A program made the position numbers and the translations under genes. 64,000 nucleotides of DNA from contig NZ_JADNRC010000002.1 of assembly GCF_015594725.1 (NCBI RefSeq), forward strand, positions 1 to 64,000, read 5' to 3'. Each line of letters opens with the position of its first letter. Position 1 is the stretch's first letter. The notes beneath the pieces are model-generated. The model was given only the letters and a program-made list of their open reading frames with translations, ran no database searches and was not told the DNA's origin. The DNA comes from Flavobacterium sp. ALJ2. GTDB taxonomy: Bacteria > Bacteroidota > Bacteroidia > Flavobacteriales > Flavobacteriaceae. Below are positions 1 through 64,000 of this stretch, one piece after another.

Positions 1-21
1 ATTGTAATTCTAACCTATAAC

Positions 22-60
22 AAAAAAAGCAAAATATCAATATTGATATTTTGCTTTTTT
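22..60. terminator. Rho-independent terminator of an upstream gene
   Basis: The core at 31-52 is a perfect palindrome (AAAATATCAATATTG and its mirror), extended by an A-rich left arm, a GC pair and a T-run on the right. The symmetric A and T runs suggest it works in both directions. It presumably ends a gene lying left of the window. Confidence 0.75.
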
Positions 61-115
61 GCTATAATAAACTATTAGAAAATACGTTAAACAATCTAAA
101 ACTAATTATTTTTTT

Positions 116-616
116 ATGAAACAATCATTACTTATTTTATTATTTTTAGCAACAAGTCTTACCTGGAGTCAATCGGGATCTGATTATTTTGACCAAGCTC
201 TAAGAAAAGCCCAAAACGGAAACACCAAAGGCGCAATACTAGACTACACTAAAGCTATTAAGCTAAAAGCAAACTTCACGGAGGCATACCAAAACAGAGG
301 TGTTGCCAAACTAAAACTAAATGACATAAAAGGTGCTCTTGCTGACTTTAATAAAACAATCGAATTAGACCCAATGAATGCTGATGCTTTTACTGGAAGA
401 GCTAATATAAACTACAAATTAAAAGACTTTCAAGCAGCTATTAAAGATTGTACTTCATCAATTGCTTTAAACCCCAAAGACTACATAGCTTACAACTTAA
501 GAGGTACTTGCTACACTCAAATTCAAGATAAAAAAAATGCTTGTAAAGATTTCACAAAGGCAATAGAATTAGGCAGTCAAAGCGCTAGTAAAAACAAAGC
601 TACTTTCTGCAAATAA
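116..616 (+). CDS. Exported tetratricopeptide repeat protein
   Basis: A 166-residue protein with a signal peptide (hydrophobic stretch about residues 4-16, ending near TWSQS) followed by about three to four TPR units. Visible repeat signatures are A-LDYTKAIKL, A-ADFNKTIELDP, A-KDCTSSIALNP and A-KDFTKAIELG, at roughly 34-residue spacing. TPR arrays are protein-docking scaffolds; here it should sit in the periplasm. No catalytic domain is attached, so its partner cannot be named. It stands alone between two strong terminators, so it is probably a single-gene transcript. Confidence 0.85.
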   Translation: MKQSLLILLFLATSLTWSQSGSDYFDQALRKAQNGNTKGAILDYTKAIKLKANFTEAYQNRGVAKLKLNDIKGALADFNKTIELDPMNADAFTGRANINYKLKDFQAAIKDCTSSIALNPKDYIAYNLRGTCYTQIQDKKNACKDFTKAIELGSQSASKNKATFCK

Positions 617-624
617 AAAACCAT

Positions 625-675
625 AAAAAGCACCTAACTTTTCTTTTTACAAAGTAAAAGTTAGGTGCTTTTTTT
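625..675. terminator. Strong terminator between the TPR and K+ channel genes
   Basis: A long hairpin: the left arm AAAGCACCTAACTTTT pairs with AAAAGTTAGGTGCTTT across a loop of about 13 nt, followed by a run of seven T. It directly follows the TPR gene stop. The next gene's apparent upstream GTG codon lies inside this hairpin, which argues for the later ATG. Confidence 0.9.
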
Positions 676-692
676 GTATTCCAACTTATACC

Positions 693-700
693 TATATTTG
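693..700 (+). promoter_or_regulatory. Candidate Bacteroidota -7 box for the K+ channel gene
   Basis: TATATTTG fits the Bacteroidota -7 consensus TAnnTTTG. A TTG lies 16 nt upstream in the terminator T-run, slightly closer than usual. It is 43 nt ahead of the chosen start codon. Confidence 0.5.
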
Positions 701-742
701 ATAGGATATTTGGCAATCCATCTAATTTTATTCGATATAATT

Positions 743-1705
743 ATGTCAATTCTAAAAAAGATAAATACAAAAGCCAAAACTGATAAGAATTCTGGTTTTG
801 GAACTAACTCTAATAATTATGGAGGCCGTTTTGTAAATAAGAACGGCACTCCAAATATCGAAAAGAAAGGAATGCATTTGTTACGTCGTATTAGCTGGTA
901 TCACACCATGATTGATATGCCTACTTGGAAGTTTATGTTTATTTTATTTTCCTTTTATATCACTATCAATTTCATTTTTGCAATTGTCTATTATGCAATT
1001 GGCATTGAACACCTAGACGGAATTATTGCTTCTCAAAGCGAGTGGGCAAAATTTGGGCAAGCCTATTTTTTCAGCGCACAAACTTTTACAACGGTGGGCT
1101 ACGGACACATTAGTCCCACAGGATTCCTAACAAGCGCTCTATCGGCTGCTGAAGCATTAATAGGACTACTAAGCTTTGCTATTGCAACTGGATTATTCTT
1201 TGGAAGATTTAGTAAACCAACTGCATTTCTTAAATTCTCACATAATGCTTTAATCAGTCCTTACAAAGAGGAAAAAGCTTTAATGATACGCCTTGTTCCT
1301 TTTAAAAATACAAACTTTACTGATGCCGAAGCTAAAATTTCTTTAGGTATTAGTATTGAAGAAAATGGCGTAATGACTAACAAATTCTATTCTTTAGAAT
1401 TAGAATTAAATCGAATAAATGCCCTTACACTTAGCTGGACGTTAGTACACCCCATAACCGAGAAGAGTCCACTATATAAATTCACAAAAGAAGACTTTGC
1501 CACTACTCATGGAGAAATTTTGGTATTCATTAAAACTTTTGATGATATGTACAGTAATACTGTTGCAGCAAGAACCTCATACACCTTTAAAGAGGTATTA
1601 TACGGGGCTAAATTTGACCCAATGTACAACCGAAGTAAAGACAATACCAAAACTGTATTGCATCTTGACAAACTTAACTCTTATCAGATTATAAATTTTA
1701 AATAG
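743..1705 (+). CDS. Inward-rectifier (KirBac-type) potassium channel
   Basis: About 320 residues. A first membrane helix (about residues 62-86) is followed by a pore loop with the selectivity filter TVGYG (117-121) and a second helix (about 133-160). The C-terminal half (about 165-320) is the beta-rich cytoplasmic gating domain of Kir channels, with conserved stretches such as LMIRLVPF and LELELNRINALTLSWTLVHPI. The protein would form tetramers in the inner membrane and conduct K+. The ATG at 743 is chosen because the in-frame GTG at 665 lies inside the preceding terminator hairpin. It is transcribed alone. Confidence 0.9.
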   Translation: MSILKKINTKAKTDKNSGFGTNSNNYGGRFVNKNGTPNIEKKGMHLLRRISWYHTMIDMPTWKFMFILFSFYITINFIFAIVYYAIGIEHLDGIIASQSEWAKFGQAYFFSAQTFTTVGYGHISPTGFLTSALSAAEALIGLLSFAIATGLFFGRFSKPTAFLKFSHNALISPYKEEKALMIRLVPFKNTNFTDAEAKISLGISIEENGVMTNKFYSLELELNRINALTLSWTLVHPITEKSPLYKFTKEDFATTHGEILVFIKTFDDMYSNTVAARTSYTFKEVLYGAKFDPMYNRSKDNTKTVLHLDKLNSYQIINFK

Positions 1706-1754
1706 ACTAAAATCAATAAATTTATTATTTTAAGTATATTTATAGAAATTAAAC

Positions 1755-1790
1755 TAAATTTGTTTATCAAATATCAATTAATGATAAACA
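1755..1790 (+). promoter_or_regulatory. merR promoter and operator-like inverted repeat
   Basis: A -7 box TAAATTTG (1755-1762) is followed by the inverted repeat TGTTTATCA (1761-1769) and TGATAAACA (1782-1790), nine paired bases with a 12-nt gap. Written by its core it is GTTTA-N18-TAAAC (1762-1789). The right arm overlaps the ATG, so a bound dimer or tetramer would block transcription start. The same core with the same spacing recurs before crtI and before the SDR gene, which suggests autoregulation by the MerR protein. Confidence 0.6.
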
Positions 1791-2680
1791 ATATAAAAAG
1801 TGTCTTTAGTATAAAAGACCTTGAAAACCTTTCTGGAATTAAGGCACACACCATTCGCATTTGGGAAAAGAGATACAACATCCTTGAACCTATGCGTACC
1901 GAAACCAATATTCGTCTATATGACTTAGCTAGTTTACAAAAACTTCTAAACATTACGTTACTACATGAATATGGCTATAAGATCTCGAAGATAGCAACTT
2001 ATCCTCAAGAAAAAATTCCACAATTAGTTAGAGAAATCATTTCTAACAAAAATGCAAAAAATCACGCCATTAGTTCTTTCAAAATGGCAATGATGAATTT
2101 TGACCAAGAATCATTCTTTAATACATTTAATTGGTTGACTACTGAAAAATCTTTTAAAGAAGTTTTTCATCAAGTTTTCATTCCTCTATTAAATGAATTA
2201 GGTTTACTATGGCAATCTGAAACCATATCACCTGCACATGAACATTTTATAAGCAACTTAATTAAACAGAAACTGCACATAAATACAGAGAAATTACAAG
2301 TTCAAAAACCAACAAAAACAGATAGAATATATGTACTTTCCTTGCCAATGAATGAAATTCATGAACTAGGATTAATGTATATACAATACGAAATTCTTCT
2401 TCAAGGCTACAAAACAATTTATCTAGGTGAAAGTATGCCTATAGAAAACCTAAAAGAACTTAACAATCATTTTGACAATATCACTTTTGTTTCTTATCTA
2501 ACCATACAACCTGACCGTAATATTATCAATCAATATGTAAGCACTATGGGTTCGGAATTATTAAACAACTCCAATGAAATATGGCTAATTGGTAAAATGG
2601 TAGAGTACATTGAAACAGAAAATCTGAATCAAAAAATACATATTTTTAACTCCATTGAAGAATTAGTGATGCAGATATAA
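1781..2680 (+). CDS. MerR-family regulator with B12-binding photoreceptor domain (CarH/LitR type)
   Basis: 299 residues from the ATG at 1781. Residues 9-75 form a MerR winged helix (FSIKDLENLSGIKAHTIRIW, then RRYNILEP-like wing). Residues about 90-170 match the helical bundle and 185-295 the Rossmann B12-binding domain. The two CarH signature motifs are intact: W144-x9-E154-H155, where the His is the upper cobalamin ligand in CarH, and E192-x-H194-x-x-G197, the lower-ligand motif. In CarH/LitR proteins adenosylcobalamin bound in the dark drives tetramer repression of carotenoid genes and light breaks the Co-C bond. Its position directly before crtI supports the same job. Light sensing itself is inferred. 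Confidence 0.88.
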   Translation: MINNIKSVFSIKDLENLSGIKAHTIRIWEKRYNILEPMRTETNIRLYDLASLQKLLNITLLHEYGYKISKIATYPQEKIPQLVREIISNKNAKNHAISSFKMAMMNFDQESFFNTFNWLTTEKSFKEVFHQVFIPLLNELGLLWQSETISPAHEHFISNLIKQKLHINTEKLQVQKPTKTDRIYVLSLPMNEIHELGLMYIQYEILLQGYKTIYLGESMPIENLKELNNHFDNITFVSYLTIQPDRNIINQYVSTMGSELLNNSNEIWLIGKMVEYIETENLNQKIHIFNSIEELVMQI

Positions 2681-2684
2681 TTAT

Positions 2685-2718
2685 TTTGTTTAATTATTTC
2701 GTAATTTTGTTAAACAAA
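2685..2718 (+). promoter_or_regulatory. crtI promoter inside an operator-like inverted repeat
   Basis: A perfect -7 box TAATTTTG (2702-2709) lies between two arms of a nine-base inverted repeat, TTTGTTTAA (2685-2693) and TTAAACAAA (2710-2718). The core is GTTTA-N18-TAAAC, identical in sequence and spacing to the site at the merR start. The right arm runs into the crtI ATG, so the transcript would be nearly leaderless. No TTG sits at the ideal distance: the nearest, at 2686-2688, leaves only 13 nt. Confidence 0.65.
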
Positions 2719-4184
2719 TGAAAAAGACAATCTCAATTATAGGTTCTGGTTTTTCGGCTTTATCTGCTTCTTGTTATCTAGCCAAGCAAGGATATGACGT
2801 AACCATATATGAAAAAAATGCTACTATAGGCGGTAGAGCCAGACAACTAAAAAGCAATGGTTTCACATTCGATATGGGTCCAAGCTGGTACTGGATGCCC
2901 GATGTATTCGAAAATTTCTTTAATGACTTTAATAAAAAGACAACCGATTACTATGAGTTAATAAAACTTAATCCTGCCTATCGTGTTTATTTTGGAATTA
3001 ATGAATTTATAACTATCACTGATAATTTAGAAGAAATTGCTACAACCTTTGAATCTATTGAAAAAGGAAGCGGACAAAAACTCGTTGATCATATATCGCA
3101 AGCTAAAAGCAATTATGATATTGCCATAAAAAAATTAGTATATCGCCCAGGTGTTTCGGCATTAGAGTTGATAACTTTAGAAACCACCAAAAAACTGAAT
3201 CAGTTTTTTGGAACAGTCAGCAAAGATATTCGCAAGAAATTTAAAAATGATAAACTAATTCAAATTCTAGAATTTCCTGTTTTATTCCTTGGTGCAAAAC
3301 CATCCAACACTCCTTCTTTTTATAATTTTATGAATTATGCTGATTTTGGATTAGGAACATGGCATCCTAAAACTGGAATGTATGATGTTGTTCGTGGCAT
3401 CGAAAATCTTGCCGAAGAGCTTGGAGTCACATTTAAAATGAATTCTAACATTGATAAAATCATAGTAAAAAATAATATCGCAACTGCATTAATTATTAAT
3501 GACGAAATTATTGCATCGGATATAATTTTAAGTGGTGCTGATTACCAACATACCGAAACTTTATTAGACAAAGAGCATCGAGCCTATTCAGATTCCTATT
3601 GGGAAAGTCGCGTTTTTGCTCCTTCTTCTCTCCTATTTTATATTGGATTTGACAAAAAAATTCAAGACATTTCACATCACGCTTTATTCTTCGATGTCGA
3701 TTTCAACCAACATGCAATTGATATTTATGATAATCCCAAGTGGCCAGAAGCGCCTTTATTTTATGCCAACTTCCCATCAGTTACTGATAAAACAGCTGCT
3801 CCTTACGGAATGGAAAGTGGCTTTTTTTTAATTCCGCTTGCACCGGGGATAGAAGATACTGAAGCTTTACGGGAAGAATATTTCGATAAAATTATCACTC
3901 GCTTCGAAACTGTAACTCAACAATCTATTAAAAATAATATTATCTTTAAGAAGTCTTTTTGCAAAAATGACTTTATCGAAGATTACAATGCTTATAAAGG
4001 AAATGCATACGGAATGGCAAATACCCTATTACAAACTGCATTTTTGAGACCTAAACTAAAAAGTAAAAAAGTAAAAAACTTATACTTTACTGGACAATTA
4101 ACTGTTCCAGGACCTGGCGTGCCTCCTGCTTTGATATCAGGAAAACTAGTATCCGAATTAATAAACAAATCCTTTTCATCATAA
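2718..4184 (+). CDS. crtI: Phytoene desaturase
   Basis: 488 residues, the usual CrtI length. The N-terminus carries the FAD-binding dinucleotide fold (IIGSGFSALSASCYLAKQG, residues 7-25, then E at the end of the second strand), and GGRARQ follows. The C-terminus has the CrtI-family end motif (YFTGQLTVPGPGVPPALISG, about 457-476). The enzyme desaturates 15-cis-phytoene to lycopene at the membrane. crtB follows after 4 nt, so they are one operon, probably continuing through crtZ, the SRPBCC gene and the photolyase. Regulation by the upstream MerR protein is suggested by the inverted repeat over its promoter. Confidence 0.95.
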   Translation: MKKTISIIGSGFSALSASCYLAKQGYDVTIYEKNATIGGRARQLKSNGFTFDMGPSWYWMPDVFENFFNDFNKKTTDYYELIKLNPAYRVYFGINEFITITDNLEEIATTFESIEKGSGQKLVDHISQAKSNYDIAIKKLVYRPGVSALELITLETTKKLNQFFGTVSKDIRKKFKNDKLIQILEFPVLFLGAKPSNTPSFYNFMNYADFGLGTWHPKTGMYDVVRGIENLAEELGVTFKMNSNIDKIIVKNNIATALIINDEIIASDIILSGADYQHTETLLDKEHRAYSDSYWESRVFAPSSLLFYIGFDKKIQDISHHALFFDVDFNQHAIDIYDNPKWPEAPLFYANFPSVTDKTAAPYGMESGFFLIPLAPGIEDTEALREEYFDKIITRFETVTQQSIKNNIIFKKSFCKNDFIEDYNAYKGNAYGMANTLLQTAFLRPKLKSKKVKNLYFTGQLTVPGPGVPPALISGKLVSELINKSFSS

Positions 4185-4188
4185 AAAT

Positions 4189-5025
4189 ATGAAACAGCTA
4201 TTTGATAATGTCTCGTTTAAATGTAGCAAGCTAGTAACTCAAAGCTACAGTACTTCTTTCTCGTTAGCTGTATATATGTTAGCCCCGAGCATAAGGGATG
4301 CAATTTACAGTATTTATGGTTTTGTGCGTTTTGCCGATGAAATTGTAGATTCGTTTCATGGATTCGATAAAAAATATCTAATTGATGATTTTGAAAAAGA
4401 ATACTATAAAGCGATAGCAGCTGGTATAAGTCTTAATCCTATTTTAAATTCTTTTCAGCAAACTGTAAAACAATATAATATCACCGATGATTTAATTCAG
4501 TCTTTTTTAAAAAGCATGAAACTAGATTTAATCAAATCAGACTATAATGAGGAAGAAATTGAAGATTATATTTATGGTTCTGCTGATGTTGTAGGCTTAA
4601 TGTGTCTTAAAGTTTTTGTTTCTGGCAGTGATTCAAAATACGAAAAACTAAAAATGGAAGCAATGCGATTAGGTTCTGCTTTTCAAAAGGTGAATTTCTT
4701 AAGAGACTTAAAAGATGATAATCTAATTTTAAACCGAAACTATTTCCCTGGAATAGATTTAAACTCATTTGATGAAACTTCAAAAAACAAAATTATAGAA
4801 GAAATTGAAGAAGATTTTAAAATTGCCTATCAGGGAATTGTAAAACTTCCTGTAGAAGCTAAATTTGGTGTTTATACTGCTTATATATATTATAAAAAGC
4901 TTTTGAAGAAACTAGAAAACACCCCTTGTCACGAGATTGGCAATGAAAGAATTCGAGTCTCTAATTATTCTAAAGCAGGATTACTAGCAAAATCTTTCGT
5001 TTCTTATAAACTAAGAATGGTATAA
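4189..5025 (+). CDS. crtB: Phytoene synthase
   Basis: 278 residues of the squalene/phytoene synthase family. It condenses two geranylgeranyl diphosphates to phytoene. The two Mg2+-binding aspartate motifs are visible: D50-EIV-D54 in the first and D173-LKD-D177 in the second, the latter within QKVNFLRDLKDD. SYSTSFS near residue 20 is the family's flap segment. It lies 4 nt after crtI and supplies its substrate. The length is at the short end typical of Flavobacteria. Confidence 0.95.
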   Translation: MKQLFDNVSFKCSKLVTQSYSTSFSLAVYMLAPSIRDAIYSIYGFVRFADEIVDSFHGFDKKYLIDDFEKEYYKAIAAGISLNPILNSFQQTVKQYNITDDLIQSFLKSMKLDLIKSDYNEEEIEDYIYGSADVVGLMCLKVFVSGSDSKYEKLKMEAMRLGSAFQKVNFLRDLKDDNLILNRNYFPGIDLNSFDETSKNKIIEEIEEDFKIAYQGIVKLPVEAKFGVYTAYIYYKKLLKKLENTPCHEIGNERIRVSNYSKAGLLAKSFVSYKLRMV

Positions 5026-5044
5026 CTTCTAACAAAAAAAAACA

Positions 5045-5485
5045 ATGATTTCCTTTTTAATTTTCATAGGCGTATTTCTTTTCATGGAATGTGTCACTTG
5101 GTGTACTCATAAATTTGTCATGCACGGTTTTATGTGGTATTTTCACTCTGATCATCACCAACCTAAATACACAAATGTATTTGAGCGAAATGACATTTTC
5201 TTTGTGATTTTTGCAATCCCGAGTATTTTACTATTCTATTTTGGAACTATAGATGGTATCAATTATTTGTTTTTTATTGGTTTGGGATTAACCTTTTACG
5301 GATTTTGTTATTTTATGGTTCATGATGTATTGATTCATCAACGCTTTAAATGGTTTAAAAACACTAAAAACAAATATCTTATCGGGTTAAGAAAAGCACA
5401 TAAAGTACACCATAAACACTTAGACAAGGAACATGGTGAGTGTTTTGGAATGTTGTTCGTGCCATTTAAATACTACAAATTCTAA
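5045..5485 (+). CDS. crtZ: Beta-carotene hydroxylase, CrtZ type
   Basis: 146 residues of the membrane di-iron fatty-acid hydroxylase superfamily. The histidine clusters are in family order: HKFVMH (about 23-28), HSDHH (about 35-39), HDVLIH (about 96-101) and HKVHHKH near 119-125. Hydrophobic helices lie near the N-terminus and at about 52-90. It would hydroxylate beta-carotene to zeaxanthin, the usual Flavobacterium pigment. The gene is 19 nt after crtB in the same operon. No lycopene cyclase gene is present in this cluster, although one is needed between CrtI and CrtZ. Confidence 0.92.
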   Translation: MISFLIFIGVFLFMECVTWCTHKFVMHGFMWYFHSDHHQPKYTNVFERNDIFFVIFAIPSILLFYFGTIDGINYLFFIGLGLTFYGFCYFMVHDVLIHQRFKWFKNTKNKYLIGLRKAHKVHHKHLDKEHGECFGMLFVPFKYYKF

Positions 5486-5494
5486 TAGATAGTC

Positions 5495-5956
5495 ATGAAA
5501 GTATATAAGAAAGAATCTATCCAGCATATCAATGCGAGTTTAGAAGAGTGCTGGGCTTTTTTTTCTAATCCAAAAAACCTGCAAGTAATCACTCCTAAGT
5601 CAATGGGCTTTGAGGTTACCGATTATGATGACAAATTAATGTATGCTGGACAAATCATTCAATATAAAATCACTCCACTTTTAGGAATCAAATTAAGTTG
5701 GATGACTGAAATTACTGTAGTAAAAGAAAATAGCTATTTTATAGATGAGCAACGTTTTGGTCCGTATACTTTATGGCATCATAAACATTTTTTTGAAGCT
5801 ACTTCTAATGGGACTCAAATGACTGATATTGTACATTATGCACTTCCGCTAGGTTTTATAGGTCGCATCATGAATGCACTTGTTGTGAGAAATGAACTGA
5901 AAACAATTTTTGAATACCGCCATAAAAAGGTTGAAGAAATTTTTAATACTAAATAA
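5495..5956 (+). CDS. SRPBCC (START/Bet v1-like) family protein
   Basis: 153 residues. The opening IQHINASLEECWAFFSNPKN is the typical start of the cyclase/dehydrase-like SRPBCC fold, with a hydrophobic ligand cavity expected. ITPKSMGF and the closing helix (about 130-150) also fit. Its ligand is unknown. It sits between crtZ and the photolyase and overlaps the photolyase start by one base, so it is translated in the same operon. SRPBCC genes next to photolyases are common in light-responsive clusters of other bacteria, but no activity is established. Confidence 0.85.
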   Translation: MKVYKKESIQHINASLEECWAFFSNPKNLQVITPKSMGFEVTDYDDKLMYAGQIIQYKITPLLGIKLSWMTEITVVKENSYFIDEQRFGPYTLWHHKHFFEATSNGTQMTDIVHYALPLGFIGRIMNALVVRNELKTIFEYRHKKVEEIFNTK

Positions 5957-7251
5957 TGGGCAAACAAAAAGTTACACTTTTTTGGTTTCGACGTGATCTG
6001 CGTTTGGATGATAATCGGGGATTGTTTCATGCTCTTGAATCTGATTTTCTAGTTATTCCTTTGTTTATTTTTGATGAGGCAATTCTTGAGAGCTTGCCTA
6101 AAAACGATTCAAGAGTGAGTTTTATATACGATTCTCTAGAGAAAATCAATACTGAATTGAATACTATTGGAAGTTCTCTTTTAATTAAAAAAGGAGAAAC
6201 TAATAAAATCTGGAAATCTCTCATCGAAGAATTCGATATTCAAGAAGTGTTTTTTAATAAAGATTATGAGCCTTATGCTATAAAAAGAGATTTTACAATC
6301 TCTAATTTGTTAAGGCTAAATAATATTACAGCACATCTATATAAAGATCATGTGCTATTTGAAGAAAAAGAAATTACAAAATCGGACGGCTTACCATATA
6401 CCATATATACTCCTTATAAGAATAAATGGCTTGAAAAATATAAAGTTCTAGGTCAAGCCAAAGAATATAATACTACTAAGCTTTTTCCAAATTTTTATAA
6501 AAGTGTATTTGAATTCCCGACAATAAACCAAATTGGGTTTGAAAAAAGTACTATTAAAGTACAACCTCATAATTTAAAAAACATTACGAATTATCAAGAA
6601 ACAAGGGATTTTCCTGCGTTAGATTCAACCTCTTATCTTTCGCCTCATTTGCGTTTTGGTACTGTTAGTATCCGAAAATTAGTAAATTGGGCAGCAAATA
6701 CAAATCAGGTTTTCTTGAGTGAATTAATATGGAGGGAATTTTTTATCCAGATATTATTTAGTTTCCCGAATGTGGTTAACCATAATTTTAAATCGGCATA
6801 CGATGGAATTCAATGGTTAAATAACGAGAAGGATTTTCTGCGTTGGTGCTCTGGAACTACGGGCTATCCTATGGTGGATGCAGGTATGCGTCAACTTAAT
6901 GAAACTGGATATATGCATAATCGAGTTCGAATGGTTGTTGCCAGTTTTTTATGCAAACATTTATTGATTAGTTGGCAATGGGGCGAAGCCTATTTTGCGG
7001 AGAAATTACTTGATTACGAATTGGCTTCGAATGTTGGTAATTGGCAATGGGCTGCAGGAACGGGCTGTGATGCTGCTCCTTATTTTAGAGTTTTTAATCC
7101 CGAAATTCAACTTAAGAAGTTTGATGAAAAAGGTATTTACATCCGAAAATGGATTCCTGAGTTTGACTTGGGTTATAATCAACCCATGATTGACCATGCT
7201 TTTGCAAGAGATCGTGCTATTGCGACTTATAAAGCGGGGATTCTGAGATAG
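5956..7251 (+). CDS. phrB: Deoxyribodipyrimidine photolyase (cryptochrome/photolyase family)
   Basis: 431 residues. The N-terminal antenna domain begins LFWFRRDLRLDDN (about 9-21), and the C-terminal FAD domain contains SELIWREFFIQ, TGYPMVDAGMRQL, GYMHNRVRMVVASFL and NWQWAAGTGCDAAPYFRVFNP. These are the class I photolyase FAD-binding and electron-transfer tryptophan regions. It repairs cyclobutane pyrimidine dimers using blue light. Its ATG overlaps the SRPBCC stop (TAATG). Being the last gene of the carotenoid operon, it would be switched on with pigments under light. Confidence 0.93.
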   Translation: MGKQKVTLFWFRRDLRLDDNRGLFHALESDFLVIPLFIFDEAILESLPKNDSRVSFIYDSLEKINTELNTIGSSLLIKKGETNKIWKSLIEEFDIQEVFFNKDYEPYAIKRDFTISNLLRLNNITAHLYKDHVLFEEKEITKSDGLPYTIYTPYKNKWLEKYKVLGQAKEYNTTKLFPNFYKSVFEFPTINQIGFEKSTIKVQPHNLKNITNYQETRDFPALDSTSYLSPHLRFGTVSIRKLVNWAANTNQVFLSELIWREFFIQILFSFPNVVNHNFKSAYDGIQWLNNEKDFLRWCSGTTGYPMVDAGMRQLNETGYMHNRVRMVVASFLCKHLLISWQWGEAYFAEKLLDYELASNVGNWQWAAGTGCDAAPYFRVFNPEIQLKKFDEKGIYIRKWIPEFDLGYNQPMIDHAFARDRAIATYKAGILR

Positions 7252-7275
7252 TTTTAAAAAAATTTACTCAGAACT

Positions 7276-7313
7276 TTAAAAGCCTCTGTCTGAGTTTGAA
7301 CTTTGACAGAAGC
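7276..7313. terminator. Probable terminator after the photolyase
   Basis: AAAGC-N2-CTGTC pairs with GACAG-N2-GCTTT around a loop of about 14 nt, followed by a T-rich stretch (ATTCTTTTTG). It is imperfect but lies 25 nt past the photolyase stop, just before the interspersed structured repeat. Confidence 0.6.
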
Positions 7314-7332
7314 TTTATTCTTTTTGCAGTTT

Positions 7333-7428
7333 TCTAGCCCAGATAGGAACGGCACCCTTTTGTGGTGGTGTTCACTACAAGAGATATAATGTCCCGATAG
7401 CTATCGGGAAGCTGGATGTAGCTCCCTA
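7333..7428 (+). repeat. Interspersed structured repeat, copy A
   Basis: About 95 nt sharing the frame TAGCCC-n-GATAG-n-A-n-CGGCA-n-CCTTTT ... AGATATA ... GATAGC ... TAGCTCC with a second copy at 23355-23435. Between the two conserved halves is a hairpin, CTTTTGTGGTG pairing with CACTACAAGAG, whose sequence differs wholly from the hairpin in copy B. A perfect palindrome CCCGATAGCTATCGGG lies at 7393-7408. It sits between convergent genes. It may be a small RNA, a shared terminator or a non-autonomous element. Confidence 0.6.
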
Positions 7429-8730
7429 ATATTTCTGATAATTATTTACTTGAATTTTAGCTTTCAAATCGAACATTAAATTATATAATCCAAAAAAGGT
7501 TCTATTCATATATATAAAATGTTTCGAACCACGGTTTCCATTCATTTTTTTTAGATTCGTATCTTTAGAAAAACGCTCCCCCAATTGTCCTATACTATCA
7601 AAAAAAGCCTCATCAGAAAAATCAAATGTATCGGACTGAAATGGTTTTGTAAATAATGACAATAAATCATGGAACATTCCTGTAAAATATTCTATCTCTT
7701 CTTTGGTATCATCTTTTCTTAGAATTTCTAATTCAAAAAGTTTCTCATTAAAAAGCTTTTCATCAGTTATCACTTCTTTATTGATTAACTCAAAATAAGG
7801 AACATAAAAATCATTTGGAATTTGTTTCATACATCCAAAATCTAAAGCTACTAACTGTTTTTTATCGTTTACCAAGAAATTTCCAGGATGTGGATCAGCA
7901 TGAACTTTTCGTAAAATATGAATTTGATACATGTAAAAATCCCAAAGTGCTTGCCCGATAACATCCGATTCCTCTTGATTGGGCTTCTTCGCAGTATATT
8001 CTGAAAGATGAATCCCAGTCATCCAATCCATAGTAATGATTTTCTCTGAAGAAAAGGCTGGATAATAATTCGGAAAAACCAGGTTTTCTATCTTTTTACA
8101 AGCTTCGACAACTTCTTGACTTTGCTGTAATTCCAATAAATAGTTTGTTTCTTCTATTAACTTATCTTCAACTTCTTTAAAATATTTATCTGAATCTTTT
8201 CCTTGCAGATTAAACATTCTTATTGCCATGGGTTTTACCAAAGCCAAATCAGAAGAAATACTATTAGCAACTCCTGGATACTGAATTTTTACGGCTAGTT
8301 GTTTACCATCTTTTACAGCTAAATGTACCTGACCGATACTTGCTGCATTTACAGAATTGGGATTAAACTCATCAAAAATTTCATATGGTGTTTTACCAAA
8401 ATTAGTTTTAAAGGTTTTTAATACTAATGGTGCAGAAAGTGGCGGAACTGAAAATTGTGACAATGAAAATTTTTCGACATAGGCTTGTGGCAAGAAATTC
8501 TTGTCCATACTTAACATCTGTGCCACTTTAAGCGCACTTCCTTTTAAGCTTTTAAGTCCGTCGTAGATGTCTTCGGCATTATTTTCGTTTAATTTATCGC
8601 GGGTTATGTCTGGATTTACAATTTTCTCACCGTAATATTTTAAATAATTCACTCCTATTTTTGCTCCTGTTTGAACTAATTTGCTCGCCCTTTCAATTTT
8701 AGAAGTCGGGATATAGTCGATAGTTTTCAT
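7426..8730 (-). CDS. ABC1/AarF (UbiB/ADCK-like) atypical kinase
   Basis: 434 residues of the ABC1 kinase family. Landmarks in order: the KxGQ-like motif as KVAQMLSM (about 68-75), the alanine-rich loop AASIGQVH (about 130-137), the lysine strand LAVKIQYPG, the catalytic loop VHADPHPGNFLV (about 276-287) and the metal-binding DFG (about 299-301). These proteins act on isoprenoid quinone or lipid metabolism in many organisms; the substrate here is unknown. It overlaps the upstream TetR gene by 4 nt (ATGA), so the two are translationally coupled. Confidence 0.88.
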   Translation of the reverse strand: MKTIDYIPTSKIERASKLVQTGAKIGVNYLKYYGEKIVNPDITRDKLNENNAEDIYDGLKSLKGSALKVAQMLSMDKNFLPQAYVEKFSLSQFSVPPLSAPLVLKTFKTNFGKTPYEIFDEFNPNSVNAASIGQVHLAVKDGKQLAVKIQYPGVANSISSDLALVKPMAIRMFNLQGKDSDKYFKEVEDKLIEETNYLLELQQSQEVVEACKKIENLVFPNYYPAFSSEKIITMDWMTGIHLSEYTAKKPNQEESDVIGQALWDFYMYQIHILRKVHADPHPGNFLVNDKKQLVALDFGCMKQIPNDFYVPYFELINKEVITDEKLFNEKLFELEILRKDDTKEEIEYFTGMFHDLLSLFTKPFQSDTFDFSDEAFFDSIGQLGERFSKDTNLKKMNGNRGSKHFIYMNRTFFGLYNLMFDLKAKIQVNNYQKY

Positions 8731-9389
8731 TGTTTGCTGTATATTTTTTCTTTAAAAATAAATTTACCAAAATCTAGTAAATGATTCATTGGCGCTACAT
8801 TCATCAATTCAAAAGAAACATTTACAGACTTTTCGATAAAAATATCTGTTTTTTCAAAAGCTGGTGAGGCATCGTCTACCCAAAATTTAAGGGTAAGTAA
8901 AAGCTGCATCCACGCTGTTTCCTGAATTGCTTTTTCCTGAAAATTTTGAAGTTTCTCTTGTTGAACTCGAAAATCATCGGTTATGATTAGGCTAATATAT
9001 TTCTTAAAACTATCACGAAGTGTGGTTAGTTTTGCCAAGTTTTTTATCGGATTCGAGTAACTTTTCAAAGCTTGAACAACATAACTACGGTTTGCAGTTA
9101 GCAATTCGAAAAAAGTAAAATAAAAACTAAGCATTTTATTCTTCATATCATATTCATGATACTCTGGATTTTTATCTAATAATTCAACTGTGTTTTCAAA
9201 AAAAAGATTGAAAATTTCTTTCTCTAATCCTTCAAATGTTCCAAAAAAAGTGTAAAATTCGGATTCTTCAAAATCATTTTCTTTAGCAAAATGGAAAATC
9301 GATTTTGGATTTTGCCCATGTTCTAAAACGTAATTCATATACAAAGAAACAATTTTATCTTTTGTCAATATTTCTTTTTTAGTTTCCAT
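8727..9389 (-). CDS. TetR-family transcriptional regulator
   Basis: 220 residues. The N-terminal 60 residues form a TetR helix-turn-helix (IVSLYMNYVLEHG, then SIFHFAKENDFEESEFYTFFGTFE interrupted only by the turn, then LEKEIFNLFF). The rest is an all-helical ligand domain of the Bacteroidota type. It is the first gene of a two-gene operon with the ABC1 kinase, and divergent from the SDR gene. The shared 99-bp intergenic region contains a GTTTA-N18-TAAAC site. Its ligand is unknown. Confidence 0.8.
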   Translation of the reverse strand: METKKEILTKDKIVSLYMNYVLEHGQNPKSIFHFAKENDFEESEFYTFFGTFEGLEKEIFNLFFENTVELLDKNPEYHEYDMKNKMLSFYFTFFELLTANRSYVVQALKSYSNPIKNLAKLTTLRDSFKKYISLIITDDFRVQQEKLQNFQEKAIQETAWMQLLLTLKFWVDDASPAFEKTDIFIEKSVNVSFELMNVAPMNHLLDFGKFIFKEKIYSKQ

Positions 9390-9428
9390 ACCATTTACTT
9401 TTTTTAATTGAGTATAAAGATAAGCAAC

Positions 9429-9456
9429 GTTTAACTATATTTACGTAATGCTAAAC
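9429..9456. promoter_or_regulatory. Operator-like repeat between the TetR and SDR genes
   Basis: GTTTA (9429-9433) and TAAAC (9452-9456) are separated by exactly 18 nt, as at the merR and crtI starts. The spacer holds TATATTTA, one base off the TAnnTTTG -7 box for the rightward gene. The arms are shorter (five paired bases) than at the other two sites, so this one is less certain. Confidence 0.45.
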
Positions 9457-9488
9457 AAAACAAGGTGTTAAATATATTATAAACTATT

Positions 9489-10400
9489 ATGACTAAAAAT
9501 ATTTTATTAACTGGTGGCTCTGGCTTTATAGGGAAAAAACTTACTGAATTATTAATTAGCCATGGGTATACGGTCTCTGTATTAACTCGGACCGAAAGAA
9601 AAGCTAGTGAAAATATTATCTATTATAAATGGGATATAGAAAACAACTATATAGATGAGGCTTCTGTTTTAAAAGCAGATTACATTATTCATCTTGCCGG
9701 TGAAGGTATTGCTTCAAAAAAATGGACAGATAAACGCAAAAAAGAAATTATAGATAGTAGAGAAAAACCTATTGAGCTCATTTATTCTGTTTTAAAAAAG
9801 AATAATAAATCCTTAGAGGCTTTTATATCTGCATCGGCTGTTGGTATTTATGGTGCTTTTACAAGTGAAACTATTTGTACCGAAGAAACTCCCGCAACAA
9901 ATGATTTCTTGGGAGCTACTTGCCAAAAATGGGAAGCAGCTACCGAATGTATTAAATCACTAGGAATCCGCACTGTTATAATACGAACTGGTTTAGTTTT
10001 GGGTAAAGATGATGGGTTTTTAAAAAAATTGGTTCCAATTTTTAAGTATGGTTTTGGTTCTATTGTGGGAACTGGAAAACAATATATGCCTTGGATTCAT
10101 ATTGATGACTTATGCAGTATTTATCTTCTTGCAATTACAAACACTAGTATGAATGGTCCTTTTAATGCTGCTGTTACTGATAACACTAATAATGCTATTT
10201 TCTCTAAAGCTTTGGCGAATGTATATAGTTTTTCTATTTGGTTACCTAAAATCCCTTCTTTTATTGTTAAATTGATAATGGGAGAAATGAGCAAAATTAT
10301 ATTAACGGGGCAACGTGTTTCTTCTAAAAAAATAGAAAGTGCTGGTTTTAAATTTAAATATTCAAATTTAAAACCAGCACTTATGGATTGTTTAAATTAA
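9489..10400 (+). CDS. TIGR01777-family SDR epimerase (YfcH/SulA-like)
   Basis: 303 residues. It starts with the NAD(P)-binding GGSGFIG motif (residues 9-15) and has HLAGEGI, SASAVGIYG (about 114-122) and PWIHIDDL (about 202-209), all typical of the YfcH-type epimerase subfamily, with a DUF1731-like end. The substrate is not known for this family. In several bacteria homologues sit in blue-light regulons with photolyase and SRPBCC genes, which fits the shared operator-like site upstream. The last 20 codons contain a 19-bp perfect inverted repeat. Confidence 0.85.
   Translation: MTKNILLTGGSGFIGKKLTELLISHGYTVSVLTRTERKASENIIYYKWDIENNYIDEASVLKADYIIHLAGEGIASKKWTDKRKKEIIDSREKPIELIYSVLKKNNKSLEAFISASAVGIYGAFTSETICTEETPATNDFLGATCQKWEAATECIKSLGIRTVIIRTGLVLGKDDGFLKKLVPIFKYGFGSIVGTGKQYMPWIHIDDLCSIYLLAITNTSMNGPFNAAVTDNTNNAIFSKALANVYSFSIWLPKIPSFIVKLIMGEMSKIILTGQRVSSKKIESAGFKFKYSNLKPALMDCLN
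10324..10382 (-). terminator. Terminator for the YceI gene, embedded in the SDR coding end
   Basis: AAGTGCTGGTTTTAAATTT (10337-10355) and its exact reverse complement (10364-10382) form a 19-bp stem with an 8-nt loop. Read leftwards, the stem is followed by a T-rich tract (TTTCTATTTTTTT), so it looks like an intrinsic terminator for the convergent YceI gene. The two genes are separated by only 3 nt, so the signal had to lie inside the neighbour's coding region. Confidence 0.7.
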
Positions 10401-10403
10401 CTT

Positions 10404-10943
10404 TTATTTCATTATTCCTACCAAGCTTGTATTTACCTTTTTAGATACTTTACTTTCTATCATTGATGGTATCTTAATATTAAAATCATCCGTATTAAGT
10501 GAGAAATCTGAAATGATTTCTATGCCTTCGGGAACTTTTTTTAGTATTGCACTTACTTCTATTTCTTTTATTTTACCGTGAATTTGAAGTTTCCCTTTAA
10601 TAGTGTATTCCTTTGGCGATTCAGTAATATCTTTCATATCAAATTTCCCGATTTTACCTTTAAATATAGCTTTTGGATATCGATCACTTTCAATATAATT
10701 TTGATTAAAATGAGTTTCCATTAAATCCATTTTAAATCGAAAATTTTTAATCACAGCCACACAAACAAAACTACTTGTTTCTGGCTCCATTACCATAATT
10801 ACCGATTTATTAACTGCGTTTACCTCTTCAAAGAAAGGTACTGAAGCTTCAAAGTTAATAACCCCCATTGAAGTTCTTATTTTATCTTGTGCGGTAATAA
10901 AATTAGCGGTAAGTAATAAAATTAAAAAAGTACTTTTTTTCAT
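10404..10943 (-). CDS. YceI-like periplasmic protein
   Basis: 179 residues with a signal peptide (MKKSTFLILLLTANFITAQ). The body matches the YceI lipocalin-like fold: an opening DKIRTSMGVINFEA strand, FNQNYIESDRYPKAIFKGKI, and YTIKGKLQIHGKIKEIEV. YceI proteins bind isoprenoid-type lipids in a barrel. The start at 10943 is preferred over an in-frame ATG four codons upstream because it gives a clean signal peptide. Single gene, ended by the hairpin inside the neighbouring SDR gene. Confidence 0.85.
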   Translation of the reverse strand: MKKSTFLILLLTANFITAQDKIRTSMGVINFEASVPFFEEVNAVNKSVIMVMEPETSSFVCVAVIKNFRFKMDLMETHFNQNYIESDRYPKAIFKGKIGKFDMKDITESPKEYTIKGKLQIHGKIKEIEVSAILKKVPEGIEIISDFSLNTDDFNIKIPSMIESKVSKKVNTSLVGIMK

Positions 10944-11153
10944 AATCTTCTGCAATTAAGATTAAACACATTGCATGATTTTTTTGAAAAGTCTATTGAA
11001 AGAAACAAACTAACAACAGACATAAATCAAAAAAAGAACTATTCTGAAAAGAGATCAAGCCACTAACGCTATCTAAATGCTCTTTCTTAAAGTTACGAAT
11101 TTTAATCTACTTTAGTTCTTAAAACAACGCTAAAACTTACACAAAAAACTATT

Positions 11154-11708
11154 TTAATTTAGCTCTAGTAAAACATTGTATTTACTTAAACTTGCCAATG
11201 TTTCTATAGAACTATAATTATATTCTTCTGCATGATTTTCGACTTCTTTTTTCACCTCTATATGTTTCAAAGCTTTACAAAAACGTCTTACTTCTTCAAG
11301 ATTTGATAAAATAAGTCCTGGAACAAGAACACTCTTTCCTTCTTTATCTTTGGCTACCATTGTAAAGTAAGAAGAATTACAATGTTTTATTGCTCCTGTC
11401 TGAATATTTTCGGCTTCAACACGAATCCCAACAATCATTGAGCTTTTACCTACGTAATTAACAGAGGCTTTCATAGTTACCAATTCTCCTACCTCAATAG
11501 GTTTTAGGAAATTGACTGTATCCACCGAAGCTGTTACGCAGTAATTACCTGAGAATTTTGATGCACAAGCAAAAGCAATTTGATCTAGTAATGATAATAT
11601 GTAACCTCCATGTATCTTGCCGCTAAAATTAGTATGCGACGGAAGCATTAATTCTGAAATGCTTATTCTCGAACAGGCTACTGTTTTAAAGTTTGTATTT
11701 GTATTCAT
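11154..11708 (-). CDS. Acyl-CoA thioesterase, hotdog fold
   Basis: 184 residues. The hotdog signature is clear: FSGKIHGGYILSLLDQIAFA (about 28-47), ASVDTVNFLKPIEVGELV and VEAENIQTG. This resembles YciA/BACH-type thioesterases, which hydrolyse fatty acyl-CoAs to free acid and CoA. A C-terminal extension (about 135-184) is charged and of unknown role. It lies 8 nt after the small membrane protein gene transcribed before it and may share its transcript. Confidence 0.88.
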   Translation of the reverse strand: MNTNTNFKTVACSRISISELMLPSHTNFSGKIHGGYILSLLDQIAFACASKFSGNYCVTASVDTVNFLKPIEVGELVTMKASVNYVGKSSMIVGIRVEAENIQTGAIKHCNSSYFTMVAKDKEGKSVLVPGLILSNLEEVRRFCKALKHIEVKKEVENHAEEYNYSSIETLASLSKYNVLLELN

Positions 11709-11716
11709 ATTATATA

Positions 11717-12082
11717 TTATTTTACATTAAATGGGGAATCTTCTTTTTTTACAGCCTTTACAAAAAAACGCGTTTCTCCCCACCAAGGAAATGTTTTATA
11801 CTTTTCGACATACTCCAATTTTACATAACCTCCTTGAAGCACTTTTAAATCTTCTATAACTTTTTTGTCACCGTCTAAAACGGAGAAAGAGAATATTTGA
11901 GCTCCAGAAATTCCTTGGCTCAGTTCTCCTTCCCATGTTTTCATCATAACTCCTTTATGACTAAGCCTGATTAATTCACCTGAACGGATTCCTGTACTAT
12001 AAGGTACATAATAAATAAAACTAAAATACCCAATTAGAGCTATAGCAGCAATACCAATGATAATTCCCAGAATTCGTTTCAT
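11717..12082 (-). CDS. Small membrane-anchored protein of unknown function
   Basis: 121 residues: one N-terminal membrane helix (about 4-24), then a soluble domain of about 95 residues facing the periplasm (SGIRSGELIRLSHKG, then MMKTWEGELSQGI, and a tryptophan-rich FPWWGETRFFV). Similar Flavobacterium proteins are often labelled 6-phosphogluconate dehydrogenase, but nothing here resembles that enzyme: no Rossmann motif and far too short. Function unknown. It sits between rmuC and a thioesterase, all on the minus strand. Confidence 0.75.
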   Translation of the reverse strand: MKRILGIIIGIAAIALIGYFSFIYYVPYSTGIRSGELIRLSHKGVMMKTWEGELSQGISGAQIFSFSVLDGDKKVIEDLKVLQGGYVKLEYVEKYKTFPWWGETRFFVKAVKKEDSPFNVK

Positions 12083-12102
12083 ACAACTATTTGTTTAATA
12101 AT

Positions 12103-13461
12103 TTAATTTTCGCTGTTATTTGCTCTTGCCAAAATATTCTCTGGAAGTGACTTTTTGGCCTTTGCTCCCATTTTCTTCAATTTTTCTACACTTGTAATTA
12201 AATTTCCTCGTCCTTCAACTAGTTTACTCATGGCATTTTCATATTCGGTTTTTGAGTCATTTATTTTGTTACCTATTTTAATTAAATCGGCTATAAAACC
12301 TTCAAACTTATCATACAACGCTCCGGCTTGTCTGGCTATTTCAAAAGCATTTTCTTGTTGTTTTTGATTTGCCCACATGCTGTCGATGGTTCGCAAAGTC
12401 GCCAATAATGTAGTTGGTGTAACAATTACAATGTTTTTTTCAAAAGCTCTATTATATAAGGTAGCTTCTTCATTTAATGCTATTGCAAAAGCAGGCTCTA
12501 TTGGTATAAAAAGCAATACAAAATCAGGGCTTTCTATTTGATATAAATCATGGTAATTTTTATTTCCAAGTTGCTCAACATGACGTTTTATAGAATTTAC
12601 ATGCTCTTTTAAGTAATCTGCTTTTAAGCTATCATTTTCTTCATTTATCCATTTTTCATATGCTGTTAAAGAAACTTTAGAATCTACAATCATTTTTTTA
12701 CCATCTGGTAAATGAATCACTACATCTGGAAGAACACGAAGACCAACCTCATTAGTAAAACTCTGTTGCACTTCATACTCTCTTCCCTTTTCTAAACCAG
12801 ACTTTTCAAGAACTCGTTCCAAAACCAGCTCTCCCCAATTTCCTTGTATTTTACTATCTCCTTTTAAGGCCTTAGTTAGGTTTAGAGTTTCTTTACTCAT
12901 TTGAGCATTCATTTCACTTAACCCAATTATTTGTTGACGTAAAGCTGCATGATAATCAATACTTTCTTTATGTGTGTCTTCTACTTTCTTTTCAAAGCCT
13001 ATTATTTTATCTTGCAATGGTAACAAGATATTTTTCATATTTTCATTATTTTGCGCAGTAAATTTTGTCGATTTTTCTTCGAGTATTTTATTTGCAAGAT
13101 TTTCAAACTCTTTGGTGAATTTTTCCTGAAGTTGTTCTACTTCATTTTTTTGTTCTTTATGGCGTTCCCATAAATTCTCAAAATCGACTTCTTTTTTCGA
13201 AAGCTGAATTGCAAGGCTATCTTTTTCAGTTCGAATAATTTCTTTATCAAAATTTGTTGCTTGAAGTTGTTTCTCGAAATTATTTTTTTCTGATTGAAAA
13301 TATGCTTTTTGCTCTTGAAACTGATTTGTTAAAGCTATCAACTTTTCGTTTAAACTTACTTTCTCAGATTGGAATCGTGCAGAAAAAATAAGTTTACCTA
13401 TAAAAGCTCCAATGATTAAAGCAATAAGAAAGGCCAGTAAAAAAGGAAACAGATTCAACAT
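12103..13461 (-). CDS. rmuC: DNA recombination protein RmuC
   Basis: About 452 residues from the ATG at 13461. An N-terminal membrane helix (LFPFLLAFLIALIIGAFIG) is followed by a long coiled coil (about 30-165) and the RmuC nuclease-like core: GDSKIQGNWGELVLERVLE, LPDVVIHLPDGKKMIVDSKV, FIPIEPAFAIAL and VTPTTLLATLRTI. RmuC limits inversions at short inverted repeats in E. coli. A longer in-frame reading to 13509 exists, but the extra 16 residues break the membrane-anchor start. Confidence 0.93.
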   Translation of the reverse strand: MLNLFPFLLAFLIALIIGAFIGKLIFSARFQSEKVSLNEKLIALTNQFQEQKAYFQSEKNNFEKQLQATNFDKEIIRTEKDSLAIQLSKKEVDFENLWERHKEQKNEVEQLQEKFTKEFENLANKILEEKSTKFTAQNNENMKNILLPLQDKIIGFEKKVEDTHKESIDYHAALRQQIIGLSEMNAQMSKETLNLTKALKGDSKIQGNWGELVLERVLEKSGLEKGREYEVQQSFTNEVGLRVLPDVVIHLPDGKKMIVDSKVSLTAYEKWINEENDSLKADYLKEHVNSIKRHVEQLGNKNYHDLYQIESPDFVLLFIPIEPAFAIALNEEATLYNRAFEKNIVIVTPTTLLATLRTIDSMWANQKQQENAFEIARQAGALYDKFEGFIADLIKIGNKINDSKTEYENAMSKLVEGRGNLITSVEKLKKMGAKAKKSLPENILARANNSEN

Positions 13462-13659
13462 ATAAAGACTTTTAAAAGAGTAAAAATACACAATAATAAC
13501 TACTCTCAAAGAAGAGATTCTTTTTTGAGTTTTAAAAAACCCCCTTACAATAATTGTATTGCAAACACAAAAAAAAATTTAATACAAAAACATCAACTTC
13601 AACGCAACCTTTTTTGCTTTATGTCATCTATTAATATATAATCTTTTAAAATATTAAAA

Positions 13660-14538
13660 ATGAAGAAAATTATTTTAGCCCTATTTGTTGCTTTGGGGAT
13701 CAGTTCTTGTTCTTTGAATGCTGATAATGACTATCAAAGCTGTGGCGATTATAGTAATGTTACTTTTTCTGGTTTTCCTCTAGAATGCAACTATACTATA
13801 AAAGACATGCCTGCTACACCTATGGCTGTGGCAATAAAAACACAAGAAAAAATGGATTCTTTTTTTATAAAAAACACAAATCCTTGCCCTACATCTGTGA
13901 ATCCTACTATCGATTTTACCAAAAATTATTTAATTGGTATTTTTTCTGGACCAAAACCAACTAGCGGATATGAAATAAAAATTAGCTCTATAGTAGAGAA
14001 CTCTTGCGAAATAATAGTACAATACTATGAAAAAGAGCCTCTTCCGAATGAAGAAGTTAATACTCCTGCAACAAATCCATATGATTTTGTTTTAATTCCC
14101 AAAACTGACAAGCCTATTTACTTAAATAAGGTAAGTCAAAGCAAAAATTTTGTTGTTATAGGAAGTTATAGTAGTCAATGTACTGGATCTGATTGCCAAT
14201 TATTTTTTAATATCAATAATCTAAATGTAATTCAATATTTTAATGTAGTTGTTGGTCAATATGATTTTAGCAAATACAACTATCAGACATTGAACAAAAA
14301 GGGGGATTATTCTGAGTTTGTAAAGATGATTCCTACAGAGATTTTAAATCTAAATGGTGGTACTAAGACCTATGGAAGCCCAGATTCGGCTTCTCAAGGC
14401 GGAATATACTTTGAATTGAGCCAAGGCAATAAAGTTACTAAAGTACTTATAGACAGTAACAATACATCAGATCAAAGCCAAGAAATTATTACATTTAAAA
14501 AAGCAATTAAAGATAAAATTGCAGTATTAAGAAACTAA
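13660..14538 (+). CDS. Lipoprotein with a PrcB-like C-terminal domain in its N-terminal half
   Basis: 292 residues with a lipoprotein signal (ALFVALGISSCSLN; Cys near residue 17). Residues about 45-155 resemble the PrcB_C domain: YLIGIFSGPKPTSGYEIKI has the GxxPTxGYxI hallmark, followed by VQYYEKEPLPNEE and a strand ending YDFVLIPK. PrcB is a partner of a spirochete protease complex; in Bacteroidota the domain occurs in many lipoproteins of unknown role. The second half (about 160-292) is unrecognised, with two cysteine pairs. Confidence 0.7.
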   Translation: MKKIILALFVALGISSCSLNADNDYQSCGDYSNVTFSGFPLECNYTIKDMPATPMAVAIKTQEKMDSFFIKNTNPCPTSVNPTIDFTKNYLIGIFSGPKPTSGYEIKISSIVENSCEIIVQYYEKEPLPNEEVNTPATNPYDFVLIPKTDKPIYLNKVSQSKNFVVIGSYSSQCTGSDCQLFFNINNLNVIQYFNVVVGQYDFSKYNYQTLNKKGDYSEFVKMIPTEILNLNGGTKTYGSPDSASQGGIYFELSQGNKVTKVLIDSNNTSDQSQEIITFKKAIKDKIAVLRN

Positions 14539-14579
14539 TTTAACTTTGTAGGTTAAATAATTAACATCAATTTTTTATA

Positions 14580-14981
14580 ATGAAAAAAACAATCTTAGCT
14601 CTTCTAGTTATTATTTCTGTTTCAACTTATTCTGCAAATGTAATTTTCGAGTCTGATAAAACAGCTAAACTTTATGGAAGTTGGACTTGGCAAAAATCTA
14701 CTGGTGGTCAAAACGGTAGCTACACCTCAACTCCAAAGAGTATTGGAAGCACTAAAAAGCTTATTTTTACATCTGAGGGAAAAGTAATTACATACATGAA
14801 CAATGTCGAAATAAGAAATAGTAAATATAAGGTTACTAAAGGTATCAGCGTACTTGATAATCTAGAGCATGATTTAATCACTTTTGAAGGTCTAACCTAT
14901 ATTATCGAAAAATTAGACTCTAAAAGTTTAATTCTCACAAACAATTATCCTAATGGATACAGTTCTACTTATAAAAAGTAG
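14580..14981 (+). CDS. Exported lipocalin-like small protein
   Basis: 133 residues with a signal peptide (MKKTILALLVIISVSTYSA). The mature part begins LYGSWTWQKSTGG and continues with alternating short strands (KLIFTSEGKVITYMNN, YIIEKLDSKSLILTN), the pattern of lipocalin-like proteins of Bacteroidota. The ligand is unknown. It is 41 nt after the PrcB-like gene and just before the ECF sigma gene. Confidence 0.6.
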   Translation: MKKTILALLVIISVSTYSANVIFESDKTAKLYGSWTWQKSTGGQNGSYTSTPKSIGSTKKLIFTSEGKVITYMNNVEIRNSKYKVTKGISVLDNLEHDLITFEGLTYIIEKLDSKSLILTNNYPNGYSSTYKK

Positions 14982-15034
14982 AATATTAAATATCCAAATG
15001 CCTATTGCAATCTAATTTACTTTAAAATTATTTT

Positions 15035-15586
15035 TTGAAAGACAATCTAGACTTACTTATAAAAAAGTGCATTGACAATGACAGAGGAGGGCAATTGAGA
15101 ATTTATCAATTGTTCTCTCCTGTATTGTATGGAATTTGTCTAAAATATATGAAGAATGAAGATGATGCAAAAGATGTCTTTCAAGAAGCATTTATAATCG
15201 TTTTTCAAAAAATAAAGCAATATAAATTCGAAGGTAGTTTTGAGGGATGGATGAAACGAATTTTTATCAATAAACTCATAGAAACTCTAAAAAAAAGAAA
15301 AAGAGATTATCTTTTTTTGGATGTTTTTGACTCCGAAACAGAAATTATCGAGGAGGAAGAACTAGAAATTATTCCGATAACACAAGAAAAACTAATCGAA
15401 TACATTCAAGATTTACCCGACCAATATCGGATGGTTTTTAATCTATTTGTTTTCGAAAAAATGAAACACAAAGAGATTGCTGAAATGCTACAAATTACCG
15501 AAGGGACTTCCAAATCAAACTTGAATAGGGCAAAAAAAATATTACAAACAAAAATTTTGGCCGTATTAAATTTTAAAACCGCATGA
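15035..15586 (+). CDS. ECF-type RNA polymerase sigma factor
   Basis: 183 residues. Region 2 is visible as YMKNEDDAKDVFQEAFIIVF (about 40-59) with FEGWMKRIFINKLIETL, and region 4 as LPDQYRMVFNLFVFEKMKHK then EIAEMLQITEGTSKSNLNRA (about 152-171). The start must be TTG at 15035: an in-frame TAA lies at 15023 and the first downstream ATG would delete half of region 2. The gene overlaps its downstream membrane partner by 4 nt (ATGA), the usual sigma/anti-sigma coupling. Confidence 0.9.
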   Translation: MKDNLDLLIKKCIDNDRGGQLRIYQLFSPVLYGICLKYMKNEDDAKDVFQEAFIIVFQKIKQYKFEGSFEGWMKRIFINKLIETLKKRKRDYLFLDVFDSETEIIEEEELEIIPITQEKLIEYIQDLPDQYRMVFNLFVFEKMKHKEIAEMLQITEGTSKSNLNRAKKILQTKILAVLNFKTA

Positions 15587-17097
15587 AAAAGAAAAAAATA
15601 GAAGATATTTTTTCTTCAATAGAAAATTTTTCTAGTGTACCCCCACCAGAATTATGGACTATGATTGAAGAAAAACTAGACGAACCTAAAAAGAAAAAAG
15701 TAACAGCCATTTGGTGGTCGTTAGCAGCTAGTCTTTTAATAGGTTTAGCCATTACGTCTGGTCTATATTTTAACTCAAATGAAGATGAGACTCTAATAAA
15801 GAATAAGAATGTTGTCCTAGACAATCAAAAGAGCAATTCGAAATCAAATACAACACCATCCACTATTAACACTACTACTTTAGATAGCAAAACACCAATA
15901 ACTGTCGCTGAATCAAACAATTCAGCAACTAATAAAATTTCAACCAACAATCAAGAATCGCCTCAAACAGCAATAATCTCAGTCAACAAAAAGGAAAAGT
16001 CTTCTTTGAAATTAAATCACGGAACTATCTCTATAGCCATATCATCCTCAAAAAACAATACTACCACTACCTCATCAGAATATAATAGTCCTAAAACTGG
16101 CAATAGTATAAATAAAGATAAAAGCGAAAAAATCGCTTTAAACAACAATATTCAATCTGCATCACAAAACGACACCAAAAGTTCTCTATTTAATCAAAAT
16201 ACAACCGGAGTTACTAGCATTTTAAAAATAGATCCAAAAGAGGAAATAGCTCTAAATAGTAGTTCTGACAAAGATCTTATATCTTTTAATGATTCATTGA
16301 ATAAAGTACAAATTGCACTTGAATTACAACAATTAGAAAACAGATTAAACAATAAGGAAGATAAAGAAGAACCGAAAATTGAAAAAGACCTTTTAAAGGA
16401 AAAATGGTCTGTGGGTCTTTATGCTGGCGTCGCAAACTCTCAGAGTTATGGCAATAAAAAAACATTAGGTAATGATATTGAATCAAAACAAAATACTGGA
16501 TATGGTGTTAAAACAAATTATAAACTCAATAAAAAATGGGCTATAAGTTCTGGTTTTAAAATCAATGAATTAGGGCAATCTGTAGCTAATGTTTCTTATT
16601 ATAATAAAAAACAAAATACATTGGCTGCTGGAATTACAAATGATTTTTTTGCCTCAAACCCAAGTGTTGAATATATTTCAACAAATAAAAATTATGTTTT
16701 TTCGTCCGACAATAGTAATCAAAAAGTTCAAAGTAGTGGAACAAGTAATCTAACTGGTAATATTGACCAACAATTACAATACCTAGAAATGCCTCTAGAA
16801 ATTTCTTATTCTATTTTAAGCACTAGTAAAGCCGCTATAATGCTTAATACAGGTGGTTTTATAGGAAAGCTAATTTCTAACGAAATTTTTCTAGATGGTA
16901 ATTCTATAGGAGGTAATCTAGATGTTAACAACTTCGTATATGGATCTAAACTAAGCAGTACTTTACAATATGAAGTACTTAAACAAACTCGCTTATTTGT
17001 TGAACCAGGTTTAAATTATTATATCAATCCACTAAAAACACAATCATTCAACCAATTTCAGTGGGGTCTGAATTTTGGGGTCAACTTTGGATTTTAA
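15583..17097 (+). CDS. Anti-sigma-like membrane protein with outer-membrane-barrel C-terminus
   Basis: 504 residues. The first 45 residues look like a cytoplasmic anti-sigma segment (IEDIFSSIENFSSVPPPELW). One membrane helix follows (about 46-63, WWSLAASLLIGLAITSGLY), then a long Ser/Thr/Asn-rich linker (about 70-260) and a C-terminal beta-barrel-like region (about 270-504) ending in an aromatic strand with terminal Phe. Such fused regulators follow ECF sigma genes across Flavobacteriia. Translation is coupled to the sigma gene. What signal the barrel-like part senses is unknown. Confidence 0.75.
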   Translation: MKKKKIEDIFSSIENFSSVPPPELWTMIEEKLDEPKKKKVTAIWWSLAASLLIGLAITSGLYFNSNEDETLIKNKNVVLDNQKSNSKSNTTPSTINTTTLDSKTPITVAESNNSATNKISTNNQESPQTAIISVNKKEKSSLKLNHGTISIAISSSKNNTTTTSSEYNSPKTGNSINKDKSEKIALNNNIQSASQNDTKSSLFNQNTTGVTSILKIDPKEEIALNSSSDKDLISFNDSLNKVQIALELQQLENRLNNKEDKEEPKIEKDLLKEKWSVGLYAGVANSQSYGNKKTLGNDIESKQNTGYGVKTNYKLNKKWAISSGFKINELGQSVANVSYYNKKQNTLAAGITNDFFASNPSVEYISTNKNYVFSSDNSNQKVQSSGTSNLTGNIDQQLQYLEMPLEISYSILSTSKAAIMLNTGGFIGKLISNEIFLDGNSIGGNLDVNNFVYGSKLSSTLQYEVLKQTRLFVEPGLNYYINPLKTQSFNQFQWGLNFGVNFGF

Positions 17098-17141
17098 TTC
17101 TGTTTGTTGTTATAATAATTACATACCTGAGTATATTCAAA

Positions 17142-17180
17142 AAAAAAGCTAGATTCTGAGGGTAGAATCTAGCTTTTTTA
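17142..17180. terminator. Bidirectional terminator between convergent genes
   Basis: AAAAAAGCTAGATTCT pairs with AGAATCTAGCTTTTTT, a 16-bp perfect stem with a 6-nt loop, flanked by A and T runs on both sides. It serves the rightward anti-sigma-like gene and the leftward exonuclease-like gene. Confidence 0.92.
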
Positions 17181-17197
17181 ATTCATAACATTAATGT

Positions 17198-20100
17198 TTA
17201 ATTTTTTATAATCTTCTCTCTAAAAACAACTTTATTATTTTCTGTTAAAGTGTAAATATAGATCCCAGATTTTAAATCACTTATCTGAATTACCGAAGTA
17301 CTATTCTCCTGTCCTCCATTTACATCGACTGGTTTTCCTATCATACGACCATTAATATCATAAAGTCTTAATTTAAATTTCTTGTCTTCATTCGTTTTCA
17401 CAAGAACATTAACAACATCTGTTGCTGGATTAGGATATGCTTTTACTGCAAACCCATTCTTAGTTTCAAAATCTATAGTACCTAAAGTAGATCCTTTTAA
17501 TTCGAAGCGAGCAATTACCGGTCCGTGATCGGATGTTGTATTTACATAATTATTTATATCCGAACGTGGATCGTATACTGCAATAGAATTAGCAATGTAT
17601 TCACTATTTAATTCATTTGATATCATAATGTGATCCAAAAACCCACCTGAACTCAAGAAACTAAAAGCTCCTGCTTTACTAATATCTAAAGTAAGTGCAT
17701 TATAATTGGCAGTATCATCTACAAACATTTTATATGAAGAAGGATTAGGTGCAACAACAGATGCTTTTACATCATCATTAAAATCTCCTAAAATAATTAA
17801 ATTAGAATTTGCATAATAACGATCTAGACTATCTTTTAATACTTGAGCATCATATTTACGCATATTATATTTATTGATATCACTTCCGCTATTAGCACGA
17901 GCATGAAGATCAACCAAATTAATTAGTTTTTCTACTCCACCAATATTTGTTTTTATTTGTACCATATAAGGTAAGCGCCCTGATGAGAAAAAGTTAGCAT
18001 TGGTACCTGGATAATTTACTAAATTTTCGGTTCCAGCACGAAGTTTATCGTAAAAATCCTTAAACATTACACGCTCACTTGTAACCGTTGCTGTTTGAGT
18101 ATTATAAATCACAACTAATTTTTGCGCAGGAAAATTAGGATCAGCTGCATTAAATGAATAAGACCAACTAGGCGAAGTTACTTTGCTAAATGTTTTACCA
18201 CCTACACTTATTTGCTTAATTAATTCATCCATAGCATCGTCATTAGATACCTCTTGTACAGCGTAAACATCTGCATCTAGCTTAATCATTGTCTTTGCAA
18301 CATTAGCTATTTGTAATGCATTATCTGTTGGTCCAAATTCTTTACCACTAGTATCTTTTGTATCTGTTCCAAAAAATTCAAGATTATAGGTTACAACATC
18401 AAAAGTATCAGCTTTTGGTAAAGAAGAACCTGTCAATATACCAATCTCTTTATTTAATGAAGTTCCCGTTACTGTTAATGTACCTGTAATTTTTAATGCT
18501 TTCGTAGAAGGTGTAAATCTCGCATATATTGTTTTCCCAGCCAATGCATCGGCTTCACTTACAAGAATGCTTGATGAAAAGCTAGAATCATTAAGAGATA
18601 GTAGATAATCTGCAGGAGCAGTAATAGTAACATCACCGTAACCGCCTGCTTTAAAAACAAAAGTTTTACTAGTAGAAACTGCATTCAGGCTCACATCTCC
18701 AAAATCTAAATTAGGATTTGAAGCTACAAATCCTAACTCATTTGTTATAGCTACATCATCAATTGTCCATTCAGCTGCATTACCAGTTCCTCCACCTATT
18801 GCAGTTTCGTAAACCCAAGCTACATAAGTCTGATCCGTTTTATATGCTTCTAAATCAATATATTGTGATTGTACATAAGCAGCTGTTGTTACAGGGAAAT
18901 TACCCTCTAATTCTGTCCAAGTAGCAGTTTCAGGGCTACTTACCCCATCATAATTTGTAGAAACCATTAATTTTAAACTAGGCCCTGCAAAATATTTACG
19001 AGAATAAAATGATAATAATGGATATTTATCGAAACTATTTAAGCGTAATTTTGGTGAAATCAACCAATCTTTACTTGCACCGCTATCTGTATATCCATTC
19101 ATCACTACAGCTCTTGGAGCTGAATTAGCATTTGTTGTTGTAGTTTCCCATTTCTTAATTGATCCAGCTACACTATAAGATGTCCAACCACTATTAGTAA
19201 AAATATTGATATCATTAAAATCCTGAGTATATGGATCAATTCCGATACCTGATACAGTTATTATTTTAGTAGTTGCACCAGTAGATACATGAGTAATTTG
19301 TCCTGTAAAACTATCAACTGCATTTGGTGTAAAACGCACATAAACTGTTTGCGTAGCATTTCCAGTAAAATCGGTTACATTATATGTAACTGAAGATTGA
19401 AAATTGACATTGTCTTTCGAAACTGTAAAATTAGCCGTTGCTGTAACTATTACTGGGGCGCTAAGATTAGAAGCCTGTATTTGATAACTTAAAGCTGATG
19501 AACTAAATTTTTGCTCAACAATTTCATCAAAATTAATTGCTGTACTTGTAGTGGTTATTCTTGGCGAAACAACTGCTGTAGTCGTAACATCTAATTTGTT
19601 TGCACTATTTTGTATATTTCCATATAGATCTTCAGAAATAGAGTAAAGACTATATGATGTATTCAATGTTAAACCTGTGATAGTTTTTGAATAAACCAAC
19701 GCCTTATCAGTGATATTCAATACTCCTGATTGTAACGCAACTGTTCCACTTGCACTCAAACCACTTTTTACTTGCGTAGCTGTAGGTGTCGCATCGCTAG
19801 CTGGTACTAATACATAATATGTTTTTCCTATCTCATCTATTTGATTATGGAAATCAAACTCATTAGATGATATATTATCAACTTTTGGATAACCCGCTAT
19901 ATTTATAGGAGCTACATTATCACTTCTGATATCTATATTGTCGATTGCAAAAGAGGGACGCGAACCTCCTCCCCCATCTTGTCTGGATATCCATCGAATT
20001 TGAACTACTGGTTGATTATCACATTCAGCAGGCAAAGTCACTTTTATTAATTGTAGATTTTGAGAATCAGTAGTTGATGTTACTTGCGCTACATCATTAT

Positions 20101-20638
20101 TTGAATAAACTGTTTGTAATAAAGATGTAAAAGCAGCGCTAGTACCAACACGATATTGCAAAACCATTTCATTAACACGATTAGATGTTGTTTGACCAGA
20201 AACAGTTCCATAAGGGTTACGAATTGTCATTGCATCATACTGAACCTGAACCCCTGATTCTCCAGTAGTATTAAATGCAAAACCGATAGTTAGATCTAAT
20301 GAACCTGTATTAAGAAATCCAATTTTCCCATTATAGTTATGAATATTACCACTAGTAGTAGCAGCTGTGCTAGTTCCTTTTAATGTCGCTGTTAAAGCCC
20401 TATCGGCAACTGGAGTCGCATTTGTATTGTATGCTGCTCCTGGTAACGTACTAGCTGTCCAGCCTTGAAAACCATTCGGATAAGTAGTTACAGTATTCAC
20501 TATACCGTCAAAATTTTGTGTATAAGGCAAGCTTTGGGGTGGAGGATTACTTCCTGCTTGTGCAAAAAGATTTACTGAAAAGCAATAAAAGAAACTTAAA
20601 AAAGCCATTAAATGGCGCAAAGAGTAGTGGTTTTTCAT
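17198..20638 (-). CDS. Secreted endonuclease/exonuclease/phosphatase-fold protein with T9SS sorting domain
   Basis: 1146 residues. In order: signal peptide (1-27), an adhesin-like region, fibronectin-like and choice-of-anchor repeats, a choice-of-anchor J domain (about 470-630; DYSTQDF-like start, SKDWLISPKL), an EEP nuclease domain (about 745-1055) and a type IX sorting domain (about 1065-1146; AYPNPATDVVNVLV, LYDINGRMI, GIYIYTL). EEP catalytic motifs are intact: VVTYNLEFFG, AVQEV, DLHARANSG, ILGDFNDD, LDHIMI and SDHGP. It is predicted to be exported to the surface or medium as a DNase or phosphoesterase. Single gene. Confidence 0.88.
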   Translation of the reverse strand: MKNHYSLRHLMAFLSFFYCFSVNLFAQAGSNPPPQSLPYTQNFDGIVNTVTTYPNGFQGWTASTLPGAAYNTNATPVADRALTATLKGTSTAATTSGNIHNYNGKIGFLNTGSLDLTIGFAFNTTGESGVQVQYDAMTIRNPYGTVSGQTTSNRVNEMVLQYRVGTSAAFTSLLQTVYSNNDVAQVTSTTDSQNLQLIKVTLPAECDNQPVVQIRWISRQDGGGGSRPSFAIDNIDIRSDNVAPINIAGYPKVDNISSNEFDFHNQIDEIGKTYYVLVPASDATPTATQVKSGLSASGTVALQSGVLNITDKALVYSKTITGLTLNTSYSLYSISEDLYGNIQNSANKLDVTTTAVVSPRITTTSTAINFDEIVEQKFSSSALSYQIQASNLSAPVIVTATANFTVSKDNVNFQSSVTYNVTDFTGNATQTVYVRFTPNAVDSFTGQITHVSTGATTKIITVSGIGIDPYTQDFNDINIFTNSGWTSYSVAGSIKKWETTTTNANSAPRAVVMNGYTDSGASKDWLISPKLRLNSFDKYPLLSFYSRKYFAGPSLKLMVSTNYDGVSSPETATWTELEGNFPVTTAAYVQSQYIDLEAYKTDQTYVAWVYETAIGGGTGNAAEWTIDDVAITNELGFVASNPNLDFGDVSLNAVSTSKTFVFKAGGYGDVTITAPADYLLSLNDSSFSSSILVSEADALAGKTIYARFTPSTKALKITGTLTVTGTSLNKEIGILTGSSLPKADTFDVVTYNLEFFGTDTKDTSGKEFGPTDNALQIANVAKTMIKLDADVYAVQEVSNDDAMDELIKQISVGGKTFSKVTSPSWSYSFNAADPNFPAQKLVVIYNTQTATVTSERVMFKDFYDKLRAGTENLVNYPGTNANFFSSGRLPYMVQIKTNIGGVEKLINLVDLHARANSGSDINKYNMRKYDAQVLKDSLDRYYANSNLIILGDFNDDVKASVVAPNPSSYKMFVDDTANYNALTLDISKAGAFSFLSSGGFLDHIMISNELNSEYIANSIAVYDPRSDINNYVNTTSDHGPVIARFELKGSTLGTIDFETKNGFAVKAYPNPATDVVNVLVKTNEDKKFKLRLYDINGRMIGKPVDVNGGQENSTSVIQISDLKSGIYIYTLTENNKVVFREKIIKN

Positions 20639-21251
20639 ACGTTAAAAAATTAGTGTTTTTAGAGTTCAAATTTATTATCTTTAAAGTTAAGCGAATATTA
20701 TAAAACTTTAAAGTTATTACTTGAAACTTTATAAATATTTAGCAACAAACAATATAATATTGATTGTTTTTTTTGGATATCTTCAATAATTTTTCAAGAT
20801 AAGCAAATAATTCTTATTGTATATCACTTTAAATTTTAAGGACAAACTATCCAATTAGCCCAATAATGGTAAGGCTTTTCAAACAAAACAACACTTAATT
20901 ATTTATGAATAATTTTATCATATATTGAAATTATAGAAATATATTTTATATTAATTTCAATATTAAAAACTAATCCACCGGAGATGTTCCTTAGAGAAGA
21001 ATTTACATTCGTAAGTATAACCAACCCGAGCCAAAAAAATATAGCGTCTATTTTATAGTACTAATCCTAAAAAAAATACTGAAGAATAAACGATAAGTAA
21101 TTAAATCTAATTTTAATTACTTACAGATATCGAAAATATAATTCTAAAAACAGATTACAAACATTCTTAATAAATAAAAAGAGCCAATAGCTAACTTAAC
21201 AATTGACTCTCTTTTATCAAGATAAATTTGTATCATGCATATATGATAATT
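20639..21251. other. Intergenic region with no recognised gene
   Basis: About 610 bp, very AT-rich. It holds a candidate leftward -7 box TAAATTTG (20667-20674, minus strand) for the T9SS nuclease gene and a terminator at 21177-21220. A 24-codon reading frame starting at 20984 has GGAG directly before ATG but shows no recognisable family. Nothing else was seen. Confidence 0.5.
21177..21220 (-). terminator. Terminator of the hydrophilic protein gene
   Basis: Read leftwards, AGAGTCAATTG pairs imperfectly with CTATTGGCTCT around a loop of about 12 nt and is followed by TTTTTATTTATT. It lies 32 nt past the stop of the minus-strand gene at 21252-21629. Confidence 0.6.
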
Positions 21252-21629
21252 TTATTCATCTAACTTATTATTTCCTCGATTCTTACGATTATCGGGGTTT
21301 GAATTGGGATAACGATTAGGAGTGATATCCGAATTTCTATCTATATTCTCTACTGTTTTCTTAGCTTCTTTCTCTGTAGAAACTCCTCTACTAGAGCTTT
21401 CGCTATCGTCTAACTCAATTATTTTTTTAGCAGAAATAGTTACAGAACTTCCATCAACATTACGAGCTCGCTCAACTACTTTCTTATTTCCATCAGCATC
21501 AATTACTTCTTCTTTCTCTAATTTTGTAATGATAATTTTGGCTTTATGCGAAATATCCTTACCACTAAAATCTTCGTTATGTTCTTGCTTATTATTTATT
21601 TTTTTTGAACCTAAATCTTTACTTTCCAT
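21252..21629 (-). CDS. Small hydrophilic protein of unknown function
   Basis: 125 residues from the ATG at 21629, highly charged and rich in Lys, Glu, Asn and Ser, with no membrane segment or signal peptide. The middle (KIIITKLEKEEVIDADGNKK) could form short strands; the tail (PNRYPNSNPDNRKNRGNNK) looks disordered. No family is recognised. An in-frame ATG 13 codons upstream would add a hydrophobic stretch with no signal-peptide character. It has its own terminator. Confidence 0.55.
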   Translation of the reverse strand: MESKDLGSKKINNKQEHNEDFSGKDISHKAKIIITKLEKEEVIDADGNKKVVERARNVDGSSVTISAKKIIELDDSESSSRGVSTEKEAKKTVENIDRNSDITPNRYPNSNPDNRKNRGNNKLDE

Positions 21630-21911
21630 ATCTTTAAATTTTAGTATTAATACTCTAATATTACGCATTTTAGAGTCTAAAAATTAGTCATTTAACAGAA
21701 CATTTGGTTTATAAAATGATTTAGTGCTTTGAATTACTCTACAAAAAACCTATCTTGATTTAATCAAAAGTCATATTTTTTAGACACTTTTAGCAGCATA
21801 TTTCTAAAGTCTAACCTAATCATTATCAAAACAGTAGTTATTTACACTGAAAATTACTTTTCAAAATTGTATTTTTATTAATAATTCTCACACTCCTAAA
21901 AATGACATATT

Positions 21912-22127
21912 ATGAACTTCTTCAAAATCAAAACGAGTTGGTCAAACGCAGAGTTCATCATATTAAAACTTTGTATCGCTTCGGCATATATTTTAATCGG
22001 AACTTATTTACATGATTTTTTTAGCAATTATTATACTCCTTTAATTATCTTATTTGGCATTACAGTAATCTGGTCGGTTTATTTGTGGTTAAATAAAATG
22101 AAAAACTACAAGCAGGAACACCGATAA
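21912..22127 (+). CDS. Small membrane protein, two predicted helices
   Basis: 71 residues with two hydrophobic stretches (about 16-31, IILKLCIASAYILIG, and 42-59, PLIILFGITVIWSVYLWL) and a charged tail (NKMKNYKQEHR). No family is recognised. Its position 48 nt before the pseudouridine synthase gene, which has its own promoter, gives no functional hint. Confidence 0.6.
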   Translation: MNFFKIKTSWSNAEFIILKLCIASAYILIGTYLHDFFSNYYTPLIILFGITVIWSVYLWLNKMKNYKQEHR

Positions 22128-22128
22128 A

Positions 22129-22160
22129 TTGGAATTACTTGTGAAACAAAACTATCTTTG
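22129..22160 (+). promoter_or_regulatory. Bacteroidota promoter of the rluE-like gene
   Basis: TTG (22129-22131), 21 nt spacer and a perfect -7 box TATCTTTG (22153-22160). The start codon follows 15 nt later, giving a leader of about 10 nt. This is one of the cleanest promoters in the window. Confidence 0.75.
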
Positions 22161-22175
22161 CACAAAAATCACAGT

Positions 22176-22760
22176 ATGTCACATCACCATTTTATTCTTT
22201 TTAAACCATATGGTTATTTAAGTCAGTTTATATATGAACTAAAAAGAAAGAAAAAACTATTGGGTGAATTATATAATTTCCCTGAACGTACAATGGCTAT
22301 TGGCAGACTTGATGAAGATTCAGAAGGTTTGCTTTTGCTTACTACAGATGGAAAAGTAAGCGAACAAATAAGAAGCAAGAAAGTTGATAAAGAATACTAT
22401 GTTCAGGTTGACGGAATTATCACTCCTGAAGCGATTAAAGAATTACAAAAAGGAGTTGAAATTGGTTTTGATGGCGGAAAATACATAACCAAACCTTGTT
22501 CTGCATTTATCGTCACCGAAGTTCCTGATTTTGGCCCTAGAGCAAAAAAAATCCGAGACGAACGACATGGACCTACTTCATGGGCATCAATTACGGTAAA
22601 CGAAGGTAAATTTCGCCAAGTACGAAAAATGACTGCTGCCGTTGGATTTCCTACTTTGCGATTAGTACGTGTTCGTATAGGAAATGTATATTTGCAGGAC
22701 TTAAAGGCTGGAGATGTTTTAGAAGTTTCCGATTTTAAATTAGATAATGTGTCAATTTGA
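22176..22760 (+). CDS. 23S rRNA pseudouridine synthase, RluE-like
   Basis: 194 residues of the RsuA/RluB/E/F family. The catalytic block is AIGRLDEDSEGLLLLTTDG (about 43-61) with its aspartate, followed by KVDKEYYVQVDG and EGKFRQVRKMTAAVGFPTLRLVRVRIG. There is no N-terminal S4 domain, matching the short RluE form, which isomerises a uridine in 23S rRNA. The start at 22176 is chosen because the in-frame TTG at 22158 lies inside the -7 box. Confidence 0.9.
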   Translation: MSHHHFILFKPYGYLSQFIYELKRKKKLLGELYNFPERTMAIGRLDEDSEGLLLLTTDGKVSEQIRSKKVDKEYYVQVDGIITPEAIKELQKGVEIGFDGGKYITKPCSAFIVTEVPDFGPRAKKIRDERHGPTSWASITVNEGKFRQVRKMTAAVGFPTLRLVRVRIGNVYLQDLKAGDVLEVSDFKLDNVSI

Positions 22761-22812
22761 GAATTAGATAATTATCTAATTCTTAATTAACCGAATAAAC
22801 AAATTAACGATA

Positions 22813-23268
22813 ATGCTAAATATTGTTCTTGTAGAACCCGAAATACCTAATAATACTGGAAACATTGGTCGCTTATGTGTTGGTACACAAAGCCGATTGC
22901 ATTTAATTCATCCTTTTGGTTTTGTTATAAATGATAAAAACCTAAAACGTTCCGGACTCGATTATTGGGTTCATCTTGATGTAACCGAATACCAAAATGT
23001 AGCGGAATGGAAAGCTCAAATTCCAGACTTATCACGCGTTTTCCTAATGAGTTCTCATGCCGAGAAATCATATCTTGAAACTGATTTCCAAGATGGTGAT
23101 TGGTTAGTTTTTGGTAAAGAAAGTGTCGGATTAAGTAAAGAGGTCTTAGAGCAGTTCGAAAATCATCTTACGATTCCGATGTCATCCTTAATCCGAAGTT
23201 TTAATATTGCAAACTCTGTTGCTTTTGTTGTTGGTGAAGCTAAGAGACAGATTGGATTAAAGGTTTAA
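22813..23268 (+). CDS. trmL: tRNA (cytidine/uridine-34 2'-O)-methyltransferase
   Basis: 151 residues of the SPOUT family, the exact TrmL size. The knotted SAM-binding fold shows as LVEPEIPNNTGNIGRLCVG (6-24), the middle strand LVFGKESVGLSKEVL and the knot IPMSSLIRSFNIANSVAFVV. It methylates the wobble nucleotide of tRNA-Leu isoacceptors. A 20-base leader sequence shared with the ABC-F gene (ATTAACCGAATAAACAAATT) ends 7 nt before its start codon. Confidence 0.93.
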   Translation: MLNIVLVEPEIPNNTGNIGRLCVGTQSRLHLIHPFGFVINDKNLKRSGLDYWVHLDVTEYQNVAEWKAQIPDLSRVFLMSSHAEKSYLETDFQDGDWLVFGKESVGLSKEVLEQFENHLTIPMSSLIRSFNIANSVAFVVGEAKRQIGLKV

Positions 23269-23354
23269 ATGATTATTTATTTAATCGTTTAATTGAATTC
23301 GATAGCAAATCTTACCTGTTTATTTCAACCTTGCAGGATAGCTCTCGTGATTCA

Positions 23355-23435
23355 TAGCCCTGATAGTAGCGGCATCCTTTTATTTTTTTCCTTTAAAAAA
23401 ATAAAAGATATAGCGGATAGCAAGATTAGCTCCTG
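23355..23435 (+). repeat. Interspersed structured repeat, copy B
   Basis: Shares with copy A (7333-7428) the blocks TAGCCC-n-GATAG, CGGCA-n-CCTTTT, AGATATA, GATAGC and TAGCTCC in the same order and orientation. The central hairpin here is a 13-bp stem, CTTTTATTTTTTT with AAAAAAATAAAAG, while in copy A it has different, GC-richer arms. Both copies lie between convergent genes, here trmL and btuD. Function unknown. Confidence 0.6.
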
Positions 23436-23440
23436 AAAAT

Positions 23441-24217
23441 CTAAGTAATTACAAACTTTCCTTTTTCGGCATCAAAAGTAATATGATCGTCTTTGAATAA
23501 TGTGGCAAAACTTCCTGTTGCAATTAAGTTACAAGGTTCATCCTGTATAAAAGCTTCGGGTGTCATTATAATCATTTCGTCACTTAGCTGAATTGCCAAA
23601 TCGATGTCATGCGTAGAAAACAAAATACATTTTCCCGTTTCATGTGTTAGTTTTTTCAATAATTTAAACAAAGCTACTTTGTGTAATAAATCTAGATGTG
23701 TTGTAGGTTCATCCAGAATAATAAGCGGCGTATCTTGTGCTAAGGCTCGTGCAATTAATACTTTTTGTAATTGTCCATCACTTATTTCATAATGCTTTTT
23801 ATGAGCCAAATGGCTTATTTGGGTAAGCTCCAATGCCTCATTTACTTTAGTGATATCATAGTTTGTCAAAGTCCCAATCCAGTTTGTGTAAGGTTGGCGT
23901 CCTAAAGCCACTAACTCAAAAACAGATAAATTACTTGGCGGTAGTTTTTCGGTTAAAACAATGCTTAGATTCTGAGCTAAATCCAGTGATTTATATTCAA
24001 ATATATTCTTATCATTTAGCAAAACTGTTCCTGATAATGGATGTTGAATCCCTGTAATTGTTCGTAATAAAGTCGATTTCCCTATTCCGTTAGCTCCAAT
24101 TAAAGCAATAAGCTTACCTGGTTCTAAATTCAGATTTAAATTTTGAGCAATAGTCACACTCGTTTTATTGGTCTTGTAACCAATACTTAAGTTTGAAGTT
24201 TGGAGAATTGTTTTCAT
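23441..24217 (-). CDS. btuD: ABC transporter ATPase, cobalamin/corrinoid import (BtuD-like)
   Basis: 258 residues. Walker A is ALIGANGIGKSTLLRTI (about 36-52), the signature is ISDGQLQKVLIARAL (about 135-149) and Walker B is LIILDEPTTHLD (about 156-167), followed by the switch His in FSTHD. It belongs to the FecE/BtuD class that pairs with FecCD-type permeases. It would energise import of corrinoids with btuC and btuF, which lie upstream on the same strand but are separated from it by a 311-bp relic element. Iron-siderophore import is possible on family grounds; the neighbours favour B12. Confidence 0.85.
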   Translation of the reverse strand: MKTILQTSNLSIGYKTNKTSVTIAQNLNLNLEPGKLIALIGANGIGKSTLLRTITGIQHPLSGTVLLNDKNIFEYKSLDLAQNLSIVLTEKLPPSNLSVFELVALGRQPYTNWIGTLTNYDITKVNEALELTQISHLAHKKHYEISDGQLQKVLIARALAQDTPLIILDEPTTHLDLLHKVALFKLLKKLTHETGKCILFSTHDIDLAIQLSDEMIIMTPEAFIQDEPCNLIATGSFATLFKDDHITFDAEKGKFVIT

Positions 24218-24236
24218 TGCGATTTTTTTAAACACG

Positions 24237-24490
24237 TAGAAACATAGGTTTCTTTCTTTTATTAAAGAATTTTAATTAAAATTTACTTGTAAATTAAAAC
24301 ATAGTAACAAGCCGATTACTGTTTTGGCAATAGACTAAAATATTCATTTACAAATGTTTTTTGACCATCTTTAAAAATATTAAAACAATTAAAATTGATT
24401 ATAATTCCTTTTGGAGCTTTCAATAGTTTCATATAAGTTAAAAGTAGAGTAATCATTAATTCTTTAATTAAAACAAAAACTATGTTTCTA
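24237..24490. repeat. Imperfect inverted-repeat pair enclosing a gene relic
   Basis: The ends are TAGAAACATAG (24237-24247) and its exact complement CTATGTTTCTA (24480-24490). Further inside, ATTAAAGAATT also recurs in inverted form (AATTCTTTAAT near 24457-24467), so the imperfect arms are about 40 nt. The 254-bp unit lies between btuC and btuD and contains a GxxExxY gene fragment. It looks like a mobile or recombination-prone cassette. Confidence 0.5.
24316..24456 (-). pseudogene. C-terminal remnant of a GxxExxY family protein
   Basis: A 46-codon reading frame gives MITLLLTYMKLLKAPKG then IIINFNCFNIFKDGQKTFVN and a short tail ending in a stop. This matches the conserved C-terminal end of GxxExxY proteins (PD-(D/E)XK-like fold), whose pattern is LLTYxKL...GxxINFN...xDGxxxxVN. 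The GxxExxY box and nuclease-like core are missing upstream, so this is a truncated relic. The family is multi-copy in Flavobacterium genomes and its function is unknown. Confidence 0.65.
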
Positions 24491-24528
24491 TACATTAAAA
24501 AAACAAGATACTAAATATTTGTAAGTTT

Positions 24529-25557
24529 TTACTCAAAATTTCTTTTTCGAACTAATAACCAAATAACTACTGGTGCTCCAATTATAGATGTTATTGCATT
24601 AATAGGCAATGTCGTTTCTAATCCTGGTAATTGTGATGCAATGTCGCAAAACAGCATAATTATTCCTCCATAAAAAAGGGTACTCCAATATAAAACAGCG
24701 TGATTACTAGTTCTAAAGGTAAGCTTTGCAATATGCGGAACGGCTAGCCCTATAAAAGCAATTGGTCCTGCAAAGGCCGTAACACTTCCTGCCAAAATAC
24801 TTGTGGCAAGAATAATTATAAATCTTGTTTTCTTAAAATTAAGTCCCATGCTTTTTGCATAATTCTCTCCCAGAAGCAATGCATTTAATGGTTTGATACT
24901 AAAAGCACTTAAAAGCAAGCCAAAACTAACACTTACTGCTAAAACAATAATCGAAGACCAGGAAAGATTCCCTAGACTCCCTAATGACCAAAAAGTGAAT
25001 TTCTGTAATTGTTCTGCCGAACTAAAATAGGTTAAAACTCCAACAATCGCACTGGTAAAACTACCAAACATTAGCCCGACGATTAAAATAGCCATTGTAT
25101 TACGCAACCGTTGTGATACTAATAAAACCAGTAATAAAACCGAAATACTACCTAATGTTGATGCTAATACAAGTCCGTAACTCGACAGCAAAATTCCTTG
25201 TAGAAATGAAGGCAATAAACCAGCTCCTAAAATTACAATCGCTACTGCTAATATTGCTCCGGAACTTAATCCTAAAACATCAGGACCTGCTAATGGATTT
25301 CTGAATAACGTTTGCATTAGCAATCCACTTATTGATAATCCTACACCTACTAATACCGCAGTAATTGCTTTGGGCAAACGGTAATTAATTATGATATATT
25401 CCCATGTTGATTTGCTTGCTTCTCCTCCTGTTAAACTAGTATAAACTTCTTTAAATGGAATGGTTATCGACCCTAAACTAATATCCAAAAAGAATAGTAA
25501 CAAAAGGGCTAAACCGAGTATAAAAAACAAGATCGTATTTCGCTTTTGATTCGCCAA
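24529..25557 (-). CDS. btuC: ABC transporter permease, FecCD/BtuC family
   Basis: 342 residues with about ten membrane helices. The family blocks are RLPKAITAVLVGVGLSISGL (about 55-74), QTLFRNPLAGPDVLG (about 76-90) and the coupling region GPIAFIGLAVPHIAK (about 264-278). It forms the inner-membrane channel of a B12-type importer. It starts 6 nt after btuF ends. Specificity for cobalamin rather than siderophore is inferred from the cobalamin genes nearby. Confidence 0.87.
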   Translation of the reverse strand: MANQKRNTILFFILGLALLLLFFLDISLGSITIPFKEVYTSLTGGEASKSTWEYIIINYRLPKAITAVLVGVGLSISGLLMQTLFRNPLAGPDVLGLSSGAILAVAIVILGAGLLPSFLQGILLSSYGLVLASTLGSISVLLLVLLVSQRLRNTMAILIVGLMFGSFTSAIVGVLTYFSSAEQLQKFTFWSLGSLGNLSWSSIIVLAVSVSFGLLLSAFSIKPLNALLLGENYAKSMGLNFKKTRFIIILATSILAGSVTAFAGPIAFIGLAVPHIAKLTFRTSNHAVLYWSTLFYGGIIMLFCDIASQLPGLETTLPINAITSIIGAPVVIWLLVRKRNFE

Positions 25558-25563
25558 TTGATA

Positions 25564-26706
25564 TTAATTTAATTTAGATACAAATGTAAATTCATAACTA
25601 GGCAATAACTCAGGATGAAATATCTTGATGTAATCTTTAAGAACTAAATCTGGGCGGCTTGGTGCCAATTCATAATAAACTGTTCCCCCTGTTGCTCCAA
25701 ATTTACTCTCGAAAGTATATACGTTTTTTGTTTTAAAAGCATCAAACTGGCTGTAATGTGGGTTGCTTTTTTCTAATTCTGATAATGATTTAAAAGAACC
25801 TGTTGCAATCCAGACTGAAGCTGTTTTGGCTTTGTCTAATATTTTCTCAAATGATAATCCCAGGCTTCCAGTTCCTTCAAGATTCGCCCATAAATAATCG
25901 GCTTTGGCATCGGCCATAAATTGCGCCACCCAACTATTTCCTTTGGCAACATACCATTGATCCATATACATTGAACCGTATAATACTGTTGAAGTTGCTT
26001 TCTTGGTTGCTACTAGTTTTTTAGCTTCGTTATAACTGGTTACGATTTTATCAAAAAGTTCTTTTGCTTGTGCTTCTTTGCCAAATAATGCTCCGTATAG
26101 CTTAATCCACTCCGCTTTCCCTAATGGGGATTGCTCCATCCAATCGGCTTGAATAAGTACTTTTAACCCGCTTTTTTGTAAATTATCTAACATCGGGTTG
26201 TTATTATCAACTCCAAAAGTGACAATTAAATTTGGTGATAATTCAATAAGTTGTTCGATATTTAATTTTTCGTTTTGACCAACATTCTTAACGGAACCTT
26301 TGTCAATTAATTTTCTGGTTTTTTCAGATGAAATATAGTCGGTATGCGGAAAACCTACCAAGTTATTTTCGACATCTAACATTTCTAAAAACGGAATATT
26401 AGTTGTTGATGTTACTACAATTGTTTGTAACGGAACCTGAATTGCAGTATAGCTTTTTAAACTATCTGGCACAACTCCATCTTTTTCTTTTAATACATAC
26501 GTATAATCTTTTCCTGCATCTGGCCAAGGGTTTGTAACTTTTACAATAGTGTAACCTGTAAATTTATTGATAGATAGTCCCGAAGCATATTCGATACTAT
26601 TTTGTCCTGTTTCGGCTTTTATTTCTGGAGTACTTTCGTTTTTCTTGCATCCTATTAATACTAAAAAAGAGAAAAGAAAAACAACTTTATATAATGATGG
26701 CTTCAT
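25564..26706 (-). CDS. btuF: Periplasmic corrinoid-binding lipoprotein, BtuF-like
   Basis: 380 residues of the class III (TroA/BtuF) binding-protein fold. A lipoprotein signal ends LVLIGCKKN (Cys about 20). Conserved parts are IVVTSTTNIPFLEML, NVGQNEKLNIEQLIELSPNL, VLYGSMYMDQWYV and the closing FHPELLPSYEFTFV. It is first in a btuF-btuC transcript and would hand a corrinoid to the permease. A minus-strand -7 box TACCTTTG lies at 26728-26735. No riboswitch precedes it. Confidence 0.83.
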   Translation of the reverse strand: MKPSLYKVVFLFSFLVLIGCKKNESTPEIKAETGQNSIEYASGLSINKFTGYTIVKVTNPWPDAGKDYTYVLKEKDGVVPDSLKSYTAIQVPLQTIVVTSTTNIPFLEMLDVENNLVGFPHTDYISSEKTRKLIDKGSVKNVGQNEKLNIEQLIELSPNLIVTFGVDNNNPMLDNLQKSGLKVLIQADWMEQSPLGKAEWIKLYGALFGKEAQAKELFDKIVTSYNEAKKLVATKKATSTVLYGSMYMDQWYVAKGNSWVAQFMADAKADYLWANLEGTGSLGLSFEKILDKAKTASVWIATGSFKSLSELEKSNPHYSQFDAFKTKNVYTFESKFGATGGTVYYELAPSRPDLVLKDYIKIFHPELLPSYEFTFVSKLN

Positions 26707-26801
26707 ATATTACGATTTGAATAGGGACAAAGGTAGCGCAATTTCTAAAATTCTTGTTTACTTTTAAACGTAAAAAATTGAACAAATAGTATCTTTACAG
26801 C

Positions 26802-27167
26802 ATGAATGCTCTTAAAGTAAAAAATTGCTCTAGCTGCGGAACTGCATTTAATTGCGGTGATTCTCCCAATGGAAACAAATGTTGGTGTAACGACTTCCCT
26901 CCTATTTTTGTACCTTCGGAAGTTGTGGATTGTCTTTGTCCGAATTGTTTTAAAAATGCTTGCGCTGTAAAAATAGATGATTTTGTAAATACAATTACTC
27001 CTGAAATAGCAGTTGGTAATAAAGCTTCGGCTTTACCCAAAAACAATACACTTATTGAAGGAATAGATTATTATCTGGAAAATGGAAATTATGTTTTTAA
27101 AGAATGGTTTCACCTAAAAAGAGGAAGTTGTTGCGGAAATAATTGCAGACATTGCCCATATAAATAA
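26802..27167 (+). CDS. Cysteine-rich CWC plus DUF5522 fusion protein
   Basis: 121 residues with 16 cysteines. The first 50 form the cysteine-rich CWC motif (NCSSCGTAFNCG, GNKCWCNDFPPIF, CLCPNCFKNAC), and the last 40 match DUF5522 (EGIDYYLENGNYVFKEWFHL then GSCCGNNCRHCPY). The clustered cysteines suggest metal binding, probably zinc or Fe-S, but no role is known. It is divergent from btuF and is followed by the cobU operon about 250 bp later. Confidence 0.8.
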   Translation: MNALKVKNCSSCGTAFNCGDSPNGNKCWCNDFPPIFVPSEVVDCLCPNCFKNACAVKIDDFVNTITPEIAVGNKASALPKNNTLIEGIDYYLENGNYVFKEWFHLKRGSCCGNNCRHCPYK

Positions 27168-27415
27168 TTATGAGTTATAAATTATTGATTCATATTTCTA
27201 AAATTTGATTACTTTGATTGCGCTAGGGATAGTTACCATCTAGACATTAGTGTTCAAAAAGCAAACACGAATTGACACGAATTAGTTTGTGAACTAATTT
27301 AGCTTTTAAAATTAATGAAATTCGTATTCAAAATATATTCATAATATTTGTGCTCATTATAGTAGATAGGATAGCAAATACCACATCCAAGAATTAAAAA
27401 TTAAAAATTAAAAAA

Positions 27416-27928
27416 ATGGTTTACTTGATTACTGGTGGCGAACGTTCGGGGAAAAGTGGTTATGCACAAGAACTGGCTTTACAACTTACAAATGCGCCAA
27501 TGTATGTGGCTACGGCTCGAAAATGGGACGAAGATTTCCAGAACCGAATAGACAGACACCAACAAGAACGTGACGAACGCTGGACGAATATTGAAAAGGA
27601 AAAATACTTGAGCGAAATTGATTTTTCGGGCAAAGTGGCTTTGATAGATTGTGTAACGCTTTGGTTAACAAACTTTTTTGTTGATACTAAAAACGATGTT
27701 GCATTATCTCTTGAAGAAGCTAAAGCTGAATTTTTAAAAATAGTCAATCAGCCAGAAGCAACTTTGATAATTGTCACTAACGAAATTGGAATGGGACTTC
27801 ATGCTGACACACATGTAGGAAGAAAATTCACAGAATTACAAGGCTGGATGAATCAGTTTCTAGCTAAAAATGCCGATACTGTAGTTTTGATGGTTTCAGG
27901 AATTCCGGTTACTATAAAAGGAAAATAA
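27416..27928 (+). CDS. cobU: Adenosylcobinamide kinase/guanylyltransferase
   Basis: 170 residues. Walker A is ITGGERSGKSGYAQ (about 5-18), the guanylylated histidine lies in NRIDRHQQERDERW (about 42-55), and VALIDCVTLWLTN and IIVTNEIGMGLHAD follow, all CobU landmarks. It phosphorylates adenosylcobinamide and converts it to adenosylcobinamide-GDP. It heads the group cobU, bluB-cobT, cobS, cobC. Three tandem copies of ATTAAAA lie in its leader. Confidence 0.93.
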   Translation: MVYLITGGERSGKSGYAQELALQLTNAPMYVATARKWDEDFQNRIDRHQQERDERWTNIEKEKYLSEIDFSGKVALIDCVTLWLTNFFVDTKNDVALSLEEAKAEFLKIVNQPEATLIIVTNEIGMGLHADTHVGRKFTELQGWMNQFLAKNADTVVLMVSGIPVTIKGK

Positions 27929-27985
27929 TAGCTGAGAGCTTTGGGCTTTGAGTCTCGAGTTTTGAACCTTAAAAAAGAAAAAAAT

Positions 27986-29665
27986 ATGAGTTATTTAGAT
28001 GATATATTAAAATCACGCCGCGATACACGCCATTTTACAAATGATGAAGTTCCTGACGAAGTTATCCAGAAGGCTTTGCAGGCGGGACATTGGGCGCCTT
28101 CGGTGGGTTTAACAGATGCAACTAAATACTACATCATAAAATCGGATGAAGTTAAAAAAGCTATCAAAGATTTATTTTTGGATTATAATAAAAAAGCCGA
28201 ATCATTAACGGATGACGAGGAGCAAAAAGAACGTTATAAATCCTTGAAACTAGAAGCTATTGAAGAAGCGCCTATTGGGATGATAATTGCTTATGATCGC
28301 TCGGTACTAAATAACTTTACTATAGGGACAGTTGGCAGTAATGAAGCTGTAAAATTCAGTTCGGTTTGCGCTGCGCAAAATATCTGGTTGTCACTTACTG
28401 AGCAAGGTTATGGAATGGGGTGGGTTTCTATTTTAAATTATTATCAGTTCAAGAAAATAATTGATTTACCCGAAAACATTGAGCCGCTTGGTTATTTCTG
28501 TATTGGAAAACCTGCAACAAATTATGATAATCAGCCAATGTTGCAACAATTGAACTGGAAACAGAAATCGGAAACTTATGAGTGTACCGAAATCAAAACC
28601 ATAACTGAGAGCTTTGTTTCGAAAGTAGATTTTGAAAACAAACCTAAAGCTGAATCTTCAACTTCTTTTAGTGAAGCACTTCAACATAAAATCGACTCGA
28701 AAACTAAACCTCTTGGCGCTTTAGGTATTTTAGAAAAATTAGCATTCCAAATAGGAACTGTTTTTCAAACTCTAAATCCTGAGGTTATAAAACCTAATAT
28801 AGTTGTTTTTGCAGCTGATCACGGCATTGCCAATCATGGTGTGAGTGCATATCCGCAAGACGTTACCCGACAAATGGTTGGCAATTTCCTTGCAGGTGGC
28901 GCAGCAATTAATGTGTTTTGTAAGCAAAATAAAATTGAACTTTCTATTGTAGATGCTGGTGTAAATTATGATTTCCCTACAAATGCGAATTTAATTAATG
29001 CTAAAATTGCCAGAGGAACTCAATCCTTTTTGCATGTTCCTGCAATGAGTGAAACCGAATTGCAATTGTGCTTTTTAAAAGGTTCTGAAATTGTAGATTC
29101 TATTGCAAAGACTGGAAGTAATTGCATTGGATTTGGCGAAATGGGAATCGGAAACACATCGACGGCTTCAGTTTTGATGAGTATTTTAACTGGTTTTTCT
29201 ATTGAAGAATGTGTTGGAAAAGGAACTGGAGTTGATGATAAGAAACTAATCGAGAAGCAGGAAATCCTTAAAAAAGCTATCGAAAATTATTCTGGTCAAA
29301 CCGAATTAAAAGAACAACTCGCCTATTTTGGAGGTTTTGAAATTATGCAAATGGCTGGTGGAATGTTAGCCGCTTACAAAAACAATATGCTTATTCTTAT
29401 AGATGGCTTTATTTGTACTGTCGCTTTTTTAATTGCTTATAAAATAAATCCAAACATTAAGAAGAATGCAATTTTCTGTCATTCTTCGGCTGAACAAGCA
29501 CATCAAAAACTATTAGATTATCTTGAAGCCAAATCGGTTTTGCAACTTGATTTACGCTTAGGCGAAGGAACGGGCTGCGCAATTGCTTTACCTATATTAC
29601 AATCGGCTATTGCTTTCCTGAACGAAATGGCTACTTTTGAAAATTCTGGGGTAAGTAATAAATAG
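27986..29665 (+). CDS. Fusion of BluB (DMB synthase) and CobT (phosphoribosyltransferase)
   Basis: 559 residues from ATG 27986. Residues 1-195 are BluB (SRRDTRHFTNDEVPDEVI, AGHWAPSVGLTDATKYYII, SLTEQGYGMGWVSI), which destroys reduced FMN to make 5,6-dimethylbenzimidazole. Residues 225-555 are CobT: KPLGALGILE (241-250), VVFAADHGIANHGVSAYP (273-290), FGEMGIGNTSTAS (383-395) and the catalytic Glu527 in RLGEGTGCAIALP. CobT attaches ribose phosphate to the base to give alpha-ribazole phosphate. One protein thus makes and activates the lower ligand. Confidence 0.92.
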   Translation: MSYLDDILKSRRDTRHFTNDEVPDEVIQKALQAGHWAPSVGLTDATKYYIIKSDEVKKAIKDLFLDYNKKAESLTDDEEQKERYKSLKLEAIEEAPIGMIIAYDRSVLNNFTIGTVGSNEAVKFSSVCAAQNIWLSLTEQGYGMGWVSILNYYQFKKIIDLPENIEPLGYFCIGKPATNYDNQPMLQQLNWKQKSETYECTEIKTITESFVSKVDFENKPKAESSTSFSEALQHKIDSKTKPLGALGILEKLAFQIGTVFQTLNPEVIKPNIVVFAADHGIANHGVSAYPQDVTRQMVGNFLAGGAAINVFCKQNKIELSIVDAGVNYDFPTNANLINAKIARGTQSFLHVPAMSETELQLCFLKGSEIVDSIAKTGSNCIGFGEMGIGNTSTASVLMSILTGFSIEECVGKGTGVDDKKLIEKQEILKKAIENYSGQTELKEQLAYFGGFEIMQMAGGMLAAYKNNMLILIDGFICTVAFLIAYKINPNIKKNAIFCHSSAEQAHQKLLDYLEAKSVLQLDLRLGEGTGCAIALPILQSAIAFLNEMATFENSGVSNK

Positions 29666-29686
29666 TGTTTTTTTAAATAAAATAAA

Positions 29687-30126
29687 ATGCCATTTATAAA
29701 AGTATATATACATTTAATTTGGAGTACTAAAAATGGAATTGCCTATTTAGATTCAGTAGAATTGCGCCGAAAAGTTTGGCAACATATAAGAGATAATGCA
29801 AAAGAGAAAGGAATTTATATAGATTTCATAAATGGATATTCAGACCATTGTCATTGTCTTATTTCATTAGGTGTTTACCAAAACATCCAAAAAGTAATAC
29901 AGTTACTAAAAGGAGAATCCTCATTTTGGATTAATAAAAATAAATTGACTAAAAAAAATTTGAATGGCAAGATGAATATTTTGCTATATCAGTTTCTGAG
30001 TCAATTGTCGATAAAGTAAGAGAGTATATTAAAAACCAAGAAATACATCATACTAAAAAAACATTTCAGGAAGAATATGAAGAATTTATTCTCAAATATG
30101 GTTTTCAGAAAATAAATAATAAATAA
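29687..30126 (+). pseudogene. REP-associated tyrosine transposase (Y1/IS200-like), frameshifted
   Basis: The first frame (29687-30019) encodes VYIHLIWSTKNG and the HUH-type box DHCHCLISL. After an A8 run at 29951-29958 the reading continues in the -1 frame as KFEWQDEYFAISVSESIVDK, then VREYIKNQEIHH with the catalytic Tyr, and stops at 30124-30126. One lost A separates the metal-binding histidines from the nucleophilic tyrosine. Either the gene is dead or full product comes from slippage at A8. It splits the cobalamin operon and is followed by four palindromes. Confidence 0.85.
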
Positions 30127-30128
30127 AG

Positions 30129-30237
30129 ATTTGGCTAAAGCCAACAACGATAACAAATTTCATATCCTCCAGATAAATCTGGAGGCAATTCAATTTCTAA
30201 CATCTTTAGATGATAATCAAATTGGCTTTAGCCAAAT
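30129..30237. repeat. Cluster of REP-like palindromes next to the transposase
   Basis: ATTTGGCTAAAGCCAA (30129-30144) and its exact complement (30222-30237) frame two more hairpins: CCTCCAGA-N4-TCTGGAGG (30166-30185) and CATCT-TT-AGATG (30201-30212). The outer arms are themselves stem-loops (TTGGCT/AGCCAA). This layout resembles the paired palindromes that RAYT transposases recognise. No other copy was seen in the window. Confidence 0.6.
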
Positions 30238-30257
30238 ACTAAACAATTAATTTTTGA

Positions 30258-31055
30258 ATGAAAAAGCAACTCCATATATTTTTTACTGCATTAATGTTCT
30301 ACACAAGGATTCCTTGTCCTAAAAACATAGACCATAATCCTGATTATCTTAATAAAGCCAGTCGCTATTTTCCATTGATTGGTTGGATTGTTGGAGGAAT
30401 TTCTTTTTTGGCATTTTATGGCGCTTCTTTTTTAGTTTCAACTGCAGCATCTGTAATTATAAGCATGATTGCTGGAATTTTAACCACAGGTGCTTTTCAC
30501 GAGGATGGATTTGCTGATGTTTGCGATGGCTTTGGCGGAGGCTGGACCAAAGAAAAAATCCTATTGATAATGAAAGATAGTGCCATTGGTGCCTATGGAG
30601 CTATTGGTGTAGTACTGTTATTTTTATTGAAGTTTCAATTACTTTCAGAATTAGTAACGACAGAAACAATTACAAGTCAGCAACCAATATTGAACATTCT
30701 TCTGTTCTTTATCGCTGGACATTCCATAAGTCGTTTGGCAGCAATAAGCATTGTATTTACACATGAATATTCTCGTGAAGATGCTTCAAGCAAAAGTAAA
30801 CCTATTGCAAAAAGTTTTAGTTGGAAAGAAGTTTTGGGTTCTTTCTTCTTTGGTTTATTACCTCTTCTAATCCTTTCTTGTTTTCAATATCAACTACTTT
30901 TAGTTATAATCCCTGTTTTTCTGGCGCGTTACTTTCTGGCACGTTATTTCCAAAAATGGATTGACGGTTATACTGGAGATTGTTTAGGCGCGACTCAACA
31001 AGTTTGCGAAGTTATATTTTACTTAAGTGTTATAGGCATATGGAAATTTATTTAG
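30258..31055 (+). CDS. cobS: Adenosylcobinamide-GDP ribazoletransferase (cobalamin synthase)
   Basis: 265 residues, mostly membrane helices. CobS blocks are ALMFYTRIPCP (about 12-22), YFPLIGWIVGG, TGAFHEDGFADVCDGFGGGW (about 76-95), KDSAIGAYGAIGVVLLFLLK and GYTGDCLGATQQ (about 239-250). It joins alpha-ribazole phosphate to adenosylcobinamide-GDP at the inner membrane, the last chain-building step of B12 assembly. cobC overlaps its end by 16 nt. Confidence 0.94.
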   Translation: MKKQLHIFFTALMFYTRIPCPKNIDHNPDYLNKASRYFPLIGWIVGGISFLAFYGASFLVSTAASVIISMIAGILTTGAFHEDGFADVCDGFGGGWTKEKILLIMKDSAIGAYGAIGVVLLFLLKFQLLSELVTTETITSQQPILNILLFFIAGHSISRLAAISIVFTHEYSREDASSKSKPIAKSFSWKEVLGSFFFGLLPLLILSCFQYQLLLVIIPVFLARYFLARYFQKWIDGYTGDCLGATQQVCEVIFYLSVIGIWKFI

Positions 31056-31576
31056 TCCGCCATACCGAAACTGTTTGCGAAAAAGGAATTTGCTACGGTC
31101 AAACCGATGTAAACATTGTAGAACCTTACGATTTGATATTTGAAAACATTGCACAACAATTACCACAAGATGCGTTGTTATATTCGAGTCCATTGAAACG
31201 TTGTGTACTACTCGCCAAACATATTCAGAAAAAAAACAAAATTTTAAATTACCAAGAAGACAAGCGGTTAATGGAAATGAATTTTGGCGATTGGGAAATG
31301 AAAAATTGGAACGAAATTTCTCATGAAGATTTAAATCCTTGGATGGAAGATTTCGTAAACATTCGTGTTCCAAACGGAGAATCTTTTATCGATTTACATG
31401 AAAGAGTCACTCATTTTATGAAAAACAAACTACTTACAAAAACTTCACAAAAGCTAATCATTGTGGCACATGCCGGAGTTATAAGAAGTATTTTATGCCT
31501 CTTAAATTCTCTTCCCTTAAAAGATGCTTTCCAAAACAAAGTCGATTTTGGACAAGTAATAAAAGTCGAAATCTAA
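31040..31576 (+). CDS. cobC: Alpha-ribazole phosphatase, histidine phosphatase family
   Basis: 178 residues starting at the ATG 31040 (MEIYLVRHTE), inside the cobS 3' end. The phospho-histidine motif is LVRHTE (5-10). GICYGQTDVN is the CobC-type segment, with SSPLKRCVLLA and the second active-site His in IIVAHAGVI (about 139-147). It removes the 5'-phosphate from alpha-ribazole phosphate or adenosylcobalamin phosphate. An upstream in-frame start at 30980 is rejected as it buries 20 residues in cobS. Confidence 0.87.
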   Translation: MEIYLVRHTETVCEKGICYGQTDVNIVEPYDLIFENIAQQLPQDALLYSSPLKRCVLLAKHIQKKNKILNYQEDKRLMEMNFGDWEMKNWNEISHEDLNPWMEDFVNIRVPNGESFIDLHERVTHFMKNKLLTKTSQKLIIVAHAGVIRSILCLLNSLPLKDAFQNKVDFGQVIKVEI

Positions 31577-31628
31577 ATGAAATCAACTTTTGTTTTGTTT
31601 ACAATTAGCGTTAAAAAATCAAACACAA

Positions 31629-31660
31629 TTGATTTATAAGCTTTTTTAACTTTATATTTG
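31629..31660 (+). promoter_or_regulatory. Promoter of the btuB riboswitch transcript
   Basis: TTG (31629-31631), 21 nt spacer and -7 box TATATTTG (31653-31660). Transcription would start about 7 nt downstream, just ahead of the aptamer. Confidence 0.7.
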
Positions 31661-31670
31661 CACCCACATT

Positions 31671-31866
31671 AAGGTTGTGTATATTTTTTAAACACATTAA
31701 AAGGGAATCAAGTAATTGAAGATTGAAAAATCAACATTCAAAAATCTTGAGCTGTACCCGCAACTGTAAACTTAGTTCCGTAAGGAATGCTTGTTGTTAA
31801 CTACAAAACCACTGTTTTAGAACGGGAAGGTAAACAACAAGACGTAAGCCAGGAGACCTGCCTTTG
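31671..31866 (+). ncRNA. Cobalamin (adenosylcobalamin) riboswitch
   Basis: The conserved aptamer blocks are all present and in order: AAGGGAATC (31701-31709), GAGCTGTACCCGCAACTGTA (31749-31768), the GAAGG-type segment near 31825-31830 and the B12 box AGCCAGGAGACCTGCC (31847-31862). It lies in the 240-nt leader of btuB. A 6-bp hairpin (31880-31899) just before the start codon may take part in control. High cobalamin should shut off btuB and the following lipoprotein gene. Confidence 0.95.
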
Positions 31867-31907
31867 TTAACAAATATCGAACTCTCGGGAAAAAGAGTTT
31901 AGAAATT

Positions 31908-33761
31908 ATGACATTACAAAAATTTTACATCTGTTTTTCACTCCTAGTTTGCCAATTCATTTCGGCACAAAATGATACTATAACAAAATTAAAAGAAGTT
32001 GTAGTTTCGGATACTAATCTCAAGAAATACTCTGGTTCTCAATCGGTATTAAAACTCAATGACTCCATTATTAATAAAAATGAAGCATTACTTACTGATT
32101 TGTTAAACTTCAATTCTACTATATATTTCAAAGAATATGGTCGTGGAATGCTTTCGACAGTTGCTTTTAGAGGAACAACGGCTTCCCAAGCTGCTGTAAT
32201 ATGGAACGGTATCAATATCAATTCTCAGATGAACGGAAGTACCGATTTTAACACTATAGTGGGATCTGACTACAATTCGGTAAGTGTAAAAGCTGGTGGA
32301 GGAAGTGTTATTTACGGAAGTGGTGCTGTGGGAGGAACAGTACATCTAAACAATGATTTAAGTTTTTACAAAAGATTTGAAAATAATTTAAAGTTAGATT
32401 ATGGAAGCTTTAATACTATTGGAATCAACTACAAAACAAATATTTCAAACGAAAAGTGGAGCGCACAAATTGGATTTTCCAAAAATAGCTCAACCAATGA
32501 TTACAAATATATAAACCAATACAATTGGAAAGGCGAACAACGCTGGAACCAAAATGGGCAATATGCCATTATTACGATGAGCGCAAATGTTGGCTATAAA
32601 TTCGATGCTAAGAATAGCCTTAAATTATACAGCCAAACATCTAATACTGATAGAAATACTTCTTTAGTTTCTGAATCAGAAACCAAATCAAAATACATCA
32701 ATAATTTCAGTCGCAATTTAATAGAATACGATGGTGATTTTGGCAGATTCACAAGTAACTTTAAAACTGCTTTTATTACCGAGAAATATCAATATTTTGA
32801 AGATAATTCCAAAAACAACTATAGCCACGGAAAAACAGAAAGCCTAATTACTAAAGCCGACTTAGGATACACTCTTTTTAAATCAACTCAAGTAAACACT
32901 ATTCTAGATTATAATAGAACCAAAGGTTACGGAACAGGTTTTGGAGATCACATGAGAGAAATTAGCTCTGCTGCCTTAATGATAAAACAAGATTTTTATG
33001 GAAATTGGAAAAATGAGTTAGGCATCCGAAAAGAGTTTACAAATAATTACAAATCTCCTATTTTATTCTCTTTAGGATCATCTTATCAATTTAGTAAATT
33101 ATATAATCTGAAATTAAATTTATCTCGAAATTTCAGAATTCCAACGTTTAATGATTTGTATTGGGAAGAAGGAGGAAATCCTGATTTAAAACCAGAGAAC
33201 TCCTATCAAGCCGAAATTGGAAATGTTTTTACATACAAAAACATCTCGCTTACCCAAACTTTTTATTACATGAAAATAAAAGACTTATTACGATGGGTGC
33301 CTAGTGACAATGGCATTTGGATACCTCAAAACACCGACAAAGTAAATAGTTACGGGGCTGAAACCTTATTAAGTTGGAAAAAACATTTTGGCAAAAATTA
33401 TTTTAATGTCAATGCGACTTATGCTTATACCGTTTCAGAAAATGACGAAACCAAAAAGCAATTATTCTTTGTTCCTTTTAATAAAGTTACAGGAGCAATT
33501 TCATATTACAGAAATAAGTTCTCAGCCAATTATCAATTTTTATACAATGATTTTGTTTATACACAATCCGATAATGACCCAAAAAATATAATTCCTGCTT
33601 ACACCGTTTCAAACATAGGTATAGACTATGACTTCAAACTTTTATCCTCTTTTAAAATAGGTTTCCAAGTTTTAAATGTCTGGAACAAAGAATATAAAAG
33701 CCTCGAATTTAGACCAATGCCTGGAAGAAATTATAATTTGTACATAAACCTTAAATTTTAA
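31908..33761 (+). CDS. btuB: TonB-dependent cobalamin receptor BtuB
   Basis: 617 residues. A signal peptide (1-20, ending ISAQ) is followed by a plug domain (about 25-145: KLKEVVVSDTNL as the Ton-box region, AFRGTTASQAAVIWNGININ, GGSVIYGSGAVGGTVHLNN) and a 22-strand barrel ending in a C-terminal Phe (NLYINLKF). The length matches E. coli BtuB (about 614). It imports corrinoids across the outer membrane using TonB energy. The riboswitch directly upstream makes the B12 assignment firm. Confidence 0.94.
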   Translation: MTLQKFYICFSLLVCQFISAQNDTITKLKEVVVSDTNLKKYSGSQSVLKLNDSIINKNEALLTDLLNFNSTIYFKEYGRGMLSTVAFRGTTASQAAVIWNGININSQMNGSTDFNTIVGSDYNSVSVKAGGGSVIYGSGAVGGTVHLNNDLSFYKRFENNLKLDYGSFNTIGINYKTNISNEKWSAQIGFSKNSSTNDYKYINQYNWKGEQRWNQNGQYAIITMSANVGYKFDAKNSLKLYSQTSNTDRNTSLVSESETKSKYINNFSRNLIEYDGDFGRFTSNFKTAFITEKYQYFEDNSKNNYSHGKTESLITKADLGYTLFKSTQVNTILDYNRTKGYGTGFGDHMREISSAALMIKQDFYGNWKNELGIRKEFTNNYKSPILFSLGSSYQFSKLYNLKLNLSRNFRIPTFNDLYWEEGGNPDLKPENSYQAEIGNVFTYKNISLTQTFYYMKIKDLLRWVPSDNGIWIPQNTDKVNSYGAETLLSWKKHFGKNYFNVNATYAYTVSENDETKKQLFFVPFNKVTGAISYYRNKFSANYQFLYNDFVYTQSDNDPKNIIPAYTVSNIGIDYDFKLLSSFKIGFQVLNVWNKEYKSLEFRPMPGRNYNLYINLKF

Positions 33762-33765
33762 TATA

Positions 33766-34839
33766 ATGAAACTAACTAGATTATTTTTATTAGCATTAAG
33801 CATTTCGCTTTTTGCTTCTTGCTCTAATGATGATAATGACAACAATGACGATGGTCCAAAAGGAGCTTATGAAGATGGTGTTTTTATCTTAAATGAAGGA
33901 AATGATATCAGTGGTGGTTCTGTGTCTTTTATCAATGAAGACTTAAATACAAACACTTTTGTTAAAGATGTTTACGGACCAACAAATGGCAATGACTATA
34001 TCGGAAAGTATCTTCAAAATATCTTTTTTGATAATGACAAGGCCTACATTATTTCTGGTGGTACCAATGTAATCAACGTAGTAAACCGATATACTTTTAA
34101 ATTAATAGCCAAGATTGAAACTGGTCTTATTAAGCCTAGATATGGTGTTGTAATAGACGGAAAAGCATACGTTACTAATGCAAACACTTACTGGAGCAAA
34201 ACAAACCCAGTGGGGAATACAGATGATTTTGTCGCTGTAATTAACTTATCTACAAATAAGGTAGAAAGTACAATTCCTTTAGACGGAACTGCTAACCGTA
34301 TTGAACTTACAAACAATAAACTTTACATAACTGAGCCTTATAATAGTGATAAATTAGTTATCATTAATCCAAGTACAAACAAAATAGAAACTAAAGTGAC
34401 TATTGGTTTTGGTGGAGATTCAATGGAAACCAAAGATGGTACTTTATATATTATCAGAACTCCATACGGAGACAGAAGCGAAATTGCAAAAGTAAAATTA
34501 TCAGATAACACCATCACTAAAATAACTTTTCCTGAATCTCTTGACGGTGCTAAAAACTTAGACATCTACAACAACAAAATATATTATACTGCCAATACTG
34601 CTGTTTATGCAATAGATTATACTGCTACAACAGCTTCTACTATTCCACTTTTCGAATATTCATCAACTTCTGCATATGGAAAAATGTATGGTTTTGCTGT
34701 GAAAAATGACAGAATTTATATTTCTGATGGAGGTGATTTTGCTTCAAATAGCAAGGCTTATATCTACAACTTAAGCGGTACTTTACAAAAAGAATTAACT
34801 GTTGGTATAGGACCAAACGGCTTTTACTTTAATGATTAA
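33766..34839 (+). CDS. BtuG-like surface beta-propeller lipoprotein (YncE/DUF5074 type)
   Basis: 357 residues. The lipobox is LFASC (Cys about 20), followed by an acidic stretch (SNDDNDNNDDG) like the surface-export signal of Flavobacteria lipoproteins. The rest is a WD/YVTN-like beta-propeller with repeated segments: FDNDKAYIISGGTNVINVVN, VVIDGKAYVTNAN, ELTNNKLYITEPYNSDKLVI and AVKNDRIYISDGG. It starts 4 nt after btuB. In Bacteroides the propeller lipoprotein BtuG sits on BtuB and captures B12 with extreme affinity. Equivalence here is inferred from fold and position. Confidence 0.7.
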   Translation: MKLTRLFLLALSISLFASCSNDDNDNNDDGPKGAYEDGVFILNEGNDISGGSVSFINEDLNTNTFVKDVYGPTNGNDYIGKYLQNIFFDNDKAYIISGGTNVINVVNRYTFKLIAKIETGLIKPRYGVVIDGKAYVTNANTYWSKTNPVGNTDDFVAVINLSTNKVESTIPLDGTANRIELTNNKLYITEPYNSDKLVIINPSTNKIETKVTIGFGGDSMETKDGTLYIIRTPYGDRSEIAKVKLSDNTITKITFPESLDGAKNLDIYNNKIYYTANTAVYAIDYTATTASTIPLFEYSSTSAYGKMYGFAVKNDRIYISDGGDFASNSKAYIYNLSGTLQKELTVGIGPNGFYFND

Positions 34840-34870
34840 TTAAAACTACCTCCCTCTTTTACTTTATTAA

Positions 34871-34927
34871 AAAGGCTTTCATAATTGTATTTCCCTTTTG
34901 GGTCAGTTTACAATTATGAAAGCCTTT
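34871..34927. terminator. Bidirectional terminator after the btuB operon
   Basis: AAAGGCTTTCATAATTGTA and its perfect 19-nt complement flank a 19-nt loop, with A and T runs outside. It separates the rightward btuB operon from the leftward S41 protease gene. Confidence 0.9.
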
Positions 34928-34950
34928 TCAAATAGTCCTGTTTATCTATC

Positions 34951-36405
34951 CTATCTATCTTGCAACGCTCTCAAAAGTCCTTCAGGAGCTTTATCCAAAT
35001 ACATTTGATTTCGAATACCATCTATTGACTTTGAATCGGTAAAATATTCAAACACTTTACCCTCTTTAGGCTGAATCATTTTACCCGTTCCTGTAATTTT
35101 AGAAACTGCAGTACTCAATAACGGTTCAGTAGTATAATCTCCTAAAACTCCTAACGCATTTATAGATTCTAATACACTATATGTTGGTGTTAATCCGTTA
35201 GTGTATTCTCCAAAGCCTACTGAGTTAACAATCTTCAATACAATTGGCTGCATAGCATATTTATGACTTGGATTTCTATTGGTTTTACCAAAAGTAGGAG
35301 AGTCATAAAGAGTAACTGATCCCACATTTTTACCTATAGTAACATCTCCTATTTGCACTACATCAATGTATGGTTTTAAGCCATTAATAACCAGCTCACT
35401 TGCCGAAGCTGTACTTTTAGTCGTTAATATATATACCCGTGTTAAATTCAAACTATTTAAAACAACCCCATTAAATTTATCTACAAAATTATTATTCAAT
35501 AATTCCGGATCTTCGCTTTCAAAATATTTATTGAGTTTACTATTCCATTTTTGCTTAGAGAAAACCTTATTAGTAAACTGTCCTGTAATCATACTTGCTA
35601 ATCGGGTTGCGGTTTGTACAGAACCTCCCCCATTATATCGCAAATCAAGCACTAAATCGGTAATACCTTTGCCTTTAAGTTCTCCAAATGCAGCATTTAA
35701 TTGATCATCATAGTTACCATAAAAACCATTATACATCAAATAGCCTATTTTACGGCCATTTTTCTCTATCACTTTATTAATGTAAATGGGATTTTCATCC
35801 AAAACTGATTTAGTAAGCGTAATCGATTTGCCATTTGGAACAAATGTCGTTCCATTATAATCCGTTAGATTTATAGTATAACTATCTGACGCAAGCAGTG
35901 TTCTATAATTAGAATAAGTGATTTGCGTTCCGTTAATACCATAAAATAAATCTCCACGCTTCACTCCTTTGTTTGCAGCATCAGAATTAGGTAGAATATA
36001 ACGTACAAAGCCAATCAAATCATTAGAACCTTGTGATTTTGGACTTAATTTAAAATCAATTCCGTTATTTTTTGATGTCCCCTGAAGCTCTTGTTCTAAT
36101 AACGTATAATCATCTACAATCCAGCTAAATCTATCTATTGACGGATCTACACGCAAAGAATTAAATAAAGTTTCAGGATCTGGATATCCTCTTAAAAAAG
36201 AGTTCAATTGTTCTTGAGTTGCAAAACGATCATCAGCTAAATTTGGAACATCACCTTGCCATAAATAATACTGATTCAATCCTTTCCATATAAAATCCTG
36301 TACTTGTAAACTCTTAGGAGCAGCCACATCATCTTGATCTTGACAGGCTTGGAAGCAGAATATAGCTAAAAATAATAATATTGCGGTTCTAAATATTGTC
36401 TTCAT
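34951..36405 (-). CDS. S41-family (C-terminal processing-type) peptidase lipoprotein
   Basis: 484 residues. Lipobox FCFQAC (Cys about 21). A short N-terminal domain (about 35-110) is followed by a PDZ-like domain (about 120-205: GFVRYILPNSDAANKGVKRG) and the S41 core (about 210-430), with DLRYNGGGSV and the catalytic serine in KSTASASELVINGL (about 334-347). It would cleave C-terminal ends of exported proteins while anchored in the outer membrane facing the periplasm. Single gene. Confidence 0.88.
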   Translation of the reverse strand: MKTIFRTAILLFLAIFCFQACQDQDDVAAPKSLQVQDFIWKGLNQYYLWQGDVPNLADDRFATQEQLNSFLRGYPDPETLFNSLRVDPSIDRFSWIVDDYTLLEQELQGTSKNNGIDFKLSPKSQGSNDLIGFVRYILPNSDAANKGVKRGDLFYGINGTQITYSNYRTLLASDSYTINLTDYNGTTFVPNGKSITLTKSVLDENPIYINKVIEKNGRKIGYLMYNGFYGNYDDQLNAAFGELKGKGITDLVLDLRYNGGGSVQTATRLASMITGQFTNKVFSKQKWNSKLNKYFESEDPELLNNNFVDKFNGVVLNSLNLTRVYILTTKSTASASELVINGLKPYIDVVQIGDVTIGKNVGSVTLYDSPTFGKTNRNPSHKYAMQPIVLKIVNSVGFGEYTNGLTPTYSVLESINALGVLGDYTTEPLLSTAVSKITGTGKMIQPKEGKVFEYFTDSKSIDGIRNQMYLDKAPEGLLRALQDR

Positions 36406-36530
36406 AATATAGGTATCAATGTAATATTAACGTAAAAATACTACCTTTAGTTTTATTTAATGCACATTTGTAACAAAAATAATTCTGTTTCGTCTTGATA
36501 ATATAAGCGAACCTAAAATTTGTCATTTTT

Positions 36531-37040
36531 ATGAATCAAATCGTTTTCATTCAGTTAGTAAATCCTTTTAAAGACAAAGTGTTTCGTCTGGCTAAACGAT
36601 TGCTCACAAGCACAGAAGAAGCTGAAGATGCTTCACAAGAGATTTTAGTAAAACTATGGAATAAAAAAGAAACTTTAGACACTTACAATAATATTGAAGC
36701 TCTTGCCATGACAATGACCAAAAATTATTGCTTGGATCAATTAAAATCAAAACGAGCCGATAATATCACTCTTGTACACACAAATTACAAAGACAGAGAA
36801 CCACAATTAGATCAAAAAATTGAAGATAGTAATAGTTTAGAATGGGTAGAAAAAATAATGAATCAGTTACCAGAACAGCAACAAATTTTAATTCAGTTAC
36901 GAGATGTCGAACAATATGAGTTTGAAGAAATCGCTAAAATAGTTAACATGAACGAAACCGCTATTCGTGTAGCGCTTTCAAGAGCTAGAAAAAAAATAAA
37001 AGAATCTATGCTTAATACACATCAATATGGAATCAGATAG
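36531..37040 (+). CDS. ECF-type RNA polymerase sigma factor
   Basis: 169 residues. Region 2 is AKRLLTSTEEAEDASQEILV (about 22-41) followed by KLWNKKETL, and region 4 is LPEQQQILIQLRDVEQYEFE (about 110-129) then EIAKIVNMNETAIRVALSRA. The gene overlaps the next by 14 nt. Together with a membrane anti-sigma protein and two DUF4252 proteins it forms a four-gene operon closed by a strong terminator. Confidence 0.92.
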   Translation: MNQIVFIQLVNPFKDKVFRLAKRLLTSTEEAEDASQEILVKLWNKKETLDTYNNIEALAMTMTKNYCLDQLKSKRADNITLVHTNYKDREPQLDQKIEDSNSLEWVEKIMNQLPEQQQILIQLRDVEQYEFEEIAKIVNMNETAIRVALSRARKKIKESMLNTHQYGIR

Positions 37041-37500
37041 AATAGAAATAATATTAGAAAAATACTTTCAGGGAGAAAGCACTATTGCCGAAGAAATGGA
37101 GCTAAAAAACTACTTTTCTTCTTCGAATGTTGCGCAGCATTTAGAACAATACAAACCACTTTTTGGTTATTTCTCTCAAGTAAAAGAACAACGTTTAACG
37201 CAAGAAATTCCACTACAAACTAAAAAACGTAATGTAGCGTGGTTATCAATTGCTGCTTCGGCTGTCCTTTTACTAGGAATAGGTTCTTATTTTTACCTCA
37301 ACAACACAAATAATACAACTCCTGTTGTTGCGAAATCAGAATTAGGAACTTATGACTCTCCAGAAGAAGCTTTAGCTGCAACGCAAAAAGCCCTGGCTAT
37401 GGTGTCACACAATGTTAATACTGGTATAGAAAGTGTCCAGTATATTAAAGAATACGAACAATCAAAAAACTTAATTTTCAAACAAAATAAAATTAGATAA
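37027..37500 (+). CDS. Single-pass membrane anti-sigma-like protein
   Basis: 157 residues: a cytoplasmic N-terminal domain (about 1-70; ILEKYFQGESTIAEEMELKN resembles zinc-less anti-sigma domains of Bacteroidota), one membrane helix (VAWLSIAASAVLLLGIGSYF, about 75-94) and a periplasmic tail (about 98-157). Its start lies inside the sigma gene, so translation is coupled and a sequestering role is likely. The next gene follows after 1 nt. Confidence 0.75.
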   Translation: MESDRIEIILEKYFQGESTIAEEMELKNYFSSSNVAQHLEQYKPLFGYFSQVKEQRLTQEIPLQTKKRNVAWLSIAASAVLLLGIGSYFYLNNTNNTTPVVAKSELGTYDSPEEALAATQKALAMVSHNVNTGIESVQYIKEYEQSKNLIFKQNKIR

Positions 37501-37501
37501 A

Positions 37502-38077
37502 ATGAAATCAACAATTCACGAAAACAGAAAAAATAACAGAAGTAGTTTTAGTAAAAATTTCATAATGACACTAGTTTTCGCTTTTGTTAGTCATGCTTTT
37601 TACGCACAAGGAGCTTTCGACAAATACGATGGACAAGACGATGTAACTTCTGTAATTGTAAACAAAAAAATGTTTGACTTAATGAGCAAGGTAAAAGTTG
37701 ACGCTTCTGATAAAGATACACAACAATACTTAAATCTTATTAAAAAATTAGACAACCTAAAAGTATTTACCACACAAAATGCCAGAGTTGAAGCAGAAAT
37801 GAAACTTACTGCCGATAAATACATAAAAACCGCAGGATTAGAAGAATTAATGCGTGTAAATGACAGTGGAAGAAACGTGAAAATTTATGTAAAATCTGGA
37901 TCAAGTGCCACTCAAATAAAAGAGCTATTCATGTTTATCGATTCAGGTAAAAATGAAGATACCGTTTTACTATCCCTAACTGGTAATTTCGATTTAAACG
38001 AAATCTCAGTACTTACTGATAAAATGAAACTACCAGGAGGATCCGATTTAAAAAAAGCATCTAAAGGAAAAAAATAA
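37502..38077 (+). CDS. DUF4252 exported protein
   Basis: 191 residues with a signal peptide (hydrophobic stretch about 20-34, then AQGAFDKYDG). The DUF4252 pattern follows: FDKYDGQDDVTSVIVNKKMF, LIKKLDNLKVFTT and VKIYVKSGSSATQIKELFMF, then VLLSLTGNFDLNEISVL. DUF4252 proteins are periplasmic, of unknown function, and are repeatedly found behind ECF sigma/anti-sigma pairs. The gene follows the anti-sigma-like gene after 1 nt. Confidence 0.85.
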   Translation: MKSTIHENRKNNRSSFSKNFIMTLVFAFVSHAFYAQGAFDKYDGQDDVTSVIVNKKMFDLMSKVKVDASDKDTQQYLNLIKKLDNLKVFTTQNARVEAEMKLTADKYIKTAGLEELMRVNDSGRNVKIYVKSGSSATQIKELFMFIDSGKNEDTVLLSLTGNFDLNEISVLTDKMKLPGGSDLKKASKGKK

Positions 38078-38078
38078 T

Positions 38079-38615
38079 ATGAAACAGATAACCAATATTT
38101 TCGTCTTTTTAGGATTATTACTTTTAATAAGTTGTAATTCTGAACCTTCGTTGCAGAAATATTTTGTAGAGAACACAGAAAACAAAAATTTTATTGCCCT
38201 CGATGTCTCTCCAAGCATTCTAAATGTCGATAAAACAAAACTATCAGCCGAACAAAGCGAAGCATTAAAGTCATTTGACAAAATGAACATTCTGGCTTTT
38301 AAACGAAATGATAAAAATCAGGCTGAATACGAAGTAGAAAGAACCAAAGTAAATACTATTTTGAAGAATCCGAAATACCAGCAATTAATGAAATTTGGTT
38401 CTGGAAAAGACGGCGCCTCAGTAAGCTATGTTGGAACTGACGAAAATATTGAAGAATTTGTAGTTTATGCCAATAGAAATGAAAATGGTTTTGCTGTAGT
38501 TCGTGTTTTAGGAAAAAACATGAATCCAAACAATATCATGACATTAATGACCGTTCTTAAGGAATCTAATATAGATATGGAACAACTTAAACCGTTACAA
38601 CAACTGATTAAATAA
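38079..38615 (+). CDS. DUF4252 lipoprotein
   Basis: 178 residues with lipobox LLLISC (Cys about 19). The body is a second, diverged DUF4252 domain: FIALDVSPSILN, SFDKMNILAFKRND, VEEFVVYA-like EEFVVYANRNENGFAVVRVL and a final helical stretch. It starts 1 nt after the first DUF4252 gene. The pair, one soluble and one lipidated, probably arose by duplication and may act together in envelope sensing; this is inference. Confidence 0.82.
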   Translation: MKQITNIFVFLGLLLLISCNSEPSLQKYFVENTENKNFIALDVSPSILNVDKTKLSAEQSEALKSFDKMNILAFKRNDKNQAEYEVERTKVNTILKNPKYQQLMKFGSGKDGASVSYVGTDENIEEFVVYANRNENGFAVVRVLGKNMNPNNIMTLMTVLKESNIDMEQLKPLQQLIK

Positions 38616-38632
38616 TTCTTACTTTTAAAAAC

Positions 38633-38668
38633 AAAAAAGCCTCAAAATCTAAATTTTGAGGCTTTTTT
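38633..38668. terminator. Bidirectional terminator between the DUF4252 operon and carB
   Basis: AAAAAAGCCTCAAAAT pairs with ATTTTGAGGCTTTTTT, a 16-bp stem with a 4-nt loop. It is symmetric and lies between convergent genes. Confidence 0.93.
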
Positions 38669-38686
38669 ATATTTTATGATTTAAGA

Positions 38687-41542
38687 TTATTTACTCAAAT
38701 ACATTTTTCTTCTTGAATATAATTCATAGAACTGATCATCTTTTAAATCATCAATAAACAAGATACTTTCTCCAGTTGATTTCATCTCTGGTCCTAATGC
38801 TTTATTTACATTATGGAATTTACTGAATGAGAATACTGGTTGTTTAATTGCAAATCCTTTTAATTGTGGATTAAATTTAAAATCAGTTACTTTATTATGA
38901 CCCAACATTACTTTTGTAGCGTAGTTTACATAAGGTTCTCCGTATGCTTTTGCTATAAATGGTACTGTTCTAGATGCTCTAGGGTTTGCTTCGATAATAT
39001 AAACGGTATCGTCTTTTATAGCGAACTGAATGTTTATTAACCCAACCGTTTTTAAAGCTCTGGCAATTTTTATAGTATGATCTTTTATCTGTTGCATCAC
39101 GAATTCTCCCAAGTTAAAAGGAGGCAATGTTGCATTACTATCTCCAGAGTGAACTCCGCAAGGCTCGATATGCTCCATTATACCAATGATATAAACATTA
39201 CCATCAACATCACAAATTGCATCAGCTTCAGCCTCGATTGCTCCGGCAAGGTAATGATCTAAAAGTAATTTGTTCCCAGGAATAGTTTTCAATAAATTGA
39301 TAACGTGCTCTTCAAGTTCTTTCTTGTTGATTACAATTTTCATCCCCTGCCCACCTAATACATAAGAAGGACGAATCAATAATGGAAAATCAAGCGTATC
39401 TGCCAAAGCCGAAGCTTCATCAGCCGTTTCAGCAATTCCAAATTGCGGGAAAGGAATATTTAATTCAGTCAATAATTCTGAAAAACGACCTCTATCCTCA
39501 GCTAAATCTAAAGCATCAAAACTAGTTCCGATGATTTTTACACCGTATTTAGATAATTTTTCAGCTAATTTCAAAGCAGTTTGTCCACCAAGCTGTACAA
39601 TTACTCCTTCTGGTTTTTCATGCTGAATGATATCGTAAATATGCTCCCAGAAAACTGGTTCAAAATATAATTTATCAGCAGTATCAAAATCAGTCGAAAC
39701 TGTTTCAGGATTACAGTTAATCATAATCGTTTCGTAACCACATTCTTTAGCAGCCAATACTCCGTGAACACAAGAATAGTCAAATTCAATTCCTTGCCCG
39801 ATACGGTTTGGTCCTGAACCTAAAACTATTATTTTCTTTTTATCCGTAACAACACTTTCGTTATCTACATAACGTTCGCCGTTTGCTTTTTCAATTTCTG
39901 CTTCAAAAGTCGAATAGTAATAAGGTGTTTTAGCTTTAAATTCGGCAGCACAAGTATCTACCAATTTAAACACACGATTAATGTTCATTCCCATTCTTAA
40001 AGAATGAACTTCGCTTTCCAAACAATTCACCATATGAGCAATTTGTCTGTCGGCAAAACCTTTTTGTTTCGCTTCAAGCAAAAGTTCTTTTGGAAGAGTA
40101 GCTATTTTATAATTCGAAATTTCTTTCTCTAAAGTATGAAGCTCTTCATATTGTTTCAAGAACCACATATCTATTTTAGTAATCTCATGAATACGGCTCA
40201 ATGGAATTCCCATTGCAATTGCATCATAAATTACAAAAACACGATCCCAACTTGCAAAAGTTAGTTTCTCGATAATCTCTTCATAATTTTTATATCCTTT
40301 TCCATCAGCACCTAAACCATTACGTTTAATTTCTAATGATTGAGTTGCTTTATGTAAAGCTTCTTGAAATGAACGACCAATTCCCATAACCTCACCTACA
40401 GATTTCATCTGTAGACCAAGAGTTCTGTCAGCACCTTCAAATTTATCGAAGTTCCAACGAGGAATTTTTACAATTACATAATCCAAAGTTGGTTCAAAAA
40501 GAGCCGAAGTTGATTTTGTAATTTGATTTTGTAATTCATCCAGATTATATCCTAACGCTAGTTTAGAAGCAATTTTTGCAATTGGATATCCAGTTGCTTT
40601 TGATGCTAATGCTGATGAACGAGATACACGTGGATTAATTTCAATCGCAACGATATCTTCTTTTTCATCTGGCGAAACTGCAAATTGCACGTTACAACCT
40701 CCTGCAAAATTTCCGATACTACGCATCATCAGGATTGCATAGTCACGTAATTTCTGGAATGTCTTGTCAGATAATGTCATTGCTGGCGCAACTGTAATCG
40801 AATCTCCAGTATGAATTCCCATTGGATCCATATTTTCGATAGAACAAATGATTACTACATTATCATTTTTATCTCTCAAAAGTTCCAATTCATACTCTTT
40901 CCACCCCATTAAAGCTTTATCAATTAAAACCTCATGTATTGGAGAAGCCTCAAGCCCTCTTGTCAAGAGCTCATCGAAATCTTCTTTTTTATAAACCACA
41001 GCTGCTCCGGTTCCTCCTAAAGTAAATGAAGGACGAATAACTAATGGAAAACCAAATTCCTGAGCAATTTCTTTTCCTTCTAAATAGGAAGTTGCAGTTT
41101 TTGCAGGTGCAGTTGGTACATTAATTTTTTCAAGAAGTTGTTTAAACTGCTCTCTATCCTCAGTAATGTTGATTGCATTTACATCAACCCCGATTAATTT
41201 TACCCCAAAATCTGCCCAAATTCCTTTTTCATCAGCTTCCAAACATAAATTCAATGCCGTTTGTCCACCCATTGTAGGCAAAACAGCATCGATTTGTGGA
41301 TGTGCTTTCAGAATTTCAATAATCGATTTTGTAGTTAATGGCTTCAAATATATATGATCGGCCATACTTGGGTCGGTCATAATAGTCGCTGGATTTGAAT
41401 TTATCAAGATAACTTCAATTCCTTCTTCACGAATAGAGCGTGCTGATTGTGATCCTGCATAATCAAATTCGCAAGCTTGACCAATAACAATAGGTCCTGA
41501 ACCTATTATTAAAACTGATTTTATTGATGTGTCTTTAGGCAT
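38687..41542 (-). CDS. carB: Carbamoyl-phosphate synthase large subunit
   Basis: 951 residues. Two homologous ATP-grasp halves are visible, each with its biotin-carboxylase-like start (SVLIIGSGPIVIGQACEFDY near residue 9 and IIVLGSGPNRIGQGIEFDYS near 574) and glycine-rich ATP loop. It makes carbamoyl phosphate for pyrimidines and arginine. E. coli CarB has about 1073 residues; here the protein stops soon after EMKSTGESILFIDD, so the C-terminal MGS-like allosteric domain of about 120 residues is missing. The glutaminase subunit is not adjacent. Confidence 0.96.
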   Translation of the reverse strand: MPKDTSIKSVLIIGSGPIVIGQACEFDYAGSQSARSIREEGIEVILINSNPATIMTDPSMADHIYLKPLTTKSIIEILKAHPQIDAVLPTMGGQTALNLCLEADEKGIWADFGVKLIGVDVNAINITEDREQFKQLLEKINVPTAPAKTATSYLEGKEIAQEFGFPLVIRPSFTLGGTGAAVVYKKEDFDELLTRGLEASPIHEVLIDKALMGWKEYELELLRDKNDNVVIICSIENMDPMGIHTGDSITVAPAMTLSDKTFQKLRDYAILMMRSIGNFAGGCNVQFAVSPDEKEDIVAIEINPRVSRSSALASKATGYPIAKIASKLALGYNLDELQNQITKSTSALFEPTLDYVIVKIPRWNFDKFEGADRTLGLQMKSVGEVMGIGRSFQEALHKATQSLEIKRNGLGADGKGYKNYEEIIEKLTFASWDRVFVIYDAIAMGIPLSRIHEITKIDMWFLKQYEELHTLEKEISNYKIATLPKELLLEAKQKGFADRQIAHMVNCLESEVHSLRMGMNINRVFKLVDTCAAEFKAKTPYYYSTFEAEIEKANGERYVDNESVVTDKKKIIVLGSGPNRIGQGIEFDYSCVHGVLAAKECGYETIMINCNPETVSTDFDTADKLYFEPVFWEHIYDIIQHEKPEGVIVQLGGQTALKLAEKLSKYGVKIIGTSFDALDLAEDRGRFSELLTELNIPFPQFGIAETADEASALADTLDFPLLIRPSYVLGGQGMKIVINKKELEEHVINLLKTIPGNKLLLDHYLAGAIEAEADAICDVDGNVYIIGIMEHIEPCGVHSGDSNATLPPFNLGEFVMQQIKDHTIKIARALKTVGLINIQFAIKDDTVYIIEANPRASRTVPFIAKAYGEPYVNYATKVMLGHNKVTDFKFNPQLKGFAIKQPVFSFSKFHNVNKALGPEMKSTGESILFIDDLKDDQFYELYSRRKMYLSK

Positions 41543-41635
41543 TTTAATTGTATTGTGTAGTTATATTTTCGCTTAATGTTTAAGTCTACTTGTTTAGAAA
41601 TTAAAACATTACTGTTTTTTTAATGACAAGGTATA

Positions 41636-41668
41636 AAAAAAGGCGATACTAAAAAAAGTAACGCCTTA
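41636..41668 (-). terminator. Terminator of rpmH
   Basis: AAGGCG-n-TAC and GTA-n-CGCCTT form a stem around a loop of about 8 nt, with A/T runs on both sides. It lies 19 nt past the rpmH stop on the minus strand. Confidence 0.75.
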
Positions 41669-41686
41669 TTTATGTTTATAGAAACA

Positions 41687-41848
41687 TTATTTTTTGTGTC
41701 TAGGTTCGCTAGAAACAGTTAACTTATGTCTTCCTTTAGCTCTTCTACGTGCCAGAACTTTTCTTCCATTCGCAGAAGCCATTCTGTCCATAAATCCGTG
41801 CTTATTTCTTCTTTTTCTTTTCGATGGTTGAAACGTTCTTTTACTCAT
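41687..41848 (-). CDS. rpmH: 50S ribosomal protein L34
   Basis: 53 residues, read on the minus strand from the ATG at 41848. It begins [19 protein letters not shown] and continues [20 protein letters not shown], ending SSEPRHKK. This is the unmistakable L34 sequence, highly basic, part of the large ribosomal subunit. L34 is usually 44-53 residues, so the length is at the upper, Bacteroidota-typical end. The gene is short enough to be missed by simple ORF cut-offs. It has its own terminator and lies between carB and a divergent TPR gene. Confidence 0.97.
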
Positions 41849-41986
41849 TGCTTTGTATCTTTAAATATGGTGTCTAATATCTTCTTTTTGTTCTTCGAAT
41901 TTTGTTACTCTAAAACCGAGTGCAAATATACAAAGACTTTTTTTCCTTGCAAGTAGTTTTATAAAAATATTTTTAATTCATTTTAC

Positions 41987-41994
41987 TATCTTTG
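41987..41994 (+). promoter_or_regulatory. -7 box of the TPR membrane protein gene
   Basis: A perfect TATCTTTG, 22 nt before the start codon. No TTG is found at the usual distance upstream, so the -33 half is weak or absent. Confidence 0.55.
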
Positions 41995-42016
41995 CAATCA
42001 CAAAAATACACCTATT

Positions 42017-42532
42017 ATGTTTCACAGAAATATTAAAATTATTTTAGCCGGACTATTAGTAGTTGCTGGCATTTGGCAATTTACAGAAAGTAATATCGGA
42101 AACGGAATCTTCCTTATATTATTGACAGGAATCCCTATTTTCCTTTATTTTAAAAACGAATTCATCTTATTAGCCTTCTTAAAACTAAGAAAACAAGATT
42201 TTGAAGGTGCTAAAAAATGGCTAGCATACATCAAAAATCCTGAAATTGCTTTGGTAAGAAAACAACAAGGTTACTTTAACTACCTACAGGGTATTATGGT
42301 TTCTCAAACTAATATCAATCAAGCTGAAAAATATTTCAAAAAAGCAATTGAACTTGGCTTATCTATGGATATGGATTTAGCTGTAGCCAAATTAAATCTA
42401 GCTGGTGTTGCTATGTCACGCCGAAGAAAGCTTGAAGCAACAAACTTATTAAATGAAGCCAAAAAGCTTGATAAACAAGGGATGCTAAAAGAGCAAATTA
42501 CAATGATGAAAGAACAAATGAAAAAAATATAG
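42017..42532 (+). CDS. Membrane protein with TPR-like tail
   Basis: 171 residues. Two N-terminal membrane helices (about 6-22 and 30-46: IILAGLLVVAGIWQF, GNGIFLILLTGIPIFLYF) are followed by a cytoplasmic helical region with two TPR-like repeats (AEKYFKKAIELGLSMDMDLA and KLNLAGVAMSRRRKLEATNL). A role in protein interaction at the inner membrane is likely; nothing more specific can be said. Single gene with promoter and terminator. Confidence 0.75.
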   Translation: MFHRNIKIILAGLLVVAGIWQFTESNIGNGIFLILLTGIPIFLYFKNEFILLAFLKLRKQDFEGAKKWLAYIKNPEIALVRKQQGYFNYLQGIMVSQTNINQAEKYFKKAIELGLSMDMDLAVAKLNLAGVAMSRRRKLEATNLLNEAKKLDKQGMLKEQITMMKEQMKKI

Positions 42533-42551
42533 TTTCATATTTATCTCTTAT

Positions 42552-42587
42552 AAAAAAAACCATCCGCAAAAACGGATGGTTTTTTTC
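42552..42587. terminator. Bidirectional terminator
   Basis: AAAAAACCATCCG pairs with CGGATGGTTTTTT around a short A-rich loop. It lies between a rightward TPR gene and a leftward hydrolase gene. Confidence 0.92.
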
Positions 42588-42630
42588 ATGATCAATAAGT
42601 CAAGAGAAAACTTAATCATAACCAAAGAAT

Positions 42631-43287
42631 CTACTCTAAAATAATTTTAGGCAAGTTTTCATTTAACCATTTAAACTTATTCAAAATCATAATATGAGTT
42701 CCCCCTTTCACTACTTTACAGTTTGTAATATACTTTATAGGAAAAACATCATCTTGATCTCCATGAATATGAATTACATTTTCATCAATTTGGGTTCGAT
42801 CCCAAAGAATCACTTGTTCAATTGCCCAATCTAGGTAGCGAATATCGCGCACAGACAAAAACTTCTCATAAAGCTTCAATCGTTTATTTATCTTTTCACC
42901 AAAAGAAAACCTAGCCATACTCTCTACATTTAAGATCAATCGCATAGGGATTAATTTATAAGCCTTAGTCGATTTGGCAATTTTCATTCTTCTAGGAAAC
43001 TCAGCATTGCTTTTCACACTCGAAATAATAATTACTTTTCTAGCTTTTATATGCCTTGCCATTTCCTGAACCATGATACCTCCAAAAGACACTCCAATTA
43101 AAATAGGATTTTGATGTTTTATATTTTGAGTAATTCTTTTAGCATAATCTGATAAAGGTTCGCCATCAAGTGGTATTTCCCATTCTAACAAATGCATTTC
43201 AAAAATATCTTCTGGCAATGTAATCCTCTCAAAAATAGTTGTACTTGCCGCAAGACCAGGCATGAAATAAACAGGAACTTTACTCAT
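42631..43287 (-). CDS. Alpha/beta hydrolase
   Basis: 218 residues. The nucleophile elbow is GVSFGG (about 65-70) with the serine, preceded by the oxyanion strand VYFMPGLAAS (about 5-14). The acid is in HGDQDDVFP (about 178-186) and the histidine in KGGTHIMI (about 196-203). This is a small, cap-poor hydrolase as found widely in Flavobacteria; the substrate is unknown. An in-frame ATG two codons upstream is equally possible as start. Confidence 0.85.
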   Translation of the reverse strand: MSKVPVYFMPGLAASTTIFERITLPEDIFEMHLLEWEIPLDGEPLSDYAKRITQNIKHQNPILIGVSFGGIMVQEMARHIKARKVIIISSVKSNAEFPRRMKIAKSTKAYKLIPMRLILNVESMARFSFGEKINKRLKLYEKFLSVRDIRYLDWAIEQVILWDRTQIDENVIHIHGDQDDVFPIKYITNCKVVKGGTHIMILNKFKWLNENLPKIILE

Positions 43288-43597
43288 AATCACATTTCTA
43301 ATATTAACAACAACGAAAAAACTATTATTGATATAAAATTATTGTTTTTTAACGACTCTAGCTCTCTTTTTACAATAATATTATCACTTAAAATCATAGT
43401 AAACCCGCTTACTCACAACAGTTTTAAAAATGTAAAACATTTCTCATTCACAAAATCATTTGTTATTGAATATCAAATGATTACCTTTGCATCAGAAATA
43501 ATTTATTTCTAACAATATATTACAAGAGGTCCTCATCGACCTTTTCACAGGGTTCATTTCTTCTTTTTTTTTAAATACCACATAAAAAACAAATAAT
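43288..43597. other. Intergenic region with promoter and folded leader of the acetyltransferase gene
   Basis: The left 150 bp are AT-rich with no recognised element. The right half holds a promoter (43459-43489) and a leader of about 100 nt. The leader contains hairpin GAAATAA/TTATTTC (43495-43509), two mutually exclusive pairings AGGTC/GACCT and GAGG/CCTC at 43526-43542, and a run of nine T (43564-43572). No gene was seen. Confidence 0.5.
43459..43489 (+). promoter_or_regulatory. Promoter of the small acetyltransferase gene
   Basis: TTTG (43459-43462), 19 nt spacer and -7 box TACCTTTG (43482-43489), matching the Bacteroidota consensus. The start codon is about 100 nt further, so the leader is unusually long for this organism. 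Confidence 0.7.
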
Positions 43598-43900
43598 ATG
43601 GAAACTATTTCAGCAATGGAAATCAAAGACAATACCTTTGCAAGACAATTTGAAATCTCAACACCTACAGGATTAGTAACAATCGAATACTCTTTTCAAG
43701 AAAAAAAAATATTTCTAACAAAAATAAACACTCCCGAATCATTTGACGATCAGGAACTTTTTTATAATATGCTTAAAAGCATAATGGAAATTTCAATTGA
43801 ACGAAAATTAAAAGTAGTCCCTATTCATCCTAAAATTGCAACTTTCTTTAAGAAAAACCCAATTTACAAAGAACTACTTCCGCCTGGTATCCGAATTTAA
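43598..43900 (+). CDS. Small GNAT-like N-acetyltransferase (YjdJ type)
   Basis: 100 residues. A strand-rich start (FARQFEISTPTGLVTIEYSF) is followed by the helix FYNMLKSIMEISIERKLKVV and the closing PIHPKIATFFKKNPIYKELL, which resembles the acetyl-CoA-binding turn of the compact YjdJ-like GNAT proteins. The acceptor is unknown. The stop codon overlaps the stop of the convergent anion transporter gene by 4 nt. Confidence 0.6.
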   Translation: METISAMEIKDNTFARQFEISTPTGLVTIEYSFQEKKIFLTKINTPESFDDQELFYNMLKSIMEISIERKLKVVPIHPKIATFFKKNPIYKELLPPGIRI

Positions 43901-45327
43901 TAATAACCGATTATATTCATCCACAACCCTCCTATCACCATATAAATGAGTAATAGGACAAGACCTGTTACAAGACCTTTTACCCACCAACTCTTTAAAT
44001 CGACATAGCCGCTACCAAAAAACACAGGAGCTGGTCCATGACCGTAATGGGTTAATGTACCATAAAGCGACCCAACAAATCCAAGCATAAAAGCCAATAG
44101 TAACCCCGGAACTCCCAAAGAAACCCCGACCCCTAATAACGCCGCATACATTGCCGCTACGTGAGCCGTTGCACTCGCAAAAAGATAATGACTAAAAAAG
44201 TAAACAAGAATTATAATAGGAAAAGCCATTTGCCAACTTAACCCCCCTATTTGCTCTTTTACCAAATCACTAAACCATCCGATAAAACCTAATTCATTGA
44301 GCGAACTAGCCATCATTACCAAAACCGAAAACCATACGATAGTATCCCAAGCTCCCTTCTCTGATTTTACATCTTCCCAAGTTAACACTGAAGTTAATAA
44401 CAAAATTACCAACCCAATGAAAGCTGTTGTTGTAGCATCAATAGAAAACAAATCACCCGTCATCCAAAGAAACAACAAGATAAAAAACGTTAATAACATT
44501 AACCATTCATTTCTAGAGATTGGCCCCATGTCTTTTAGCTTTTGCTTCGCAATTCCTGGAGCATCGGCTGTCGATTTTAATTCAGGCGGATAAATTTTAT
44601 ACAATACTAAAGGAATTACAAAAAAAGCAACTAACCCCGGTACAATCGCAGCAAGCGCCCAAGACATCCAAGTTATTTTAATCCCTAAATTTAAGGCAAA
44701 CTTTTGACACATAGGATTACTTGCTGTTCCTGTTAAAAACATTGAGGATGATATAAGATTCATATTGTAACTATTCAATGTCAAAAACGAACCTAACTTC
44801 TTGTGTGTTTCAGGCTTATCTGGCTCTGACCCAAAACTTATCGCCATCGATTTCATAATGGGATAGATAATCCCTCCTCCCCTAGCCGTATTACTAGGAA
44901 CAGCAGGAGCAAGACATAAATCAGCAAGCCCTAATCCATAAGCAAGCCCTAATGAACTTTTCCCAAATATTCTTATAAAAATAAAAGCGATTCTATTTCC
45001 AAGTCCAGTCTTAATAAATCCGCGTGCTATAAAAAATGAAATTCCTATTAGCCATATCACTTTATCACCAAATCCTCTTAAAGCCAATGTTATCGATTTC
45101 CCAGCTTCGCCAGGCGCCAATACCTGCGAGAATGCTGTAACAGCTATTGCAATCATACACATAGTCCCCATAGGGGCTGCCTTTAAAATAATCCCGAGAA
45201 TAGTCGCCACAAAAATAGCAAACAAATGCCAAGCTTCTTCTTTAACACCTTCGGGAGCTGGAATAATCCAAAGAGCAATACCAATTGCAAATGTTATTAA
45301 TGTTTGAGGAATTTTTACTTCTTTCAT
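43897..45327 (-). CDS. DASS-family anion (dicarboxylate) transporter
   Basis: 476 residues with about 12 membrane helices. DASS/CitT marks include IWLIGISFFIARGFIKTGLG (about 91-110), APAVPSNTARGGGIIYPI (about 140-157), FLTGTASNPMCQKFA and the closing GYVDLKSWWVKGLVTG. These carriers exchange or co-transport dicarboxylates such as malate, succinate or 2-oxoglutarate. It follows a porin gene by 20 nt on the same strand, which suggests a two-step uptake route through both membranes. Confidence 0.9.
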   Translation of the reverse strand: MKEVKIPQTLITFAIGIALWIIPAPEGVKEEAWHLFAIFVATILGIILKAAPMGTMCMIAIAVTAFSQVLAPGEAGKSITLALRGFGDKVIWLIGISFFIARGFIKTGLGNRIAFIFIRIFGKSSLGLAYGLGLADLCLAPAVPSNTARGGGIIYPIMKSMAISFGSEPDKPETHKKLGSFLTLNSYNMNLISSSMFLTGTASNPMCQKFALNLGIKITWMSWALAAIVPGLVAFFVIPLVLYKIYPPELKSTADAPGIAKQKLKDMGPISRNEWLMLLTFFILLFLWMTGDLFSIDATTTAFIGLVILLLTSVLTWEDVKSEKGAWDTIVWFSVLVMMASSLNELGFIGWFSDLVKEQIGGLSWQMAFPIIILVYFFSHYLFASATAHVAAMYAALLGVGVSLGVPGLLLAFMLGFVGSLYGTLTHYGHGPAPVFFGSGYVDLKSWWVKGLVTGLVLLLIYMVIGGLWMNIIGYY

Positions 45328-45347
45328 AATATGGAAATTAAATTATA

Positions 45348-46499
45348 TTAAAGTCTAGTTTGAAATTGAACGATAAATAAATTATCATTATACATAGATG
45401 TATTAGGGATATTCTTATCATACCTATCGATTTCAAATCCTAATTCAATTCTGCCAGTATAAGCCTTTCCAAATTCAAGACTCAACATCGGTGTATATGT
45501 TTTACGAACATTTGAATTTAATTTGAAATTAGTATCAAAAGACTCATAACGACATGAAAACTCTAAAGAAGTCAGTTTTTTATAATCTATACGGTATCTC
45601 AAATTTGGCATAACATAATACCCGCGCATCTGATAATCATCTGCATGCAATGTCCTACCATCTACTGGTAATGAAAAATATAAATTATGATTCGTCCCCT
45701 GTTTATACTCAAGCTGCAGATCAAAAGTAAATTTATCCGTAAGTTTAAAATCACTCGTAATGTCAGCTCCTAAAGCAAAAACATCCTGATTAAATACTTT
45801 TCCTGTCCCACCATTTAATCCTAAATTAATTTTATGCAGTTTAGACAATCCAAAAACCCATCTTGTAGAATATTGTTTTCCGCTGTCTTTATCTTTTTCC
45901 TGATTTCTCCCAGTCCCATTTAAGATAGAAATAGCATAACTTACAGGAAGACTTCCAACATCAAAAGAACCTGTTGCAGAAGCCCCTATTTGAAAGCTCG
46001 TCCAACCATTTTTCCCAAATTCATAATATTGATTTGAGAAATCAAAAGACTTAATAACATCTACAGGAACAAGCTCTTCTATACCAAAAGCTGGTCGGAA
46101 CTGTCCTCCTGTTACTGCAAAATACTTACTAAAAGTATATTTTGCATAAGCATTTTCAAGAACTTTATTTTTAGGATCCGATTTAAAATCAGCTAAATTT
46201 ACTAAAATCACCACTTCTGTTTGCTCACTCAATTTTGTATTTAACCCAACACGCATTCTTTTAACATCAAATGAAGTTTGAGTAACTTCTCCCGTTGAAT
46301 TGTGAACTCCAAGAACATCTACATTATCTGAAAGCGCTCCTAAAAATCGAGCTTGAAAAAGTCCTTTAAACTGAAATTGTGGATATTTTACAGTTTTATC
46401 AGAATTCGTTGTAGCCTGATTTACATCAACTTGAGCATTCAAAAAATAAGGAACCATTAAGATAGCGAATACAATTTTAATTAGCGAAAACTTCCCCAT
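45348..46499 (-). CDS. Phosphate-selective porin O/P family outer-membrane protein
   Basis: 383 residues with a signal peptide (ending FLNAQ, about 22). The mature protein is a beta-barrel: KGLFQARFLGAL as the first strand, RMRVGLNTKLSEQTEVVILV, GGQFRPAFGIEELVPVD and a final aromatic strand IVQFQTRL. This is the Porin_O_P pattern. It would let anions pass the outer membrane; its partner downstream is a DASS transporter, so organic anions are as likely as phosphate. Confidence 0.85.
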   Translation of the reverse strand: MGKFSLIKIVFAILMVPYFLNAQVDVNQATTNSDKTVKYPQFQFKGLFQARFLGALSDNVDVLGVHNSTGEVTQTSFDVKRMRVGLNTKLSEQTEVVILVNLADFKSDPKNKVLENAYAKYTFSKYFAVTGGQFRPAFGIEELVPVDVIKSFDFSNQYYEFGKNGWTSFQIGASATGSFDVGSLPVSYAISILNGTGRNQEKDKDSGKQYSTRWVFGLSKLHKINLGLNGGTGKVFNQDVFALGADITSDFKLTDKFTFDLQLEYKQGTNHNLYFSLPVDGRTLHADDYQMRGYYVMPNLRYRIDYKKLTSLEFSCRYESFDTNFKLNSNVRKTYTPMLSLEFGKAYTGRIELGFEIDRYDKNIPNTSMYNDNLFIVQFQTRL

Positions 46500-46571
46500 G
46501 AGTATATTTTAAATAAAAATTTAAACTAGTAATTAATCAATACGCAAAATTTGATTTTTAAATCCGCTCTC

Positions 46572-47777
46572 TTATCTCCTGTTAGCCCCTTCATTTACAG
46601 GCCTTGTTCCTGCTGGTCTAGTTACTGGCCTTGTCGTTGCTGGCTGCACAGGTCTAACAGCAGGTCGCGTTGATTGGGCGGCTGGAGTAACTGGACGTGT
46701 TGCTGGCCTTGTTACTGGCTGTGTTGGCCTGGCAACTGGTCTCGTTGATGGATTAGTTGGAGTTACCGGACGTGCAGTTGGCCTTGTTGTTTCTGCTCCC
46801 GGTCTAGTCGCTGGAGTTGTAGGACGAGTTACTGGCCTAGTCGTATTTCCTGGTCTGGTTGATGGAGTTGTAGGACGCGTTGTTGGCCTAGTCGCATTTC
46901 CCGGTCTAGATGGCCTAGTAGAAGTAACTGGTGCTGGTTTTTTATAATCTCTTCCATTATAGGTAGAATTATAGCGCCCGTTGGTTCTATTAGTTCTAAC
47001 AACTACTGATGTATTTCTTCTACTAACATAATTATTATAATACCTAGGATATCTTATAACAGCTGTCCTCTGATAATAAGGACTTCTGTAATAATGCCCA
47101 TGATATCCCCAATAATCATGATAATAAACTGGACGCCAAGGGCGCCAGTACGAAGGATAGTACCCCCAGTGCCAAGGAGACCTATATACTACATATACGG
47201 GAGAAAACAAAAATACAACCACTGGCCATGCACTTACACTAGTACTCACATAACTTGGACTAGTTGTTGTATTATAATTATTAGTTGTATTATTATTTAC
47301 AATTACAGTAGCTTCTCCTTTGTATCCCGGATTAGGTGTTCCTGAAACAGCATCTGAAGGTTCTACAATATAATTTTTACCATATAATTCTTCGTCACCT
47401 ATAGCCTGAACATGCACCTTGTTCTTTTTATCCCTAGTTACCTCAATCACAGCAACATCTTGTGTTTCTTTACTATTCACAGCTACCTGAAGTACAATTA
47501 CATGAGTACTACCTTCCTTATGGCCTTCTACCTCAATATAATCGATTTCCCCATCATTATTTAGGTCTAAATTATTAACCTTGCTATCTGGATCATTTAA
47601 TGCTCTTTCAAAATCTTCTAATGTTTTTGATTTTTGAAAAACATCTAATACTGCAAATAAATTAAGATTATCACCAGGTAACCCCAAAGCAACTGGCTCA
47701 TCATTTATTTGAGAAAACACAGGAAGACTAAACGAACTAGTCAACATAATAGCTAAAAATAATAGATTTTTTTTCAT
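46572..47777 (-). CDS. Exported protein with aromatic middle and TRP-rich repeat tail
   Basis: 401 residues with a signal peptide (1-22). The N-terminal part (about 25-170) contains an EF-hand-like DLNNDGEIDYIEVEG and a strand-rich domain. A hydrophobic stretch (about 181-195) precedes a Tyr/Trp/His-rich patch (about 198-255: SPWHWGYYPSYWRPWRPV). The tail (about 275-401) is a low-complexity array of TRP, TRPV, TRPTTP and TRPG units, very basic. The tail could bind peptidoglycan or other polyanions; no function is known. Confidence 0.7.
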   Translation of the reverse strand: MKKNLLFLAIMLTSSFSLPVFSQINDEPVALGLPGDNLNLFAVLDVFQKSKTLEDFERALNDPDSKVNNLDLNNDGEIDYIEVEGHKEGSTHVIVLQVAVNSKETQDVAVIEVTRDKKNKVHVQAIGDEELYGKNYIVEPSDAVSGTPNPGYKGEATVIVNNNTTNNYNTTTSPSYVSTSVSAWPVVVFLFSPVYVVYRSPWHWGYYPSYWRPWRPVYYHDYWGYHGHYYRSPYYQRTAVIRYPRYYNNYVSRRNTSVVVRTNRTNGRYNSTYNGRDYKKPAPVTSTRPSRPGNATRPTTRPTTPSTRPGNTTRPVTRPTTPATRPGAETTRPTARPVTPTNPSTRPVARPTQPVTRPATRPVTPAAQSTRPAVRPVQPATTRPVTRPAGTRPVNEGANRR

Positions 47778-48045
47778 GTTAATAAGTAGTTAATTTATTA
47801 AATATATATACTAAGGTATAAAAAAACAAATAAAGTTCTATATCATCAAAAAAATTTCTATTTTCTTAATGAAAGCTATAGTGAGTTTTTAAATGCGATT
47901 ATGTATTTACTTATTACAAAACAAAGATTGTAAGACTAATATTCTTAACTTTGCGAATAACTGTATTTCATATACAATCATTCTATTTATAAAATCTTAC
48001 AAAATATATTTAGATTTATCATATAATAGAAACAAAAAACATACA

Positions 48046-49428
48046 ATGAGAAAACTTTCACCTATTTTCTTTTTCTTTCTTTCATTAACTTATGGATATG
48101 CCCAAATTGAAGTCTCTCCAACTTTAGAAGAGGCCATTAATAAAGCGTTAGAAAAAAGTAATTCTTTAAAAAACAAAGACCTCGATATTGAAAAATTAAA
48201 TCTTCAAGAGAAAGGAATTTGGAACAAATACATTCCTACTGTCGAAGCAAGTGCACTATACACGTATTTTGATAATAAACTAACGGTAGATCTTCCTACT
48301 GCTACTATTCCTATTGTAAATTATCCTTTATTTGACGGAAAAACAGCCTTTAAAAATTACGGAAACCTTTTTAATGGAAGCGTAATGGCTAAAACAGTTT
48401 TATTTAGTGGTATGCAAATTCCAAATGGAGCCAAAGCAATACACGAAAAAACCAAAGGAACTGCATTTTTAAAAGAATCCGAGAAAGATGGAATCATAAA
48501 AGATGTCATTAATACCTTTGATCAATTAGAGTTATTAAAAGAAATTGACAGACTAATAAAAGAAAGTGAAAAACGATTAGATACCGAAACCAAACGTGTT
48601 GCAAAAGCAATAGAACAAGGTCTTGCAATTCCTTACGATAGAGATAAAATCAAATTAGCCTCACTTGAATTAGCTTCTAAAAAAATTGAACTGGACGGAA
48701 AACGAAAATTAGTTTATAAAAAAATTCAGTACTTAACAGGGTACTCTATTGCCGAAATAGAAAATGTGCATTATGACTTGGTTCCGTATTTAATTACAAA
48801 TGAAAAATTAAGTACTCAAAACAAACAAGAAATAAAAGCTTTGGAGTCTTTTAAAACTGCATATGAATATTTACTAAAAAAAGAAAAAGGCACTTATTTA
48901 CCAACCTTAGGAGCATTTGGGGGTGTTTCTTATTCAAGTTTATTTAATGCCAATGCTACAACACCAATAATTACTGGAATAAATCAAGCATTATATTTAG
49001 GACTAAACGAGGCAACCATAAGCAACAACTGGGTTGTAGGCGCAGCGATGAAATGGGAGGTTTTTTCAGGTTTTGAAAGAAAACATAAAGTACACGAAGC
49101 CAAAATTAATATCGAACAGATGCAAAACCAGATTGATGACACTAAAGAAAAACTAGAATTATTACTTGAAAAAAACTTAGTTGACTATAGTGTACTAACA
49201 CAAAAAATTGACATTACTCAACAACAAGAAAAAGTAGCAGGCAATAATTTAAATCTTGCCATAAAACAATACAAGGAAGGTCTTATCAATATATCGGAAC
49301 GTCTTGAAGCCGAAAATGATTCTTATAAAGCATCAGTAAACAAAACAACTACCTTAATCGAACAACGATTATCTGCTATTGAAACAATAATTTCTACTGG
49401 CGATTTATCAAAAAAACTATCTAAATAA
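48046..49428 (+). CDS. TolC-family outer-membrane efflux protein
   Basis: About 460 residues from ATG 48046, which starts a clean signal peptide (MRKLSPIFFFFLSLTYGYAQ). Long helices with two repeated halves follow, e.g. LEEAINKALEKSNSLKNKDL (about 26-45) and AVAGNNLNLAIKQYKEGLIN-like near the end, typical of TolC. A longer reading to 47893 adds 51 residues without signal character and is rejected. It heads an export operon with an HlyD-type adaptor (12 nt later) and an ABC-2 permease. Confidence 0.88.
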   Translation: MRKLSPIFFFFLSLTYGYAQIEVSPTLEEAINKALEKSNSLKNKDLDIEKLNLQEKGIWNKYIPTVEASALYTYFDNKLTVDLPTATIPIVNYPLFDGKTAFKNYGNLFNGSVMAKTVLFSGMQIPNGAKAIHEKTKGTAFLKESEKDGIIKDVINTFDQLELLKEIDRLIKESEKRLDTETKRVAKAIEQGLAIPYDRDKIKLASLELASKKIELDGKRKLVYKKIQYLTGYSIAEIENVHYDLVPYLITNEKLSTQNKQEIKALESFKTAYEYLLKKEKGTYLPTLGAFGGVSYSSLFNANATTPIITGINQALYLGLNEATISNNWVVGAAMKWEVFSGFERKHKVHEAKINIEQMQNQIDDTKEKLELLLEKNLVDYSVLTQKIDITQQQEKVAGNNLNLAIKQYKEGLINISERLEAENDSYKASVNKTTTLIEQRLSAIETIISTGDLSKKLSK

Positions 49429-49440
49429 AAGTTCTATTTT

Positions 49441-50394
49441 ATGAAAAAAGCAATTATTATAATCAATTTAATTTTCATTTTTACAAGTTGTAAAAATGAA
49501 AAAAAAGAAAATCTGATTCAGGGAAAAATAGAAAAAGAACAAATTGCAGTTGTTAGCAAAATTCCTGGGAAAATTTTAAAAATATTTATCAAAGAAGGAG
49601 ATATTGTCCAAAAAGGAGATACCCTTGCAATTCTTGACATTCCAGAAGTAGATGCTAAAAAAAATCAAGCTGAAGGAGCTGTTATATCTGCAAAAGCACA
49701 ATATAAAATGGCAGTAAAAGGAGCTACTGAAAACCAAATTAAACAGCTGGAAGCAAAAAAAATGGGATTAAAAGAACAGTATGAATTTGCTCAAAAATCG
49801 ATTAAACGATTAACAAATATGCTCAAAGACTCCTTAATATCACAACAAACTTATGACGAAACTTTCGCTAAATACCAAGGGGCTCAAGCTCAATATAACG
49901 CTGTTATTGCTGAACTAGACGATGCGAAAAAAGGAGCTCGTATTGAGCAACAAACAATGGCTTTAGGTCAACAAGATAGAGCACTTGGAGCGTTACAAGA
50001 AGTAGAAACTGCCGATAAAGAACGCTATATTGTAGCTCCTCAAGACATGAGCATCGAAACTATAACTTTAACTATCGGCGAGCTAGCATTACCAGGTTAC
50101 ACCTTATTTAATGGTTATATCGCTAACAGTACTTACTTCCGCTTTACGATACCTGAAAATCAATTAGAAAAATTAAAAAAGGGACAAGAAGTAACAGTAC
50201 ATGTTCCTTATAAAAAAACAGACATAAAAGGAAATATTAGCACAATAAAACAACTGGGAGCCTATGGAAATATTGCAACCGCATACCCAGATTATGAAAT
50301 GCAGGAAAGTTTATTCGAAATAAAAATAACACCTTCCAATGCCAATGAAACAAAAGATTTAATTACGAAAACAACTGTTACTTTATCTCTTTAA
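49441..50394 (+). CDS. HlyD/MFP-family periplasmic adaptor lipoprotein
   Basis: 317 residues. Lipobox FIFTSC (Cys about 17). The biotinyl-lipoyl-like half (VVSKIPGKILKIFIKEGDIV, about 37-56) and its partner IVAPQDMSIETITLTIGELA (about 196-215) flank a coiled-coil hairpin (about 75-190). It bridges the inner-membrane transporter to TolC. It ends 2 nt before the permease start. Confidence 0.9.
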   Translation: MKKAIIIINLIFIFTSCKNEKKENLIQGKIEKEQIAVVSKIPGKILKIFIKEGDIVQKGDTLAILDIPEVDAKKNQAEGAVISAKAQYKMAVKGATENQIKQLEAKKMGLKEQYEFAQKSIKRLTNMLKDSLISQQTYDETFAKYQGAQAQYNAVIAELDDAKKGARIEQQTMALGQQDRALGALQEVETADKERYIVAPQDMSIETITLTIGELALPGYTLFNGYIANSTYFRFTIPENQLEKLKKGQEVTVHVPYKKTDIKGNISTIKQLGAYGNIATAYPDYEMQESLFEIKITPSNANETKDLITKTTVTLSL

Positions 50395-50396
50395 CT

Positions 50397-51554
50397 ATGC
50401 AAAATTTCTTTTCATTGCTTAAACGGGAATTCAAATTATTCTGGCAAAACAAAGTGCTTCGAATACTTTTTATTGGTGCACCAATACTTTATGGCGTCTT
50501 ATTAGGTTATGTTTACGGCAAGGGTAAAGTTACCGATTTACCCATAATTGTTGTAGATCAAGATCGTACCGAGATGAGTTCAAAAGCAATTCAGATGTTT
50601 GAAGATAATGAAGTAATACATATTGCTTCAATTCTATACGATCAAAACAATCTTTCTCAGATTGCCATAAAAAAAGAAGCTACTTGTGTTGTTATCATAC
50701 CAAAGGGGTTTGAAAAAATGACACTCACAAAAAAGTACCCTGAAATTACAACCATCGTAAATACTTCTAATGTTTTAACTGCCAATTACGCATCAACAGC
50801 AATACAAGTTTGCCTTGGAACATTAAAGGCTGGTGTTCAAATTGAAACTTTAAGAAAACAAGGTGTACCCGAAAACTTACTTATGTCACAATACGAACCT
50901 TTTAAGACAACTTTTATAAAGAAATACAACCGAAGCACCAACTATATGTATTTTCTTTGGCCAGGTGTTTTAGCAACCGTCTTACAACAAGTACTTTTAC
51001 TAGGGCTAGCACTTTCTTTTGCGTCTGAATTTGAAAATGGAACTTTTAAAGACTTAGTTAAAAGATGCCCTTCAATTGTAAAACTCATGATTGTAAAAAT
51101 AACACCTTATATGCTAATGAGTTTGGGCATTTGGTTTGTATACTGGCTCTTTACTTTATGGTTTAGACTTCCTTTTTATGAAAATTTACTTCCACTAACA
51201 TTCATAGCAGGGATTTTTGTACTATCCGTTTCTTTTATTGGAATCCTGGTAAGCATTTTAGTCCCCAGTCAACTGAAAGCTACAGAAATACTAATGGTTA
51301 TTGCGACTCCTAGTTTTATCCTAAGCGGATTTACTTGGCCTTTAAGTCAAATGCCACAAGCTGTACAGGCAATTGCTAATGTAATTCCATTAACGCATTT
51401 TTTAAAAGCATTTAGAATATTAATAATCGAAAATGGAACGTTCTCACAAACTACAAAACCTATTTGGAATATGATTATTATAGGATTAGTTTGTTCAATT
51501 ACCGCTTATATTGCCTTATACTATAAGAAAAAAAATGTTTTAAAAGAGATTTAG
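50397..51554 (+). CDS. ABC-2 type transporter permease
   Basis: 385 residues. One N-terminal helix (about 20-38, RILFIGAPILYGVLLGYVYG) is followed by a large periplasmic domain (about 45-170) and five C-terminal helices (about 180-380), with the ABC-2 motif SGFTWPLSQMPQAVQAIANV (about 301-320). It resembles YhhJ/YbhR-type drug exporters. No ATP-binding subunit is encoded in the operon; the ABC-F protein next door is of a different class. The ATPase must come from elsewhere or be absent. Confidence 0.88.
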   Translation: MQNFFSLLKREFKLFWQNKVLRILFIGAPILYGVLLGYVYGKGKVTDLPIIVVDQDRTEMSSKAIQMFEDNEVIHIASILYDQNNLSQIAIKKEATCVVIIPKGFEKMTLTKKYPEITTIVNTSNVLTANYASTAIQVCLGTLKAGVQIETLRKQGVPENLLMSQYEPFKTTFIKKYNRSTNYMYFLWPGVLATVLQQVLLLGLALSFASEFENGTFKDLVKRCPSIVKLMIVKITPYMLMSLGIWFVYWLFTLWFRLPFYENLLPLTFIAGIFVLSVSFIGILVSILVPSQLKATEILMVIATPSFILSGFTWPLSQMPQAVQAIANVIPLTHFLKAFRILIIENGTFSQTTKPIWNMIIIGLVCSITAYIALYYKKKNVLKEI

Positions 51555-51573
51555 ACTCCCAATTATCAGACAT

Positions 51574-51615
51574 AAAAAAACGGCATAAGTAGTTCATCTC
51601 TTATGCCGTTTTCTT
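51574..51615. terminator. Bidirectional terminator after the exporter operon
   Basis: AAAACGGCATAAG pairs with CTTATGCCGTTTT around a 10-nt loop, flanked by A and T runs. It separates convergent genes. Confidence 0.92.
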
Positions 51616-51630
51616 TATTAAAATATAAGA

Positions 51631-53265
51631 CTATTTTTCAATCTCTCTCATCGAATCCATCTTTTTATGCGCTAAGAAACCAGCAACATCTTCAAAATGC
51701 TCTTTAACACGCTTATTTCCAAATTCAAAAACCTTAGTTGCTAATCCGTCAAGGAAATCACGATCGTGAGAAACTAAAATTAAAGTCCCATCAAAGTCGC
51801 GTAAAGCATCTTTAATTATATCTTTGGTTTTCATGTCTAAGTGATTCGAAGGCTCATCTAGAATCAATAAGTTAACTGGCTCCAACAATAATTTTATCAT
51901 TGCTAAACGTGTTTTCTCTCCTCCAGAAAGTACTTTTACTTTCTTTGTAATATCATCTCCCTGAAACATAAAAGCCCCAAGAATGTTCTTAATTTGAGTT
52001 CTAACATCTCCAACAGCAATAGCATCGATGGTTTCAAAGATTGTAGCATTCTCATCTAACAAAGAAGCCTGATTCTGAGCAAAATATCCAATTTGTGAAT
52101 TATGACCAATTTCTACACTTCCTTCGTCGATACCAATCTCTTTCATGATTGCTTTAATCATAGTCGATTTACCTTCTCCATTTTTACCAACGAAAGCAAC
52201 TTTTTCACCTCTTTCGATAACTATGTTAGCATCTTTAAAAACAACATGATCTCCGTATGACTTAGATAATTCTTTAACCACAACAGGGTATTGCCCTGAA
52301 CGTGCTGCTGGTGGAAATTTTAATTTAAGAGCAGAATTATCTACTTCATCAACTTGCACAATAACTAATTTCTCCAGCATTTTAACACGAGACTGAACTG
52401 CATCCGTTTTAGAAAAGGTTCCTTTAAAACGATCGATAAAGGCTCTATTATCAGCAATCATCTTTTGTTGTTCATCATATGCTTTTTGTTGGTGTATACG
52501 ACGATCTTTTCTTAGCTCTAAATAATGAGAATATTTGGCTTTATAATCATAAATTCTTCCCATGGTAACTTCGATAGTACGATTGGTAATATTATCTACA
52601 AACGCTCTATCGTGCGAGATTACCACAACAGCTTTTGCAGAGTTTATCAAAAACTCCTCTAGCCATTGAATACTCTCAATATCCATATGGTTGGTTGGCT
52701 CATCCAGCAAGATCAAATCTGGTTTACGCAAAAGTATTTTAGCTAATTCAATTCGCATCCTCCATCCTCCAGAAAACTCAGAAGTTTGTCGTGTAAAATC
52801 TTCACGCTCGAAACCTAATCCAACCAAAATTTTCTCAACTTCAGCTTCATAATTTACTTCTTCAATTGCATAAAATTTTTCACTTAAGTCCGAAACTCTT
52901 TCGATTAACTTCATGTACGCATCACTTTCATAATCGGTACGAACAGTTAATTGTTCGTTTATCTCATCAATTTCAGCTTTCATTTCGAAAATTTCACCAA
53001 AAGCTTTTGATGCTTCCTCCATTACAGTTGATCCATCTTTGGTCAATAAATGCTGAGGCAAATATGCCACAACAGCATCTTTTGGAGCCGAAATACTTCC
53101 AGTAGAAGGTTTACTTTGACCAGCGATTATTTTTAAAAGTGTCGATTTTCCCGCACCATTTTTACCCATAAGGGCAATTTTATCATTTTCATTTATAGCA
53201 AAAGAAACATCGCTAAAAAGTGTCGTTCCGCCAAACTGAACTGAAATATCATTAACTGTAATCAT
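51631..53265 (-). CDS. ABC-F family ATP-binding protein
   Basis: 544 residues with two ABC cassettes and no membrane part. Walker A motifs are ALMGKNGAGKSTLLKII (about 32-48) and AFVGKNGEGKSTMIKAI (about 352-368); signatures are EFSGGWRMR and VLSGGEKTR. Between them is the charged P-site linker (about 245-310). This is the YbiT/Uup-like length class. ABC-F proteins act on stalled or initiating ribosomes. A 20-nt leader sequence identical to one ahead of trmL lies 9 nt before the start. Confidence 0.93.
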   Translation of the reverse strand: MITVNDISVQFGGTTLFSDVSFAINENDKIALMGKNGAGKSTLLKIIAGQSKPSTGSISAPKDAVVAYLPQHLLTKDGSTVMEEASKAFGEIFEMKAEIDEINEQLTVRTDYESDAYMKLIERVSDLSEKFYAIEEVNYEAEVEKILVGLGFEREDFTRQTSEFSGGWRMRIELAKILLRKPDLILLDEPTNHMDIESIQWLEEFLINSAKAVVVISHDRAFVDNITNRTIEVTMGRIYDYKAKYSHYLELRKDRRIHQQKAYDEQQKMIADNRAFIDRFKGTFSKTDAVQSRVKMLEKLVIVQVDEVDNSALKLKFPPAARSGQYPVVVKELSKSYGDHVVFKDANIVIERGEKVAFVGKNGEGKSTMIKAIMKEIGIDEGSVEIGHNSQIGYFAQNQASLLDENATIFETIDAIAVGDVRTQIKNILGAFMFQGDDITKKVKVLSGGEKTRLAMIKLLLEPVNLLILDEPSNHLDMKTKDIIKDALRDFDGTLILVSHDRDFLDGLATKVFEFGNKRVKEHFEDVAGFLAHKKMDSMREIEK

Positions 53266-53462
53266 TATACTGTGAATTTGTTTATTCGGTTAATCGTTAA
53301 TTTGCTAACCCAAATTTTCGAGGTGCAAAGATAGATTAATTAGAGTATTCAACAACACAATTAAACCTCTGTCATCTTCGTTTTTTTTAAATTTAGACAT
53401 TCTTCTTACATATTTTATTCTATTTTATCATACCTTGTATAAGAATTTAAAAATCAAAAAAC

Positions 53463-53906
53463 ATGAGAACGAAATTAAACTTGGTAGTTTGCCTTATTGC
53501 AGGATTAATATTTGGACTTTCAGCAAATGCTCAAAAAACAGTAATCAAAAAAGAGGCTTTACCTGCAAATGCACAAACTTTCTTAAAGACTCACTTCGGA
53601 TCTAAAAAGCCCAGCTATATACTGCAGGACAAAGAGATCCTCTCTACAGAATACAAAGTTCAGTTTGACAATAAGATTGAAATCGAATTTGATAAAAAAG
53701 GAAACTGGAAAGAAGTTGATGGCAAAAGCACTAAAATCCCAAGTTCTATTATCCCTAAAAAAATTGCGACTTATGTAAAAGAAAATTTCCCTAGAGAAAA
53801 GATAACCAAAATAGAAATAGGAACTTTTGGCTACGAAACAAAACTAACCAATGGTTTAGAACTAAAATTCAACCTAAAAGGCGATTTTACTAAAATCGAC
53901 AAATAG
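53463..53906 (+). CDS. PepSY-like exported protein
   Basis: 147 residues with a signal peptide (MRTKLNLVVCLIAGLIFGLS, cleaved after ANA). Two PepSY-like repeats follow: ALPANAQTFLKTHFGSKKPS with YKVQFDNKIEIEFDKKGNWK, and IIPKKIATYVKENFPREKIT with YETKLTNGLELKFNLKGDFT. These domains are common in Bacteroidota periplasmic proteins with inhibitor-like fold. Exact function unknown. Single gene with its own terminator. Confidence 0.85.
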   Translation: MRTKLNLVVCLIAGLIFGLSANAQKTVIKKEALPANAQTFLKTHFGSKKPSYILQDKEILSTEYKVQFDNKIEIEFDKKGNWKEVDGKSTKIPSSIIPKKIATYVKENFPREKITKIEIGTFGYETKLTNGLELKFNLKGDFTKIDK

Positions 53907-53918
53907 TACTTAAATAAA

Positions 53919-53949
53919 AACCCGACAAGTTTTAAAAACTTGTCGGGTT
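53919..53949. terminator. Bidirectional terminator
   Basis: AACCCGACAAGTTT pairs with AAACTTGTCGGGTT around a 3-5 nt loop. It follows the PepSY-like gene and precedes the convergent GlmU-family gene. Confidence 0.88.
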
Positions 53950-53993
53950 ACTTATATTATCTAATTTTCAAACTGACTAATCATCTAATTAAA

Positions 53994-55169
53994 TCAGTCT
54001 TTTCTCCATTTTTTTGTTTCTTCAAAAATATGCTCTAAAATTGCAGCTTCTTTTTCATCAAAATCAATATTTCTGCGCCCCATAACCAGTCGAGCTGTTT
54101 CAAAAGCTTTTTTGGTAACATATGTTGTAAAACCAGCTGCTCCGCCCCAAGAAAAACTTGGCACAAAATTGCGAGGAAAGCCAGTTCCAAAAATATTAGC
54201 ACTAACTCCTACTACTGTACCTGTATTAAACATCGTATTAATTCCGCATTTACTATGATCTCCCATCATTAAACCACAAAACTGAAGTCCAGTTTTAGCA
54301 AATCCTTCTATTTCATAACTCCATAATTTCACTTCTTCATAGTTGTTTTTTAGATTCGAATTATTAGTGTCTGCACCAATATTACACCATTCGCCTAAAA
54401 CTGAATCTCCCAAAAATCCATCATGCCCCTTATTAGAGTTTGCAAAAACAACCGAATTCTTGACCTCCCCTCCTATCCTAGAACCTATCCCTACAGTTGT
54501 AGCTCCATAAACTTTGGCATTCATTTTAACTTGTGCATTTTCACATAAAGCAAATGGTCCACGAATAACTGAGCCTTCCATAATTTCAGCATTCTTACCT
54601 ATATAAATCGGTCCTGTAGAAGCGTTTAAAGTGACAAACTCCAATTTAGCACCCTCTTCTATAAATATATTCTCCGGAGCTATAGTACTTACGCTTTTAG
54701 GGATTGGTTGCGATTTCCTGTCTTCTGTCAAGAAATTAAAATCTTCGCGAATTGCGGCATCATTTTTCGAAAAAATATCCCATGTATTTTCTACTGTTAT
54801 ACAATTATCATTATACTGAATAATTTCGTAAGTATCAAAATCTACTTCTTCTTGATTTTCACTTGTATAAAAAGCAATAACTTCTTCCCCTTTAAAGATA
54901 GCCTGATTTGTTTTTAAATCCGAAACTAATTCTGCTAGGTCATAATTTGGCAAAAACGAAGCATTTATCATCACGTTTTCCTCAAGCTCTACCATTGGAT
55001 ATTTTTCTGACAGATACTCTTCAGTTATTGTGGTTGTAGTTGATCCTAAATACATTTCCCATTTTTGACGTATCGTCATTATTCCGATCAAAATATCGGC
55101 AACAGGTCGGGTAAACGTAAAAGGCAACAAGGCATTCCGGACGGGCCCGTCGAATAGAATGTAATTCAT
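53994..55169 (-). CDS. GlmU-family putative sugar nucleotidyltransferase
   Basis: 391 residues. The N-terminal part (LFDGPVRNALLPFTFTRPVA, about 5-24) corresponds to a degenerate nucleotidyltransferase domain, and the C-terminal half (about 165-330) is a left-handed beta-helix with hexapeptide steps (IFIEEGAKLEFVTLNAS, PIYIGKNAEIMEGSVI, TTVGIGSRIGGEV). Bacteroidota carry it beside true GlmU. Role in sugar-nucleotide formation is likely but unproven. It lies downstream of rpmE2 on the same strand, separated by a terminator. Confidence 0.85.
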   Translation of the reverse strand: MNYILFDGPVRNALLPFTFTRPVADILIGIMTIRQKWEMYLGSTTTTITEEYLSEKYPMVELEENVMINASFLPNYDLAELVSDLKTNQAIFKGEEVIAFYTSENQEEVDFDTYEIIQYNDNCITVENTWDIFSKNDAAIREDFNFLTEDRKSQPIPKSVSTIAPENIFIEEGAKLEFVTLNASTGPIYIGKNAEIMEGSVIRGPFALCENAQVKMNAKVYGATTVGIGSRIGGEVKNSVVFANSNKGHDGFLGDSVLGEWCNIGADTNNSNLKNNYEEVKLWSYEIEGFAKTGLQFCGLMMGDHSKCGINTMFNTGTVVGVSANIFGTGFPRNFVPSFSWGGAAGFTTYVTKKAFETARLVMGRRNIDFDEKEAAILEHIFEETKKWRKD

Positions 55170-55295
55170 ATATTAATTTAATTTGGCAATATTTTAAAAT
55201 CTTGATTTGGTTATCGAGTTCAAAGTTACAAATATTTTATTTGTTTCATTTAACGATAAGGCTTCTTAATCAAGCATTAAGATAATATATTTATA

Positions 55296-55328
55296 CAAAA
55301 AAAGCCTTCCGAAAAGGAAGGCTTTGAT
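55296..55328. terminator. Terminator of the L31 gene
   Basis: AAAGCCTTCC-GAAAA-GGAAGGCTTT, a 10-bp perfect stem with A run on the left and T-rich end. It lies 22 nt after the L31 stop on the minus strand. Confidence 0.9.
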
Positions 55329-55349
55329 TTATTTAGAAACAAACTAAAA

Positions 55350-55601
55350 TTATTTAGCGTGTTTAGCATATTTAGTTTTGAATTTATCAATACGTCCTGC
55401 AGTATCGATAAGTTTAGATTTACCTGTGTAAAAAGGGTGAGATGTTCTAGAGATCTCCATTTTCACAAGTGGATATTCAACACCATCAACTGTTATTGTT
55501 TCTTTTGTATCTGCAGTAGATTTAGTAACAAAAACTTCTTCATTTGACATGTCTTTGAAAGCAACTAATCTGTAATTTTCTGGGTGAATTCCTTTTTTCA
55601 T
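55350..55601 (-). CDS. rpmE2: 50S ribosomal protein L31, type B
   Basis: 83 residues. [20 protein letters not shown] is the L31 start, with [20 protein letters not shown] and [11 protein letters not shown] toward the end. The zinc-binding cysteines of type A L31 are absent, marking the zinc-independent type B. It is the only L31 in the window. It has a leader of about 110 nt that may hold an autoregulatory structure. Confidence 0.97.
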
Positions 55602-55746
55602 CTTTTCTTTTTATTTATTGTTTGGAGCGTTTTAATTTTGAAGCTTCTTCGTGGTTAGAAAAAGGTGTAAATGCAACTACTCTTTTTGTTTAAAATCTTT
55701 TAATTATTTCAGTTTGCAAATTTACAATTATTTTTCAATAAACAAA
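55602..55746 (-). promoter_or_regulatory. Promoter and leader of rpmE2, candidate L31 autoregulatory leader
   Basis: On the minus strand, TTTG (55746-55743), 18 nt spacer and -7 box TAAATTTG (55724-55717) form a good promoter. The leader of about 110 nt is long for this genome and contains a GAAGCTTC palindrome near 55637-55655. Ribosomal-protein leaders for L31 are known in Bacteroidia; a match here needs a covariance search. Confidence 0.45.
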
Positions 55747-55847
55747 CCTTTGCCCTGTTTTTTTTATCTAAAATCGAAAAGCATTTTTTATCCATGAATA
55801 TATTGGGAATTGTTATATTTGTGGATTAATTTTAAAACATATAAATT

Positions 55848-56366
55848 ATGATTAATGAAGTTATAAAAAAGAATGGAATTACTTACGGTATAATAATAGG
55901 TGTTGTTGCCTGCTTATCACAAATTATTACGTACGTAGGTGGTGATAATTTTTATAAAAATACTTTGTATGGCATCTTCATATCATTAATATACTGGGGA
56001 ATTAAAATATTTCAGGTTATAATAACTAAAAAACAATTAGGGAATACAATTAACTTCAAAGACAGCTTTACAACTTTACTAATCTCTACAAGTATCGGAA
56101 TATTAATATCAATATTATTCAGCTATATTTTCTATAACTTTGTATCACCCGAATTTAAACCAGAAATAAACAACTTCATGAATTCTAAACAAGTAGAATT
56201 ATTCAAAGCGATGGGGAAAACCACATCAGAATTAAATGAGTTATTAAAAAATGACAATTTTTCTATAGGCAATCTTGTTAAAGGAGGGCTTTTTTCAATA
56301 ATAATCAGTTCTATTTTCAACTTAATTATTTCAGCAATTATCAAATCTAAACCATTACAACAATAG
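55848..56366 (+). CDS. DUF4199 membrane protein
   Basis: 172 residues with four predicted membrane helices (about 11-28, 38-54, 75-97 and 148-167). The sequence GITYGIIIGVVACLSQIITY opens it in DUF4199 manner, with FKDSFTTLLISTSIGILISI in the middle. Function unknown. Its stop codon shares one base with the GTG start of the glycosyltransferase gene, and the two are commonly paired in Flavobacteriia, so a shared role at the membrane is likely. Confidence 0.85.
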   Translation: MINEVIKKNGITYGIIIGVVACLSQIITYVGGDNFYKNTLYGIFISLIYWGIKIFQVIITKKQLGNTINFKDSFTTLLISTSIGILISILFSYIFYNFVSPEFKPEINNFMNSKQVELFKAMGKTTSELNELLKNDNFSIGNLVKGGLFSIIISSIFNLIISAIIKSKPLQQ

Positions 56367-57322
56367 TGAATTTATCTATACTTATACCACTTCTTAACGA
56401 AGAGGAATCACTTACAGAACTATACACATGGATCATTAAAGTGATGAAATCTAACAATTACTCATATGAAATCATTTTTGTAGATGATGGAAGTACAGAT
56501 AATTCTTGGAATATTATTGAAGGTTTTTCTAATGAAAACCCAAATGTAAAAGGAATCCGATTCATGAAAAACTTTGGTAAATCGCAAGCGTTACATGCTG
56601 GTTTTGCCAAAGCAAATGGTGATGTTATCATTACTATGGATGCCGATTTACAAGATAGTCCAGACGAAATCCCTGGATTATACGAAATGATTACCAACCA
56701 GAAATTTGATTTGGTTTCGGGCTGGAAAAAGAAACGTTACGACTCTGTTGTAGCAAAAAATTTACCGTCAAAATTATTTAATTGGGCAGCCAGAAAAACT
56801 TCGGGTGTTGAATTAAATGATTTTAATTGCGGATTAAAAGCATATAAAAATGCTGTTGTTAAGAACATTGAAGTTTCAGGCGAAATGCACCGATATATTC
56901 CGGTTTTAGCAAAGAATGCAGGTTTTAATAAAATTGGAGAGAAAGTAGTTATACACCAGGCTCGTAAATACGGCGAAACCAAATTTGGCATGGAGCGCTT
57001 TGTTAATGGCTTTCTGGATTTGATTACAATTTGGTTTTTATCAAGATTTGGAAAAAGACCAATGCACCTATTTGGCGCAATGGGATCGCTTATGTTTATA
57101 ATTGGGTTTTTATTAGCTGGTTATATTGGTGTTTCCAAATTGTACCACATGTATATGGGAATGCGTTATAACTTGGTAACAAATAATCCTTGGTTTTTTA
57201 TCGCACTAACAACTATGATATTAGGTACACAATTATTCCTTGCTGGATTTTTAGGAGAAATTATTTTACGAACTAAAAACAATGAAGCTCGTTATAAAAT
57301 AGCCCATCAGGTTAATTTTTAA
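56366..57322 (+). CDS. Family 2 glycosyltransferase, membrane-bound (GtrB/DPM1-like)
   Basis: 318 residues starting with GTG, forced by the one-base overlap with the previous stop. The GT-A fold shows in LSILIPLLNEEESLTELYTW (3-22), IIFVDDGSTDNSW (about 36-48) and ITMDADLQDSPDEIP (about 89-103) with the DxD metal motif. Two C-terminal helices (about 233-260 and 275-300) anchor it. It probably transfers a sugar to a polyprenyl phosphate. Confidence 0.9.
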   Translation: MNLSILIPLLNEEESLTELYTWIIKVMKSNNYSYEIIFVDDGSTDNSWNIIEGFSNENPNVKGIRFMKNFGKSQALHAGFAKANGDVIITMDADLQDSPDEIPGLYEMITNQKFDLVSGWKKKRYDSVVAKNLPSKLFNWAARKTSGVELNDFNCGLKAYKNAVVKNIEVSGEMHRYIPVLAKNAGFNKIGEKVVIHQARKYGETKFGMERFVNGFLDLITIWFLSRFGKRPMHLFGAMGSLMFIIGFLLAGYIGVSKLYHMYMGMRYNLVTNNPWFFIALTTMILGTQLFLAGFLGEIILRTKNNEARYKIAHQVNF

Positions 57323-57428
57323 AATACACCTTTGCCTTATCGGGAAGCAGGAAATCAGTTCGATGAATAGTAATCCTTACTCCTGAAATTACATTATTAT
57401 TTTGACTTACAATTTAAACAATATACAA

Positions 57429-59156
57429 ATGAATATAGCACCTAACATATTAACTGCTGTAAACGAATGGCTTACGCCAGCATTTGACAACGAAACACAA
57501 GCGGCTATTAAAGAAATGATGACAACGTCGCCTAAAGACCTTGAGGAAGGTTTTTATAAAAATCTAGAATTCGGAACTGGTGGAATGCGTGGTGTCATGG
57601 GCGTTGGTAGTAACCGCATCAATAAATATACCCTTGGAAAAAATACACAGGGACTTTCTGACTACATGCATAAAGTTTTCCCTAACAAACCTCTTAAAGT
57701 AGCAATCGCTTATGATTGCCGTCACAATAGTAATACACTTGCAAAAGTTGTTGCAGACGTTTTCTCTGCAAATGGAATCCATGTGTATTTATTTTCAGAT
57801 ATGCGTCCGACTCCTGAATTATCTTTTGCTCTTAAATATTTAGGCTGCCAATGTGGTATTGTACTTACAGCATCCCATAACCCTCCTGAATATAACGGGT
57901 ACAAAGTATACTGGGAAGATGGTGGCCAAATTGTTCCTCCTCAGGATGCTGAAATTATTGCGATGATTGAAAGCATAGATTATGCTAAAATTAAATTTCA
58001 TGCTAATGAAAAATTAATTGAATATATAGATACTGAGATTGATAATGCCTTTATCAAATCATCTATTGAGAATGCTAGTTTTAATACTCCAGCAAAAGCT
58101 AAAGAAAATTTACAAATCGTTTTTACGTCTTTACATGGAACTTCTATAAAATCGATTCCTCCTACTTTATCACAAGCAGGCTACACCAATGTACATATTG
58201 TACCTGAACAAGCTGTCCCAAACGGAGATTTCCCTACTGTAAAATCACCTAACCCAGAGGAACCGGAAGCATTAACAATGGCACTTGTATTAGCTGATAA
58301 AACAAATTCAGATATTGCTGTTGGTACTGATCCTGACTGCGACCGCCTTGGAGTTGCTGTTCGCAATAACGAAGGCAAAATGATTTTGCTAAATGGAAAT
58401 CAAACCATGATATTAATGACTTCCTTTTTATTGCAAGAGTGGAAAAAAGCTGGCAAAATTAATGGAAAACAATTTATAGGTTCAACTATTGTTTCAACCC
58501 CTATGATGATGGAACTTGCAACAAGCTATGATGTTGAATGCAAAATAGGTTTAACAGGCTTTAAATGGATTGCCAAAATGATTAAAGATTTCCCTGAACT
58601 TGAATTCATAGGTGGCGGAGAAGAAAGCTTTGGTTTCATGGTTGGAGATGCTGTACGTGATAAAGATGCTGTTGCTGCAACTTTATTAATTTGTGAAATG
58701 GCTGCTCAAGCAAAAGCAAATGGAAGCTCTGTTTACAAAGAACTTCTAAAACTTTATGTTGAACACGGATTTTACAAAGAGTACTTAGTTGCTTTAACCA
58801 AAAAAGGAATAGAAGGGTTGCAAGAAATCAATCAAATGATGATTAATTTACGTGAAAACCCTGTAAAAGAAATAGATGGCCAAAGAGTAATAATGGTAGA
58901 AGATTACCAATCATCTACAGCATTAAACTTATTGAGTGGAGAGGTTTCTGAAATGACTATTCCAAAATCAAATGTGCTTATTTATTATACAGAGGATGGT
59001 TCTAAAATTTGTGCAAGACCAAGCGGAACTGAACCAAAAATTAAATTTTACATTAGCGTAAATACTCAATTGGACTCTGTAAAAGACTTTGATGCAGCTG
59101 ATGCGGTTTTAGATAAAAAAATAAAAAATATTATCACAGCAATGCAATTGAATTAA
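57429..59156 (+). CDS. Alpha-D-phosphohexomutase (phosphoglucomutase/phosphomannomutase)
   Basis: 575 residues from ATG 57429. All four family landmarks are present: phosphoserine loop TASHNPPEYNGYKVY (about 146-160), metal loop GTDPDCDRLG (about 298-307), sugar loop GGGEESFGF (about 396-404) and phosphate loop RPSGTEPKIKFY (about 534-545). It interconverts hexose 1- and 6-phosphates. The length matches the long PGM/PMM form of Bacteroidota and Firmicutes. An in-frame TTG nine codons upstream is less likely as start. Confidence 0.93.
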   Translation: MNIAPNILTAVNEWLTPAFDNETQAAIKEMMTTSPKDLEEGFYKNLEFGTGGMRGVMGVGSNRINKYTLGKNTQGLSDYMHKVFPNKPLKVAIAYDCRHNSNTLAKVVADVFSANGIHVYLFSDMRPTPELSFALKYLGCQCGIVLTASHNPPEYNGYKVYWEDGGQIVPPQDAEIIAMIESIDYAKIKFHANEKLIEYIDTEIDNAFIKSSIENASFNTPAKAKENLQIVFTSLHGTSIKSIPPTLSQAGYTNVHIVPEQAVPNGDFPTVKSPNPEEPEALTMALVLADKTNSDIAVGTDPDCDRLGVAVRNNEGKMILLNGNQTMILMTSFLLQEWKKAGKINGKQFIGSTIVSTPMMMELATSYDVECKIGLTGFKWIAKMIKDFPELEFIGGGEESFGFMVGDAVRDKDAVAATLLICEMAAQAKANGSSVYKELLKLYVEHGFYKEYLVALTKKGIEGLQEINQMMINLRENPVKEIDGQRVIMVEDYQSSTALNLLSGEVSEMTIPKSNVLIYYTEDGSKICARPSGTEPKIKFYISVNTQLDSVKDFDAADAVLDKKIKNIITAMQLN

Positions 59157-59207
59157 TTTTTTTACTTCTGACTTATAACGTTGATTTAAAAAATAAAAAC
59201 ATCTTGA

Positions 59208-61034
59208 ATGAATAATTTCAAAAGAATATTTCCTTTTATATTTCCTTATAAAAGATATGCATACATGAACATTTTTTTTAACATTCTGTATGCGCTGTTT
59301 AGCACGCTTTCGTTTATGGCATTAATTCCTATGATTCAGGTTTTATTTGACCAAACAAAAAGAAACACCACAATACCTGTTTACGAAGGTATTTGGGAGC
59401 TAAAAAACTATGCAGAAAACTACTTAAGCTACTTTATCACACAAGCAACTGATAACTATGGCGTAGGATACACACTATCTATAATGGTAGCAGTAATTAT
59501 TTCGATATTTTTATTGAAAAATCTATGTGATTATCTCGCTATGTTCTTCATTACTTTTTTAAGAAATGGAGTTTTAAGAGACATGCGAAATGCGATGTAC
59601 AAAAAAACACTTGAATTACCTTTGGCATTTTTCTCAGAAAAAAGAAAAGGAGACGTTATCTCACGTATTGCAGGTGATGTCAATGAGGTACAAACATCAT
59701 TTCTTGCCATTTTAGAACTTATCGTAAAAGAACCGCTTACTATCCTATTTACAATTATTGCCATGCTTGCCATAAGCCCGCAATTAACTCTTTTTGTTTT
59801 TGTTTTTATTCCCATTTCTGGATATATCATATCATTAATAGGAAAACAATTAAAAAAACAATCAACCAAGGCCCAACAAGAACAAGGAACATTTTTATCA
59901 ACTATTGAAGAAACATTAGGCGGGTTAAAAGTGGTAAAAGGATACAACTCTGAGAATTATTTCAATAGTGTTTTTCAAAATTCAACACAACGTTTCTTTC
60001 AACTATCAAATAGTATTGGTAATCGCCAAAACTTAGCTTCTCCTGCAAGTGAATTCATGGGAATCATGGTAATTGCAATTTTATTATGGTACGGTGGTCA
60101 AATGGTTTTAATCGAAAAAACATTAAACGGCGCTTCATTCATCGCTTACATGGGATTAGCTTACAATATACTTACCCCAGCAAAAGCAATCTCTAAAGCT
60201 TCTTATGGCGTAAAAAGAGGAAATGCAGCAGCAGAACGTGTATTAGAAATTCTTGATCAAGAAAACCCAATTACAAGTAAAGTAAACGCTATAGAAAAAG
60301 CTACATTTGACTCTGACATCACAATAAAGAACATCAACTTTAAATACGAAAAAGAAAATGTACTAAAAGACTTTTCTCTCGAAATAAAAAAGGGACAAAC
60401 TGTTGCTCTAGTTGGACAATCTGGTAGTGGAAAAAGTACTATCGCTAATCTCCTTACTCGTTTTTACGATGTAAACGAAGGCAGTATAAAAATTGACGGC
60501 ATCAACATTAAAGACATGTCTTTACATTCTCTTCGTGGTTTGATGGGGCTAGTAACTCAAGACAGTATCTTGTTTAATGACACCATAAAAGCTAATATTT
60601 CATTAGGAAAACTAGACGCAACCGATGAAGAAATTATTGAAGCTCTAAAAATTGCCAATGCTTTTGAATTTGTAAACGAATTACCTCTTGGTATTTATAC
60701 TAATATTGGTGATAGCGGAAACAAACTTTCTGGTGGGCAAAAACAACGTTTATCAATTGCTCGTGCCGTTTTAAAGAATCCTCCAATTATGATTCTAGAT
60801 GAAGCTACATCTGCACTGGATACTGAAAGCGAAAAATTTGTACAGGTTGCTCTTGAAAACATGATGCAAAACCGCACCTCTATTGTTATTGCGCATCGTT
60901 TATCAACTATTCAAAAAGCAGATTTAATTGTTGTTATGCAAAAAGGTAAAATTGTAGAACAAGGAACTCATGAAAACCTAATAGCTTCAAACGGAACTTA
61001 TAATAAGTTGGTTACCATGCAGTCATTTGAATAA
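59208..61034 (+). CDS. ABC exporter, fused permease and ATPase (MsbA-like)
   Basis: 608 residues. Six membrane helices lie within about 15-330, with coupling helices around LPLAFFSEKRKGDVISRIAG. The ATPase domain has Walker A LVGQSGSGKSTIANLL (about 398-413), signature LSGGQKQRLSIARAVL (about 506-521), Walker B PIMILDEATSALD and switch AHRLST. It is a homodimeric lipid or drug flippase of the MsbA type; lipid A core flipping is plausible but not shown. It follows the phosphosugar mutase by 51 nt. Confidence 0.9.
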   Translation: MNNFKRIFPFIFPYKRYAYMNIFFNILYALFSTLSFMALIPMIQVLFDQTKRNTTIPVYEGIWELKNYAENYLSYFITQATDNYGVGYTLSIMVAVIISIFLLKNLCDYLAMFFITFLRNGVLRDMRNAMYKKTLELPLAFFSEKRKGDVISRIAGDVNEVQTSFLAILELIVKEPLTILFTIIAMLAISPQLTLFVFVFIPISGYIISLIGKQLKKQSTKAQQEQGTFLSTIEETLGGLKVVKGYNSENYFNSVFQNSTQRFFQLSNSIGNRQNLASPASEFMGIMVIAILLWYGGQMVLIEKTLNGASFIAYMGLAYNILTPAKAISKASYGVKRGNAAAERVLEILDQENPITSKVNAIEKATFDSDITIKNINFKYEKENVLKDFSLEIKKGQTVALVGQSGSGKSTIANLLTRFYDVNEGSIKIDGINIKDMSLHSLRGLMGLVTQDSILFNDTIKANISLGKLDATDEEIIEALKIANAFEFVNELPLGIYTNIGDSGNKLSGGQKQRLSIARAVLKNPPIMILDEATSALDTESEKFVQVALENMMQNRTSIVIAHRLSTIQKADLIVVMQKGKIVEQGTHENLIASNGTYNKLVTMQSFE

Positions 61035-61072
61035 TTTTTCTTAAATTAGAGATACCTAAGATGTAAACACTT

Positions 61073-61774
61073 ATGTATCGTCACAATTCAAACATTAATC
61101 TTCCTGAAGATCCCAATACAGTAGTCTGGAAATACTTAGATTTATCTAAGTTTCTAGACTTATTGATGTCTAAAAAACTATTCATGTCCCGTTCTGATAA
61201 ATTTGAAGATCAGTACGAGGGAACGTTTAGCGAACCTACCTATGAGGAGATAAAAAAACTCGCTATAGACAATCCTGATTTTATAAATTATTATAAAACA
61301 CACCGCGAAAAAGTCGCAATAAGCAGTTGGCATATAAATGAATATGAATCATTTGCTATGTGGCAGATATTCACCCAAAATAGCGAAGGGCTAGCGATTC
61401 AATCTACCATTGGAAGACTGCAAAAAGCATTAAAACCCGAGAATAATTTTGATCAATATATTGGTGAAGTAAATTATATTGATTACAAGAAAGAATACAT
61501 CCCCTTTGATGATTTATTCTTTCCGTTTTTATTTAAAAGAAAAAGTTTTCAATATGAACGTGAAGTACGCATAATTACAGATTCATCCAAAAGCAACATT
61601 AAAATTAATGATGGATTAAGAATTAATGTTAACCTTAAATATCTTATTGAAAAAATATACATTCATCCCAAATCAGAGAACTGGTATAAAAAACTTGTAA
61701 TTGACTTGGTTCACAAATTAGGCTATGACTTTGATATAGAAAAATCAGACCTTGAAAGTGACATATTAATATAA
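61073..61774 (+). CDS. DUF2971 domain protein
   Basis: 233 residues. DUF2971 blocks are VVWKYLDLSKFLDLLMSKKL (about 18-37), MSRSDKFEDQYEGTF, VAISSWHINEYESFAMWQIF (about 82-101) with TQNSEGLAIQST, and FQYEREVRIIT. The domain occurs in phage and defence settings and as a stand-alone cytoplasmic protein; its activity is unknown. Here it stands alone at the end of an ABC exporter gene, without recognisable defence partners. Confidence 0.85.
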   Translation: MYRHNSNINLPEDPNTVVWKYLDLSKFLDLLMSKKLFMSRSDKFEDQYEGTFSEPTYEEIKKLAIDNPDFINYYKTHREKVAISSWHINEYESFAMWQIFTQNSEGLAIQSTIGRLQKALKPENNFDQYIGEVNYIDYKKEYIPFDDLFFPFLFKRKSFQYEREVRIITDSSKSNIKINDGLRINVNLKYLIEKIYIHPKSENWYKKLVIDLVHKLGYDFDIEKSDLESDILI

Positions 61775-61783
61775 TTACAAACT

Positions 61784-62506
61784 CTAAATTGGCTTATAAC
61801 TAATCACTTTCCAATCTTTAACTCCGAGATTGATGTAGTTGTAATGCAGAACATCATTTTTATCAAACTGACCATTTTTATTAGTGTCTTCGATAGTTCT
61901 AAAATACAAACGATTTTTTGACTCTATAACATTCCAATCTATTAATTCTTGAAAATCTTCAGAAACTTTAATAAATTGCTCTCCACTAATATCACTTAAA
62001 TACAATGCTTTTATATCGCTGGTATCCAATTTCCCGTCTTTATTGGTATCCATATCTACCATGGTATACACCATAACATGGTTATGCGTTTTATCGGCAA
62101 TTGTTTTTAAATAAGTTGCTGTTTGAATTAAAACCGCTTTATCTGTCAATGGTCTTATAGAATCCGAATCTATCTTCTGAAATTTTAAATTTTGTAAATA
62201 TCCAGTAATTTCATATTCACCAATATTCGAAATTGTAAAACTTATATCATTTACACTAGATGAACCATAACGTGCCTTAACCCCCTTTTCATATACTCTT
62301 ACATCTCCAACTGGATGAATTAAATAATCAGTCCCTTCCATCTGAATTGGCAAATCAGCAATTGCAACTTGCGTTGAATCTACCTTAGCAATTACTTTTG
62401 AAGAAGTTGAAGCGTCATAAGTAACCTTTGGTTTTTCGACTTCATTTTTGCAACTCACTAAGAGTAAAACAGAAAGACTTATAATAGATATATGTAATTT
62501 TCTCAT
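61784..62506 (-). CDS. Lipoprotein with two EF-hand-like calcium loops
   Basis: 240 residues. Lipobox LLLVSC (Cys about 19). Two loops fit the calcium-binding pattern: DMDTNKDGKLDTSDI (about 151-165) and EDTNKNGQFDKNDV (about 207-220), as in dockerin or EF-hand-like repeats. Between them are strand-rich stretches (VMVYTMVDM, ALYLSDISGEQFIKV). It lies about 100 nt after a TonB receptor gene on the same strand, but function and partnership are unknown. Confidence 0.75.
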   Translation of the reverse strand: MRKLHISIISLSVLLLVSCKNEVEKPKVTYDASTSSKVIAKVDSTQVAIADLPIQMEGTDYLIHPVGDVRVYEKGVKARYGSSSVNDISFTISNIGEYEITGYLQNLKFQKIDSDSIRPLTDKAVLIQTATYLKTIADKTHNHVMVYTMVDMDTNKDGKLDTSDIKALYLSDISGEQFIKVSEDFQELIDWNVIESKNRLYFRTIEDTNKNGQFDKNDVLHYNYINLGVKDWKVISYKPI

Positions 62507-62607
62507 GTTGTTTTATTAAAAAATAATTTCAAATGTAATGAATTTTAAAAATGGTTCATACCTTTACAGTCAATTTATACATTCTAAACTAGCTTTTTCA
62601 TTGGTTA

Positions 62608-64000
62608 TTATAACCTAGCAGTTAATTTTACATTAAAAACTCTCGAAGTCATATAATTAGGAATTGCATATTGATTTTTAGAATACACATCCCGAACCCA
62701 AGTATTAGTAATAGCATTTTTATTATCAAAAAGATTAAAGATTTCAAACCCTACTGATAATTCTTTAAAATCTTTAAATAGTTTGCTTTTTACAATTCTG
62801 TTATTGTCAATAAAAACTTTAGAAAACCCAACATCTGCCCGACGATAATCATTCAATCTATTTTGATATAAATATGGATCTGAATACGAAGGAGACCCTC
62901 CAGGTAATCCTGTATTATAAACCAAATTCAAATACAATTTTACACTTGGAATATTAGGCATATAATCTTGGAATAAGAGAGCAAATTTCAATCGTTGATC
63001 TGTTGGTCTTGCTATATATCCTTTATTTTCGTAATTCTCTTCGGTTTTTAAATATCCAAAACTAAACCACGATTCGGTTCCAGGTACAAACTCGCCATTT
63101 AATCTAAAATCTAAACCTTGCGCATAAGCCGTAGCATTATTATTGGCCACATATCGAACCCTCACATTGTCTATACTATAAACATTAACGTCTGACAATG
63201 ATTTATAATACAACTCCGAAACAAGTTTAAATGGTCTATTCCACATTTTAAAACTATAGTCGTTACTTAAAACCACATGTACTGATTGTTGTGCTTTGGT
63301 ATTTGGCAATACTTCTCCACTAGCATCTCGCAATTCTCTATAAAATGGCGGTTGATGATATAATCCTCCAGAAAGTCTAAAAATCATATCCACATCCCAA
63401 TCTGGCTTTATAGCAATTTGCGCACGCGGACTAAATACTAACTGATTCTTCCCTTCAACAATTCCTCCTGACACTTTCCAATCCTGAAAACGAACTCCTG
63501 CATTATACCAAATTTCACTAGATCCTATAGTACCTTTTCGGCTCCATTGCGCATAACCCGAAAATCGATTTATAGTATTAAAATTTATTGCCCTCACATT
63601 TTGATAAGGAAAAAGTGGGCCTATGTAAGATTCGTTTGGCTGATTGTTTTTGGAAAAACTTACAATTGGTGGATTTACTGAAAAACCTGCTGAGTCAATT
63701 ACCTCCCACTCTGCCACACGATCACGTATAGATTCACGAGTATATTTTACTCCCCATTCAAGAAGATTGTCTTTCCAATTATAAATCCCTTTTAATTCAG
63801 CATTAACAATTAAAGCATCTAGATCATTCCGCGCATGATTTAATTGCGAACCAATTCCTTTGGTATAATTTACCTCTTGCAAAACTACCGAACCATCACT
63901 ATCTACCTCACCTAAACGATATTGTGCCAAAATATCATAATGTTCCTGTTCTTGTGTATGAAATATAGAACCTATGAACTTTAAAGTAAAATCTGAAGAA
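62608..64000 (-). CDS. TonB-dependent receptor, C-terminal part (gene runs off the window)
   Basis: The reading frame stays open to the right edge; the N-terminal signal, Ton box and plug lie outside. The visible 464 codons are barrel strands: NLLEWGVKYTRESIRDRVAE, IWYNAGVRFQDWKV, FSPRAQIAIKPDWDVDMIFR, LSGGLYHQPPFYRELRD and a C-terminal GFEIFNLFDNKNAIT ... FNVKLTARL. The barrel resembles carboxypeptidase-regulatory-like TonB receptors of Flavobacteriia. Substrate unknown. Confidence 0.88.
   Translation of the reverse strand, partial: SSDFTLKFIGSIFHTQEQEHYDILAQYRLGEVDSDGSVVLQEVNYTKGIGSQLNHARNDLDALIVNAELKGIYNWKDNLLEWGVKYTRESIRDRVAEWEVIDSAGFSVNPPIVSFSKNNQPNESYIGPLFPYQNVRAINFNTINRFSGYAQWSRKGTIGSSEIWYNAGVRFQDWKVSGGIVEGKNQLVFSPRAQIAIKPDWDVDMIFRLSGGLYHQPPFYRELRDASGEVLPNTKAQQSVHVVLSNDYSFKMWNRPFKLVSELYYKSLSDVNVYSIDNVRVRYVANNNATAYAQGLDFRLNGEFVPGTESWFSFGYLKTEENYENKGYIARPTDQRLKFALLFQDYMPNIPSVKLYLNLVYNTGLPGGSPSYSDPYLYQNRLNDYRRADVGFSKVFIDNNRIVKSKLFKDFKELSVGFEIFNLFDNKNAITNTWVRDVYSKNQYAIPNYMTSRVFNVKLTARL

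Follow-up and report, generated by a model that had tools for sequence, protein, structure and literature searches.

A predicted B12-dependent CarH-type repressor and its candidate operator at the carotenoid-photolyase genes of Flavobacterium

The window, a stretch of 64,000 nucleotides from Flavobacterium sp. ALJ2, encodes a protein which is best explained as a Flavobacterium-wide variant of the class I LitR/CarH photoreceptors, its photoreceptor role being predicted. It has the fold and the cobalamin motifs of this family, it heads an operon of carotenoid and photolyase genes, the candidate operator in front of crtI is conserved and tied to the presence of carH, and B12 genes are found in the same window. 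From these observations we infer B12 binding, a light response, operator occupancy and repression; the best reading is a repressor that acts in the dark, depends on B12 and governs a photo-oxidative-stress regulon, and we regard it as highly probable. New are the candidate operator, the candidate regulon and the genus-wide CarH variant without His132; the altered light-trigger residue, the likely set of target genes and the operator appear not to have been described before. A search of the open literature revealed no papers testing a Flavobacterium CarH, although subscription papers may exist, and for the light-induced carotenoids of Chryseobacterium lacus a CarA/LitR-like regulator was merely guessed (PMC7064467).

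Fold, conserved motifs and replaced residues of CarH

Pfam searches with the CarH sequence detected MerR_1 (PF13411; 1.2e-13) and the B12-binding_2 cap (1.4e-9), and revealed no match to the B12-binding Rossmann model. Among proteins of solved structure, the Thermus LitR/CarH proteins are closest in sequence. With 80 bits the score for the NCBIfam CarH equivalog is far below its cut-off of 400, so that the protein is a distant member of the family. The MerR winged helix contains the RxWExRY recognition helix, and RIWEKR is invariant in 80/80 Flavobacterium homologues. An AlphaFold2 (AF2) model built from 38 Flavobacterium sequences reached a mean pLDDT of 80.5, mostly above 85 in the Rossmann part and weaker in the loops on the cofactor side (54 for residues 141-150, 76 for residues 191-200). 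Its top structural match was the cobalamin-binding domain of Thermus CarH (Z 18.4, rmsd 2.9 Å, 191 residues), followed by photocobilin (Z 17.8), CtMerR (17.1) and methionine synthase (14.9); the model thus displays the cobalamin-binding-domain fold of CarH / class I LitR proteins. No second CarH was found in the genome.

The first-pass annotation had described an open reading frame with both cobalamin motifs, and the residues it named lie exactly where it placed them. The adenosyl-contact motif Wx9EH (W144-x9-E154-H155) and the lower-ligand motif D/E-x-H-x2-G (E192-I-H194-E-L-G197) are both intact. All six residues (W144, E154, H155, E192, H194, G197) are invariant in 80/80 Flavobacterium homologues, and W144, E154, H155 and H194 are kept in 47, 45, 45 and 44 of 47 wider homologues, the exceptions being two Cytophagales plasmid proteins and one Flavobacteriales protein; because of this conservation the motifs are not a product of chance. 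According to the published rule, CarH is distinguished from the B12-independent CarA by an intact Wx9EH together with a His lower-ligand motif (PMC9304148), and the window protein has both. A CarA-like MerR repressor working without B12, for which the low identity to Thermus thermophilus CarH (TtCarH; 22%) and the divergent dimer contacts and GG would speak, is very unlikely, since this rule classes the protein as CarH and genes for B12 salvage and adenosylation are present. The Flavobacteriales exception (L044; G049:C1:1646412-1655206) keeps W-x9-EH and has its axial His replaced by Asn (SEFNEL); its gene adjoins crtI, crtB and folE, and the protein offers a naturally occurring case for testing B12 independence.

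The protein had also been called a complete CarH. This is too strong, as none of the Thermus features His132, Arg176-Asp201, Gly160 and GG is retained. The His132 position is occupied by Gln145, with Gln in 79/80 Flavobacterium homologues. Ile193 and Ser218 stand in place of the Arg176-Asp201 salt bridge of the Thermus dimer, and Gln173 in place of Gly160, so that of the two interface glycines of the Thermus subtype only G209 is kept. The GG of Thermus CarH corresponds to Gly271-Lys272, and genus-wide to Gly followed mostly by Arg or Lys. At the S-x-T/V position S238-Y-L is found, and TtCarH itself has S-A-L; the remaining, accessory part of the classic B12 motif (S-x-T/V, GG) is therefore not preserved. 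Three of the four elements of the SignatureFinder signature (GxxW, EH, GxxH, GxxxP; PMC11796333) are present; in the place of GxxH stands N191-E-I-H194, and the Gly of this element reportedly acts via its main chain (PMC11796333).

In the Thermus subtype, His132 clamps the cobalt in the light as upper ligand of a bis-His state, and the TtCarH H132A variant mostly stays tetrameric in the light (PMC10442372). With Gln145 at this position the bis-His adduct is impossible as light state. His132 is not universal among CarH photoreceptors: CtMerR, with Arg at this position, still monomerises in the light, its motif Glu turning towards the cobalt via water, whereas SasPcob, with Gln, showed an unchanged oligomer state in SEC-MALS (PMC11796333). 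A CarH which binds B12 but lacks the light switch, acting as a sensor of B12 availability or staying bound after photolysis while light input enters elsewhere, would agree with the prevalence of Gln, with the H132A variant and with SasPcob; we consider it unlikely, given the invariance of E154/H155 and of Trp144, which stacks on the adenosyl group, the behaviour of CtMerR and the photo-oxidative content of the candidate regulon described below.

The presence of carH is the rule in the genus and, being near-ubiquitous, unremarkable as such. It was detected in 32/37 Flavobacterium genomes examined when strong matches were counted and weak MerR matches left out, and 470 contigs in public genomes encode a relative; plasmid records hold distant relatives only. 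With the CarH of F. frigoritolerans the window protein shares 98% identity, and with the one of F. hydatis 93%, which bears out the earlier description of the genome as Flavobacterium-like. The earlier interpretation hence named the right family and probably the right role, but for a protein which is neither complete in the Thermus sense nor unusual in its occurrence.

Operon and candidate operator

Downstream of carH, the genes crtI-crtB-crtZ-SRPBCC-photolyase follow one another almost without gaps (Table 1). The order crtI, crtB, crtZ and photolyase had been recognised before, but the SRPBCC-like gene had been omitted. Searches of Pfam and NCBIfam revealed no match for this gene, nor, at 1e-3, for the crtZ-like gene. 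A heterodimer-type lycopene cyclase (TIGR03462) was not found in this genome; some relatives carry one between crtZ and SRPBCC. An inward-rectifier-type potassium channel gene (743-1705) lies directly upstream of carH, and several relatives have the same neighbour. Seven other genomes carry a second folE, together with genes for an SDR and a DUF2867 protein, beside the crt-photolyase cluster, and in two loci (L041 and L044) folE lies inside the carH-crtI-crtB cluster.

Table 1. Positions of genes and elements in the window
Feature	Position	Strand	Basis and remarks
Weaker operator-like site over carH promoter/start codon	1759-1793	-	TTTGTTTATC...GATAAACAA
carH (CarH/LitR-family regulator)	1781-2680	+	ATG start, 299 aa; Pfam/NCBIfam/PDB matches, AF2 model, motif conservation
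carH domains	residues ~9-74; ~90-173; ~180-299		MerR-type DNA-binding; cobalamin-binding: four-helix cap; Rossmann
Candidate CarH operator	2684-2718	+	TTTTGTTTAA-N12-TTTGTTAAACAAA; 35 bp, overlaps -7 box and crtI start region
crtI -7 box	2702-2709		TAATTTTG; overlapped by candidate operator
crtI (phytoene desaturase, NCBIfam CrtID)	2718-4184	+	NF058655, E 1.3e-218
crtB (phytoene synthase)	4189-5025	+	PF00494, E 9.6e-37
crtZ-like carotene hydroxylase	5045-5485	+	His-box motifs HKFVMH, HSDHH, HKVHH, by eye
SRPBCC-like protein	5495-5956	+	named by eye; homologues directly behind 4 operator sites elsewhere
DNA photolyase (phr)	5956-7251	+	PF03441 3.1e-73, PF00875 2.8e-38
ABC1-family kinase-like protein, conserved neighbour	7426-8730	-	PF03109; synteny
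TetR_C_23 regulator, conserved neighbour	8727-9389	-	PF17931; operator at its promoter in some relatives
Candidate B12 ABC importer (ATPase, FecCD permease, periplasmic binding protein)	23441-26706	-	Pfam
cobU	27416-27928	+	PF02283 5.9e-54
bluB-cobT fusion (DMB synthase and phosphoribosyltransferase)	27941-29665	+	TIGR02476, TIGR03160 above cut-off
cobS	30258-31055	+	PF02654 1.2e-55
cobC-like phosphatase	31043-31576	+	PF00300
Cobalamin riboswitch	31655-31879	+	RF00174, 86.1 bits (gathering 31.5)
TonB-dependent B12 receptor (btuB-like)	31908-33761	+	TIGR01779 7.7e-28, below cut-off; directly behind riboswitch

The gap between carH and crtI measures 37 bp and ends in TTTTGTTTAATTATTTCGTAATTTTGTTAAACAAATG; a candidate operator, TTGTTTAA-N12-TTTGTTAAACAA, is positioned over the crtI -7 box. 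Its half-sites TGTTTA and TGTTAA are 21 bp apart; the upstream one lies 13 bp from the -7 box and the second one overlaps this box, which in Flavobacterium has the sequence TAnnTTTG at -12 to -5 (PMC9723704). A repressor bound to the element would cover both promoter and start. Read on the lower strand, the half-sites TTAACA and TAAACA fit the CarH element TnnACA (PMC9304148), as expected of a CarH-type operator; the middle 11-bp repeat of the Thermus/Bacillus operators is not conserved in the Flavobacterium element. A position weight matrix (PWM) made from 29 distinct sites of relatives, with the window's own site left out, gave this site a score of 37.0, compared with 14.6 for the best of about 5,300 shuffled promoters, and the exact element occurs a single time in the 4.36-Mb genome. 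A mere -33/-7 promoter was ruled out as explanation by the 13-bp distance and by the rarity and gene specificity of the exact element. Should the -7 box occupy -12 to -5, the leader of the crtI mRNA would be about 4 nt long and the transcript nearly leaderless (region 2702-2720); leaderless mRNAs are uncommon in the genus (5.5%; PMC9723704).

The site at the carH start scored 17.6, second-best in the window, its conservation being partly confounded with the coding sequence; autoregulation of carH via this candidate site is possible. A search for weak extra sites in this genome with a two-mismatch pattern of fixed spacing gave matches at or near control level and was discarded. As candidate operators in this genome we put forward no more than the site at crtI and the weaker one at carH.

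Across the genus, the operator was found at crtI in 73/80 named Flavobacterium loci, and the half-site spacing was exactly 21 in 64/64 anchored sites. In 27/32 carH loci of the same genus the PWM gives a site in front of carH or crtI that outscores all shuffles, and where crtI lacks a site carH often has one (L015, L021, L022, L029). A search of 150 Flavobacterium genomes detected 121 exact matches in 88 genomes versus 0 for the reversed pattern. No exact match occurred in the near-complete carH-less genomes G018, G020, G022 and G027 or in the carH-less G040 and G053; four of these six encode CrtID (G022, G027, G040, G053), with no exact site anywhere in the genome, and in G027, G040 and G053 crtI is preceded by a different kind of upstream region, one without the element. 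Where carH is unlinked (G033), crtI stands in another setting, again without the element upstream. One assembly, 89% complete, holds an operator (G003:C56:8160-8191) and no carH was found in it; crtI is seen there solely as an end fragment on a short contig, and carH may be unassembled.

This tie to the presence of carH makes CarH the likeliest binder of the candidate operator; the TetR protein encoded nearby is a real competitor. Read as the inverted repeat TTGTTTAA/TTAAACAA, the element could be bound by another dimeric regulator, its middle 11-bp repeat is not conserved, and it precedes TetR-ABC1 in three genomes, the TetR gene being a conserved neighbour; nevertheless, some genomes have it at the carH gene, it is missing wherever carH is missing, it is found at carH-crtI in G009, G011 and G013 with no TetR gene in the 14-17 kb read, and its TnnACA half-sites fit CarH. 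That the element belongs to another regulator such as TetR_C_23, with CarH acting elsewhere or jointly, is therefore improbable in our estimation.

Candidate regulon, B12 supply and proposed mechanism

The DNA downstream of 112 distinct operator sites was read for the gene directly behind the site. This gene was crtI at 51 sites, folE at 20, a fasciclin lipoprotein gene at 10, carH and msrA at 6 each, a flavin-reductase-like gene at 5 (and at one more on the opposite side, in G003), SRPBCC at 4, TetR-ABC1 at 3, and a CHRD lipoprotein, an SDR and a DUF2805/TIGR03643 protein gene at one each; together about 109/112 sites precede genes of these types, and three could be assigned to no gene family. 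In three relatives read further, msrA is followed by folE (one-mismatch sites). Fasciclin-domain lipoproteins with a CarH-type operator occur in about 10 genomes (L056, L063, L070 and others), and for such adhesin-like proteins there is no obvious reason for light control.

The light regulon of class II LitR in Pseudomonas includes photolyase and folE (PMC9758184). Since a coherent set of target genes of this kind would be hard to explain otherwise, the element probably serves a light or photo-oxidative response, and judging from the positions of the sites CarH seems to govern a wider photo-oxidative-stress regulon across the genus, including folE, msrA, SRPBCC, flavin-reductase-like and fasciclin genes. 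We somewhat favour the full extent of this proposal, namely a genus-wide, B12-gated regulon in which crtI, folE, msrA, SRPBCC, flavin-reductase-like and fasciclin genes stand behind the newly defined operator, under a His132-less CarH whose light-state chemistry and oligomer interface would differ from those of Thermus.

A locus for B12 uptake and salvage with a cobalamin riboswitch spans 23.4-34.8 kb of the window, 21-32 kb from carH. The B12 specificity of its ABC importer is suggested by the neighbouring cob genes and the riboswitch. A Flavo-1 RNA (RF01705, 70.9 bits; 23352-23431) adjoins the candidate importer genes, and a short transposase-like ORF (29687-30019; by eye, of the IS200/REP-associated type) lies between cobT and cobS. 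Many relatives have the riboswitch within about 7-35 kb of carH. The genome also encodes a PduO-type adenosyltransferase (C1:159356-159868) and the B12-dependent methionine synthase MetH, and F. psychrophilum is reported to scavenge cobamides rather than make them de novo (PMC9723704). The B12 genes are near-universal in the group; they permit B12 sensing and do not single out carH. With the promoter-overlapping operator candidate, the coherent regulon, the salvage locus and the adenosyltransferase, the control of pigment and photolyase genes by CarH proposed in the first-pass annotation is now better supported.

In the preferred reading of CarH as a B12-dependent dark repressor, the salvage locus at 23.4-34.8 kb would supply cobalamin, to which the PduO-type enzyme encoded elsewhere in the genome would add the adenosyl group. 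In the dark, CarH with adenosylcobalamin would sit on the 35-bp operator and repress crtI-crtB-crtZ-SRPBCC-phr, and would weakly repress its own gene. Green, blue or UV light would cleave the Co-C bond, whereupon the oligomer would fall apart, CarH would be released and the operon transcribed, so that pigment and photolyase could be made; the light state would probably be held by water/Glu154, as reported for CtMerR. Without B12 the operon would be on regardless of light.

Comparison with known CarH and LitR systems

Work on CarH proteins has so far drawn on Thermus, Bacillus, Myxobacteria and a few other sources. Flavobacteria are abundant, are often exposed to sunlight and for the most part scavenge B12, and the genus has working genetics; with a defined operator and a target list, light/B12 control of pigment in Flavobacterium becomes directly testable. 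A natural CarH without His132 also bears on the current argument as to whether a light response requires the bis-His switch.

The window CarH resembles Thermus thermophilus CarH/LitR (PDB 5C8A/5C8D/5C8E/5C8F, 8C31) in domain order and fold (Z 18.4), has equivalents of its Trp131, Glu141, His142 and His177, and likewise adjoins carotenoid and photolyase genes. In contrast, the two proteins share only 22% identity and differ at His132 (Gln145), Arg176/Asp201 (Ile193/Ser218), Gly160 (Gln173) and GG (Gly-Lys), and the operator is here AT-rich, with half-sites 21-22 bp apart and without a conserved middle repeat. CtMerR of Chloracidobacterium (PDB 8JBS/8JBT) is, like the window protein, a CarH-type photoreceptor fold without His132 (Z 17.1); it has Arg where the window CarH has Gln, and identity is 13%. 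With Myxococcus CarH/CarA the window protein shares the Wx9EH rule for CarH (CarA lacks the Trp; PMC9304148) and the repression of a crt operon, which is predicted here, whereas this genome has a single CarH and the operator sequence differs. The Pseudomonas class II LitR proteins PplR/PmlR count photolyase and folE among their targets (PMC9758184), as does the candidate Flavobacterium regulon; class II proteins, however, are held not to bind B12, work with LOV proteins and use the operator TGTACA-N12-TGTACA.
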